Shown piece after piece: positions 1 to 36,638 of a DNA stretch of 36,638 nucleotides (positions within the stretch are counted from its first letter, which is position 1; every line of letters begins with the position of its first letter). Under the pieces are notes generated by a model, which had not been told where the DNA came from, ran no database searches, and saw only the letters and a list, made by a program, of their open reading frames with translations. Source of the DNA: an uncultured Verrucomicrobiota bacterium (lineage in GTDB: Bacteria; Verrucomicrobiota; Kiritimatiellia; RFP12; UBA3636); NCBI GenBank assembly GCA_949285835.1, contig CASEAR010000050.1:1-36638 (forward strand), read 5' to 3'. Both the position numbers and the translations under genes were made by a program.

Positions 1-337
1 GCAATATTTGCCGCGTCAAATACATGAACATCACCGCCCACGCATACACTTTCCGCAAATAACTGTCCGACAGAAGCACTCCAAACTTGACGCAAATCTG
101 CGCCCTGTATGCCAAAGTCGTCATAAAATGCGCACCGCCGCACGGCAGACTATGGCCTGATGCAGTTTCGCCGGAGCAGCAAAAACCATGCGCATGCCGG
201 GCCGGAACAGCGCCAGACAGAAACCGGAAAATCCCGTCCGGAAGTCCTTCTTCGCCCAAGTCGGCATCCATGAACGGGCAACGCGCGCTGCGCGCCAGGA
301 GGACGCAAGCGAACGCAAATGAGCAGCCATTTGGGGA
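1..337. other. Leading stretch with no supportable gene
   Basis: Short open frames exist on both strands but none has a ribosome binding site, recognisable motif or plausible composition. The segment lies upstream of the promoter of the glycyl radical operon and may contain the end of, or a spacer from, a gene outside the window. I see no RNA gene or convincing terminator here. Confidence 0.5.
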
Positions 338-366
338 TTGATTTCCGATGTTATTAAGATATAATA
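338..366 (+). promoter_or_regulatory. Promoter with overlapping palindrome for the glycyl radical operon
   Basis: TTGATT (338-343) and a perfect TATAAT (360-365) are separated by 16 bases, placing transcription start near 372. The -10 overlaps an inverted repeat TATTA-agata-TAATA (352-366), a position where a bound repressor would block RNA polymerase. The regulator encoded as second gene of the operon is the natural candidate, but this is inference. The promoter lies over the ATG at 348, so it argues that translation starts at 402 instead. Confidence 0.7.
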
Positions 367-401
367 CCATAAAAAATGACCCCCGACTTAATGGAGATGT
401 T

Positions 402-2756
402 ATGAAAAGTTGCGCGGCCCTTTTCAACGATGGACTCGAACGCCTGCTCGCGGCAAAACTCCGGCAGAAACAGCTCACAGGCTGGTTCATATATCAGGAA
501 ATCAAAATGCAGGAGAGGGAAGCTATGCGCGGGGCCGGCCGGGATCCCGATGACGCACGGTACGCAGGAGAACTGCTCTGCCGCTGCGTTAAACGCATGC
601 CGCTGTCAATCCCCGAGGGAAGCGTGTTTGCCGGGACTCAGGACGACTCCTTTTCGCCAAGCTATGCGCTTATAAACCCGAGTTTCCGCGTGGAATCCTT
701 CTCCGGGTATTGCGACCCGGTCGCAATATACGCGGATATCGAGCCTTCGGACGAAATCCCGGCGGACAGAATCGAAAAAGTGAAGAACTACTGCCGTGAA
801 ACCCCGTACGGCAGAAGACTCGCCGGGATTTACAAAATCACGGAGAACCTGACCTCCGAGGCAGTCTTTTTCATGGAACCCGTCACCGGACACATGATCC
901 CTGATATGCGCCCCATTCTCAGGGACGGCCTGACGGCCTTCACGGCGCAGGCGGCATCCGGCGGCCCGTTCACCGCCACCATGCGGGATGCCGCGCAGGC
1001 GGCCGCAATCCTAGCGGAACGCTACGCCCGGCTCGCGGAACAGCTTGCCGCGGAACGCAGCGGAATCCCCGGAGAAACGGAACGCCTCACGCTGATCGCC
1101 CGCAGCTGCCGCCGCGTTCCCATGCAGAAAGCCGGAACTCTCCACGAAGCGATGCAGTCCTACCTGCTGCTGTGGCAGCTTATGTGCCTCGAACAGGCTC
1201 CCAACCCATACGCTTTTTCCGCCGGGAACCTCGACCGGGTGTTCGAACCGTACCGCAAAGAGACTGATTTCGAAACCGCCGTGGCGCTCACCCGCCATAT
1301 GCTCGCCTTTTACATGGTCGGCGCGCGCGGCTGGGCAATTTCACAAAATCTGCTTCTGGGCGGACGCGATGCCGCCGGGAAAGACCTCAGCTGCGTCATG
1401 ACGGATGTAATTTTCGAGGCGTTCATCCGCTCCAACCAGCCCCAGCCTGCCCTTTCCGTAAAAATTCACAGCGGCACTCCGGACAGTATCTTCCGCACAA
1501 TGGGAAAAATGTACTTCACGCCGGGTCACTCGACGCCGTCGCTTTTCAACGACGACATGATGTTCCGCGTCCTGAAATCCAAGGGTATTTCCGAAGAGGA
1601 CATACCGGACTGGGCTGTGGCCGGATGCCAGGAACCGCTCATCATGGGCAGGGAAAACGGCAATACCACCAACAGCTGGCTGAACCTCGGCAAGGTGCTG
1701 GAACTCACGCTCAACGACGGCTGCTCCCTGCTAACCGGACGTAAAATCGGACTGTCCGCCGCCGAGCTCGGCTTCGACTCCACCGGCGCGGCGTACCGAG
1801 ACCTTGAAACCGCGTTTTTCCGGCAGCTTGACTTCGTCCTGCCGCAAATGGAAGCCGCGGTCAACCGCTGCACGCGCGCCATCGGGAGCTGGGCAACCCC
1901 ATTCGGCTCCCTGCTGTTCGGCGGACTCGAAAGCGGCCGCGATATGCGCGACCCCGACCACCCGGGAACCCGCTACTGCGCAAGCGGATGCCTAATTCAC
2001 GGCCTCAGCGTCGCCGCAGATTCCATTACCGCCGTAAAGCACTTCCTCGCGGAAAATCCGGACGGCGCAGAGTCCCTGCGCGCCGCCCTCCAGGCCGGCT
2101 TCAAAGACCGCCCGGCCCTGCGGGCCCGCCTTCTCGCCTATCCAAAATATGGCTGCGCACTGCCCGAACCGGACGAAACCGCAGCCCGCATCGCCGCCCG
2201 TGTCAGCAGCAAAGTATACGCTCTGCGCAATCCCGCCGGACGCCCCTTCCAGCCGGACTTCTCCACCCCCAGCACACACCTGCTGTACGGTTACTGGGTC
2301 GGAGCGACGCCCGACGGTCGCCTCCCACGGACAATGCTCGGATACGGAGTCGACCCGCGCCCGGAGATCTCCGGAGGAGAGTTGACCGATCAGCTCCTCT
2401 CCGAACGCGGGTTGCCGTTCCTCGCTATGACCGGCGGCTGCGCCTCGCACATAGGCCTCTCTCCTGCTTCATTCTCAGACCGGGAAGACCCGGAGGAAAA
2501 AGGCCTTGCCATGCGCGACCGCATAATCCGGCCGCTTTTCTCCGCCGGTCCGCGGTCCGGAGAGGCCCCATACTACGTCTACTTCAACATCGACAGCGCA
2601 AAACATCTGCGCAAAATTCTCTCCGATCCCGCCAAATACGTGCCCTCCGGCATCTACATTATGAGAATCCACGGGACTTTCGTGAACTTCCTCGACCTCT
2701 CCCCCGCCATCCAAGAAGACATCATCCGCCGCCTTGAGCGGAGCGAATGCGCATGA
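402..2756 (+). CDS. Glycyl radical enzyme, pyruvate formate-lyase superfamily, substrate unknown
   Basis: This 784-residue protein has the two hallmarks of a glycyl radical enzyme. A thiyl-forming cysteine sits in GCQEPLIMG (Cys409), in the style of dehydratase or lyase members rather than the Cys-Cys pair of true pyruvate formate-lyase. The radical glycine is in RIHGTFVNF (Gly758), 26 residues from the end. The ATG at 402 is chosen because GGAG lies 8 bases upstream and because a longer start at 348 falls inside the promoter. The gene is followed with overlap by a regulator, the activating enzyme and a sugar kinase, so the enzyme probably cleaves or dehydrates a small polyol, sugar or sugar derivative. 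No microcompartment shell genes or aldehyde dehydrogenase are nearby, unlike the choline or propanediol systems. The class is secure; the substrate is not known. Confidence 0.92.
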   Translation: MKSCAALFNDGLERLLAAKLRQKQLTGWFIYQEIKMQEREAMRGAGRDPDDARYAGELLCRCVKRMPLSIPEGSVFAGTQDDSFSPSYALINPSFRVESFSGYCDPVAIYADIEPSDEIPADRIEKVKNYCRETPYGRRLAGIYKITENLTSEAVFFMEPVTGHMIPDMRPILRDGLTAFTAQAASGGPFTATMRDAAQAAAILAERYARLAEQLAAERSGIPGETERLTLIARSCRRVPMQKAGTLHEAMQSYLLLWQLMCLEQAPNPYAFSAGNLDRVFEPYRKETDFETAVALTRHMLAFYMVGARGWAISQNLLLGGRDAAGKDLSCVMTDVIFEAFIRSNQPQPALSVKIHSGTPDSIFRTMGKMYFTPGHSTPSLFNDDMMFRVLKSKGISEEDIPDWAVAGCQEPLIMGRENGNTTNSWLNLGKVLELTLNDGCSLLTGRKIGLSAAELGFDSTGAAYRDLETAFFRQLDFVLPQMEAAVNRCTRAIGSWATPFGSLLFGGLESGRDMRDPDHPGTRYCASGCLIHGLSVAADSITAVKHFLAENPDGAESLRAALQAGFKDRPALRARLLAYPKYGCALPEPDETAARIAARVSSKVYALRNPAGRPFQPDFSTPSTHLLYGYWVGATPDGRLPRTMLGYGVDPRPEISGGELTDQLLSERGLPFLAMTGGCASHIGLSPASFSDREDPEEKGLAMRDRIIRPLFSAGPRSGEAPYYVYFNIDSAKHLRKILSDPAKYVPSGIYIMRIHGTFVNFLDLSPAIQEDIIRRLERSECA

Positions 2757-3775
2757 GAAATTTGACCGAACAGGTTCGAGCGGCCCTCGCCGAAGAAATA
2801 CTCGCCGGTAAATATTCCCCCGGAGACCGGCTCCCTTCCGAACGGGAATACGCCGCCAGCACCGGCGCCAGCCGAGTCACCGTGCGCCGCGCTTATGCGC
2901 AGCTCGAAGCCGCCGGCATCATCGCTCGAAGCCGCCCCACGGGAACCCGCGTCGCCGATACCTTCCGCGCCCACTCCGGCGTCCTCGAAAACGTGGGCCT
3001 TATAACCACCATGCCGCATGAGTTCTCAGGACGCTTCGTGGAAGCCGTCAGCCGCTGCTGCCGCGAACTCGACGCCCTCCTCGTCCTCGGCATCCCGGAA
3101 CCGGATACGGGCGGCGAACAGCTCAAAATCGCCATGCGGATGGCCACGCGCGGCGTCAAAGACCTCATCGTCTGGGGCGCGGATCGCGGTTTCGACTTCC
3201 GCGTGTTCGAACGGCTCCGCATCCTCGGCGTCAATCTCGTTTTCTTCGATCAGATCCTGCCCGGAAACTTCGCGGACTATGTCGGACTCGACAACCGCTC
3301 CGCCATACGCACCCTCATGAAACGCGCGCGCTCCAGAGGCGCCGAAAACATGTTCTTTGTCAACTGCTCCGGACTCGACGTCGACACAAACGCCGAACGC
3401 GAGGAAGCCTTCCGGGAATTCATCGCCGAAACCGGCTGCCGCGGCGAAGTCAGGACTCTTCCACGGAACACCTCCCCCGCGGAACTCCGAAGACTGGCGC
3501 AAGAACTGGACGCCATGTCTGAAAAAGTCCCGTCCGCAGTAATCGGCGTGAACGCACCCGTGCTGCAGTCGCTCTTCCGAACTCCTCCGGTTCACGCACA
3601 ACTCTGCTGCGTCGATCACACCCCCGCCGTCGCCGCACTCGGCGCCGCCGCAATCAGGCAACCCATCGGCTCCATGGCGGAAGCCGCCGTCAGCCTCCTC
3701 CGCGAACAGCGGCGCAAGGGAGAAAAATGGCGGGCCGTGGTCCAGCGCTTCCCAGGGGAGCTTGTCGAACCATGA
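2753..3775 (+). CDS. GntR-type winged helix regulator with LacI-like sugar-binding domain
   Basis: The first 70 residues form a GntR winged helix (LTEQV...GDRLPSERE...VTVRRAYAQLEAAGII). The rest, to residue 340, is a periplasmic-binding-protein-like effector domain of the LacI/AraR kind (for example IVWGADRGFDFRVFERL and DYVGLDNRSA). Such GntR/LacI hybrids are normally sugar-responsive repressors. The start at 2753 overlaps the stop of the enzyme gene as ATGA and has GGAG 9 bases upstream; an ATG at 2747 is possible but its spacing is poor. Being the second gene of the operon suggests autoregulation, possibly through the palindrome at 352-366. The effector is unknown, though a sugar or sugar phosphate linked to the kinase is the simplest idea. 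Confidence 0.88.
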   Translation: MRNLTEQVRAALAEEILAGKYSPGDRLPSEREYAASTGASRVTVRRAYAQLEAAGIIARSRPTGTRVADTFRAHSGVLENVGLITTMPHEFSGRFVEAVSRCCRELDALLVLGIPEPDTGGEQLKIAMRMATRGVKDLIVWGADRGFDFRVFERLRILGVNLVFFDQILPGNFADYVGLDNRSAIRTLMKRARSRGAENMFFVNCSGLDVDTNAEREEAFREFIAETGCRGEVRTLPRNTSPAELRRLAQELDAMSEKVPSAVIGVNAPVLQSLFRTPPVHAQLCCVDHTPAVAALGAAAIRQPIGSMAEAAVSLLREQRRKGEKWRAVVQRFPGELVEP

Positions 3776-4668
3776 GACTGTTTGCACAAGGCTGGAGCGA
3801 CCGCCGGGACGGCCCCGGACACCGCCGCATCTACTACCTCAAGGGGTGCAATCTGCACTGCCGGTGGTGCGCCTCCCCTGAAAGCATAGCCGCCGAACCG
3901 GAACTGCTGTTCTACCCTGAACGCGTCGCCGGAGAACCGCTCGATTTCCTTTGCCCGCACGGAGCCGTCAGAGACGGCCGCCTCGACCGCCGTATCTGCG
4001 GAGGCTGCAGCGCACACGAATGCGCCCGGGTTCGCCACCCCGCATTGGAATGGGCCGGGTTTGAGCGCACGCCCGGCGAGCTCGAACAGGAAATCCTGCG
4101 CCTGTCGTCCGGATGGAGCGATTTCGGCGGAGTAACGTTTGGCGGCGGAGAGCCCACCCTGCAGGCGGACGAACTTCTCGACTGTCTCGCCCGGCTCCGA
4201 CGACACGGGATTCACACGGCTTTCGAAAGCAACGCCTCCACCCCGCGCTTCCCTGCCGCCACACGCTCGGCCTCCCTCGCAATCGCGGATTTAAAGGCCG
4301 GAACGCCGGAATGTTTCAGAAAATGCACCGGAGGCAACCTCGACACCGTGCTCGAACACCTGACTGAGGCGGCCCGAAGCGCACCGGACCTCCTCGTCCG
4401 GGTGCCGGTCATCACAGGCATGAACGACTCCGAATCCGAATTGGAGCAGATCGCCGTTCACCTCGCCTCCCTGCACCGCCTCCGCATGTCCTGCGCGGAA
4501 CAGCCGCTTGCCGTGGAAATACTGAAGCTTCACCATTTCGGAGAACCCAAATATCAAGCCCTCGGCCGGAAATATGAGCTCACGGGACGCCCTCCCCCGG
4601 ACACGCGGAAACTCGAACGCTTCGAGCACACACTCTCTTCCGCCGGAATTGCACTGCAAAGGAACTGA
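3772..4668 (+). CDS. Glycyl radical enzyme activating enzyme (radical SAM)
   Basis: This 298-residue protein would generate the glycyl radical on the enzyme encoded at 402-2756 using S-adenosylmethionine. The radical SAM cluster motif is KGCNLHCRWC (Cys26, Cys30, Cys33) and the SAM-binding GGE motif is TFGGGEPTL (about residues 122-130). Between them lies an insert with only four cysteines in a cluster-like arrangement (Cys61, Cys76, Cys79, Cys84), whereas many activases of dehydratase-type enzymes carry eight for two auxiliary 4Fe-4S clusters. The start overlaps the regulator stop as ATGA, which implies translational coupling. An upstream frame extension to 3727 lies inside the regulator gene and is not used. 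The partner is inferred from adjacency. Confidence 0.92.
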   Translation: MRLFAQGWSDRRDGPGHRRIYYLKGCNLHCRWCASPESIAAEPELLFYPERVAGEPLDFLCPHGAVRDGRLDRRICGGCSAHECARVRHPALEWAGFERTPGELEQEILRLSSGWSDFGGVTFGGGEPTLQADELLDCLARLRRHGIHTAFESNASTPRFPAATRSASLAIADLKAGTPECFRKCTGGNLDTVLEHLTEAARSAPDLLVRVPVITGMNDSESELEQIAVHLASLHRLRMSCAEQPLAVEILKLHHFGEPKYQALGRKYELTGRPPPDTRKLERFEHTLSSAGIALQRN

Positions 4669-4672
4669 CGCC

Positions 4673-5992
4673 ATGCTGACCCTTGGAATTGACCTCGGCA
4701 CCACGAAAACCGCCGCCGTTCTCTTCGACGCCGGCTCCCCCGACGCCGCACAGGCGCTCTCCGCAGAACACCGCGCCGCACTGCCCTCCGCCCCCGGACA
4801 CGCGGAACAGGACGTCTCAGCCATCTGCAGCTCCGTCCTTCATCTGCTCCGGCAGTTCCCTCCGGACAGGCTCGCACGCGTCGATGCAATCGGACTCACC
4901 GGGCAAATGCACTCGGTCCTCCTCTGCCGCGGAGACGAAGTCTCTCCGCTCGTAACCTGGCAGGACAGACGCGCTTCCGCAGCCGGACATCTGGACGAAT
5001 TCCGCCGCCGCAGCGGCCGCCCGCTCTCCGACGGTTTCGGCGCCGTCACCTTGGCGGAACTGGCTCAAAATGGCGAACTCATCCACTGGGAACGCGCTGC
5101 GACCCTGCCGGGCTGGGTCGCAGCCCGCCTGACCGGAGACCCCGGCTCCGCCGCGTCAGACCCCACGTTCGCCGCATCGTGGGGAATCTTCTCTCCGGAG
5201 ACAGGCGGGTGGGACACGGAAGCCGCCAATGCGCTCGGCATTCCCGGGCACATGCTTCCGCGCATCCTCCCCTCCGGCAGCGAGGCGGGGCGCACACACG
5301 GCGTTCCCGGCATCCCCGACGGCGTCCCAGTCATGGTTCCGATAGGGGACAATCAGGCCTCTGTCCTCGGCACGGCCCGGGATCTGGACCGGGAACTCTT
5401 CCTCACACTCGGCACCGGCGCACAGCTTTCGTTCGTACTCACGCCGCAGCAGGCCGCCGGAATAAAACTTCCGCCCGCAGCCGAATTGCGGCCCTTCCTT
5501 GACGGCAAACTCCTCGCAGTCGCGGCCCCGCTTTGCGGAGGCAAAGCGTGGGCATGGCTTGGAGACACAGTCAACGGATTCCTGCGCGCCCTGGGCCTCC
5601 CTCCCCTGCCCGAAAAACAGCTTCTCGACAGTCTCGACGCCATGGCCCTGCAGTCCGATGCCGCTTCCAACCTGCAGGTCGCGCCGCATTTCCTCGGAGA
5701 ACGCCACGCCCCCGGTGAATTCGGCTCCATCCGCGGCATAACACTCGATAACTTCACGCTTCCCAATCTCGCCGCCGCCCTCGCCGCCGGAATAGTCCGC
5801 GGCCTCGCCGAAACCTTCCCGTCCGAACTCTACCGCGGACGCACTTGCGTGGCCGGTTCAGGAAACGCAGTGCGCCTCTGCCGCTCAATCCAGCGAGAGA
5901 TCGAACGGCAATTCTCCCTGCCACTAGAAATCCGCTCCGTCCGCGAAGAAGCCGCCCTCGGCGCGGCTAAACTTGCCGCACAGAGACGGTAA
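4673..5992 (+). CDS. FGGY-family carbohydrate kinase, sedoheptulokinase-like
   Basis: The 439-residue protein has the ATP-grasping start GIDLGTTKTAAVLF (residues 5-18), GQMHSVLL (78-85), LVTWQDRR (93-100) and the catalytic base in PIGDNQAS (Asp226), followed by the glycine-rich FLTLGTGAQLS. Length and the GQMH/VTWQD pattern resemble sedoheptulokinases more than xylulokinases or glycerol kinases. It would phosphorylate a ketose or polyol with ATP in the cytoplasm. The start lies 4 bases after the activase stop with AAGGA upstream; a frame-open extension back to 4574 lies inside the activase gene. It is the last gene of the operon. Its product or substrate is presumably linked to the glycyl radical enzyme. 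A decayed copy of its codons for about residues 312-357 occurs at 8910-9050. Confidence 0.87.
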   Translation: MLTLGIDLGTTKTAAVLFDAGSPDAAQALSAEHRAALPSAPGHAEQDVSAICSSVLHLLRQFPPDRLARVDAIGLTGQMHSVLLCRGDEVSPLVTWQDRRASAAGHLDEFRRRSGRPLSDGFGAVTLAELAQNGELIHWERAATLPGWVAARLTGDPGSAASDPTFAASWGIFSPETGGWDTEAANALGIPGHMLPRILPSGSEAGRTHGVPGIPDGVPVMVPIGDNQASVLGTARDLDRELFLTLGTGAQLSFVLTPQQAAGIKLPPAAELRPFLDGKLLAVAAPLCGGKAWAWLGDTVNGFLRALGLPPLPEKQLLDSLDAMALQSDAASNLQVAPHFLGERHAPGEFGSIRGITLDNFTLPNLAAALAAGIVRGLAETFPSELYRGRTCVAGSGNAVRLCRSIQREIERQFSLPLEIRSVREEAALGAAKLAAQRR

Positions 5993-6248
5993 CCACTGCC
6001 GCCGCCGGTTCCTTTCTGGCCATCTGCTCCTGCCGATTCACTTGTCCGGGGCATTCAAACTGCGCTGCCTTTTTTCTTTCGCGCTCAGCGGCAGAAACGC
6101 CGTGCGCTGTCCGATATGTTTTGTGCGTACGCATGAAGTTTGCTTGCCGCGCAAAACCAACCTGTTTGCCAGCGGGAACACACCGAAAGTTTTCGTTGAG
6201 GAAATGAATCAGAGCCGCACACTGCGGGAACCATAGGACGCATACACT
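5993..6248. other. Gene-free spacer after the kinase operon
   Basis: Short frames occur but none has supporting signals. A weak inverted repeat (CTGCC at about 6063 and GGCAG at about 6088) flanks a T-rich run and might serve as terminator for the kinase operon, but the loop is long and I do not rely on it. Confidence 0.35.
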
Positions 6249-6358
6249 CCGCAGGCCCGTGCTGCGGCCCCACAAGCCATACTGTGGTCTCGCAGGCCAT
6301 GTTATAGTTCCGCAGGCCCGTCTCGCAAGCCCGTGCCGCAGGCCCATGCTATGGCCCA
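6249..6358. repeat. Six-copy degenerate short repeat, core GCAGGCCCRT
   Basis: Six imperfect copies of a roughly 10-base core (gcaggcccgt, acaagccat, gcaggccat, gcaggcccgt, gcaagcccgt, gcaggcccat) begin at about 6250, 6272, 6291, 6311, 6324 and 6337. The first four are spaced 19-22 bases and the last three 13 bases. Between copies lie fragments such as gctgcggcc and gctatggcc that can pair with neighbouring cores, so the stretch could fold into several alternative hairpins. No reading frame explains it. It is not CRISPR: units are too short and no conserved repeat-spacer layout is present. Confidence 0.6.
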
Positions 6359-6410
6359 GCAAAAGATTCAACATTGAGCAAGACACTGCCTTCTTGTACA
6401 ATGTAAAAGA

Positions 6411-6588
6411 AGGTGGATGCGCATGCGGCGCGGGAACTCTCCGGGAGGTGAGTTTCTTTGCGAGGATCGGGCGTCTGGAGGTGGATGCGCGCGCAGTGCG
6501 GAAACTCTCCGATGCAGACGCGGGATACGTCGGGCATACGTACGTGCCTGACGGCGAATGCGCAGCGCGGGAACTCTCCGATGCAGGT
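6411..6588. repeat. Three-copy repeat of about 36 bases at 68-73 base period
   Basis: Copies lie at 6412-6448, 6480-6517 and 6553-6587. Each has a GGTGGATGCGC-like left part and a right part GCGGGAACTCTCCG; copies two and three continue with ATGCAG. The third copy ends only a few bases before the start codon of the radical SAM gene at 6594, so the repeats make up its leader. On the minus strand the repeats encode CIGEFPRCA/CIGEFPHCA-type peptides, but I see no credible gene. The role may be a regulatory leader or a mobile repeat; both are speculative. Confidence 0.6.
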
Positions 6589-6593
6589 AGTAT

Positions 6594-7496
6594 ATGAAGC
6601 TGACAACCTTTTTGAATTTGGCCGCCTTTGGCGTAAAAACCATTCTTTTCAAAAAGAACTCGCCAATTCTGGGAACCGTAATCGTTACCGACAAATGCAA
6701 TTTGAAATGCAGACACTGTTCAGTAAACAACATTACGGCGATTGTGCATCCATACCGGCAAATCAAAAACGAGATGCAGATGCTTTACGGCATGGGAGTG
6801 CGCATTTTATTTTTTTGCGGCGGCGAAACCTTTCTGTGGAGAGACGGACAGCTCACCATTCGGGATCTTGTCATAGAAGCAAAAAAAACCGGCTTCCTGA
6901 TTGTTAATGTCGTCACCAACGGCACTTTCCCTCTGGATTTGCCGGAGGCAGATCTCATTTTACTGAGCCTTGATGGAGACCGGGAACGGCACAACGCTGT
7001 CCGCGGCGACACCTACGACACCATCATGGAAAATATCAAGAACGCCGCTTCGGACAATATTTGCTTCTATATGGCAATTAACCAGATCAACAAAAATGCG
7101 GTCAGGGAGGTTTGTATTGCTGCACGCGAGACACAAAATGTACGCGCCGTGTCTTTCAATTTTCATACGCCTTACCCGGACACAAGGGCGCTGGCTCTTT
7201 CCAAAGAGGAAAAAAAAGACTGCTGCACCGTAATTTCAAGCATGATGAAACAGGGAGCTCCTGTATTTAATCTCCGGAGCGCTTTCCCGTATCTGATTAA
7301 CAACAGTTTCCCCACCCCATGCCATCAGTGCGTGGTTGTGGAAAACGGGAAGCTGTCAACATGCGGACGCTGCATCGAGGTGCCGGGGCTTTGCGGCGAA
7401 TGCGGCTATTTCTTCGTCGCGGAGTACACCCTTTTATTCCGAGGCAGCCTGAAAATAATCATCGATATGCTCAAAACTTATCTGAAGTACATTTAG
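6594..7496 (+). CDS. Radical SAM protein with Cys-rich C-terminal region
   Basis: This 300-residue protein carries the radical SAM motif CNLKCRHC (Cys35, Cys39, Cys42), a GGE motif in FFCGGETFLW (about residues 73-82), VVTNGTFPL and LSLDGDRERH, all typical of the MoaA/SkfB/PqqE-like branch. The C-terminal part has at least six cysteines in the order CHQC...CGRC...CGEC (about residues 242-267), as expected for SPASM-like auxiliary iron-sulfur binding. It ends in a hydrophobic-amphipathic tail that may associate with membrane or partner. The start has only a weak AGGT ribosome site 7 bases upstream and directly follows the three-copy repeat. GC content is clearly lower than that of the upstream operon. 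It is probably cotranscribed with the next radical SAM gene, 7 bases away. The substrate is unknown; peptide or cofactor modification is possible. Confidence 0.85.
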   Translation: MKLTTFLNLAAFGVKTILFKKNSPILGTVIVTDKCNLKCRHCSVNNITAIVHPYRQIKNEMQMLYGMGVRILFFCGGETFLWRDGQLTIRDLVIEAKKTGFLIVNVVTNGTFPLDLPEADLILLSLDGDRERHNAVRGDTYDTIMENIKNAASDNICFYMAINQINKNAVREVCIAARETQNVRAVSFNFHTPYPDTRALALSKEEKKDCCTVISSMMKQGAPVFNLRSAFPYLINNSFPTPCHQCVVVENGKLSTCGRCIEVPGLCGECGYFFVAEYTLLFRGSLKIIIDMLKTYLKYI

Positions 7497-7503
7497 TGGA
7501 AAT

Positions 7504-8757
7504 ATGAGTACAGCGACAAAATTAACCAGAATGTGGCTGACCCGTTCAGTCAGGCCGTTCGTTTTTACGAATGAATACGACCAGAGGCTTCCGTTTTCAG
7601 ACTGCAGCAATCTGGGACTGTATGTGCATATTCCGTTCTGTGAAAACATATGCAGCTTTTGCCCATATTGCAAGGTCAGATACGCAAAGGAGTCATGCGA
7701 TAAATACATAGACGCGCTGATTCAGGAAATCCACCTTGCAGGTAAGCAGCACTTCGGTAAAAAAACGGCTACAAGCCTGTATTTTGGAGGCGGCACGCCG
7801 GCTCTTGCAGCAGACCGCTTGAAGGACATTATTGGCGCCGTCAACGACCATTTTGTCATTACCGAGGGCATAGGGGTGGAGCTGCATCCCGACAATGTCA
7901 AACCGGATGTTTTGCAGATATTGAAAGACGCAGGAGTGACGAAGCTCAGCATCGGAGTTCAGTCGTTTCAGGAAAAATATCAGCGCATTCTGGGGAGAAC
8001 ATGCGTGAACGCCGCCGCGTTAAAAGAGGCTCTTGCGGAAGAGCCCTTTGAGACTGTATCCATGGATTTTATCTTCGCCCTGCCATCGCAGACATTCGAC
8101 GATTTGAAAACGGATATCGATGCCGCATTCCGGCATGGTGCGAATCACGTGGCTATCTACCCGTTTATTGACTTTACTTTTACCGACAGCCGCCTTCACG
8201 CAATGCCCAAAAAGGAAAAACGCGCCCTACTGGACAAAATTGCCTCGTACTGCACGCAGCAGGGATATGTCCGCAGTTCTATCTGGACTTTTTCAACCGT
8301 GGAAAATGTGAAGTATTCGTCTATGACTAGAGATAATTATCTGGGGTTCGGCTGCTCCGCAGCAACGCTTTTGAAGGACCGGTTCAAAATTAACACGTTC
8401 TCTGTCGAACACTACTGCCGCAGAATTTATGAAAGGAAGCTCCCGACTTCGCTGACGACACATTTCTCCCTGCGCCAGCGCATGGTATACTATTTGTTCT
8501 GGACTGCATACAGCACAAAGGTAAGTGCAGCGGATTTTGAAAAGTTTTTCGGCGCATCATTAAAGAAAATGTATGGCATGGAGATAAGGATCGCAAAGCT
8601 TTTAGGCTTCATTAACGAGGAAAACGGCGAATGCCGCCTGACGCCTAAAGGTGCATTTTACTTCCACTACTATGAAAGCTTTTATACGCTCGCCTATATC
8701 GACAAAATGTGGAACATCATGCGTAAGGAAGCTTTCCCGGAACGTATCGAACTTTGA
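7504..8757 (+). CDS. HemN/HemW-like radical SAM protein (coproporphyrinogen oxidase-like)
   Basis: The 417-residue protein shows the class C/HemN architecture: YVHIPFCENICSFC (Cys46, Cys50, Cys53, with Cys56 beyond), LYFGGGTPAL, ELHPDN, TKLSIGVQSFQ, MDFIFALPSQT and a C-terminal HemN-like helical domain with LTPKGAFYFHYY. Relatives include oxygen-independent coproporphyrinogen dehydrogenase, the heme chaperone HemW, and the heme-opening methylase ChuW/HutW. HemN has a CX3CX2CXC pattern, and here the fourth Cys is one residue further along, so I do not call it HemN. It follows the other radical SAM gene by 7 bases, and the two likely act in one pathway. No other heme or porphyrin gene is in the window. 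Confidence is high in the family and low in the reaction. Confidence 0.87.
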   Translation: MSTATKLTRMWLTRSVRPFVFTNEYDQRLPFSDCSNLGLYVHIPFCENICSFCPYCKVRYAKESCDKYIDALIQEIHLAGKQHFGKKTATSLYFGGGTPALAADRLKDIIGAVNDHFVITEGIGVELHPDNVKPDVLQILKDAGVTKLSIGVQSFQEKYQRILGRTCVNAAALKEALAEEPFETVSMDFIFALPSQTFDDLKTDIDAAFRHGANHVAIYPFIDFTFTDSRLHAMPKKEKRALLDKIASYCTQQGYVRSSIWTFSTVENVKYSSMTRDNYLGFGCSAATLLKDRFKINTFSVEHYCRRIYERKLPTSLTTHFSLRQRMVYYLFWTAYSTKVSAADFEKFFGASLKKMYGMEIRIAKLLGFINEENGECRLTPKGAFYFHYYESFYTLAYIDKMWNIMRKEAFPERIEL

Positions 8758-9129
8758 ATAAAGGGAGAATGCCATGGCAGGCGCCCCACCCTGTATGCCC
8801 GCCAGGCGTTTTTTGACCATGGAGACGAACCCTACCGAATCAAACAATATGACTCCGCCAGACGCGTACATCATGCGCGCACATCTTCGCAGCCGTTACA
8901 TTTTTCCCCAATTTATCCGAAAAGCGCTTCCCGTCAGACTCTGTGCCATGGCCCTGCAGTCCGGTGCCGGTTCCGGACTGCGGGCCGCGCCGCATTCCCC
9001 GGAGAACGCCGCGCCTACGGCGGATTCGTCCCCATCCGCACCATTACGGCTTCACGCAGTATCGGAGACGCCGCCCCACATACGAACGCCAAAATAAACA
9101 TCCCTGTTGAAATAATTAAATTGATTTAG
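8758..9129 (+). pseudogene. Decayed segment containing a frameshifted relic of an FGGY kinase gene
   Basis: From about 8910 to 9050 this DNA aligns with positions 5608-5742 of the upstream kinase gene. The best 104 columns (8945-9047 against 5639-5742) are about 82 % identical by hand count, with one base missing after CGCCGCATT. Before that point the relic reads ALQSGAGSGL in the 8774 frame, and after it reads GERRAYGGFVPIRTIT in the 8773 frame, matching MALQSDAASNL and GERHAPGEFGSIRGIT of the kinase. An ATG at 8774 has a well spaced AAGGGAG and opens a frame to 9097, but its end is only the frameshifted kinase segment. The first 130 bases may be the start of a lost third operon gene joined to the relic. 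No intact product is supported. Confidence 0.75.
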
Positions 9130-9135
9130 CATAAT
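9107..9135 (+). promoter_or_regulatory. Sigma-70-type promoter for the Cys-rich small protein
   Basis: TTGAAA (9107-9112) and CATAAT (9130-9135) are separated by exactly 17 bases in a very AT-rich stretch. The predicted start of transcription is near 9142, inside the palindrome described separately. This gives the small protein and probably the methyltransferase a promoter independent of the radical SAM genes. Confidence 0.72.
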
Positions 9136-9142
9136 ATATACA

Positions 9143-9160
9143 AATCAAATTTATTTGATT
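9143..9160. promoter_or_regulatory. Perfect palindrome at the transcription start, candidate operator
   Basis: AATCAAAT-tt-ATTTGATT is an 8-base perfect inverted repeat placed from about +1 to +19 relative to the promoter at 9107-9135. That position suits a repressor binding site. No matching regulator gene is nearby, so its ligand is unknown. Confidence 0.55.
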
Positions 9161-9214
9161 GGGTTACACATTTATAAATTAAACAGTAAATGACATCTTA
9201 AAAAAACACAAGGA

Positions 9215-9703
9215 GTGATTGCTATACATGCAGTTGAATTTCCTGTAACAGTTTGTCTCGGAGGTGGAGACGGCGGTGAAATTTGCGTAAAGATGGAGAT
9301 TACCGACGAAGAATACGAGTTGCTCAAACAGTGCTGCAGAGACGGCTGCGACATAGAATCTTGTCCCGAACTTGAAGACCTTTGCAACCGCATCACCGAG
9401 GAATCCGGTGACGAGACGGAAAGGTGCATGGACGAATGCGACTCCGACAAGGATATCGACTGCGACTCCACTTACTACATTATCGAGATGCCGGAAGAAA
9501 TAGAAGACCTTATCTTAGCCGAAGAAGAAGCCGAAGCAGAGAGGGAAGAGGCCGAAGAAATGCGAGAGCAGGAACGAAAGGAAAAAGAGGAACGGGAGAA
9601 AAAAGAACAAGCAAAGAAAGAAAAGGCCGCTGGCAAGAAAGCAACAACAGAAAAAAAACAAAGAAAGGCGAATAGCTGGCAGTTCCTTGTCCTGCCACAT
9701 TGA
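9215..9703 (+). CDS. Cys-rich acidic small protein with charged Lys/Glu-rich tail, function unknown
   Basis: The frame encodes up to 162 residues. The first half has ten cysteines (positions 14, 24, 40, 41, 45, 50, 57, 71, 75, 83) in an acidic context with EITDEEYELLKQCC. The second half (about 100-150) is an uninterrupted Glu/Lys/Arg helix of coiled-coil character. I do not recognise the family. The start is unclear. AAGGAG (9210-9215) overlaps the GTG at 9215 and cannot serve it; the best-spaced in-frame codon is ATA at 9224, while the nearby ATG at 9228 is out of frame and opens only a six-codon peptide; the first in-frame ATG is at 9293. It has its own promoter and operator-like palindrome and precedes a methyltransferase gene. 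It might be a metal-binding protein or a substrate of the neighbouring radical SAM enzymes, but this is conjecture. Confidence 0.6.
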   Translation: MIAIHAVEFPVTVCLGGGDGGEICVKMEITDEEYELLKQCCRDGCDIESCPELEDLCNRITEESGDETERCMDECDSDKDIDCDSTYYIIEMPEEIEDLILAEEEAEAEREEAEEMREQERKEKEEREKKEQAKKEKAAGKKATTEKKQRKANSWQFLVLPH

Positions 9704-9792
9704 ATGATGTGCGGGAATGGACGTGCTGAACTAAGAGAAACTCTCGGACGTGCTGAAAGACGGCAGCAGCCGCAAAAGAATATGGACGAAAA

Positions 9793-10551
9793 ATGAATAT
9801 TGAATGGGACGCCGGTAAATATACGAAAGACTTTTCTTTTGTCCACCAATACGGCAACGACGCTGCGGAGCTGATTGACTGCAAAGCAGGAGGCGCGGTT
9901 CTTGATCTCGGCTGCGGGAACGGATCCCTTACAAACCGACTGAAAAACAAGGGATTCCACGTCATTGGCATCGATGACTCAGAGGACTTGCTGAACGTTG
10001 CCCGCAGCAATTACCCCGATATAAACTTCATCAAAGCGGACGCCGCAGCTTTTACGCTCAATAAACCCGTGGATGCGGTTTTTTCAAATGCGGTATTTCA
10101 TTGGATAGACAAGGACAAACAGCCGTCTATGCTTTCCTGCGTATACAACGCGCTCAAAGACAATGGTCAATTCGTTTTTGAATTTGGAGGCCATGGAAAC
10201 AACGCCCTTATTCATGGAGAATTGGAGAAGGCGTTCCTGAAATATGGGTATTACTACAAAATGCCTTTTTACTTCCCAACAATCGGAGAATATGCTTCGC
10301 TGGTTGAACAGGCGGGCTTTCAAGTCAGATATGCTGTATTATTCGTCAGGCCGACAGAGCTGAAGGGAGAACAGGGACTCAAAGATTGGATTGATATGTT
10401 TGTAAAAACCCCATTCCTGGCCGTCGCAAGCCCCGAAGACGCAGAAAGCATCAAAACCATGGCTGTTAGAAATCTGAAGCATGTTTTGTATAAAAACGGC
10501 AAATGGTACGCCGATTACGTAAGAATACGAATGAAAGCATACAAGGACTGA
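9793..10551 (+). CDS. Class I SAM-dependent methyltransferase, trans-aconitate methyltransferase-like
   Basis: The 252-residue protein has the Rossmann methyltransferase motif I VLDLGCGNGSL (residues 36-46), motif II VIGIDDSEDLL, FIKADAAAF and FSNAVFHWIDK, the last being characteristic of Tam-like small-molecule methyltransferases. It would use S-adenosylmethionine on a small acid, lipid or peptide; no substrate can be read from the sequence. The start is preceded by a weak GGAC site. An 89-base gap separates it from the Cys-rich protein, and the repeated string GGACGTGCTGAA occurs twice in that gap. It is the last gene on this strand before a bidirectional terminator. Its low GC matches the radical SAM island. 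Confidence 0.85.
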   Translation: MNIEWDAGKYTKDFSFVHQYGNDAAELIDCKAGGAVLDLGCGNGSLTNRLKNKGFHVIGIDDSEDLLNVARSNYPDINFIKADAAAFTLNKPVDAVFSNAVFHWIDKDKQPSMLSCVYNALKDNGQFVFEFGGHGNNALIHGELEKAFLKYGYYYKMPFYFPTIGEYASLVEQAGFQVRYAVLFVRPTELKGEQGLKDWIDMFVKTPFLAVASPEDAESIKTMAVRNLKHVLYKNGKWYADYVRIRMKAYKD

Positions 10552-10660
10552 CAGTTACAACAATAACCAGCCGAAAGCCGCAAACTGCAGACTCCTGCTG
10601 AAGGCCGATGCCTCACCTGAATTTGTGATCCGCATTTCCGTTTGCAAATGGCTCAAAGCA

Positions 10661-10690
10661 GAACAGGCATGACCTGAATCATGCCTGTTC
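10661..10690. terminator. Bidirectional hairpin between convergent genes
   Basis: GAACAGGCATGA and TCATGCCTGTTC form a perfect 12-base stem with a 6-base loop (10673-10678). It sits between the convergent methyltransferase and flavodoxin genes. There is no strong T run on either side, so termination may be weak or factor-aided. Confidence 0.6.
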
Positions 10691-10780
10691 CAACAACTCT
10701 AATATTACAATTTTACGACCTCCGGGAACCAGACTGTTCTTTCGGATAATATGATCGCAAACTGATTTTTTTTGCACAGA

Positions 10781-11269
10781 CTATTCAGATTTTAACTGGG
10801 AAACCCAGGCGCTGATTCGCTCGTCTGTAAGCTCAGGCTGATTGTTTTCATCCAGAGCCAAACCGCAAAAGCTTCCGTTGTCCTCGGCAGTCGATGCAGA
10901 AAAGTTGTATCCTTCGGCAGAAGTTCTTCCTATAAGTTTTGCACCGCATTTGGACACAGCTTCCGCCAGAGTCGCCATTGCATTGCAATAAGTGTCGGAA
11001 AAAGCAGACTGATCTCCTTCTCCGAAGATCGCGGCTTTCACTCCGCTCAAATCTGCTCCTTCCAATTTCGCGATATTGCTTTCCCAATCATCCTGCAGAT
11101 CTCCAAATCCCCATGTTGAAACCCCCAGAATAAGAAGATCAGCTTTAAAATCTTCCTGAGAAGCAGATGCTATCGCTATAGGTTTAACGCCGAAAGCCGC
11201 CGCTATTTTTTCGGCAGCACTTTCCGTATTTCCCGTAGTACTTCCATATATAACGCTTACTTTGTCCAT
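10781..11269 (-). CDS. Flavodoxin
   Basis: This 162-residue protein is a typical short-to-medium flavodoxin, an FMN electron carrier that can replace ferredoxin. The phosphate-binding loop is YGSTTGNTE (about residues 8-16), followed by LGVSTWGFGDLQDDW with the aromatic residue that stacks on the flavin, and FGEGDQSAFSDTYCNA around the second flavin loop. The ATG at 11269 has AAAGGA ten bases upstream; longer frames to 11350 lie in the upstream gene. It follows the DUF3793 gene by 25 bases and shares its iron-box promoter, so it is probably made under iron limitation, when ferredoxin is scarce. An anaerobe-type FldA is the closest functional name. Confidence 0.93.
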   Translation of the reverse strand: MDKVSVIYGSTTGNTESAAEKIAAAFGVKPIAIASASQEDFKADLLILGVSTWGFGDLQDDWESNIAKLEGADLSGVKAAIFGEGDQSAFSDTYCNAMATLAEAVSKCGAKLIGRTSAEGYNFSASTAEDNGSFCGLALDENNQPELTDERISAWVSQLKSE

Positions 11270-11294
11270 TTTTATGAGTCCTTTTGTTATTTCG

Positions 11295-11888
11295 TTAGAC
11301 ACTTGGAAAAACCTGTAGTCCAGAATATTTATCGAAAACCGCAGCCGCATGAAGTTCCGCCCTGCGATAGATATTCATGCAGCGAACTGATTCGCTCGGG
11401 TCACCATAAACACGCCACCTGCCGCGATGAACAAAAACCGGTTCCTGATTTTCAATAAATCCTCTGACGTCTTTTATCGGATAACCTACGAATATACCGA
11501 CTTCATGAGGGAACTCAACGGACAGAAACCTCCTGCTCAGATGTTCAATATCCGCATCCAGATCATGTGCTGCCGGATAACCATGCCTGAAAAGCAATTC
11601 CCGGTGTTCTGGAACAGAGAGGACTGCCGCCAACCTCTCGGGCCGGAAGAAAAGGAAAAGAGAACTGTCGGCCTCCGAATAAAGTTCAACATTATCAAGA
11701 CTTATTGTCTTCAAAATTTCTGCCTTTTTCAGGCAGCAGCAACACCCTCCGGAATTACACACTTTGTAATGTCGCCTTACCCGCAAAAGTTCCGCAGGCT
11801 TCACCCCAAAGCGCACAGCAGCCGTTTTTAAAAAGAAAAAACGCTTTGGATCCCCGCAGCAGCAATCGTATTTCTGTTTTTCCTCCAT
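11295..11888 (-). CDS. DUF3793 family protein
   Basis: The 197-residue protein matches the DUF3793 pattern known from anaerobes: a mid region PHEVGIFVGYPIKDVRGFI, then WRVYGDPSE and a C-terminal FDKYSG. In many anaerobes this family is encoded next to flavodoxin, as here, but no biochemical role is established. The N-terminal half has unusual Cys clusters (CCCGDP and CNSGGCCCCLKKAE), which could bind metal. The start at 11888 has GGAG about 10 bases upstream. It is the first gene of a two-gene minus-strand operon and lies directly behind an iron-box-like sequence, which suggests a function in iron-limited growth. Confidence 0.85.
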   Translation of the reverse strand: MEEKQKYDCCCGDPKRFFFLKTAAVRFGVKPAELLRVRRHYKVCNSGGCCCCLKKAEILKTISLDNVELYSEADSSLFLFFRPERLAAVLSVPEHRELLFRHGYPAAHDLDADIEHLSRRFLSVEFPHEVGIFVGYPIKDVRGFIENQEPVFVHRGRWRVYGDPSESVRCMNIYRRAELHAAAVFDKYSGLQVFPSV

Positions 11889-11908
11889 GACGCCAGTTCT
11901 CCGTTTTG

Positions 11909-11927
11909 TTAGACTAGGCTAACATAA
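11909..11927 (-). promoter_or_regulatory. DtxR/IdeR-like iron box upstream of the DUF3793-flavodoxin operon
   Basis: TTAGACTAGGCTAACATAA matches the 19-base IdeR/DtxR consensus TTAGGTTAGGCTAACCTAA at 16 positions and contains TGTTAG-n6-CTAACA as inverted repeat. It lies 21 bases upstream of the start codon, over the expected -10 region. A DtxR-type regulator with Fe(II) would block transcription there. The regulator itself is not in the window. The consensus comparison is from memory. Confidence 0.7.
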
Positions 11928-11944
11928 TGCAGAAGACCTGTCAA
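11917..11944 (-). promoter_or_regulatory. Promoter of the DUF3793-flavodoxin operon
   Basis: Reading the minus strand, a perfect TTGACA (11944-11939) is followed after 17 bases by TAGCCT, a weak -10 that falls inside the iron box. A strong -35 with a poor -10 under a regulator site fits a controlled promoter. Confidence 0.5.
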
Positions 11945-11949
11945 TCGCA

Positions 11950-12855
11950 GAACATCGAAGACAGATAATACCTCCTCAAATTTTCAGCTTCAAAAACAAC
12001 TTGTGCTGTGTCGCTGCTTCAAAACACGCCGGCGGAAATACTTTGCCGGACTGCTGCAAAACGCCTTTTTGAAAACACGCACGCTTGTATACTCGCCCGC
12101 GCAGTACCGTTTCGCTGCGTCACGGAACAACGGCAAACAGCACGCGCAATCGGTCGGCTCCGGCATATTGCTAACGGCTGCGTTTCCTCTGAATGCGGCA
12201 CATCCGGTGCGGGCTGCCGTATGTGCGGCGGCCAGCCGTATTCACCGCATTTCCCCGGATGATGCGCGCCTTGCCGTCAGAGAGACTGCTCCCTCCTTCA
12301 GTCCCGTTGCATTCGCCGCCACGATGCGGCATGCCTATCGACGAAGATTTCCGTCTCGTCCCCTGGCTGTTGTTGCCGTACTTTAGAGATGCCGCGTCCC
12401 CTGCCTTGGTGCGCTTTCACATGTAGGACTCGCCGTATTTTCTTGATGCAGCATGCTCCACAGGACAGGAATACCGGCCACCTCAATGCCGTATTTTCTT
12501 GATGAAGCACGTCTGAAAGCGCGCATCAGCCGCATTGTAATGCTGTAATTTGCCGTATTTTCTTGATGCGGCGCGTTCCGGCATCATCGAAAAACGCGTG
12601 ATTTTGCAGTTCTCGCGGATTTGATATCCGGGGAATTCTGCGCTCCGTGTTCTGTCCGCCGGACAAAACACGGACGCGGCGGTCTTAACGCCGGAGGAGG
12701 GTTCGGTCGCGCAGCCGCAGGGCACCTTCGGATTACGAAAGGAATGGGGACGTCGCATTCATTAGGGGCCGCCCCATGCCGCGGCAGGTTCCACCGGCGG
12801 CGCTGGATTCACTGCCGCCCGTGCAAAGAACAGAAAGCCATACACTCCATCATGC
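11950..12855. other. Long non-coding stretch
   Basis: About 900 bases contain no frame with family motifs, a ribosome site or plausible composition on either strand. The main structure is the repeat array at about 12314-12575. The right end reaches the stop of the ADP-ribosylglycohydrolase gene. The segment may be decayed coding DNA, but I could not identify a source. Confidence 0.45.
12314..12575. repeat. Array of three clear and two degenerate hairpin-like repeats
   Basis: The unit GCCGTATTTTCTTGATG followed by C/A-R-GC occurs at 12432, 12488 and 12552. A weaker copy (GCCGTACTTTAGAGATGC) starts at 12375 and a still weaker one (GCCGCCACGATGCGGC) at about 12314. Periods are about 61, 57, 56 and 64 bases. 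The third copy can fold as GCCGTAT-TTTCTTG-ATGCGGC, and the others form weaker versions. The period resembles CRISPR, but copies diverge, the conserved part is only about 21 bases, and no cas gene is in the window. A REP-like or transposon-derived repeat is more likely. Confidence 0.6.
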
Positions 12856-13659
12856 TCACTGCACCGCAATTTTTGGGGGATATTTAGATTCAAACTCCAG
12901 CAGGATTTTCACAAGTCCCGCGTCCAGAAACGCAAGCGCTTGCTCCCTAATTCCGCCGGACACACCGTAATACGCCTCAGCCACAGCGCCGGTAATGGCG
13001 GCCAGGGTATCACTGTCTCCGCCGATGGAAATCGCATTTCTGACAGCGTCCTCAAAGCTTGTCGATTCAAAGAATGCTTCGAGTGCCTGCGGAACGGTCT
13101 CCTGACATGTCTCATTGAACTGATATGTGTCCCTGATAGCGTCCAATGTGAAATCGATCGGGTAATAGCGCTTCACAATATGATCCCGGATTTCCGGCAG
13201 GGTCGTTCCGGTACGGGAGAGATATACCGCAGTTGCGGTGGCTTCCGCCCCTTTGATCCCCTCCGGGTGATTGTGCGTCACCTCGGTCACGTATTTCGAC
13301 AGCAGAATCGCCTCCTCAAGGGAATTCGCCGCGTATCCGCATCCGCTCACGCGCATGGCCGCTCCATTGCCATAGCTGTTGTACGGCTTCGGATTATCAG
13401 AATACATCCACATACCAAACGACCCGCCGTAACCGCAGGAGGGATAAGGTCGGCCGATACGCTGCATTGATTCGACCGCCGCCCTGCCGAGGTCGCTGTA
13501 ATCCGGACTGCAGTGCAGCAAAGCGTCGCACACGGCCAGCGACATCACCGAATCATCGGTAAAGAAACAGTTTTTCGAAAGAAGCTCAAAATCCTTCGAT
13601 CTGTGATTGTCCCATTCGAATCTGGAACCTGCAATATCCCCGACAATCGCTCCTATCAT
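12856..13659 (-). CDS. ADP-ribosylglycohydrolase family protein (DraG-like)
   Basis: The 267-residue protein has the metal-binding motifs of the family: GAIVGDIAGSRFEW at the start, FTDDSVMSLAV (Asp35 and Asp36), GNGAAMRVS, VTHNHPEGIKGAEATA and ISIGGDSDTLAAITGAVAEAYYG. Members hydrolyse ADP-ribose from arginine or other targets through a dinuclear magnesium centre. The ATG at 13659 has AGGA 7 bases upstream; the extended frame to 13701 has no support. The gene stands alone, without an ADP-ribosyltransferase or nitrogenase genes, although a NifU/NifS pair lies about 5 kb away. Close relatives annotated in gut anaerobes are of unknown target, and NAD or phage-related ADP-ribose repair are alternatives. 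Confidence 0.92.
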   Translation of the reverse strand: MIGAIVGDIAGSRFEWDNHRSKDFELLSKNCFFTDDSVMSLAVCDALLHCSPDYSDLGRAAVESMQRIGRPYPSCGYGGSFGMWMYSDNPKPYNSYGNGAAMRVSGCGYAANSLEEAILLSKYVTEVTHNHPEGIKGAEATATAVYLSRTGTTLPEIRDHIVKRYYPIDFTLDAIRDTYQFNETCQETVPQALEAFFESTSFEDAVRNAISIGGDSDTLAAITGAVAEAYYGVSGGIREQALAFLDAGLVKILLEFESKYPPKIAVQ

Positions 13660-13882
13660 TTCAATTCCTGCCTTTCTTTCTCCGCAGTCACGGATAGTCA
13701 ATATTCGCGGGATAAACGCCGACGCCCGTCTTGTACGGCGGACTGCAGCCCGCCCCTCCCCTCATTCGGCATCTGCCGCTTCAGGCCCCGCATCTCCTGA
13801 AGCCCCGCCCGACCCCTCTGCGCAACGCCCCGGAAACACCAGTAAAACTGTAGGAGCAACACACAAAAAAGCGCATCAGCAA
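13660..13882. other. GC-rich spacer with an 8-base perfect hairpin
   Basis: GCTTCAGG (13778-13785) and CCTGAAGC (13796-13803) form a perfect stem around a 10-base loop. A T run (minus-strand reading of aaaaaa at 13865-13870) lies just past the nuclease stop but without a matching hairpin. No gene is supported. The sharp GC change from here to the restriction genes marks a likely insertion boundary. Confidence 0.4.
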
Positions 13883-15085
13883 TCACTTGGACAGATCGTA
13901 CACCTTTTCTAGAGGAAAAATATGGGCAAGCTTATCTCCTGTCGTCCTGAATAGATATCCATGATCTCTTACGCCACCATTGGGTTTTATATGCATTGCA
14001 TAGTCGAGTGTAATGATTCCGGAATCAAATAAGCTTGCGAGATTTGCCGTATTCGGTTTTCTCGTGTGCCGTACGTAGTCGTACCTGAAGAATTCCTTGC
14101 CGTCAACAACCTCGCTTGAAGCTTGCACCCAAAATGTTTCACGATGCTTTTCTGCAAGTCTTGCCTTTAGCGTTTTAAGCGCCCAAACAGCAACACCTCC
14201 AGAATACTTTTCTGTCTTCGCTTTGTTGATCAAATCAACCTCATCATGAGCATCAAGATAGAGTCCTTGCGAATTAACTAAATTTGACACCGTACAATAC
14301 AACTGCAGGCGACCGTCTTCAATATAACCAAAAGTTGAGAGGATATCGGAGGCAGTAAACTGACTTCGTTTCCAGTCTGGAATATTAGCAAATAGCGTTA
14401 TTTTCTTTGTTCTTGAAATCTTCGAAACCGCTTTCCCCAACTTTCTGGATGATTTAAGTTCAATTCCTTTGTAATCAGGGGTTTTATCCGCATTTGGCTT
14501 GATTCCAAGCAAATCCTCTAACGTCATTCCAACATTTGTATCACCATGCTTTACACCAGAAATAAAACCCTTTTTATGAATCTGTTTCAACTTACATAAC
14601 AACTCGCTTGCCACTGGTGAAATTACTTCTGCACACGCTGAAAGAATTTCATGTGGATACGATCCTGGCACGCCAAATGCCCGAACGACATCCTTGTTGC
14701 TCATATTAAAGACATACAACTCACCGTCATACGCAACGACAGCAAGCAAATCCGTCGGCCTACAATATTGTGTTAGTTGGTAAAACCAAACACGTGGATC
14801 TCCATCTTGTTTGGGTTTAGCTTTCGGTCGATAAAAAGACGCTTTTGTTTTGATGCAAGAATCCGGCAAGACAAAATTAGCGGAGACATACTCCTTTACT
14901 CCACGAGTCTGCATCGAATAATCATGGACACCTGTTTCGCGCAAAAAATCGCGAAACGATAGCGTTGCATCTATTATCGACTTGCTAAGACCTGTACGCG
15001 TAGGAACCAATAAGCCCGTTGAAATTCCCGATCCATTAAACAAGCGAAGCGCTTCTTCAATTGACGTATTAGACACCTTAAGCAT
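13883..15085 (-). CDS. Type II restriction endonuclease, MvaI/BcnI family
   Basis: The 400-residue protein contains the MvaI/BcnI signature GDTNVGMTLEDLLGI (residues 181-195) followed by the catalytic PD-(D/E)XK core PDYKGIELK (Asp204, Glu209, Lys211). Known family members cut CC(W)GG or CC(S)GG and are about 240 residues long; here about 180 additional N-terminal residues form a separate domain that may add specificity or control. The start at 15085 overlaps the methyltransferase stop (15078-15080) by 8 bases and has GGAGGAG 5 bases upstream, so the two are translationally coupled with the methyltransferase first. The upstream frame extension to 15253 lies in the methyltransferase gene and is rejected. 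The AT-rich composition points to horizontal transfer. The recognition sequence cannot be read from the protein. Confidence 0.88.
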   Translation of the reverse strand: MLKVSNTSIEEALRLFNGSGISTGLLVPTRTGLSKSIIDATLSFRDFLRETGVHDYSMQTRGVKEYVSANFVLPDSCIKTKASFYRPKAKPKQDGDPRVWFYQLTQYCRPTDLLAVVAYDGELYVFNMSNKDVVRAFGVPGSYPHEILSACAEVISPVASELLCKLKQIHKKGFISGVKHGDTNVGMTLEDLLGIKPNADKTPDYKGIELKSSRKLGKAVSKISRTKKITLFANIPDWKRSQFTASDILSTFGYIEDGRLQLYCTVSNLVNSQGLYLDAHDEVDLINKAKTEKYSGGVAVWALKTLKARLAEKHRETFWVQASSEVVDGKEFFRYDYVRHTRKPNTANLASLFDSGIITLDYAMHIKPNGGVRDHGYLFRTTGDKLAHIFPLEKVYDLSK

Positions 15086-16940
15086 TACACTCCTCCAATA
15101 ATTTAACGAAGTTTCTACCGATATTGTAGGCAAGCTCCACAGGTACGGCATTACCAATTTGCGTATACTTCGGCAGTTCTCGATCAAAAATACCCTCACG
15201 TGGATTTCCAGCACGACGAAGCCCACCAGTAGTCCTCTTACCTGCAAATACATACCAGTCAGGGAAGGTCTGCAAGCGAGCCCACTCGCGAACTGTTAAA
15301 GACCTTGGTTGGCAAAAATGAACGTAGTCATCCGGTGCTGAACAAGCCGTAATTGACGGACCATCTTTACCCCAAACACGAGGCAAGACCTTCTGAGCAA
15401 ACTTTTTCGTGCGAAATCTATCAGGTATCACCCCTCCATTACGAATCATCTCCGTGAACTTCTCGACTATTAGGTCTGAATGGTTACTATACTCCATTTC
15501 AGACACTTCATCTCCCGCTGCGAAGATTGTTCCATCTCGCTTAGTGCGAAGTCGCAGCTGAAAACCATTCTGTGGCGAGCACGGGTAAGTTCGTGTCACC
15601 GAACCACGCTGATAATCCGGATCTACCAAATCACCAAGCAACTCCTCTATAGTTGGGTAACCTCCCACAGGCTTCGGAAGGAAACCTGCCATTACCGCAT
15701 CATCACCCTTTACAACCGGCGCAGGGAATATATCACGACGAAGACCAACGATGAGAATACGCGGACGATTTTGAGGGACTCCGTAATCCTTTGCATGAAC
15801 AAGTTTATACCGAACATAATAGGCACCAATGTTACGAAACGTTTTCAATACATCTTTGAAAATCTCACCTTTCTCTCCATCATCTGTCCAGCGCGCAGAA
15901 AGCAACCCTCTAACGTTCTCGAACAAAAAAATCTTAGGTCGAATTCGGTTTACAAGGAATGCCATGTCTTGATAAAGGTAATTAGATGGTAGCTGTTTCT
16001 TTTCGACAGAATAAGATCGCCGAATTCCAAGTCCCGAAAAGCCCTGACAAGGTGGCCCACCACAAATCAAATCAAGTTCGCCATTATATATATCAATATC
16101 AAAATTCCTAAGGATGGTCGCACGAAAACCATCAAGCATGTTTTCGTTAAGAACAAGATCCTTGACGTTAGAGACATTGTTATCACATAGCCAAGGGAAT
16201 TCATCCCTACGATTCAATAGATACGTGCTCATCGCATCAGAATTAAGCTCATTCACAAGCAACGGAGTAAATCCAGCACGCTCAAGTCCGAGAGACAATC
16301 CTCCACAACCAGCGAAAAGATCAAAAAACGTAAATTTTGGGCGCGTGATTTTAGTTTTGGGTGTAGTAGGTTTAAGAAGTTTCGCCGTGAAATCTGTCTG
16401 CACAGCCTCACACACACGCAACACCTTTGGCGAAATCTTCGTCAACAGTGGAGGCAAACAATTCGCAAGTATCGGATCTTTGTAATCTGGCGAAGTAAGA
16501 TATGTTCTGAGCTTCTTTAGCACGAATTTTGACGTTGCGAAATCTTGTAGCCGAACAATAACCTTTTCCGCTAATCCAGAAGCCGGATTGTATAGTCTTG
16601 TTTTGCTCGTTGAGTAGAGGATATAGGTGCCCGTGCCATGCGGCTTGCCTGTTGCTGGATAACCATATTCAGCTTTCAGCTCGTCCCTTGTTTTAAACCC
16701 AATAAATTTTGCCCTAAGACAAACCGGATCCTTTTTCGCATTAAATAGCCAGATTTCGTTGACCTGCTTTGCAACTTCGAGATCAATATCGTCACCATCA
16801 TAAATCGGATAGTTGTAATATTCAGACCATTTCTCCAGCTGCCCCGATTTATACGTGCCGACAAGAACAATCTTCTTGTCATTTGTCGCAAGCCTTCCGG
16901 TCGTGTTTCCATATTCTTTTGGGGTTAACAGCCTTGCCAT
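15078..16940 (-). CDS. DNA (cytosine-5) methyltransferase with extra N-terminal domain
   Basis: The 620-residue protein has all main C5-methyltransferase motifs: FAGCGGLSLGLE (motif I, from residue 209), GGPPCQGFSG with the catalytic Cys298 (IV), FLFENVRGLL (VI, Glu341), QNRPRIL (VIII, from Gln390) and IGNAVPVELA near the end (X). It protects DNA from the coupled nuclease. The first about 200 residues precede the catalytic domain and contain NEIWLFNAKKDPVCLRAKFIG, possibly a PUA/EVE-like fold; I could not name it. The ATG at 16940 is preceded by GGAAGG with 5-base spacing; the earlier TTG at 16952 overlaps that site. The gene is first in a two-gene operon, as expected when protection must come before cutting. 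GC content is much lower than the flanks. Confidence 0.93.
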   Translation of the reverse strand: MARLLTPKEYGNTTGRLATNDKKIVLVGTYKSGQLEKWSEYYNYPIYDGDDIDLEVAKQVNEIWLFNAKKDPVCLRAKFIGFKTRDELKAEYGYPATGKPHGTGTYILYSTSKTRLYNPASGLAEKVIVRLQDFATSKFVLKKLRTYLTSPDYKDPILANCLPPLLTKISPKVLRVCEAVQTDFTAKLLKPTTPKTKITRPKFTFFDLFAGCGGLSLGLERAGFTPLLVNELNSDAMSTYLLNRRDEFPWLCDNNVSNVKDLVLNENMLDGFRATILRNFDIDIYNGELDLICGGPPCQGFSGLGIRRSYSVEKKQLPSNYLYQDMAFLVNRIRPKIFLFENVRGLLSARWTDDGEKGEIFKDVLKTFRNIGAYYVRYKLVHAKDYGVPQNRPRILIVGLRRDIFPAPVVKGDDAVMAGFLPKPVGGYPTIEELLGDLVDPDYQRGSVTRTYPCSPQNGFQLRLRTKRDGTIFAAGDEVSEMEYSNHSDLIVEKFTEMIRNGGVIPDRFRTKKFAQKVLPRVWGKDGPSITACSAPDDYVHFCQPRSLTVREWARLQTFPDWYVFAGKRTTGGLRRAGNPREGIFDRELPKYTQIGNAVPVELAYNIGRNFVKLLEECNA

Positions 16941-17328
16941 TTTACCTTCCAATCTAAATCAATATAAGTTCTCAACTGCATAGCAACCCGATAAAAATCA
17001 TCCCCGTAATTCGATTTTTTTCACCTGATTGTGAAACAAACTAAAACTGAACCACCCAAACATCTCCGCTCATCAACTTGAACAAAAGGTTCTCTTGGAT
17101 TCTTGCTAAACAAAAACCCTGAGTCAGATTGTATCGGATTTTTGTAAACAATGAAACAATTTAGTCGTTAAAATCTTTTAGCAAAGTTGCAGAATGTAAC
17201 GTCCGATTGCAGACATGAAAAGAAACGCCCCGGAGATGCGCATTCCCGCCGTGCGGGCAGATCATTTCCGGAAAACAGTGATGTTTCGCTTTCTGCTAAT
17301 AAAGGCAATCCACGCCGGGAAAAACATC
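16941..17328. other. AT-rich leader of the restriction-modification operon and spacer
   Basis: No gene is supported. On the minus strand, TTCATT and TACAAT (complement at 17128-17133) are 16 bases apart and could be a promoter about 190 bases upstream of the methyltransferase. The palindrome at 17019-17036 lies between this promoter and the gene. I did not find a C-protein (controller) gene. Confidence 0.4.
17019..17036. promoter_or_regulatory. Inverted repeat TTTCAC-n6-GTGAAA, candidate operator of the RM operon
   Basis: The two 6-base arms (17019-17024 and 17031-17036) are perfect and lie about 80 bases upstream of the methyltransferase start. Control of RM genes by their own methyltransferase or by a C protein often uses such sites. 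No controller gene is visible, so autoregulation by the long N-terminal domain of the methyltransferase is one possibility. Confidence 0.45.
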
Positions 17329-17721
17329 ATGGCGGAGTATAGCAAATATTCTCATCCCCAGGCACATCTTAAGTTTGAAGACCGCGAACGTCCGGGCAAG
17401 GTATAGAACAACCGGTTCAGGACGAAGCCCGGCAGCATTTCCATTCTGACCTTTGCAAATGCATACGGCGTCTTGCGGACACTTTGGAGACGCGAGCTGC
17501 AAAGGTGTACCTCAGGGGCAATTTTAACGCCTGACATCCGAAGGCGTGGCAAACATGAACGAAGATTCGACTACATCGAGGCATGACGCTGGGGCGGCGG
17601 GGTGGACACAATGCCACGCTGACGGCACAGGAGGCCGCGGGACAAATCAGCCTGTACGGACAAATACTCGATTGCATCGAGACGTGACGCCGAGGCAGCA
17701 CAACGCCACGCTGAGCAGCAG
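17329..17721 (+). other. Degraded DNA upstream of the transposase relic
   Basis: A frame from 17329 (MAEYSKYSHPQAHLKFEDRE) resembles the start of IS30-type transposases but stops at 17406. The following bases carry an imperfect duplication: ATCGAGGCATGACGC near 17576 and ATCGAGACGTGACGC near 17678, both followed by GCCACGCTGA. I read it as likely eroded N-terminal transposase DNA, at low confidence. Confidence 0.35.
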
Positions 17722-18486
17722 ATGAAAAACAAAGGGCCGCGGATCAAGACGTCTTCTTTCACAGCAGAACAAATTTCCAACCTTATTCTCAATGATAAAA
17801 TGTCTCCTTACAGCGTCTCTATGATACTCAAAGAAAAGAGTTAAATACGTTCCGTCGCCTCGTACGATTTACAGCCTCATTGATGCGGGCTTCTTAAGGC
17901 AAAACATGGCGGCACGCCATATCATCCCGGGAAGAAAAAGAAACCTCGGATTATACCGCATCCGGCCAAAACCGCGTCCTGACGGAACAGCATTGCCGGC
18001 CGGCCATAAGAGGCCGACAGCCGGGCATGTCTTGGACATCTGGAAATGGATGCCGTCTTTTCTTCGAGCAAGGGCAAGGGCGGAATACTCTGCACCTATG
18101 ACCGCAAATCGCGCAGGTACTGTGTTGAGAAGCTCAATGCTATATCTCAAGCCGGAGTTATCCGCGCTTTAAAGCGCCTTCGCAAACGCGGCGTTATCAT
18201 CAATGCCTTGTCCGTCACAACGAACAACGGATGCGAATTCCTCAATCAGGCAAAACTTGAGAACACCTTGAAGTGCAAGATTTACTATACACGTGCCTGC
18301 GCCTCCTGCGAGAAAGGTGGAATTGAGAACTGCAACCGCCTTTTCAGAAGATGGTTTCCAAAAGGAACCAACTTCTCCCGCGTCAGCAGCGAAGAACTCA
18401 GAAGAGTGAAAAATGTCATAAACAACATGCCGGGAAAGTCCCCCGGCGAAAAGTGCCCCAATGCGTATTATTCACTTACTGCCTGA
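17722..18486 (+). pseudogene. IS30-family transposase, inactivated
   Basis: Three frames together give an IS30-like protein. The first reads TAEQISNLILNDKMSPYSVS (from 17722) and then stops. The second reads SPRTIYSLIDAGFLR and RPTAGHVLDIWKW. The third (18046-18486) reads GKGGILCTYDRKSRRY through PKGTNF and the C-terminal NNMPGKSPGEKCP. At least two frameshifts break the gene. In addition the second catalytic aspartate of the DDE triad, normally in T-D-N-G, is replaced by asparagine in VTTNNGCEF. No flanking inverted repeats could be fixed by eye. The element is therefore dead, and it sits between the horizontally acquired restriction genes and the nif-like operon. Confidence 0.8.
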
Positions 18487-18783
18487 ATACCAATATCTAT
18501 CCCTCAAAAAAAAAGTGGACGTTCCTCTTGCAATTCACCTCCCACCGCGGGGAGAGGTGGGGGCTGTCTTTCTATTGTTTGTTTTTGCCTGATCTTTCAT
18601 GGAAGCGATACCCTTTTTTCCGGGATCCCGCCACGGGGTGGGAAGGATTAGGCCGTCTGGTACCGTCCTTTTTTTGCCATCCGCCGGGCGTCCCATTACA
18701 TACAGTCCCGCGTGGCCTTTCATTAGGGGTGGATGAGCCGCGCACGGATGCCCAATATTTTGATTTATCTTCCTGAGCATATG
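18487..18783. other. Spacer without a gene
   Basis: The stretch contains a short imperfect hairpin near 18540-18563 (CCCACC and GGTGGG) and GC-rich filler. No frame is convincing on either strand. It ends at the promoter of the nifU operon. Confidence 0.4.
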
Positions 18784-18792
18784 TGGTATGAT
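18784..18792 (+). promoter_or_regulatory. Extended -10 promoter of the nifU operon
   Basis: TGGTATGAT is an extended -10 element (TGN followed by TATGAT). A TTATCT-like -35 lies 16 bases upstream and TTGATT is a little too far. Transcription would start near 18799, giving a leader of about 43 bases before nifU. No IscR-like site was recognised. Confidence 0.5.
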
Positions 18793-18841
18793 GCTGAGTT
18801 CCATCCGGGCGAATGCGCCGGAAAGAAAGCGAGGTGTCTTC

Positions 18842-19690
18842 ATGTGGGACTACACAGACAAAGTTCTTGATCATTTTCACAATCCCAGAAACGTCGGACG
18901 CATAGAGAATCCGGACGGCGTCGGCCGGGTTGGAGCGCTGGCTTGCGGAGACGCGCTGACGCTCATGTTCAAACTCGACGGCAACGGCCGCATCGCCGAT
19001 GTGAAATTTCAGACCTTCGGCTGCGCTTCCGCCATAGCCTCTTCTTCGGCTCTGACGGAAATGATAAAGGGAATGACTCTTGAGGAAGCGCAGAAAGTCA
19101 CGAATCAGGACATTGCAGATTACCTCGGGGGACTGCCCGAGCAAAAGATGCACTGTTCCGTGATGGGAAGAGAAGCGCTTGAGGCCGCCATCCACAATTA
19201 CAAGACCGGCGAGACGTCGGTGCGTACAGTGGACGACGACCCCGTCGTGTGCACGTGTTTCGATGTGCGGGAGTCTGAGATTGTAAAGGTTGCCACAGAA
19301 AACGGACTTACTACCGTGGAGCAGGTGACCAATTACTGCAAGGCCGGCGGAGCATGCGGAAAATGCCGCAGCGACATACAGGCCATTCTGAACCGTATCG
19401 CGGAAAAGAAGGGCCCGGCCGATGCCCCTGCCCCGCAGAACAGGCCTATGACCCAGCTCAAAAAGATAAAGCTGATAGAAGAAGTCATCGACCGTGACAT
19501 CAGGCCAGCCCTCAAGCGCGACGGAGGAGATCTGGAGCTTGTAGACGTGCGCGGCGACGAAGTGGAAGTGGCGTTCCGCGGAATGTGCGCGGGGTGCGCC
19601 TCGGCGCACATCACGCGCACCAACCTCGTACAGGCCAAGCTGCGCGAATTTGTTTCTCCCGCCATAACAGTAGTGGAAGAAAGGCACTGA
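18842..19690 (+). CDS. nifU: NifU, iron-sulfur cluster scaffold protein (full three-domain form)
   Basis: This 282-residue protein has all three NifU domains: an IscU-like scaffold with Cys35, Cys61 and Cys105; a central BFD-type [2Fe-2S] domain with CTC (Cys137, Cys139) and CGKC (Cys172, Cys175); and a C-terminal NifU domain with CAGC (Cys249, Cys252). It assembles Fe-S clusters with sulfur from the desulfurase encoded 4 bases downstream. Full-length NifU outside nitrogen fixers is common in Epsilonproteobacteria and some anaerobes, where it is the general assembly system. No nitrogenase genes are present, so housekeeping use is likely. The ATG at 18842 has GAGGTG 6 bases upstream; the earlier start at 18788 overlaps the promoter. 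Expected demand from the radical SAM enzymes nearby fits. Confidence 0.95.
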   Translation: MWDYTDKVLDHFHNPRNVGRIENPDGVGRVGALACGDALTLMFKLDGNGRIADVKFQTFGCASAIASSSALTEMIKGMTLEEAQKVTNQDIADYLGGLPEQKMHCSVMGREALEAAIHNYKTGETSVRTVDDDPVVCTCFDVRESEIVKVATENGLTTVEQVTNYCKAGGACGKCRSDIQAILNRIAEKKGPADAPAPQNRPMTQLKKIKLIEEVIDRDIRPALKRDGGDLELVDVRGDEVEVAFRGMCAGCASAHITRTNLVQAKLREFVSPAITVVEERH

Positions 19691-19694
19691 GATC

Positions 19695-20858
19695 ATGCTT
19701 AGGACAATATATCTCGACAACAACGCGACGACTGCGGTGGCCGCGGAAGTGTTCGAAGCCATGACCCCGTTTTTCAAGGATCGTTACGGGAATCCTTCCA
19801 GCATGCACCTTTTCGGAGGGTCTGTACACAGAGACGTGGAAAATGCCCGGGAGAAAGTGGCCGCACTCATCCACGCCGACCCTTCCGAAATCGTTTTCAC
19901 AAGCTGCGGAAGCGAATCGAACAACGCCGCTATTTTCAGCATGGCCGAAACACTCGGGCACGACTGCACCGTGATAACAACGCGCGTCGAACACCCGGCA
20001 GTCCTCCAGCCGTGCCGCTTCCTGCGGGATCATGGGCACTCGCTTGTAGAGATAGGAGTGCATGAGGACGGCACTCTGGACATGGACGAGTACAAACGCG
20101 CACTTGAAATGCCCGGAAAGAAGTTCGTCTCAATGATGTGGGCGAATAATGAAACCGGAGTCATTTTTCCGATAAAGGAAGCTGCGGAACTCGCAGCACG
20201 GGCCGGTGCGCTTTTCCATACGGACGCGGTACAGTCCGTAGGGAAGCTCGAAGAGGTGAACATGTCGGAAGTGCCCGTCTCAATGCTGTCTCTTTCCGGG
20301 CACAAGCTTCACGCGCCGAAAGGGATCGGAGCACTTTACATCAGACGCGGCACGCCGTTCAAACCGTTTCTGAAGGGCGGCCATCAGGAAAACGGACGGA
20401 GAGCCGGCACCGAGAACGTCCCGTACATAGTCGGACTGGGGAAGGCTGCAGAACTTGCCGCCGAAGAAATGAAGAACGACACCGCACGAATTGCTGCGAT
20501 GCGGGACCGCCTCCAGAACGGGCTTCTGAAATGCCCGGACTCGCGCGTTAACGGAAGCCTGACAGAAAGACTGCCGAATACGCTCAACATAAGTTTTGAA
20601 TTCATTGAGGGCGAAGCAGTTCTATATCATCTGAGCGACAACGGGATATGCGCGTCGTCCGGGTCTGCCTGCACCTCGGGTTCTCTCGAACCCTCCCACG
20701 TAATACGCGCCATGGGCGTGCCGTACACCGCCGTGCACGGATCTATAAGGTTCAGCCTGAGCCGCTACAACACTGATGCCGACGTGGACGCCGTGCTTGA
20801 GGCCATGCCGGGCATTGTCGAAAAACTTCGCGCATTATCGCCATTTGTAAACAAGTGA
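19695..20858 (+). CDS. nifS: Cysteine desulfurase NifS
   Basis: This 387-residue PLP enzyme removes sulfur from L-cysteine as an enzyme persulfide and delivers it to NifU. The internal aldimine lysine is in SLSGHKLHAPKG (Lys204), the PLP-binding region includes YLDNNATT at the start and HTDAVQS, and the persulfide cysteine is in SSGSACTSGSLEPSHV (Cys326), the group I NifS/IscS type with a long active-site loop. The gene starts 4 bases after nifU with AAGG upstream, so the two are cotranscribed and probably coupled. It is followed after 12 bases by a flavodiiron gene. Confidence 0.96.
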   Translation: MLRTIYLDNNATTAVAAEVFEAMTPFFKDRYGNPSSMHLFGGSVHRDVENAREKVAALIHADPSEIVFTSCGSESNNAAIFSMAETLGHDCTVITTRVEHPAVLQPCRFLRDHGHSLVEIGVHEDGTLDMDEYKRALEMPGKKFVSMMWANNETGVIFPIKEAAELAARAGALFHTDAVQSVGKLEEVNMSEVPVSMLSLSGHKLHAPKGIGALYIRRGTPFKPFLKGGHQENGRRAGTENVPYIVGLGKAAELAAEEMKNDTARIAAMRDRLQNGLLKCPDSRVNGSLTERLPNTLNISFEFIEGEAVLYHLSDNGICASSGSACTSGSLEPSHVIRAMGVPYTAVHGSIRFSLSRYNTDADVDAVLEAMPGIVEKLRALSPFVNK

Positions 20859-20870
20859 AGGAGTGTGAAA

Positions 20871-22052
20871 ATGAATACACAACTTGCTCAAGGCATCGAT
20901 TGGGTAGGATATGCCGACTGGACCGTGCGTGATTTTCACGGGTACAGGACGGAGAACGGGTCAACGTACAACGCTTATCTCGTGAGGGATGAGAATACCG
21001 CCCTCATAGACACCGTGAAGGGCCCGTATGCGGGGACGCTCCTCGCGCACATATCGGCGCACTGTCCGCTGGAGGAAGTCCGGTACGTCATCTGCAATCA
21101 TGCGGAACCCGATCATTCCAGCGCGCTGCCCGCCGTCATGAAGGCATGCGCCAACGCTGAACTCGTTTGCAACGAAAAGTGCAAAGACGCGCTCTCCCGT
21201 CACTACGATGTTTCGGGATGGAAATTCAAAATCATAACGGAAGGGGAAACGCTCTGCCTTGGACGCAGGTCCCTGAGGTTTTTCAACACTCCGATGGTGC
21301 ACTGGCCCGAATCCATGGTTACATATGTGCCGGAAGACAAAATTCTCTTTTCAATGGACGCTTTCGGCCAGCACATTTCCACGTCAGAGCGGTTCGACGA
21401 CGAACTTCCGCTTGGCGAAATAATTTCCGCAGCAAAAACTTACTACGCCAACATAGTCATGCCGTACGGCAAAACCGTAATGGCGGCCCTGACAAAGCTC
21501 GGCACTCTCCCGCTTGACATAGTGGCCCCGAGCCACGGCCTTATCTGGAGGAAGCACTTTGCCGAAATACTGAAATGCTATCAGGATTGGGCGGTGACGA
21601 AAGCGACAAAAAAGGTTGTCGTCTTCTTTGCTTCCATGTGGGGAAGCACCCGGATAATGGCGGAGGAGATCGCCGAAGGCGCATTGGAAGTTCCCGGCGT
21701 GGACGTCAAGCTTATCGACGTAAACGCCACGCACGACACCGTGACTGTGACCGAAATAATGGACTGCGCCGCCTTTGCCGCCGGTACAGCGACCCTTAAC
21801 ATGGGTATGATGCCGGCCATGGCGCGCACTTTGACGTACATGTGCGGATTGCGGCCGCAGAACAAGTCGTACTTTACGTTCGGCTCGTACGGATGGGCGG
21901 AAAAGGGCGCCACAGCAGCGGATGCCATGCTCGCCCCCGTCTGTGAAAAGCTCCGCGACCCGCTTGCATGCAGATTCCGCCCCGACGCCTCTCTCCTCAA
22001 GGAGTGCCGCGCAGCCGGAAAAATGCTGGCGGAGAAAGCGGCGTCAATCTGA
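20871..22052 (+). CDS. Flavodiiron protein (A-type flavoprotein, oxygen/NO reductase)
   Basis: The 393-residue protein has a metallo-beta-lactamase-like diiron domain with the ligand motif NHAEPDH (residues 76-82; His77, Glu79, Asp81, His82), followed by SMDAFGQH and APSHGLIW. From about residue 245 it has a flavodoxin domain with FFASMWGSTRIMAEEIAEGA. It reduces oxygen to water or nitric oxide to nitrous oxide and protects anaerobes. The protein is the plain two-domain class A form without rubredoxin. The ATG at 20871 has GGAG 7 bases upstream. Its position right behind nifU and nifS suggests a joint role in protecting and repairing Fe-S enzymes. A terminator follows. Confidence 0.95.
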   Translation: MNTQLAQGIDWVGYADWTVRDFHGYRTENGSTYNAYLVRDENTALIDTVKGPYAGTLLAHISAHCPLEEVRYVICNHAEPDHSSALPAVMKACANAELVCNEKCKDALSRHYDVSGWKFKIITEGETLCLGRRSLRFFNTPMVHWPESMVTYVPEDKILFSMDAFGQHISTSERFDDELPLGEIISAAKTYYANIVMPYGKTVMAALTKLGTLPLDIVAPSHGLIWRKHFAEILKCYQDWAVTKATKKVVVFFASMWGSTRIMAEEIAEGALEVPGVDVKLIDVNATHDTVTVTEIMDCAAFAAGTATLNMGMMPAMARTLTYMCGLRPQNKSYFTFGSYGWAEKGATAADAMLAPVCEKLRDPLACRFRPDASLLKECRAAGKMLAEKAASI

Positions 22053-22115
22053 ATAAGGACGAAAGCCGGAGCCGTCTGACGAATACCGCAGGCGGAATAA
22101 AGCTATAGCGTACGC

Positions 22116-22151
22116 GGCGGCGCGGAGTTATCCGTGCCGCCGTTTGTTTTG
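22116..22151 (+). terminator. Rho-independent terminator of the nifU operon
   Basis: GGCGGCGCGGA and TCCGTGCCGCC form an 11-base stem with one G-U pair and a GTTA loop, followed by GTTTGTTTT. It lies 64 bases after the flavodiiron stop. Confidence 0.85.
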
Positions 22152-22603
22152 TACGCAAAAAAAGAATTGCCGGGGCACGGCGCCCGGTAAGGCGGCATAC
22201 CGCACCCGCATAAAAGGCAGGCTCCACAAATAGCCCTGCAAAACAATGGCGGCAAGCGCGCCCGGCATACTGTCTAAACATACGCGATGCCGGGCAATAC
22301 GATGGCCTGCATTCGAGTCTGCCACGCGTCGTGTCAATTTGTGATCATGGCAGGCGTTACCCGCCATGAGACGAAAGCGCTGCCGCGTCCATGAACCGAA
22401 CTGCCGCAAAGGGAACGCCGCTGCACTTCCCGTCTGACAAGCGCAGCCATGCGGTTTTGCAAAACTCGAACGCCGGACGTTGTAAAAGAAAAATTGCTGA
22501 AGAGGACTTGAAGAGGAATACCGCGAGAAGGAAGCGCCTGCCCTTCGCGACTACGGCCTTTTCGCAACAGGCATGATTATAAATCCGGCGTCCGAGCCGC
22601 CTG
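22152..22603. other. Intergenic stretch with one long-loop inverted repeat
   Basis: CCCGGCAT (22261-22268) and ATGCCGGG (22287-22294) are perfect arms with an 18-base loop. Short frames on both strands have no signals. Downstream of the YolD-like gene (minus strand) no clear terminator is visible. I see no gene. Confidence 0.4.
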
Positions 22604-23050
22604 TCACATTCCGCTGAAGATTTCGCCGTCCAAATCTATTATACTGTCGAAGCCTATCTCCGAGCCGTCTTCCATAACAATCAGCCGGCGGAAGGCGTCC
22701 ACACGTTCAACGCGCCCTTCCGTTACTTCAAAAGAACCGCCATCTTTCAGTGGATCCGGTACAAAATGCGTTACCCTGATCTCCGGATGTTCGTGCATTC
22801 TGCGCACGAGTTCGCCGGCTTTCAGATTGAGTTCTTCCAGCAGGCCGTCGCAGGGAGCCGGTTCCTCGTCCGTATGCCGGCAGACCTCGCGTATCATATC
22901 GCCGTACCCCGACAATGCCGCAAAAGGCAGGAACTGCACAGCCCGTCTCGAACGCGGCATTTGCGGCCTTACAGGAGACACGTGATGCGGCAGCCCGATA
23001 ATGTCGTCATATGCGCCTGCATTGCGGCGTATTTTATTCCTGTCCGGCAT
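22604..23050 (-). CDS. YolD-like family protein
   Basis: The 148-residue protein contains the YolD pattern PRSRRAVQFLPFAALSGYGDMIRE (split motif at about residues 32-55), followed by an acidic helix and a beta-rich end VTHFVPDPLKDGGSF and EIGFDSIIDLDGEIF. In Firmicutes such proteins are often encoded next to Y-family DNA polymerases and linked to SOS mutagenesis, but their biochemical role is unclear. No polymerase is in the window. The start codon overlaps the biotin ligase stop as TGATG, so translation is coupled, an unexpected partner for this family. The end of the gene is supported by the conserved final strand. Confidence 0.75.
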   Translation of the reverse strand: MPDRNKIRRNAGAYDDIIGLPHHVSPVRPQMPRSRRAVQFLPFAALSGYGDMIREVCRHTDEEPAPCDGLLEELNLKAGELVRRMHEHPEIRVTHFVPDPLKDGGSFEVTEGRVERVDAFRRLIVMEDGSEIGFDSIIDLDGEIFSGM

Positions 23051-24351
23051 CAGGCGCCTTCTTTCGGAACGAGGCTCATATAAAGAATCGGGAACGGCCT
23101 GCCATCCCCATCTGTCTCTGTGCGCCTGCGCACACGGAACCCCATGTGTTCATAAAATCCGACCGCCTGAGGATTCTGTTCATTTACGGTTGTCTCTGTT
23201 ACGGAGAAGTTTTTCAGCGCATACTCCACAAACAGCCGTCCAAGCCCCCTGCCCCGCATCTCCGGGGAAATAAACAGCATTTCCAGAGAGTTGCCGGAAA
23301 GTCCCATAAACCCTGCGGGAGCCCCGTCATCAGTACGAAACGCCGCCACGAGATGCGGCACTTTGCTTATCGCGGAGGGCACCTCTGCACGGATTTCGGA
23401 AATGTCTGTTTCTCCCAGAAACAAATGAGTGGCTCTGACAGAGCGCTCCCACACGTCCGTGAGCATGCCGGCAAGAGAAGCGCTCCTGTCCGACACCTCT
23501 GCAAGGCGCACTTCCGGCGGCGGCGGTTTCCCGGAGGCCGCTATTTCGGAAAACATACGGCGGGCGTAAGTTCTCTCCGGACTGCAGACAACGGAACCGG
23601 AGATTATTTCCTTTATTCCGCCGTTTTGCATTTCAACAAGAAGCATCCCTGTTTCGTCGATACCACGGCAGATTCCGGAGATCGCTCCGCTGTCCTGCGT
23701 CTGTATGCAAATATCCCGTCCGTTGAAAAAGCTGCGCCGGTTCCACTCTTCCGCAACGCGTTTCCTCCCATCCGGCAGCCGCGTTATTTCCGTCCACTTC
23801 ACCATGGACTCCGCCCACAGAGAAATCATGCGGTCAATGTCAAACAGACGTCCCCCCGACTCGACGTAAAGAGACGAAGCCGGGAACAGCGGCCTTTCCG
23901 GCAGAAATTGCGGCGGAGTGTTCACATTGACTCCTGCGCCTGCCACAACGACGCTCCCGCCCCCCGGCGCGCCGATATCCGCCTCACACAATATCCCGCA
24001 AACTTTGTGTCCGCCGGCCAGCACATCGTTCGGCCACTTTATGAAAGCGGGCAGGCCGGACAGCGAGGCTATCGCCTCACAGGACGCCACCCCGGCGGTT
24101 ATCGAAAAAAACGGGGTTTCCGACACAAGGGACGACGGACGCAGGATCATAGACATATAGGCCCCGCACCCCGGCGGCGACACCCAAGCCGCCCCGTTCC
24201 TGCCGCGGCCGGACGTCTGTGATTCCGCCGCGGCCACCGTAAACTCAGCCGCCCCGGAACGCGCAAGCTCAAACGCCTTGTCGTTCGTGGAAGAAACCGT
24301 GCCGTATCGAACGATACGGAAGCTTCCAGGCTGTTGTATACCGTCCGTCAC
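23050..24351 (-). CDS. birA: Biotin--protein ligase fused to a GNAT acetyltransferase
   Basis: Residues 1 to about 255 are a group I biotin protein ligase without DNA-binding domain: VSSTNDKAFELA, the biotinyl-AMP loop GRGRNGAAW (48-56), KWPNDVL (105-111) and KVCGILCEA. It attaches biotin to carboxylase carrier domains. Residues about 280-433 are a GNAT domain with acetyl-CoA loop RGRGLG (366-371), preceded by MLFISPEM, and the motif NPQAVGFYEHMGFRV. Both domains look complete and are joined by a proline-rich linker near residue 275. The only plausible start is GTG at 24351, because a stop lies two codons upstream; no ribosome site is evident. The fusion is unusual. The acetyltransferase resembles small-molecule or peptide N-acetylases such as YjaB. 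No biotin-dependent carboxylase is in the window. Confidence 0.85.
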   Translation of the reverse strand: MTDGIQQPGSFRIVRYGTVSSTNDKAFELARSGAAEFTVAAAESQTSGRGRNGAAWVSPPGCGAYMSMILRPSSLVSETPFFSITAGVASCEAIASLSGLPAFIKWPNDVLAGGHKVCGILCEADIGAPGGGSVVVAGAGVNVNTPPQFLPERPLFPASSLYVESGGRLFDIDRMISLWAESMVKWTEITRLPDGRKRVAEEWNRRSFFNGRDICIQTQDSGAISGICRGIDETGMLLVEMQNGGIKEIISGSVVCSPERTYARRMFSEIAASGKPPPPEVRLAEVSDRSASLAGMLTDVWERSVRATHLFLGETDISEIRAEVPSAISKVPHLVAAFRTDDGAPAGFMGLSGNSLEMLFISPEMRGRGLGRLFVEYALKNFSVTETTVNEQNPQAVGFYEHMGFRVRRRTETDGDGRPFPILYMSLVPKEGA

Positions 24352-24385
24352 AAATCAATACCGCCTCCGGCAGCGACTGCGGCCG

Positions 24386-24415
24386 AAAAAAGGCGGAGAA
24401 CGGCAGACAGCCGCC
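24386..24415 (-). terminator. Terminator of the GH38 gene (minus strand)
   Basis: On the minus strand GGCGG (24415-24411) pairs with CCGCC (24396-24392) and is followed by six T residues (24391-24386). It lies about 36 bases after the alpha-mannosidase stop. The stem is short but the T run is good. Confidence 0.6.
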
Positions 24416-24450
24416 GGTTCCCCGCCCGCGATCCGGCAGAGAACGCTCCC

Positions 24451-27400
24451 TCACCGCATACGAACCTTGAATGTACGAATCTGGAACGGCTTGAACTTGA
24501 TTTCCGCCGGGGAGGCAACTGCTTCGCCCAATTCGTTCCACTCCACAGCGTCGCATTCCGCAAAAGCCGCCGCGCCCGCGTTCGACACAAGTCTTCCGGA
24601 TGCGCACCGCCCTGACGTCTCCGCGAGACGCACCACGAGGCAGTTTTCCCTTTCTGCGCGCTTGAGTACGGACATTTCCACGCCGGATCCTTCAAACGCC
24701 ACCGGCAGCCGCACGGAAGCGTCCGCCTCAAGACCTTCGAGGCGCGTCACCCCCTGATTCAGTTCCGCCGCATTTGCAAGGATCTTTCCGCTCTCAGCCG
24801 CCAAAGAACCTGTGTGCGGCAGGAAACTGTATGTAAACACATTGGCGCCGCGGTCGCATACCGGATCGGGGTGCGTGGGAGACCTCAGGAGAGAGATGGA
24901 CATGACGCCGTCCTTCACCCTGTATCCGTACTTGCAATCTGTCAGGAGCGTCACGCCGAAATCCGGCTCCGACAAGTCCACATAACGATGCCCCACGCAT
25001 TCGAACTGTGCGAACTGCCATTTGGTGTTGTTGTTGGTCGGCCTCGCCACGGTGCCATACTGTATTTCGTAGCGTGCTTCCTGGGCCCGCGGAGTGACGG
25101 GGAATTCCACCCGGCACAGCTTGTGGGACTCCTTCCAGTCCACATTTGTTACAAAATCAAGCCTTTCTCCGTCCTTTTCCAGCCATGCCGTCTGCTGAAT
25201 CACGGTATTTTCGCCGAGGCGCATCATCGCCATTATGCCCGAACGCGCGGGGCCGTCGATGCGCTCCATGGAAATGACGGCCGGCCTGGCTGTCTCCATG
25301 CGCGATGCGAACTCTTCGAAATCCCATGCGTCGTACTCGCGCGGGTGGTCATCGAAAAGCCTTATGGCGTTGCCCGCCTCTCCGGGCTGAATAAATTCAA
25401 TGCCGGAAGCCTTGTCCACGGCGCTCACAAGACGCATGGATGAGTCTATCACGTACCTGACCTTGCCGTTCTCAAGCACGTTTTCGTCCGAACACCCGGA
25501 CACAGCGGCGCCCTCGGCCTCCGTATCGGAAGACCGGAGAGTCACAAATCCGCACGCGGGCACCGACACCGCCGCAAAGTACGATTCCGCCTCACGCTGG
25601 CACGCAGAGACGCACCCATCGCCGCACACCGCGCCCTTCCAGCCCTCCGGAAGCTCAATTACGCCTCTGAACTCGGTGGAAGACGGATTGAACAGCGTCA
25701 TAGCTCCGCTGTTTTCCTTCATTATGGAGCGTGCCGCATTCATCCCTAGTCCGCGGCACTCCTCCACAACAGCCTTCAATTCCGGGACAGCCTCGGAATA
25801 AACGCGATTGATCGAGGACCCCGGAATGATGTCGTGGAAGTGGTTCACAAGGAATCTCTTCCAAAGCTCGTCGAATTTGGCGGCGGGATACTTCTCCAGC
25901 CCTGCGGCCGCACACAGCATTTCCGCGGAACGCAGAGCCTCCTCAGTTCTGCGGTTCCACAGCTTTATCGCAGCCTGCGAAGTGAATGTGCCGCGGTGCA
26001 TTTCAAAATATAACTCTCCGTCCCAGATGTCCAGATCGGCTCTGCACTCTCCTATGCGCTCCAGCGCAGGCTGGGCAAAAGCGAAATGAAAGCGCGGGCA
26101 TCCGTTGAGATTGGTGCACCTGCGGCCGCGCTCGATCATTTCCTCGATCGGTCCGCCGCCGCCGTCGCCGAACCCGAACAGGGAGATCGCGTCCTTCACA
26201 AGCCCGGCCTCCGAGTTGTTTGTCTCGTGCTTGCGGAGCGCAGCCGGGTAAATGCGGCTGTTGTAGTCGTCCTCCGGCGGGAAATGCGCCACGACTTCGC
26301 TGCCGTCGATGCCGCGCCATATGAACGAATTATGCGGAAACCGGTTGTAGCGGTTCCACGAAAGCTTCTGCGTGAGGAAGTAGCTGATGCCGCAAAGCCT
26401 CATGAGCTGAGGCAGGTTACCGGAATAACCGAACACATCCGGAAGCCATACGTTCTTAACCTCCACGCCGAACTCGTCCTTGAAAAAGTTGAGTCCGTGT
26501 ATCATCTGACGGAGGAGCGACTCTCCGTTCGGGATGTTGCAGTCCGCTTCCACCCACATGCCGCCCTGAAGCTCCCAGCGGCCTTCGGCAACCGCCTTCT
26601 TGACCTTCTCGTAAAGTTTCGGGTAGTTCCTGCGGCAGAAATCGTACAGCTGCGGCTGCGACTCTCCGAATTTGAATTCGGGATAACGCTCCATAAGGTA
26701 TAACTGATTGGAAAACGTGCGCCCGACCTTGCGCTTGGTTTCACGCAGCGGCCACAGCCAAGCCGTGTCTATATGCGCATGTCCGATGGCGTTCACATCG
26801 ACCGTGGCAGGGTCTGCACCGAGCTCAAAAATCGGGCGAAGCGCTTCGCGAACAGAGTTCACGCCCCCGCGCCCTGCAGGAAGCATATCAAGCGCTCCGC
26901 TTGCTATCCGGAGTACCTGAACACGCCGTGCGGTACCCGACGGGAGAGCCTCGATCAGATTCATTATGACGTCGAGGTCAAGCCACAGCTGCCACTTGTC
27001 GTAATCAAACCGGCATACACGAAGCTTGCGGACGTCCGCCGTCCAGCTGCCGTTAAGCTTAAGCCCCCCCTCCGAATGCGACGGGTCGGCAGGAATGGAC
27101 GCGCCGAAAAGGCAGTTCGCACCGCCTTCCATCCAGAAGTCCACTTTCTCTCCGCCCTCGCACTCCTTTATCCAGTGCACGCGCGTACGTATGAAGTGCG
27201 TATCAAAAACGGTTCCGCTGGAAATTGCGGTCTTCGGACAGCCGTCCGCATCAAAAATCTGCCCTTCACCGCCGATATCCAGCCAAAGCGTGACGTACGA
27301 GCCCTTCCATGACTCGGGGACTTTGCCGGAAACGCGAAACCATCCGCAATCCCACTCATGCCCCCATACGTCGCCCTCGGACACAGGCCTGTATTCCAAA

Positions 27401-27546
27401 CTCTCACGCTCTGCATAAGGCACCGGCTCCGGAGTAACCGCGCACACGGCCTTCAGCGGATCCCAGTCAAGCACCAATTCCTTCTCAAGTCTGCGATGCA
27501 CCTCTCTTATGCGCTCGTAATGTATATCCTGATAAAAATGGGACAT
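24451..27546 (-). CDS. Alpha-mannosidase, glycoside hydrolase family 38
   Basis: The 1031-residue protein is a full-length GH38 enzyme that hydrolyses alpha-mannosides from N-glycans or mannans. An N-terminal beta domain (about 1-240) precedes the catalytic (beta/alpha) region with GHAHIDTAWLWPLRET (zinc ligands His258 and Asp260) and the nucleophile in VWLPDVFGYSGNLPQ (Asp370). Further family motifs are FKFGESQPQLY, GRWELQGGMWVEAD and GFGDGGGGP, then the helical middle and C-terminal beta domains. No signal peptide is present, so it acts in the cytoplasm on imported oligosaccharides. The ATG at 27546 has AGGAG 8 bases upstream; the ATG-like start at 27564 lacks one. The neighbouring GH3 gene uses an almost identical leader (AGGAG followed by ATACAG), suggesting related control. 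Confidence 0.95.
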   Translation of the reverse strand: MSHFYQDIHYERIREVHRRLEKELVLDWDPLKAVCAVTPEPVPYAERESLEYRPVSEGDVWGHEWDCGWFRVSGKVPESWKGSYVTLWLDIGGEGQIFDADGCPKTAISSGTVFDTHFIRTRVHWIKECEGGEKVDFWMEGGANCLFGASIPADPSHSEGGLKLNGSWTADVRKLRVCRFDYDKWQLWLDLDVIMNLIEALPSGTARRVQVLRIASGALDMLPAGRGGVNSVREALRPIFELGADPATVDVNAIGHAHIDTAWLWPLRETKRKVGRTFSNQLYLMERYPEFKFGESQPQLYDFCRRNYPKLYEKVKKAVAEGRWELQGGMWVEADCNIPNGESLLRQMIHGLNFFKDEFGVEVKNVWLPDVFGYSGNLPQLMRLCGISYFLTQKLSWNRYNRFPHNSFIWRGIDGSEVVAHFPPEDDYNSRIYPAALRKHETNNSEAGLVKDAISLFGFGDGGGGPIEEMIERGRRCTNLNGCPRFHFAFAQPALERIGECRADLDIWDGELYFEMHRGTFTSQAAIKLWNRRTEEALRSAEMLCAAAGLEKYPAAKFDELWKRFLVNHFHDIIPGSSINRVYSEAVPELKAVVEECRGLGMNAARSIMKENSGAMTLFNPSSTEFRGVIELPEGWKGAVCGDGCVSACQREAESYFAAVSVPACGFVTLRSSDTEAEGAAVSGCSDENVLENGKVRYVIDSSMRLVSAVDKASGIEFIQPGEAGNAIRLFDDHPREYDAWDFEEFASRMETARPAVISMERIDGPARSGIMAMMRLGENTVIQQTAWLEKDGERLDFVTNVDWKESHKLCRVEFPVTPRAQEARYEIQYGTVARPTNNNTKWQFAQFECVGHRYVDLSEPDFGVTLLTDCKYGYRVKDGVMSISLLRSPTHPDPVCDRGANVFTYSFLPHTGSLAAESGKILANAAELNQGVTRLEGLEADASVRLPVAFEGSGVEMSVLKRAERENCLVVRLAETSGRCASGRLVSNAGAAAFAECDAVEWNELGEAVASPAEIKFKPFQIRTFKVRMR

Positions 27547-27918
27547 TTCTGTATCTCCTGGCAACTAACCAAACAAAAAAAGGGCCTCCCAACCCCTGAC
27601 AATCGTGATAGTCTCATTCATTTGACGCGATAAGTCAAGAAAACTAAACAGGTAGCGGCATACTTTCCGCAAAAACGCATCCATCCGGTTCAAAAAAGAA
27701 CATACGGCAGGCTTCATGCGCTGAAAATCCGGCGGCAAAGCCCCTTTGATGCGGCCTGGGCACCCGGCTCTCCGTCCGCTGGCCCCCCAGCGCCGCGGCA
27801 TGCGCGCTGAGGCTCTCAAACCGCCGGGACACGGCAGACTGCCCCGCGCACCCCAGCCGCATCTTCCGCACCTCATGCCGGAACCGGGGATTCCGCATCG
27901 CGCACATTTTCAGAACCA
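27547..27918. other. Spacer between GH38 and GH3 genes
   Basis: No gene is supported in about 370 bases. An inverted repeat TTGAC-gcgataa-GTCAA (27622-27638) lies about 80 bases upstream of the alpha-mannosidase start and could be a -35/operator element on the minus strand, although no good -10 follows. The gap is long enough that the two glycosidase genes may be transcribed separately. Confidence 0.4.
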
Positions 27919-29988
27919 TCAGCAAACATCTGCGCGCAACTCTCCCGCGCACACGACGGCTCTGCCCACAGCGTCCGTCACGGAGCCGTCAGGCAGCACC
28001 GCCCGAAAAGCGTCCGGCCACAGCTCCGCCTCCGCCTTCGCCGTTTCTCCCGGAGCTAGCGATACCCGCGCTATGCCCGCCAGCTGGCGTACAGGCGTCC
28101 TCACACCGGCCTCAGGGAGCGACACGAAAAACAGCACGGAATGCTCTCCCGCCATGCCGCCCGCATTTGCCGCCGTAACAGACGCCCTCACCCGGCCGTC
28201 CTCACTGCGCGAAACCCGCAGATCCGAGTATTCAAACCGCGTATAGCTCATACCCGCGCCAAACGGATAAAGCGCCTCGCCCCCGAAAAATCTGTATGTG
28301 CGGTTTTCCATCGAATAATCCGTGAACGGCGGCAAATCCGCCGTCGACCTGTAAAACGTAACGGGAAGCCGCCCGCACGGATTGAACCTGCCGAACAGCA
28401 CGTCCGCAATGGCGCGGCCGCCCAATTCCCCCGGATAAAACACCTGAAGCACGGCATCCGCGTATTCCTCCGGTATCGCCACCGCGCTTCCGGAAATGTT
28501 CACGAGCACAAACGGCTTGCCCGTCTCCGACAGCTTTCTGATCAGCGCGAGCTGCACTTCCGGCAGCTCCACCCCGGACTTATCGCCGGAGGCATCCGCA
28601 TTCGACGCATCGCCGATCTCCCCCTCCATATCGGGATTCAGTCCGAAAAATCCGATCACGACATCCGAATTCTCCGCCGCCGTAAGCGCTTCCGCCGTGC
28701 GGTCGCCGTCATAGTTGGCGCACCCCTCCGTTCTCTTTCTGGAAGGTTCGCACCCGCGCGCATAGAAGACGCGGACATCTTCCCCCGCCGCCTCCAAAAT
28801 TCCGTCGAGCGGCGTAACCGCATGCAGGGGAGTTCCGCTGTAGTTTCCAAGCAGACACCTCATATACGAAGCATTCGGGCCGATCACCGCGATCCTGCTC
28901 AGCTTGTCCATCTTCAGCGGCAATATCGAACCGCGGTTTTTAAGCAGGACTACCGACCTGCGGGCGGCCTCAAGCGAGGCTCTCCTGTGTTCAGGACACG
29001 CTATGCATTCAAACGGGGGCACATCGTCGGGATTGTCGTCGAACATCCCGAGCATGAACTTTATCCGAAGCTGCCTACGCAGAATTCTGTCCAGATCCGC
29101 TTCGGAAATGAGCCCCTTCTCGAATGCCGCACGCTCCTCTCCGTTAAGGGGATCCGAAACCACGTCCACCCCCGCGGCCAGCTCAGCCGCTATTGCGTGA
29201 GCCCCGTCGGCCTGAGTCTTGTGATGGTTCACAAGATTGCGCATCACGCCCACATCCGTGACAACAGCGCCGTCAAATCCCCACTCTCCGCGAAGGATGT
29301 CGGTTACAAGCCTCCTGTTGGTGGACGACGGCTCCCCGTTAACCGCGTTGTAAGCCGTCATCACGGACTTTGCCCCGGCCCCCTTAACGCAGGCCTTGAA
29401 CGCCTGCAGATACGTTTCCCTGAGGTCTCTTTCGCTCACCTCCGCATTGAACCCGGCGCGATCCTTCTCCGGACCGGAATGAACCGCAAAATGCTTAGGC
29501 GTGGCGGCGACTCGCAGCTTTTCAGGATCATTTCCCTGAAGCCCACGGACAAAAGCGCTGCCTAGAAGACCGGACAAATACGGACACTCCCCGTACGTCT
29601 CGTGCCCCCTGCCCCATCTGGGGTCACGGAAGATATTTACGTTCGGCGACCACTGAGTGAGGCCTTTATATGTGTCAAAGTCTCCCTTCGCGCGCGACGA
29701 GAAATACCTTGCGCGTGTCTCGTCCGCGATTATGCGTCCCATGCCCTCCACGAGCTTCGGATCGAACGCGGCCGCCATCGCTATCGCCTGCGGGAAAACG
29801 GTGGCAGTCCCGCTGCGGGCCAATCCGTGAAGAGCCTCATTCCACCAGGAATACGGCGGTATTCCCAGCCTCTCCACGCCCTTGTTTCTATAGTCCACGA
29901 ATCCAAGCTTTTCTTCCGGGGTTAACTCCGAAAGCAGCAGCTCCACCCGTTCCTCCACGGGAAGCGTCTTGTCTCTGAAAGACTTCAT
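27919..29988 (-). CDS. Glycoside hydrolase family 3, beta-xylosidase/beta-glucosidase type
   Basis: The 689-residue protein has the GH3 (alpha/beta)8 domain with YSWWNEALHGLARSG, NIFRDPRWGRGHETYGE, KHFAVHSGPE (Lys165, His166) and the nucleophile in GAVVTDVGVM (Asp245). The second domain follows with ARRSVVLLKNRGSILPL and a C-terminal fibronectin-III-like domain (VSLAPGETAKAEAEL). The FAVHSGPE wording is typical of xylosidase-type GH3 enzymes, so a role on xylo-oligosaccharides is favoured, but specificity cannot be fixed. No signal peptide is seen, pointing to cytoplasmic action. The ATG at 29988 has AGGAG 9 bases upstream. A clear minus-strand promoter lies at 30054-30081. Confidence 0.93.
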   Translation of the reverse strand: MKSFRDKTLPVEERVELLLSELTPEEKLGFVDYRNKGVERLGIPPYSWWNEALHGLARSGTATVFPQAIAMAAAFDPKLVEGMGRIIADETRARYFSSRAKGDFDTYKGLTQWSPNVNIFRDPRWGRGHETYGECPYLSGLLGSAFVRGLQGNDPEKLRVAATPKHFAVHSGPEKDRAGFNAEVSERDLRETYLQAFKACVKGAGAKSVMTAYNAVNGEPSSTNRRLVTDILRGEWGFDGAVVTDVGVMRNLVNHHKTQADGAHAIAAELAAGVDVVSDPLNGEERAAFEKGLISEADLDRILRRQLRIKFMLGMFDDNPDDVPPFECIACPEHRRASLEAARRSVVLLKNRGSILPLKMDKLSRIAVIGPNASYMRCLLGNYSGTPLHAVTPLDGILEAAGEDVRVFYARGCEPSRKRTEGCANYDGDRTAEALTAAENSDVVIGFFGLNPDMEGEIGDASNADASGDKSGVELPEVQLALIRKLSETGKPFVLVNISGSAVAIPEEYADAVLQVFYPGELGGRAIADVLFGRFNPCGRLPVTFYRSTADLPPFTDYSMENRTYRFFGGEALYPFGAGMSYTRFEYSDLRVSRSEDGRVRASVTAANAGGMAGEHSVLFFVSLPEAGVRTPVRQLAGIARVSLAPGETAKAEAELWPDAFRAVLPDGSVTDAVGRAVVCAGELRADVC

Positions 29989-30053
29989 AACTGTATTTCT
30001 CCTGTGCCGCAGACGCCAGCATCGCTGCTCACGCCAGAATCACATTCCTGCGT

Positions 30054-30081
30054 ATTTTAACAGAACCCGTGTCCCAGGCAA
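30054..30081 (-). promoter_or_regulatory. Promoter of the GH3 gene
   Basis: On the minus strand TTGCCT (30081-30076) and TAAAAT (30059-30054) are separated by 16 bases. Transcription would start near 30047, about 60 bases before the start codon. Confidence 0.6.
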
Positions 30082-30095
30082 TACACAAAATCCGC

Positions 30096-30121
30096 GCCAT
30101 GCACGGTTGCCATGCACGGTT
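30096..30121. repeat. Perfect tandem duplication of a 13-base unit
   Basis: GCCATGCACGGTT occurs twice without a gap (30096-30108 and 30109-30121). It lies between the divergent promoters of the GH3 gene and tmRNA. It could be a two-site regulator target for the GH3 promoter or simply replication slippage. Confidence 0.65.
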
Positions 30122-30143
30122 ACGCGCCCCTAAAAGAAATTTG

Positions 30144-30172
30144 GTGACAATTCTCAAGCGGTGTGATAGTAT
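30144..30172 (+). promoter_or_regulatory. Promoter of tmRNA
   Basis: GTGACA (30144-30149) and TAGTAT (30167-30172) are separated by 17 bases. The transcription start would be near 30180, about 13 bases before the mature 5' end, so the precursor leader is short. Confidence 0.65.
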
Positions 30173-30192
30173 GCGCGCGCAATCTCAGTTGA

Positions 30193-30540
30193 GGGGGCGA
30201 CAAGGTTTCGACGGGACGGTTGAGGCTTTAGTTGCGCGCCGAGGATCCCGGTGTCCTCGTGAAAACTCCGGGAAAACATAAACGCGAACGAACAGTTTGC
30301 ACTCGCGGCCTAAGGTTGCCGCGACGCCGAACCGCAGATGCCTGCTAAGCGGGGACGCGTCATCGAGCAGGCTGGCTGAAGGCTGGGTGACCGGGTTTAA
30401 GCGACACTGACGTGGACACTGGCGCGTGCGCCGGCCCGCCTCCGGGCAAACGCACGGGCGAGACTTGATCGGAGGATACGCGCGTAGATGCTGATGTTGC
30501 TTCGTTTCGGACGGGAGTTCGACTCTCCCCGCCTCCACCA
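30193..30540 (+). ncRNA. ssrA: Transfer-messenger RNA (tmRNA)
   Basis: This is a one-piece tmRNA for rescue of stalled ribosomes. The 5' end GGGGGCGACAAGG pairs with the 3' end CGCCTCC plus ACCA to form the acceptor stem (seven pairs, one G-U). The T-arm GGGAGTTCGACTCTCC precedes the encoded CCA at 30538-30540. The resume codon is GCG at 30284 and the tag frame reads ANEQFALAA followed by TAA (30311-30313). The ALAA ending is the usual degradation signal. GC-rich blocks after the tag (about 30318-30470) fit the pseudoknots. The length of 348 bases is normal. Confidence 0.97.
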
Positions 30541-30560
30541 ATTTAAAGTTAAAAAGCAGA

Positions 30561-30599
30561 GAGCCGCATCCTGTTCAGGTGCGGTTCTTCGGGTTTATT
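30561..30599 (+). terminator. Terminator after tmRNA
   Basis: GAGCCGCA, CCTG and CAGG, TGCGGTTC form a long stem with one bulge (30561-30587), followed by a modest T-containing stretch. It starts 20 bases after the mature 3' end. Confidence 0.6.
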
Positions 30600-30851
30600 C
30601 CCCCGGCAAACAGGGATTTCCCTTGAATCCCGCTTTTGTGTGGACTTCCTCTCTCCGCCCGAAAACGCTTTCAGCGCCGCTCTGTTTTCTCGGATTATCT
30701 CTGTCCGCTACGGTTTGCTCCGAAAGCGGGAACAAAATGTTCCCGCCGCCAAAAGCAACAGACAGGAACGCCGGAATGCGGCTCCGATATACGCGGTCCG
30801 ACCTCCCACAGCCGGGAATTTACATCCCGGCATCTCGGATTTCAGGGTGTT
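30600..30851. other. Spacer with two perfect hairpins
   Basis: GCGGGAACA-aaa-TGTTCCCGC (30726-30746) is a perfect 9-base stem, and GCCGGGA-atttaca-TCCCGGC (30811-30831) a perfect 7-base stem. The second lies 20 bases past the stop of the minus-strand PPOX gene and may be its terminator, although no T run follows. No gene is supported here. Confidence 0.5.
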
Positions 30852-31358
30852 TCAGAAACGGATAACGACCGGATCTTCGGAAAAGGAGTAGATTGTCGCA
30901 ACGGCATCCCGGAAATAGAGAACCTGCGTGTTGCCGTCGTCCGGGTCGTACATCTTTTTCAGAGAGGGATAGGCATCAAGCATTGAGACTTTGGCTTCCC
31001 GGCGGTCATCATTGACAAGAGTCCCGGAGACGCGGATCCACCTGTCGCCTTTCATCGCGCAGAGCTCCGTTTTTCCGTTGATTCCGAGCTGCTTAGACAC
31101 ATTCTTCTTCTTGCCGGTCTGGATGTAGAGTTTCCCTTCGAAAATGTGGATGGTTCCGAACGGACGAACCCGCGGCTGATCGCCGTCAACCGTCGCAATG
31201 TAGTAGACTCCGGCGTCTTTCAGAAATTGGTACACGTCATTCATGTCCATACTCCTTTCCGTAACGGTTTTTTCTGACTCAATGGTGGAGAGACACCCGC
31301 AGAGCACAAACGCTATCCCGCAGAATGCGGCTGCAAGCAGTTGTTTTCCGTAATTCAT
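30852..31358 (-). CDS. Pyridoxamine 5'-phosphate oxidase-fold protein, possible lipoprotein form
   Basis: The core MNDVYQFLKDAGVYYIATV, PRVRPFG and KLYIQTGKKKNVSKQL is the split-barrel FMN-binding fold of PPOX-like proteins, found in many anaerobes as small redox or heme-handling proteins. Two starts are plausible. ATG at 31358 with AGAGGA 5 bases upstream adds a hydrophobic leader ending in FVLCGC, which looks like a lipobox, giving 168 residues. ATG at 31244 with AAGGAG 7 bases upstream gives the 130-residue soluble form that matches usual family length. The internal ribosome site is the stronger one. The frame extends further to 31493, but without signals. The gene stands alone and its cofactor preference is unknown. 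Confidence 0.82.
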   Translation of the reverse strand: MNYGKQLLAAAFCGIAFVLCGCLSTIESEKTVTERSMDMNDVYQFLKDAGVYYIATVDGDQPRVRPFGTIHIFEGKLYIQTGKKKNVSKQLGINGKTELCAMKGDRWIRVSGTLVNDDRREAKVSMLDAYPSLKKMYDPDDGNTQVLYFRDAVATIYSFSEDPVVIRF

Positions 31359-31595
31359 TCTGTCCTCTTTCGTTTTGTGTTGGCCGTTGTCCCCGGCAAA
31401 CTTCATGTTTTCTCCTTCGAGCCTGCCGGATTCCGCGGGAGGAACGCTTTCTTTCCTCCGCGTTTCCGGCCTGCCGCAAATAAGAAGAGCCATGCAAGCT
31501 TAAGATATAGATAGCACCATATTGCAGATTGTCAAGACCTCTCTCACTTTCAGCGGAGAAGATGGACGTCATGGGATGTCACGGACAATAACGGC
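31359..31595. other. Spacer upstream of the PPOX and enolase-type genes
   Basis: The stretch holds the minus-strand leader of the PPOX gene. No separate gene is supported, and frame extensions on the minus strand have no ribosome site. Confidence 0.35.
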
Positions 31596-31624
31596 TTGAC
31601 ACCCGGACGCAATAAATATAGGCT
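31596..31624 (+). promoter_or_regulatory. Promoter of the enolase-GH10-RraA-GH10 cluster
   Basis: A perfect TTGACA (31596-31601) is followed by an AT-rich AATAAATATAGG; TATAGG after 15 bases or TAGGCT after 17 are the candidate -10 elements. The transcript leader would be about 80 bases and contains the palindrome at 31662-31675. Confidence 0.55.
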
Positions 31625-31661
31625 TTCCTCATAGGTTCGGCATGGCGGCTCCCGTCATGGC

Positions 31662-31675
31662 GTGTGGTGCCACAC
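31662..31675. promoter_or_regulatory. Palindrome GTGTGG-tg-CCACAC, candidate operator
   Basis: Perfect 6-base arms lie in the leader between promoter and first gene. Just upstream CATGGCG occurs twice (31641 and 31656). A LacI/GntR-type repressor site in the leader is a reasonable guess; no regulator is encoded next to it. Confidence 0.45.
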
Positions 31676-31707
31676 ATTGATTGTATTTACAAGGAGAAAC
31701 TGGCACA

Positions 31708-33030
31708 ATGAAAATAGATCCTGCATCGCTTCGCATAACAGACATGCGGTTTGCCGACATCGACGGCGCGCCCAAGCGCTGCACTCTTATGAAGCTTTAC
31801 ACCAATCAGGGTATTGTCGGATACGGGGAGGTGCGCGACGCGTCGAGCCGCACTTATGCGGCCATGCTCAAAAGCCGGATTCTCGGCGAAAACCCCTGCA
31901 ACGTGGAGAAAATTTTTCGCCGGATAAAACAATTCGGCGGCGATTCCAGACAGGCCGGCGGAGTGTGCGCGATAGAGGTGGCATGCTGGGATATTGCAGG
32001 CAAAGTCTGGGGTGTGCCGGTGTGGCAGCTCTTGGGTGGAAAATTCCGGGACAGGATACGAGTGTACTGCGACACAGATTCTGAAGGCGGCGGCAGGGAT
32101 ATGGGCAAAGCCCTTGCAGAACGCATGAAGAAGGGATACACCTTCCTCAAAATGGATCTGGGGATCGAGCTTCTGATCGACGTCCCCGGCGCATTGAGCG
32201 CGCCTCTCGGCTTTCTTGAAAAAATGCGGGAATACAAAAGAACAGTATTCTCGACACCACATGGGTCGGTGGATCCGTCCGCTATGCGCGGGGAGGCGTA
32301 CGACCTTTTCAACACGGAACATTTTCTAACTGGAATCCACATTACCGAGAAAGGTCTCGACTACCTCGAGAACTACATGGCAGAGTGCCGCGCCGCCGCG
32401 GGATACAGCATCCCCATCGCAATAGACCATCTGGGCCATATCCCGGTGGAGGATTGCATCAAGCTTGCAAAGCGGCTTGAAAAGTTCAATCTGGCCTGGA
32501 TGGAAGATCCGGTTCCATGGCAGAAAACAGCGCAGTATGCGCGTCTGGCAGCAGCTACCACGGTTCCGATAGGCACGGGGGAAGACATTTACCTCAAGGA
32601 AAACTTCAAACCGCTTTTCGAGGCGGGAGCTATCGCGGTGGCGCATCCGGATGTACTTACGGCGGGCGGGATTCTTGAGACGAAGAAAATCGGCGATATG
32701 GCGGAAGACTACGGCGTGCAGATGTCCATCCACATGGCGGAGAGCCCGATCGCCTGCATGGCCGCCGTGCATGCGGCGGCGGCGACCAGAAACTTCATGG
32801 CTCTGGAGGTGCACAGCGTGGACGTGCCGTGGTGGGAGAATATCGCAAAGGGGATACCGTCGCCCCTCATACGAGATGGATACATAGACGTACCGTCCAC
32901 GCCGGGGCTGGGCATTGAGGACCTCGACGAAGAACTGATAAAGGAAAAACTGCACAAAAATTTCCCGGAGCCATGGGCTCCGACATTGGAGTGGGACGGA
33001 GAGTGGGCAAACGACCGCAGATGGTCCTGA
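31708..33030 (+). CDS. Enolase-superfamily enzyme (mandelate racemase/sugar-acid dehydratase type)
   Basis: The 440-residue protein has the enolase capping domain at the N terminus and a barrel with metal ligands Asp240 (IAIDHLG), Glu266 (WMEDPVPW) and Glu292 (GTGEDIY). Candidate catalytic residues include Lys148 in FLKMD, His241 next to the first ligand, and His313 in HPD. The spacing of about 90 residues between Lys148 and Asp240 is much longer than the usual 30 or so, so an insertion lies there. Members dehydrate or isomerise sugar acids; the neighbours (xylanase-like GH10 and RraA-like protein) suggest uronate or aldonate breakdown. The ATG at 31708 has AAGGAG 11 bases upstream; an earlier TTG at 31681 is not needed. 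First gene of the cluster. Confidence 0.88.
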   Translation: MKIDPASLRITDMRFADIDGAPKRCTLMKLYTNQGIVGYGEVRDASSRTYAAMLKSRILGENPCNVEKIFRRIKQFGGDSRQAGGVCAIEVACWDIAGKVWGVPVWQLLGGKFRDRIRVYCDTDSEGGGRDMGKALAERMKKGYTFLKMDLGIELLIDVPGALSAPLGFLEKMREYKRTVFSTPHGSVDPSAMRGEAYDLFNTEHFLTGIHITEKGLDYLENYMAECRAAAGYSIPIAIDHLGHIPVEDCIKLAKRLEKFNLAWMEDPVPWQKTAQYARLAAATTVPIGTGEDIYLKENFKPLFEAGAIAVAHPDVLTAGGILETKKIGDMAEDYGVQMSIHMAESPIACMAAVHAAAATRNFMALEVHSVDVPWWENIAKGIPSPLIRDGYIDVPSTPGLGIEDLDEELIKEKLHKNFPEPWAPTLEWDGEWANDRRWS

Positions 33031-33104
33031 CCGCCCATCTGGCACCAAACTATGCTGTTAAGCGAACACAAAACAAAATATTCCGTTACAGCAGGAGAAT
33101 ACAA

Positions 33105-34445
33105 ATGAGCAGAAGTTCCGAGGTTTTGAAACCGTTCAGGGAAAAAAGATCGCTTCTGGAGGACCGGATCAAGTCCGGCATAGAATACGGACGCAAGGGA
33201 ATACTCTTCGTGCACGCACAGCGAGCCGATGGCTCGCCCATCCCCGGGGTGAAGATAAAGGTCCGGCAGAAATCGCACGAGTTCAAGTGCGGAGCGAATA
33301 TTTTTATGATCGAGGGTTTCGAATCGCAGGAGAAAAACAAGGCGTATGAGGAATACTTCGCGCGGGCGTTCAATCTCGCCACCCTCCCGTTCTACTGGAG
33401 TACGCTCGAGCCGGAACAGGGGAAACCGCGGTACACCAGAGACAGTCCGTACATATACAGACGGCCGGCTCCGGACGTCTGCCTTGAGTTCTGCGAGAAA
33501 CACGGGATCGAACCCAAGGCGCATTGCCTCAACTACCCGTCGTTCGCCCCTCACTGGGCGCGCGGCCCCATCGACAGGGAGAAATCCCTGCTCATAAAGC
33601 GTTTCCGCGAACTTTCGGAGCGATACGCCGGCAGGATCCCAAGCTGGGAGGTGACAAACGAAACAATGTGGCCGTACAAATCCCAGCCGATGAACATATA
33701 CGACTCCCCGGAAATGATAGACTGGAGCTTCAAAGAGGCCGACAGGTTCTTCCCGGGAAACAGCCTCGTAATTAACGAGTCAAATTTCCGCATCTGGAAC
33801 AACGAAAGCTTCTTCGGCACACGAAGCGCATACTACCTGCAGATCGAGCGCGCTCTGGCCATGGGCAGGCGCATTGATACCGTGGGAATGCAGTTCCACA
33901 TGTTTTTCAGAGCGGAGAACGAAGCGCGTGACACTTGGTTTTACTACGATCCGGAGCGCCATTACGATGTGCTCGACACATATGAAAAACTCGGACGCAG
34001 GCTGCAGATCACGGAAATGACCATCCCGGCGTACCGCCTCACAGACGAAGACGAGGAGCTCCAGGCGGAAATCGTGCGCAACATGTTCAGCATATGGTTC
34101 AGCCACCCTGCCATGAGCGGAGTCATATACTGGAACCTCGTCGACGGATACACTTACGTCACAGGGGATGACCCGCACGACATGAACTCCGGAGAGAATT
34201 ATTTCCGCGGAGGACTCCTCAGAAGCGACCTTACGCCCAAACCCGCGTACAATGCCATTGTCGACCTGTTCTCAAAGACATGGCGTACGGAAACGCAAAT
34301 AGAAACCGGCGCGGACGGCATGGCGGATTTCAAAGGATTCTACGGGGATTATTCACTTGAGTTCATGCTGCCGGACGGCACTGCCGAGACCCGGGATGTG
34401 TTCTTCGGCAAGAACTGCTGCAGGTGGTTCGATTTTGTTTTCTGA
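33105..34445 (+). CDS. Glycoside hydrolase family 10 (endo-beta-1,4-xylanase-like), cytoplasmic
   Basis: The 446-residue protein has the GH10 acid/base in SWEVTNETMW (Glu186) and the nucleophile in LQITEMTIP (Glu304), with NYPSFAPHW and VINESN as other family landmarks. The nucleophile context ITEM differs from the usual ITELD. An N-terminal beta domain (about 30-60, GVKIKVRQKSHEFKCG) is the form seen in GH10-like proteins of several environmental and gut bacteria, not of classical secreted xylanases. No signal peptide is present, so it acts in the cytoplasm, likely on imported oligosaccharides. The ATG at 33105 has AGGAG 7 bases upstream; a frame extension to 32973 overlaps the enolase gene and is rejected. 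It lies 74 bases after that gene and 33 before the RraA-like gene. Confidence 0.9.
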   Translation: MSRSSEVLKPFREKRSLLEDRIKSGIEYGRKGILFVHAQRADGSPIPGVKIKVRQKSHEFKCGANIFMIEGFESQEKNKAYEEYFARAFNLATLPFYWSTLEPEQGKPRYTRDSPYIYRRPAPDVCLEFCEKHGIEPKAHCLNYPSFAPHWARGPIDREKSLLIKRFRELSERYAGRIPSWEVTNETMWPYKSQPMNIYDSPEMIDWSFKEADRFFPGNSLVINESNFRIWNNESFFGTRSAYYLQIERALAMGRRIDTVGMQFHMFFRAENEARDTWFYYDPERHYDVLDTYEKLGRRLQITEMTIPAYRLTDEDEELQAEIVRNMFSIWFSHPAMSGVIYWNLVDGYTYVTGDDPHDMNSGENYFRGGLLRSDLTPKPAYNAIVDLFSKTWRTETQIETGADGMADFKGFYGDYSLEFMLPDGTAETRDVFFGKNCCRWFDFVF

Positions 34446-34478
34446 CACTCTTATCGCAAGCAAACAGGGAGATGATTT

Positions 34479-35234
34479 ATGCCGTCGCTCAAAGATATGC
34501 GGGAAAAGGCCAGAGAAGCTGGCCTTATGAAGCTCGGAAGGCTTATAGAAACAAGGCAGAGAATACCCGATTGCGATCTGCAGATACCTGTGCGGGAACT
34601 CTGTGAACGATACGAAAAACTTTATACCGGATGCGTTAACGACGTGCTCCGGGAGCTGTGCCTGCTCAATCAGAGCCTGCCATCCGATATAATGCCGCTG
34701 CGCGACGAGATGACTGTGTGCGGAGAGGCTTTCACCGTCAAATCCGCGCCGAATGTCATGATAGAAGGAGAAATGACGTTCCGCGCCCAGATGCTGGACG
34801 AAATGAAGCCGGATGGCGTCGTGGTGTGGGACACTTCGGAGGACACGGAAGCATCGCTCTGGGGCGGCGTCATGACCGCTACGGCAAAAACAAAAGGCAT
34901 ACGCGGCGCCGTTATTTCCGGAGGAATCCGGGACACAAAACAGATTCTTGAACAAAGTTTCCCCGTGTTCTATAAATACCGCACATCCAACGGTTCCCTC
35001 GGCCGATGCATGATAACGCACTATCAGGTACCTGTGAAAATCGGCAAAGTAACTGTGCGCCCGGGAGACATCATCTTCGGGGACATAGACGGGGTATTGT
35101 GCATCCCGCGTGAAATTGCGTACGATGTCCTAATCCGGGCGGAAAACATTGGCAGCAACGAGACGGATATCTTCTCGTGGGTCCGCAGCGGGGACACAAT
35201 AGCGCAGATCATAGAAAAAGGCGGATATTTCTGA
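34479..35234 (+). CDS. RraA-like protein (class II aldolase/ribonuclease-regulator fold)
   Basis: This 251-residue protein has the RraA fold signatures: GVVVWDTSEDTEASLWGG, GIRGAVISGGIRD with Arg151-Asp152, and GDIIFGDIDGVLCIP. In catabolic contexts such proteins are 4-hydroxy-4-methyl-2-oxoglutarate or related aldolases/decarboxylases, whereas the true RraA of E. coli inhibits RNase E and is about 160 residues. The longer form with an N-terminal helical extension of about 45 residues matches the catabolic kind. The ATG at 34479 has GGGAG 8 bases upstream. Its place between two GH10 genes and after an enolase-type dehydratase suggests cleavage of a keto acid from sugar-acid breakdown. Confidence 0.9.
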   Translation: MPSLKDMREKAREAGLMKLGRLIETRQRIPDCDLQIPVRELCERYEKLYTGCVNDVLRELCLLNQSLPSDIMPLRDEMTVCGEAFTVKSAPNVMIEGEMTFRAQMLDEMKPDGVVVWDTSEDTEASLWGGVMTATAKTKGIRGAVISGGIRDTKQILEQSFPVFYKYRTSNGSLGRCMITHYQVPVKIGKVTVRPGDIIFGDIDGVLCIPREIAYDVLIRAENIGSNETDIFSWVRSGDTIAQIIEKGGYF

Positions 35235-35285
35235 CAAACGGCTTAGCGGCGGATGTTTCCGCCGGGCCGGAAACGGAGAAAATTT

Positions 35286-36638
35286 ATGGACTTCGCGGAA
35301 CAGAGAAAAATTACGTCTGAAAAGTATATGAGCCTGTGGAATCCAGATGAGCAGGCTCGAATAGACGAGGATATAGAAAAATACCGCAAAGCAGACTTTT
35401 CTGCGCAGCTCGAAGGGACTTCGCCCGGCAGAAATGTGCACATAGAACAGATCTCGCACGATTTTACGTTTGGAGCGCACATATTCAACTTTGATCAGCT
35501 TGGGTCGGACGAGAGCAACGAACGCTACAAGAAAGTTTTCGGAGAACTTTTTAACTCAGCGACAATAGCGTTCTATTGGAAGTGCTTTGAGCCGGAGGAA
35601 GGCAAACCCAGATTCTCTCCCGAATATCAGGACAGCGCCGAGTTCTGGAACAGATGCCCCAACCCGAAAGAGCAGCCGCATTGGCGCAGGCCCGCATCGG
35701 ATCCGGTCGTCGAATTCTGCGAGAAGAAGGGCGTCAGGCGTCATGGACACGTACTGTGGTGGGGGAACTGGAAATGGCAGTATCCCAGATGGCTTGCCTC
35801 AAAAATGCCGGAACCATACGGCAGTGTCTTCGCCAAATGCGGTATCGCCGACTCCATGCCGGATCCCTTTGCCGGAATGGAGGCCGATGAGATCGCCGCG
35901 CTAATGCCCGGGTTTGTTAAGGAAATAAACACTGCGTTTGTAAAGCGTACTGTGGAGATCGCCCTTCATTACGCAGACCGGCTTCAGAGCTGGGACGTGG
36001 TAAACGAAAGCGCGGAGGATGTCGCGAGAGGCCTGATCCGTCCCGGCGCCGCACTGACAAAAAGCCGCTACGGAATAATGCCTGGAGACTACGATTACAG
36101 GGCGTTCCAAATCGCGAATGCATTTTTCCCGAGAAATGTCAGACTGAACATCAACGACTACTCACTCTCCGATGCATACCGGGATCAGACGCTCAGACTC
36201 ATCGCCAGGGGATGCCGCGTAAGCGCCATGGGGGCGCAGATGCATCTGTTCAACCCGCAGCAGTGCCTCGATATCGCGGACGGACGCAGCGACACGCAAT
36301 GCCCGGCGTCTGTGCGCGACACCTTCTCGCGAATAACCGTGCCCGGGCTGCCCGTACATCTCAGCGAGATAACAATCACATCGCCGGGATCGGATGCGCG
36401 CGGAGAGTCGATTCAGGCGGTCATTGCCGAAAACCTGTACCGCTTGTGGTTCAGTCTGCCGCAAATGTACGGCATCACGTGGTGGAATGTCGTCGACGAC
36501 TGCGGAGCTCCCGGCGAACCGTCAGTGTCCGGACTCTTCCACAGAGACATGACGCCTAAAGCCTCGTTTTTCGCTCTTGACGAACTCCTGAACAACAAGT
36601 GGAAAACCCGGCTGGACGCAAAAACACAAGAGGACGGC
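35286..36638 (+). CDS. Second GH10 family protein, cut by the window end
   Basis: The frame is open for 451 codons without a stop and continues past the window. It has the GH10 acid/base in SWDVVNES (Glu241) and the nucleophile in LSEITIT (Glu361), plus HVLWWGNWKWQYP, NINDYSLSD and MYGITWWNVVDD. The N terminus is charged and helical with no signal peptide, so the protein is predicted to be cytoplasmic. It shares FYWKCFEPEEGKPRF-like wording with the first GH10 (FYWSTLEPEQGKPRY), so the two are paralogues, but this one has a longer loop between residues 110 and 215. The ATG at 35286 has GGAG 7 bases upstream (35275-35278) and follows the RraA-like gene by 51 bases. Confidence 0.9.
   Translation, partial: MDFAEQRKITSEKYMSLWNPDEQARIDEDIEKYRKADFSAQLEGTSPGRNVHIEQISHDFTFGAHIFNFDQLGSDESNERYKKVFGELFNSATIAFYWKCFEPEEGKPRFSPEYQDSAEFWNRCPNPKEQPHWRRPASDPVVEFCEKKGVRRHGHVLWWGNWKWQYPRWLASKMPEPYGSVFAKCGIADSMPDPFAGMEADEIAALMPGFVKEINTAFVKRTVEIALHYADRLQSWDVVNESAEDVARGLIRPGAALTKSRYGIMPGDYDYRAFQIANAFFPRNVRLNINDYSLSDAYRDQTLRLIARGCRVSAMGAQMHLFNPQQCLDIADGRSDTQCPASVRDTFSRITVPGLPVHLSEITITSPGSDARGESIQAVIAENLYRLWFSLPQMYGITWWNVVDDCGAPGEPSVSGLFHRDMTPKASFFALDELLNNKWKTRLDAKTQEDG

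Follow-up and report, generated by a model that had tools for sequence, protein, structure and literature searches.

A contig of an uncultured Verrucomicrobiota bacterium (CASEAR010000050.1), analysed over 36,638 nucleotides and referred to here as the window, harbours two adjacent radical SAM genes that apparently constitute an uncharacterised, mobile two-enzyme cassette. The first gene (positions 6594-7496, plus strand) encodes a radical SAM protein of 300 amino acids, here named rSAM1, which matches Pfam Radical_SAM (PF04055) with 57 bits. The second (7504-8757, plus strand) encodes a HemN-like radical SAM protein of 417 amino acids with a CxxxCxxCPYC motif, which also scores above the cut-off of this Pfam family. 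An initial annotation of this DNA had placed the two genes 7 bases apart, followed by a small Cys-rich protein and a methyltransferase. All four open reading frames were confirmed on the plus strand at their positions, as was the 7-base gap. The remark that the two radical SAM genes fit no named cluster also held: they form a conserved unit, neither protein reaches the cut-off of any curated NCBIfam model, and neither a description of the pair in the literature nor a curated family for it was found.

The conserved unit is real and consists of two genes, rSAM1 and the HemN-like gene. A homologue scan with rSAM1 over 84,980 species, each represented by one genome, yielded 296 relatives. The best 80 of these 296 show 77-83% identity and belong to Lachnospiraceae, Oscillospiraceae, Erysipelotrichales, Treponemataceae, Lentisphaeria and one Methanocorpusculum bin, mostly from animal guts. 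Among the best 80, the HemN-like gene was found immediately 3' of rSAM1 in 79 of the 79 loci with a continuing contig, mostly separated from it by a few to ~30 bases. Divergent pairs are still found together, in both gene orders (L097, L098 and L129-L135). The rSAM1 and HemN-like proteins of L097 are 31% and 33% identical to those of the window, and those of L098, encoded in reversed order, 31% and 35%; in L129-L131, also reversed, the values are 53-58% and 33-35%. The two genes are co-inherited: in a mirror-tree analysis the correlation between the rSAM1 and HemN-like identity matrices was 0.78, while the highest value in 500 permutations was 0.49. A third conserved gene was not found, as none of the 140 Pfam families among 107 immediate neighbours occurs in more than 5. 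Precursor-like small ORFs within 1.5 kb formed no cluster present in more than 4 loci, and these loci are close relatives sharing the same neighbourhood; the idea in the initial annotation that a peptide is modified (RiPP) is not supported, with no conserved small ORF near the pair. A regulator common to the pairs was not found either: the HTH gene upstream of the divergent pairs L129 and L131 is not shared by the close loci, and HTH_3 domains occur in 5 of the 107 neighbours.

A few loci have additional genes next to the pair, which look like lineage-specific additions. Four related loci of rumen Lachnospiraceae have the gene of a different class-I methyltransferase 2 bp upstream of rSAM1, and the distant pair of L098 is preceded by a radical SAM/methyltransferase fusion, indicating that a methyltransferase joins the pair occasionally. 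The L025 and L030 loci encode a further protein with Cys residues 23-28 bp upstream, with a U32-type resemblance by eye only.

The distribution of the pair is patchy. Within the window's phylum, 12 of 289 genomes carry a close copy, the window's genome being one of the 12, and intact copies are present in 10 of 291 sampled genomes of the class of a Clostridia carrier. The rSAM1 of the window shares up to 83% identity with clostridial copies versus 65% with those of two genomes from its own family. In a tree rooted on these own-family members, in which few inner branches are strongly supported, the window's protein falls inside a Bacillota-rich part and the own-family copies outside it. In view of this nesting among Bacillota, and of an own-family copy of merely 65% identity, the pair of the window was probably transferred from other gut bacteria, as strongly suggested by tree and base composition. 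Bins can hold foreign contigs, but the window contig has higher-GC genes on either side, which makes a binning error unlikely here. Carriage by a phage or plasmid was rejected, as the pair was absent from the phage, plasmid and viral collections searched.

The best NCBIfam model for the HemN-like protein is PRK08629 (NF006385), which aligns over nearly its full length with 200 bits (cut-off 355), ahead of HemW, STM4012 and HutW; the Pfam HemN_C match is sub-threshold. Its AF2 model (pLDDT 90.9) has HemN (1OLT) as best Foldseek match, with a TM score of 0.72 and ~21% identity. Four residues are invariant in 65 HemN-like sequences, namely Y40 (Tyr56 in HemN, Tyr34 in NocN), Y93 (NocN Tyr96), R165 (NocN Arg171) and D188 (NocN Asp196). 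The second SAM is held by HemN Tyr56 or NocN Tyr34, by NocN Tyr96 and by NocN Asp196, and the first SAM by NocN Arg171 (PMC12871812). The position of NocN Arg153 is occupied by Lys, and NocN Ser225 appears to be aligned with Ala. Both features looked for in a class C enzyme were found, a HemN-like fold and the SAM-II residues (Tyr stacking the adenine and Asp bridging both SAMs), and the protein is likely to be a dual-SAM enzyme with class-C-like chemistry, as predicted from sequence and structural model. These SAM-II residues are also present in HemN, and therefore do not tell a methylase from a decarboxylase. The protein did not qualify as HemN, of which the motifs GPRYTSYPTA and HRNFQGYTT, in shortened form, occur in 0 of the 65 sequences. 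Neither did it qualify as HemW (HNxxYW motif in 0 of 65; 151 bits with TIGR00539, below the cut-off of 205) or as a ChuW/HutW member (142 bits, below 400).

In rSAM1 the radical SAM cluster site is C35xxxC39xxC42, a GGE motif is present, and PF04055 is the sole Pfam match above its cut-off. Outside this site the protein has six conserved C-terminal Cys residues (C243, C246, C257, C260, C267 and C270), which would be enough for an auxiliary cluster. Their spacing, CX2C-X10-CX2C-X6-CX2C, is different from, and not recognised by us as, that of a SPASM domain, and no Pfam SPASM match was found at E 0.1; by Pfam the enzyme is not a SPASM protein, in contrast to its initial description as SPASM-like. 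The C-terminal helix is amphipathic (moment 0.56). The best NCBIfam model is TIGR03961 (PTO1314), of which rSAM1 is not a member (42 bits, below 306), and AhbC/NirJ models match weakly. Foldseek searches with the AF2 model (pLDDT 85.5) gave GDGT-MAS, SkfB, SuiB and viperin as best matches; the TM score for GDGT-MAS is 0.53, and the RiPP maturases and viperin score about equally. With a sequence profile of rSAM1, GDGT-MAS was the nearest solved structure, followed by SkfB and viperin. GDGT-MAS is a lipid enzyme. By these comparisons rSAM1 appears to be an uncharacterised protein, distant to the PTO1314, HpnH, Tes, viperin and SkfB types.

It is proposed, tentatively and with somewhat less than even confidence, that the pair is an autonomous and mobile cassette of two enzymes. 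A single small, probably lipophilic molecule would be processed successively by a class-C-like dual-SAM enzyme and by a second radical SAM enzyme. The HemN-like enzyme would bind two SAM molecules, and a 5'-deoxyadenosyl radical would generate a methylene radical from SAM-II. This methylene radical would attack an sp2 carbon, as in class C reactions such as methylation or cyclopropanation, and rSAM1, with its extra C-terminal Cys-rich site, would subject that molecule to another radical reaction. The PRK08629 match and the partial conservation of MKMT-type motifs (PMC10320005) in the HemN-like protein also count in favour of the proposal. No precursor gene accompanies the pair, so the substrate should already exist in every host; it could perhaps be a small cell constituent common to all hosts, probably lipophilic and isoprenoid-like. 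The weak lean towards a lipid or isoprenoid comes from the weak likeness of rSAM1 to GDGT-MAS, from the amphipathic C-terminal helix and from one distant relative (L099) with its neighbourhood. This relative, 31% identical to rSAM1, is encoded beside MenA, a polyprenyl synthase and a B12-rSAM (TIGR04190), without a HemN-like gene, and scores 125 bits with PTO1314 and 38 with HpnH. A more doubtful extension of this proposal is that the product of the cassette is a hitherto undescribed one, either a modified lipid or isoprenoid or a cofactor made from some universal metabolite, and that the cassette has spread by transfer between phyla of gut anaerobes mostly lacking quinones and protoheme synthesis.

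It is unlikely that the pair acts on tetrapyrroles, either by breaking down heme anaerobically to obtain iron (ChuW/HutW-like) or by porphyrin salvage, with the gut as the source of heme or chlorophyll-derived porphyrins. The HutW and HemW scores of the HemN-like protein and the weak AhbC/NirJ matches of rSAM1 point towards such substrates, and so do the gut hosts. Ferrochelatase (PF00762) was found in 0 of 52 carriers versus 8 of 14 controls, and its absence fits the use of imported heme. However, these scores are far under the curated cut-offs, the best match is PRK08629 and not HutW, the HemN motifs are missing from all 65 sequences, and with no neighbour family in more than 5 of 107 there is no heme-uptake gene accompanying the pair. 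A role in heme synthesis was rejected, as the lack of ferrochelatase and of the HemN motifs argues against it; the known heme pathway, which the initial annotation had named as a finding that would refute its reading, is likewise not supported.

Modification of RNA or a nucleotide by the pair, for instance in phage defence with a viperin-like rSAM1, would explain its mobility and its missing partners, but is very unlikely. In its favour, viperins (PADLOC pVip) align with rSAM1 at E 5e-9 and are also among its fold matches, and in addition to the mobility the HTH_3 domains in 5 of the 107 neighbours are in line with a defence role. The viperin model, however, gives 31 bits versus a cut-off of 180, and the C-terminal Cys-rich part of rSAM1 lies outside the viperin match. 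Moreover, no defence family recurs among the neighbours, and the pair is absent from the phage, plasmid and viral collections.

Highly improbable is a prenylquinone methylase system (MenK/MqnK-like) with rSAM1 as assisting enzyme. The closest curated model, PRK08629, may include a Campylobacter protein that falls within the MenK branch (PMC10320005), and MenA adjoins the distant rSAM1 relative of L099. Six signature motifs have been listed for the MKMT enzymes MenK and MqnK (Table 2 in PMC10320005). One of these six is strictly kept: NxFxxxxY was found in 65 of the 65 HemN-like sequences, but RxSxGxQxFxxxxL in 1 of 65 and the other four in 0 of 65, and the protein was rejected as an MKMT. A UbiA prenyltransferase over the cut-off was detected in 7 of 46 carriers versus 14 of 14 controls, so that the quinone link of L099, with UbiA missing in 39 of 46 carriers, cannot be general. 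The MqnA/D family of the futalosine pathway (PF02621) was found in none of 10 genomes tested, the window's included. For most hosts menaquinone methylation was rejected on the motifs and the missing UbiA; the window genome itself belongs to the seven carriers with UbiA and may make a prenylquinone.

The Cys-rich ORF and the methyltransferase of the window were judged to be outside the unit, as unrelated passengers. The Cys-rich ORF (9215-9703, plus strand), encoding an acidic, Glu-Lys-rich protein of 162 amino acids from an uncertain GTG start, is an orphan: it matches no Pfam or NCBIfam family above cut-off, and homologues were found neither in 39 relatives nor in viral contigs. It is separated from the HemN-like gene by ~460 bp, containing a weak terminator-like hairpin with a T run (8795-8809, plus strand; by consensus scan only) ~40 bases past the HemN-like stop. 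The separate promoter noted earlier in this gap exists as a promoter-like TTGAAA-17-CATAAT (9107-9135) matching at 10 of 12 positions, but such sites are not enriched in the region (7 versus 5.0 +/- 1.9 in shuffles). The methyltransferase (9793-10551, plus strand; 252 amino acids) is a generic Tam/BioC-like class-I SAM methyltransferase; its description as Tam-like is correct at domain level only, as the Tam model gives 65 bits versus a cut-off of 297. It also has a MADS-type defence match. Within the phylum, 24 further genomes encode relatives of 33-51% identity, but matches at E 1e-30 occur in 2 of 46 carriers of the pair, the window's own genome included, and in the other one on a separate contig. 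The GC content of 0.46-0.48 in the four-gene region, versus 0.61-0.66 immediately upstream, agrees with the low-GC island described initially, but low GC continues beyond 10551 to ~12 kb and is found again at 13.5-17.5 kb. Furthermore, GC3 is unequal (0.57-0.58 for the pair, 0.52 for the methyltransferase, 0.41 for a flavodoxin and ~0.70 for native genes), which suggests separate arrivals and does not suggest one four-gene island. The initially suggested four-gene RiPP or cofactor pathway, with the Cys-rich protein as the target of the methyltransferase and the two radical SAM enzymes, is hardly credible: adjacency, low GC, the SkfB and SuiB fold matches of rSAM1 and the occurrence of both radical SAM types in RiPP clusters speak for it, but neither additional gene adjoins any of the related pairs in the best-80 loci, a refuting outcome that the initial annotation had itself set out and that already refutes it as a general rule, and the lack of a conserved small ORF within 1.5 kb, the ~460 bp gap and the unequal GC3 also stand against it.

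HemN-like genes often carry a coproporphyrinogen oxidase annotation. The present work describes one HemN-like group whose hosts lack ferrochelatase. Its members are firmly linked to a second radical SAM enzyme and seem to pass from one gut phylum to another. The identity of the product would correct this annotation and could reveal a gut-specific modification of a lipid or cofactor. As the unit is merely two genes, with no accessory gene, the proposed cassette is accessible to a direct co-expression test.

Among known systems, the HemN-like protein shares the HemN-type fold, the CxxxCxxC motif and the residues Y40, Y93, R165 and D188 with HemN and with the class C methylases NosN/NocN, C10P and MenK/MqnK. 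It differs from them by the Lys replacing NocN Arg153 and by the low identity in the HemN fold match and, from the class C methylases, by the lack of a natural-product cluster around the pair and by hosts that mostly have no quinone. PRK08629 (NF006385), a coproporphyrinogen III oxidase family protein, resembles it over nearly the full length; the differences are a score below cut-off and the constant presence of rSAM1 as partner. With PTO1314 and HpnH, rSAM1 has the radical SAM core in common, and the L099 member provides the higher scores with these models; unlike these proteins, rSAM1, far below the PTO1314 cut-off, is partnered by a HemN-like enzyme. The C10P/C10Q cyclopropanase consists of a HemN-like enzyme and a methyltransferase (PMC6050322). 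The present pair likewise combines a HemN-like radical SAM protein with a second enzyme, and a few of its loci have methyltransferase neighbours, but its constant partner is a second radical SAM enzyme instead of a methyltransferase.

Directly upstream of the gene for rSAM1, the 300-aa radical SAM protein, the window carries three direct repeats (6411-6580). The repeat unit is 33 nt long, is spaced at 68-69 nt and ends in ...GGAACTCTCCG or ...GAAACTCTCCG; a search of the genome showed that the core of these repeats is almost absent from the rest of it. Upstream of rSAM1 copies in seven other loci (L009, L014, L017, L018, L046, L049 and L080), a palindrome near TGTGTACACA adjoins the -10 region, and judged by its sequence it may be an operator common to several rSAM1 copies. 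Second, truncated rSAM1 copies were found near the intact pair of rSAM1 and HemN-like genes in two divergent loci (L134, 7405-7731; L131, 14339-14431), and these point to duplication and decay.

Just upstream of the pair in the window lies what appears to be another radical system (348-4668), in which inspection by eye recognized an 802-aa glycyl-radical-enzyme-like ORF, an accompanying GntR-type regulator and a radical SAM enzyme, its apparent activator (3727-4668), the latter followed by an FGGY kinase (Pfam). On the minus strand, a long-chain flavodoxin and a DUF3793 protein (10781-11888) are encoded by genes of low GC3 (0.41-0.44). This flavodoxin could provide electrons for radical SAM enzymes; it is not a travelling companion of the pair. 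Two further low-GC ORFs (13883-16952), one by eye a C5-cytosine methyltransferase, the other a restriction endonuclease, read as a restriction-modification system and probably represent a further acquired block. A 433-aa minus-strand ORF (23050-24351) likewise reads, by eye, as a fusion of biotin-protein ligase with a GNAT acetyltransferase domain.

In the distant locus L098 (4468-8864), a radical SAM/class-I methyltransferase fusion, a HemN-like gene and an rSAM1 relative stand in a row. In L099 (257-5247), the rSAM1 relative is a PTO1314-like radical SAM enzyme flanked by a polyprenyl synthase and a TIGR04190 B12-radical SAM enzyme, with MenA opposite this group, possibly an unstudied locus for quinone or isoprenoid modification.

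Follow-up and report, generated by a model that had tools for sequence, protein, structure and literature searches.

A single open frame on the minus strand of the window, the whole 36,638-nucleotide stretch of DNA analyzed, which is the entire contig, joins a complete biotin protein ligase to a complete GNAT acetyltransferase. The frame comprises 433 codons from GTG to TGA with no internal stop, cannot run further 5′ because an in-frame TGA lies directly upstream of the GTG, and begins behind a strong Shine-Dalgarno match (−9.5 kcal/mol). The domain scores rule out chance, and the two-domain architecture is a real property of the assembled sequence, which belongs to a draft genome of 2.67 Mb in 143 contigs (91% complete). 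We consider it likely, with confidence well short of certainty, that the gene is a lineage-private fusion in which a stand-alone ligase reads through into a GNAT, giving two tethered but independent activities. The combination is new as far as searched, while each constituent part is ordinary.

A first-pass annotation, made from the letters alone, had proposed one continuous frame holding both complete domains, a proposal that was borne out by the open reading frame and by Pfam and NCBIfam matches. The motifs it named (GRGRNG, KWPND, RGRGLG, and NPQAVGFYEHMGF) are all present in the 433-residue protein, and its remark that the architecture was unfamiliar agrees with our searches of relatives, which gave no other case among the matches listed.

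Coordinates of the fused gene, its parts, and the flanking features in the window
Feature	Position	Strand	Remarks
Fused gene: biotin protein ligase and GNAT acetyltransferase	23050..24351	minus	Starts with GTG; 433 aa
Biotin protein ligase domain, about residues 11-255	23587..24321	minus	Catalytic core and BPL_C, no N-terminal HTH
Linker, residues 256-280 (CSPERTYARRMFSEIAASGKPPPPE)	23512..23586	minus	No counterpart in relatives
YjaB-like GNAT domain, residues 281-433	23053..23511	minus	Complete GNAT over about 281-430
YolD-like ORF, 148 aa	22604..23050	minus	Start overlaps the stop of the fused gene (TGATG)
Short interval, GH38 gene to fused gene	24352..24450	minus	Holds the Shine-Dalgarno match

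Domain content and catalytic residues

The ligase half matched the NCBIfam model birA_ligase (TIGR00121) over residues 16-255 and model positions 5-233 of 235, with 136.2 bits against a cut-off of 83.1, as well as Pfam BPL_LplA_LipB (PF03099) at residues 20-130 (65.3 bits, cut-off 21) and BPL_C (PF02237) at residues 218-255 (23.4 bits, cut-off 21). GRGRNG is located at 48-53 and KWPND at 105-109, followed by K116, and an alignment of the fusion with 14 relatives' ligases, 15 sequences in all, retained GRGR (48-51), W56, KWPND (105-109), and K116 as invariant. The domain begins at about residue 11, and no HTH family was detected with Pfam up to an E-value of 1. By its predicted domains the half is a complete biotin protein ligase; because the N-terminal DNA-binding domain is absent, it is not a BirA-type repressor.

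The fused gene provided the single PF03099 match in the genome, where no other biotin ligase was found. Two candidate carriers, matched by PF00364, were present, bearing the biotinylation-type lysine motifs EAMKL and EAMKM, both located at the C-terminal end of proteins that are carboxyltransferase-like (the carboxyltransferase reading was made by eye), and BioB scored over its cut-off. Having the sole ligase, two carriers, and BioB in one genome, the ligase half therefore probably has real work to do in the cell.

For the GNAT half, Pfam Acetyltransf_10 matched at residues 340-415 (47.2 bits, cut-off 23.6), as did other GNAT models, and, taken alone, the half aligned with positions 16-145 of the 147 in Escherichia coli YjaB (2kcw; E-value 1e-28), its nearest relative of solved structure. 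RGRGLG lies at 366-371, supplying the acetyl-CoA motif R-x-x-G-x-G, and NPQAVGFYEHMGF lies at 393-405. Across 17 sequences (the fusion and 16 GNATs), 36 columns were invariant, G367, G369, and Y400 among them. Y400 aligns with YjaB Tyr117 (chain position 117 of 2kcw), the change of which to Ala or Phe is reported to abolish or reduce acetylation in E. coli, where YjaB is described as a protein lysine acetyltransferase (PMC6199490). Residue 420, a nearly invariant site, is Phe in the fusion and Tyr in nearly all homologues. The whole protein scored 126 bits with NF007807 (YjaB), under the equivalog cut-off of 134, and the domain is therefore termed YjaB-like and not a proven YjaB.

Because joint alignments misplaced the C-terminal part of the ligase, the whole protein was modeled with AlphaFold twice, first with ligase rows only and then with GNAT rows only; the relative placing of the two domains is consequently not informative. 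With the alignment of ligase relatives, pLDDT was mostly above 85 over residues 12-255, and with that of GNAT relatives it was about 95 over residues 281-420, while confidence was low over 257-280. In Foldseek searches, the top PDB matches of the ligase half were biotin ligases, and the top match of the GNAT half was YjaB (2kcw, TMt 0.89).

The join and its genomic surroundings

The two halves are separated by a linker of 25 codons. In alignments, the initiator Met of free-standing GNATs falls on codon 281, a GTG, so that the GNAT half starts at the point expected of a separate GNAT gene. A frameshift between the domains within the assembled sequence was rejected, as both halves share one frame; the other frames around the join carry stops at codons 246, 249, 270, and 328 and at 239 and 340. 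There was likewise no sign of a chimera of unrelated contigs, G+C by codon position showing no jump at the join. Candidate starts for a separate GNAT at codons 266, 281, and 296 had no Shine-Dalgarno match (0.2, 1.9, and 1.7 kcal/mol, respectively), which is weak evidence because such a match is likewise missing before several further predicted genes of the window.

Downstream, the YolD-like ORF is preceded by a Shine-Dalgarno match of −4.7 kcal/mol and is 40% identical to a protein of locus L041 that itself falls below threshold with Pfam YolD (18.6 bits against a cut-off of 27.5). The gene order at L041 is GNAT, Y-family polymerase, YolD. YolD-like genes were present in 3 of the 161 genomes of the order, the present genome counted, and in the other two the gene lies directly behind a Y-family polymerase. 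In the present genome, a polymerase sharing 58% identity with the L041 enzyme lies on a different contig (C24), and the flanking DNA retrieved for it showed no YolD; the polymerase-YolD pair appears to be split in this genome. The GNAT-polymerase-YolD arrangement was clear in one of 81 GNAT loci (L041), with fragments of polymerase and YolD some 3.7 kb upstream in a second (L099), and was set aside as a general neighborhood, being a hint only. These gene orders weakly suggest that the GNAT may belong to a YolD/Y-family-polymerase neighborhood. The YolD-like ORF at 22604-23050 thus has no adjacent Y-family polymerase; the other loci bearing on this split are L106, L112, L113, and L041:3111-5107.

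On its upstream side, the fused gene neighbors a GH38 gene (24451-27564), part of a region with glycoside hydrolases of families GH38, GH3, and GH10 (24451-34445). Elsewhere in the window, a C-5 cytosine methylase (PF00145) and an MvaI/BcnI-family endonuclease (PF15515) are encoded by overlapping ORFs on the minus strand (13883-16952), an apparent restriction-modification pair, adjoined by an ADP-ribosylglycohydrolase family protein (12856-13701, minus). A NifU-like scaffold, a class-V aminotransferase, and a flavodiiron-type protein (ODP and flavodoxin) stand in a row on the plus strand (18788-22052).

Distribution among relatives

Among 18 other genomes of the family, 14 had the ligase and none had the GNAT. 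Most of the family ligase genes examined end just past the equivalent of residue 255, and a few carry a short unrelated tail. No second fusion was found among the matches listed from 161 genomes of the order, 345 of the class, and 387 drawn from the phylum, these being overlapping sets; one search of each of the latter two listed the stronger matches only. Where listed genomes had both halves, the ligase and GNAT were on different contigs in the cases seen. A pattern scan of named genomes revealed no fusion in the best 80 of at least 555 relatives, all of which were matched by the GNAT half.

The first-pass annotation had suggested looking for the two domains as neighbors in relatives. A tblastn search with the ligase against the DNA fetched for 81 GNAT loci (L024-L104; 80 from named genomes plus L104), with flanks of at most 4 kb and several ending at contig ends, placed a ligase beside the GNAT in none, and a conserved GNAT-ligase neighborhood was rejected. 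No fusion was found in 72,556 plasmid records, 177 of which had a match, none covering 80% of the query. One contig of the viral collection matched, by the GNAT only; a free-standing GNAT relative with 51% identity is located on an IMG/VR viral contig (L110:3001-3435). Phyla other than that of the present genome were covered only by the named-genome scan together with the plasmid and viral collections. No published BPL-GNAT fusion was found in the open-licence PMC literature, as judged by title and the start of the abstract.

The matches listed thus contain the fusion in a single genome, whereas a conserved BPL-GNAT family would occur in more than one. A fusion limited to one assembly had been named in the first-pass annotation as a finding that would refute its reading, and one assembly is indeed where the fusion was seen; because the set searched had no second genome of the genus, a fusion peculiar to this assembly and one characteristic of its species or genus look alike here.

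Likeness to known enzymes, alternative readings, and origin

The ligase half resembles stand-alone group I biotin protein ligases (TIGR00121) in its full-length match and its catalytic motifs, but a C-terminal GNAT is added where most of the family ligases examined stop, after the equivalent of residue 255. The bifunctional BirA ligase/repressor differs by its N-terminal HTH, which the fusion lacks. The GNAT half is akin to E. coli YjaB in the aligned span and in the tyrosine equivalent to Tyr117, yet it scores under the family cut-off and is joined to a ligase. Biotin ligase fusions with other enzymes are already known. In the biotin ligase/type III pantothenate kinase PRK13325 (NF009862), which we take to have the same ligase-first order, a ligase is likewise joined to a second enzyme, but the partner there is a kinase and not a GNAT, and our protein scored 49 bits with this model, whose cut-off is 761, over the ligase part only. 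A Methanocella fusion joins the ligase to PycA (PMC11237513); PycA is part of a biotin-dependent carboxylase, the client of the ligase, unlike the GNAT, a partner with no known biotin link.

The fusion reading is supported by the open frame, the completeness of both domains, and the invariance of their catalytic residues, as well as by the confident models of each half, the lone ligase with its two candidate carriers, the ligase-without-GNAT pattern of the family, and the alignment of codon 281; the Phe at residue 420 tells against it. An error of assembly or consensus, whereby a single miscalled base or false indel within the linker merged adjacent birA and GNAT genes, is an unlikely though not negligible alternative. 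Of the 234 substitutions possible across codons 255-280, 8 yield a stop, so that one such base, or one linker indel, could have created the frame and a false fusion is possible; moreover, the fusion was seen in a single draft assembly, a separate GNAT could start at codon 281, and the linker is shared by no relative. Against an error stand the linker being open in the shared frame and the lack of a Shine-Dalgarno match before codon 266, 281, or 296. Assembly errors are also rare per base, and the target here is about 75 bases. We assign a low probability as well to a real but recent fusion in which the GNAT half is a passenger and the ligase activity alone is important. That this is the sole ligase in the genome, that the matches listed gave no hint of an ancient or repeated fusion, and that none of the 18 family relatives has the GNAT speak for a passenger, but the protein retains the general-acid Tyr and the acetyl-CoA motif glycines, and the GNAT half has neither a stop nor a frame break.

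Coupling of the two activities, with the GNAT acting on the ligase, on the carriers, or on the same lysines and thereby linking acetyl-CoA supply to biotinylation, appears very improbable. Both kinds of enzyme modify protein amines, and in E. coli YjaB is reported to acetylate protein lysines (PMC6199490), though nothing in this is specific to the fused protein. The protein contains no DNA-binding or regulatory domain, no second fusion was found among the matches listed, and a ligase was present in none of the 81 GNAT loci as fetched. Least credible of all, in our view, is a two-headed enzyme whose GNAT half gates biotinylation through acetyl-CoA-dependent acetylation, either of the carrier, at its lysine or elsewhere, or of the ligase itself. 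The linked control of biotinylation and acetylation put forward in the first-pass annotation is not supported, on the same grounds, the ligase having no regulatory DNA-binding domain and the context of the GNAT pointing, weakly, to YolD and the polymerase. Its description of both activities as tied to acetyl-CoA metabolism was loosely worded, since the substrates of biotin ligase are biotin and ATP, not acetyl-CoA.

Returning to a lineage-private fusion of independent activities, we infer a sequence of events that would have begun with an ordinary stand-alone biotin protein ligase, common to relatives. The GNAT and the YolD-like gene are patchily spread, and the gene order suggests, as the simplest reading, that part of a rearranged block, carrying GNAT and YolD, landed next to birA on its downstream side. 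The genes would then have run together, the ligase frame losing the stop codon or boundary that had closed it and continuing via the 25-residue linker into the GNAT. The GNAT probably arrived together with the YolD-like gene behind it, possibly by horizontal transfer, to which its patchy distribution is the one pointer. The N-terminal half would most likely biotinylate the carriers of the cell and the C-terminal half most likely acetylate amines, plausibly protein lysines, the two activities being tethered on one chain with, in all likelihood, no mutual regulation.

The picture of biotin or acetyl-CoA metabolism would be unchanged unless the two activities prove coupled. If real, the gene would be a small example of neighboring genes running together into a two-domain enzyme, and its product a naturally occurring biotin ligase extended at the C terminus by a large domain, of use for learning what the ligase tolerates.
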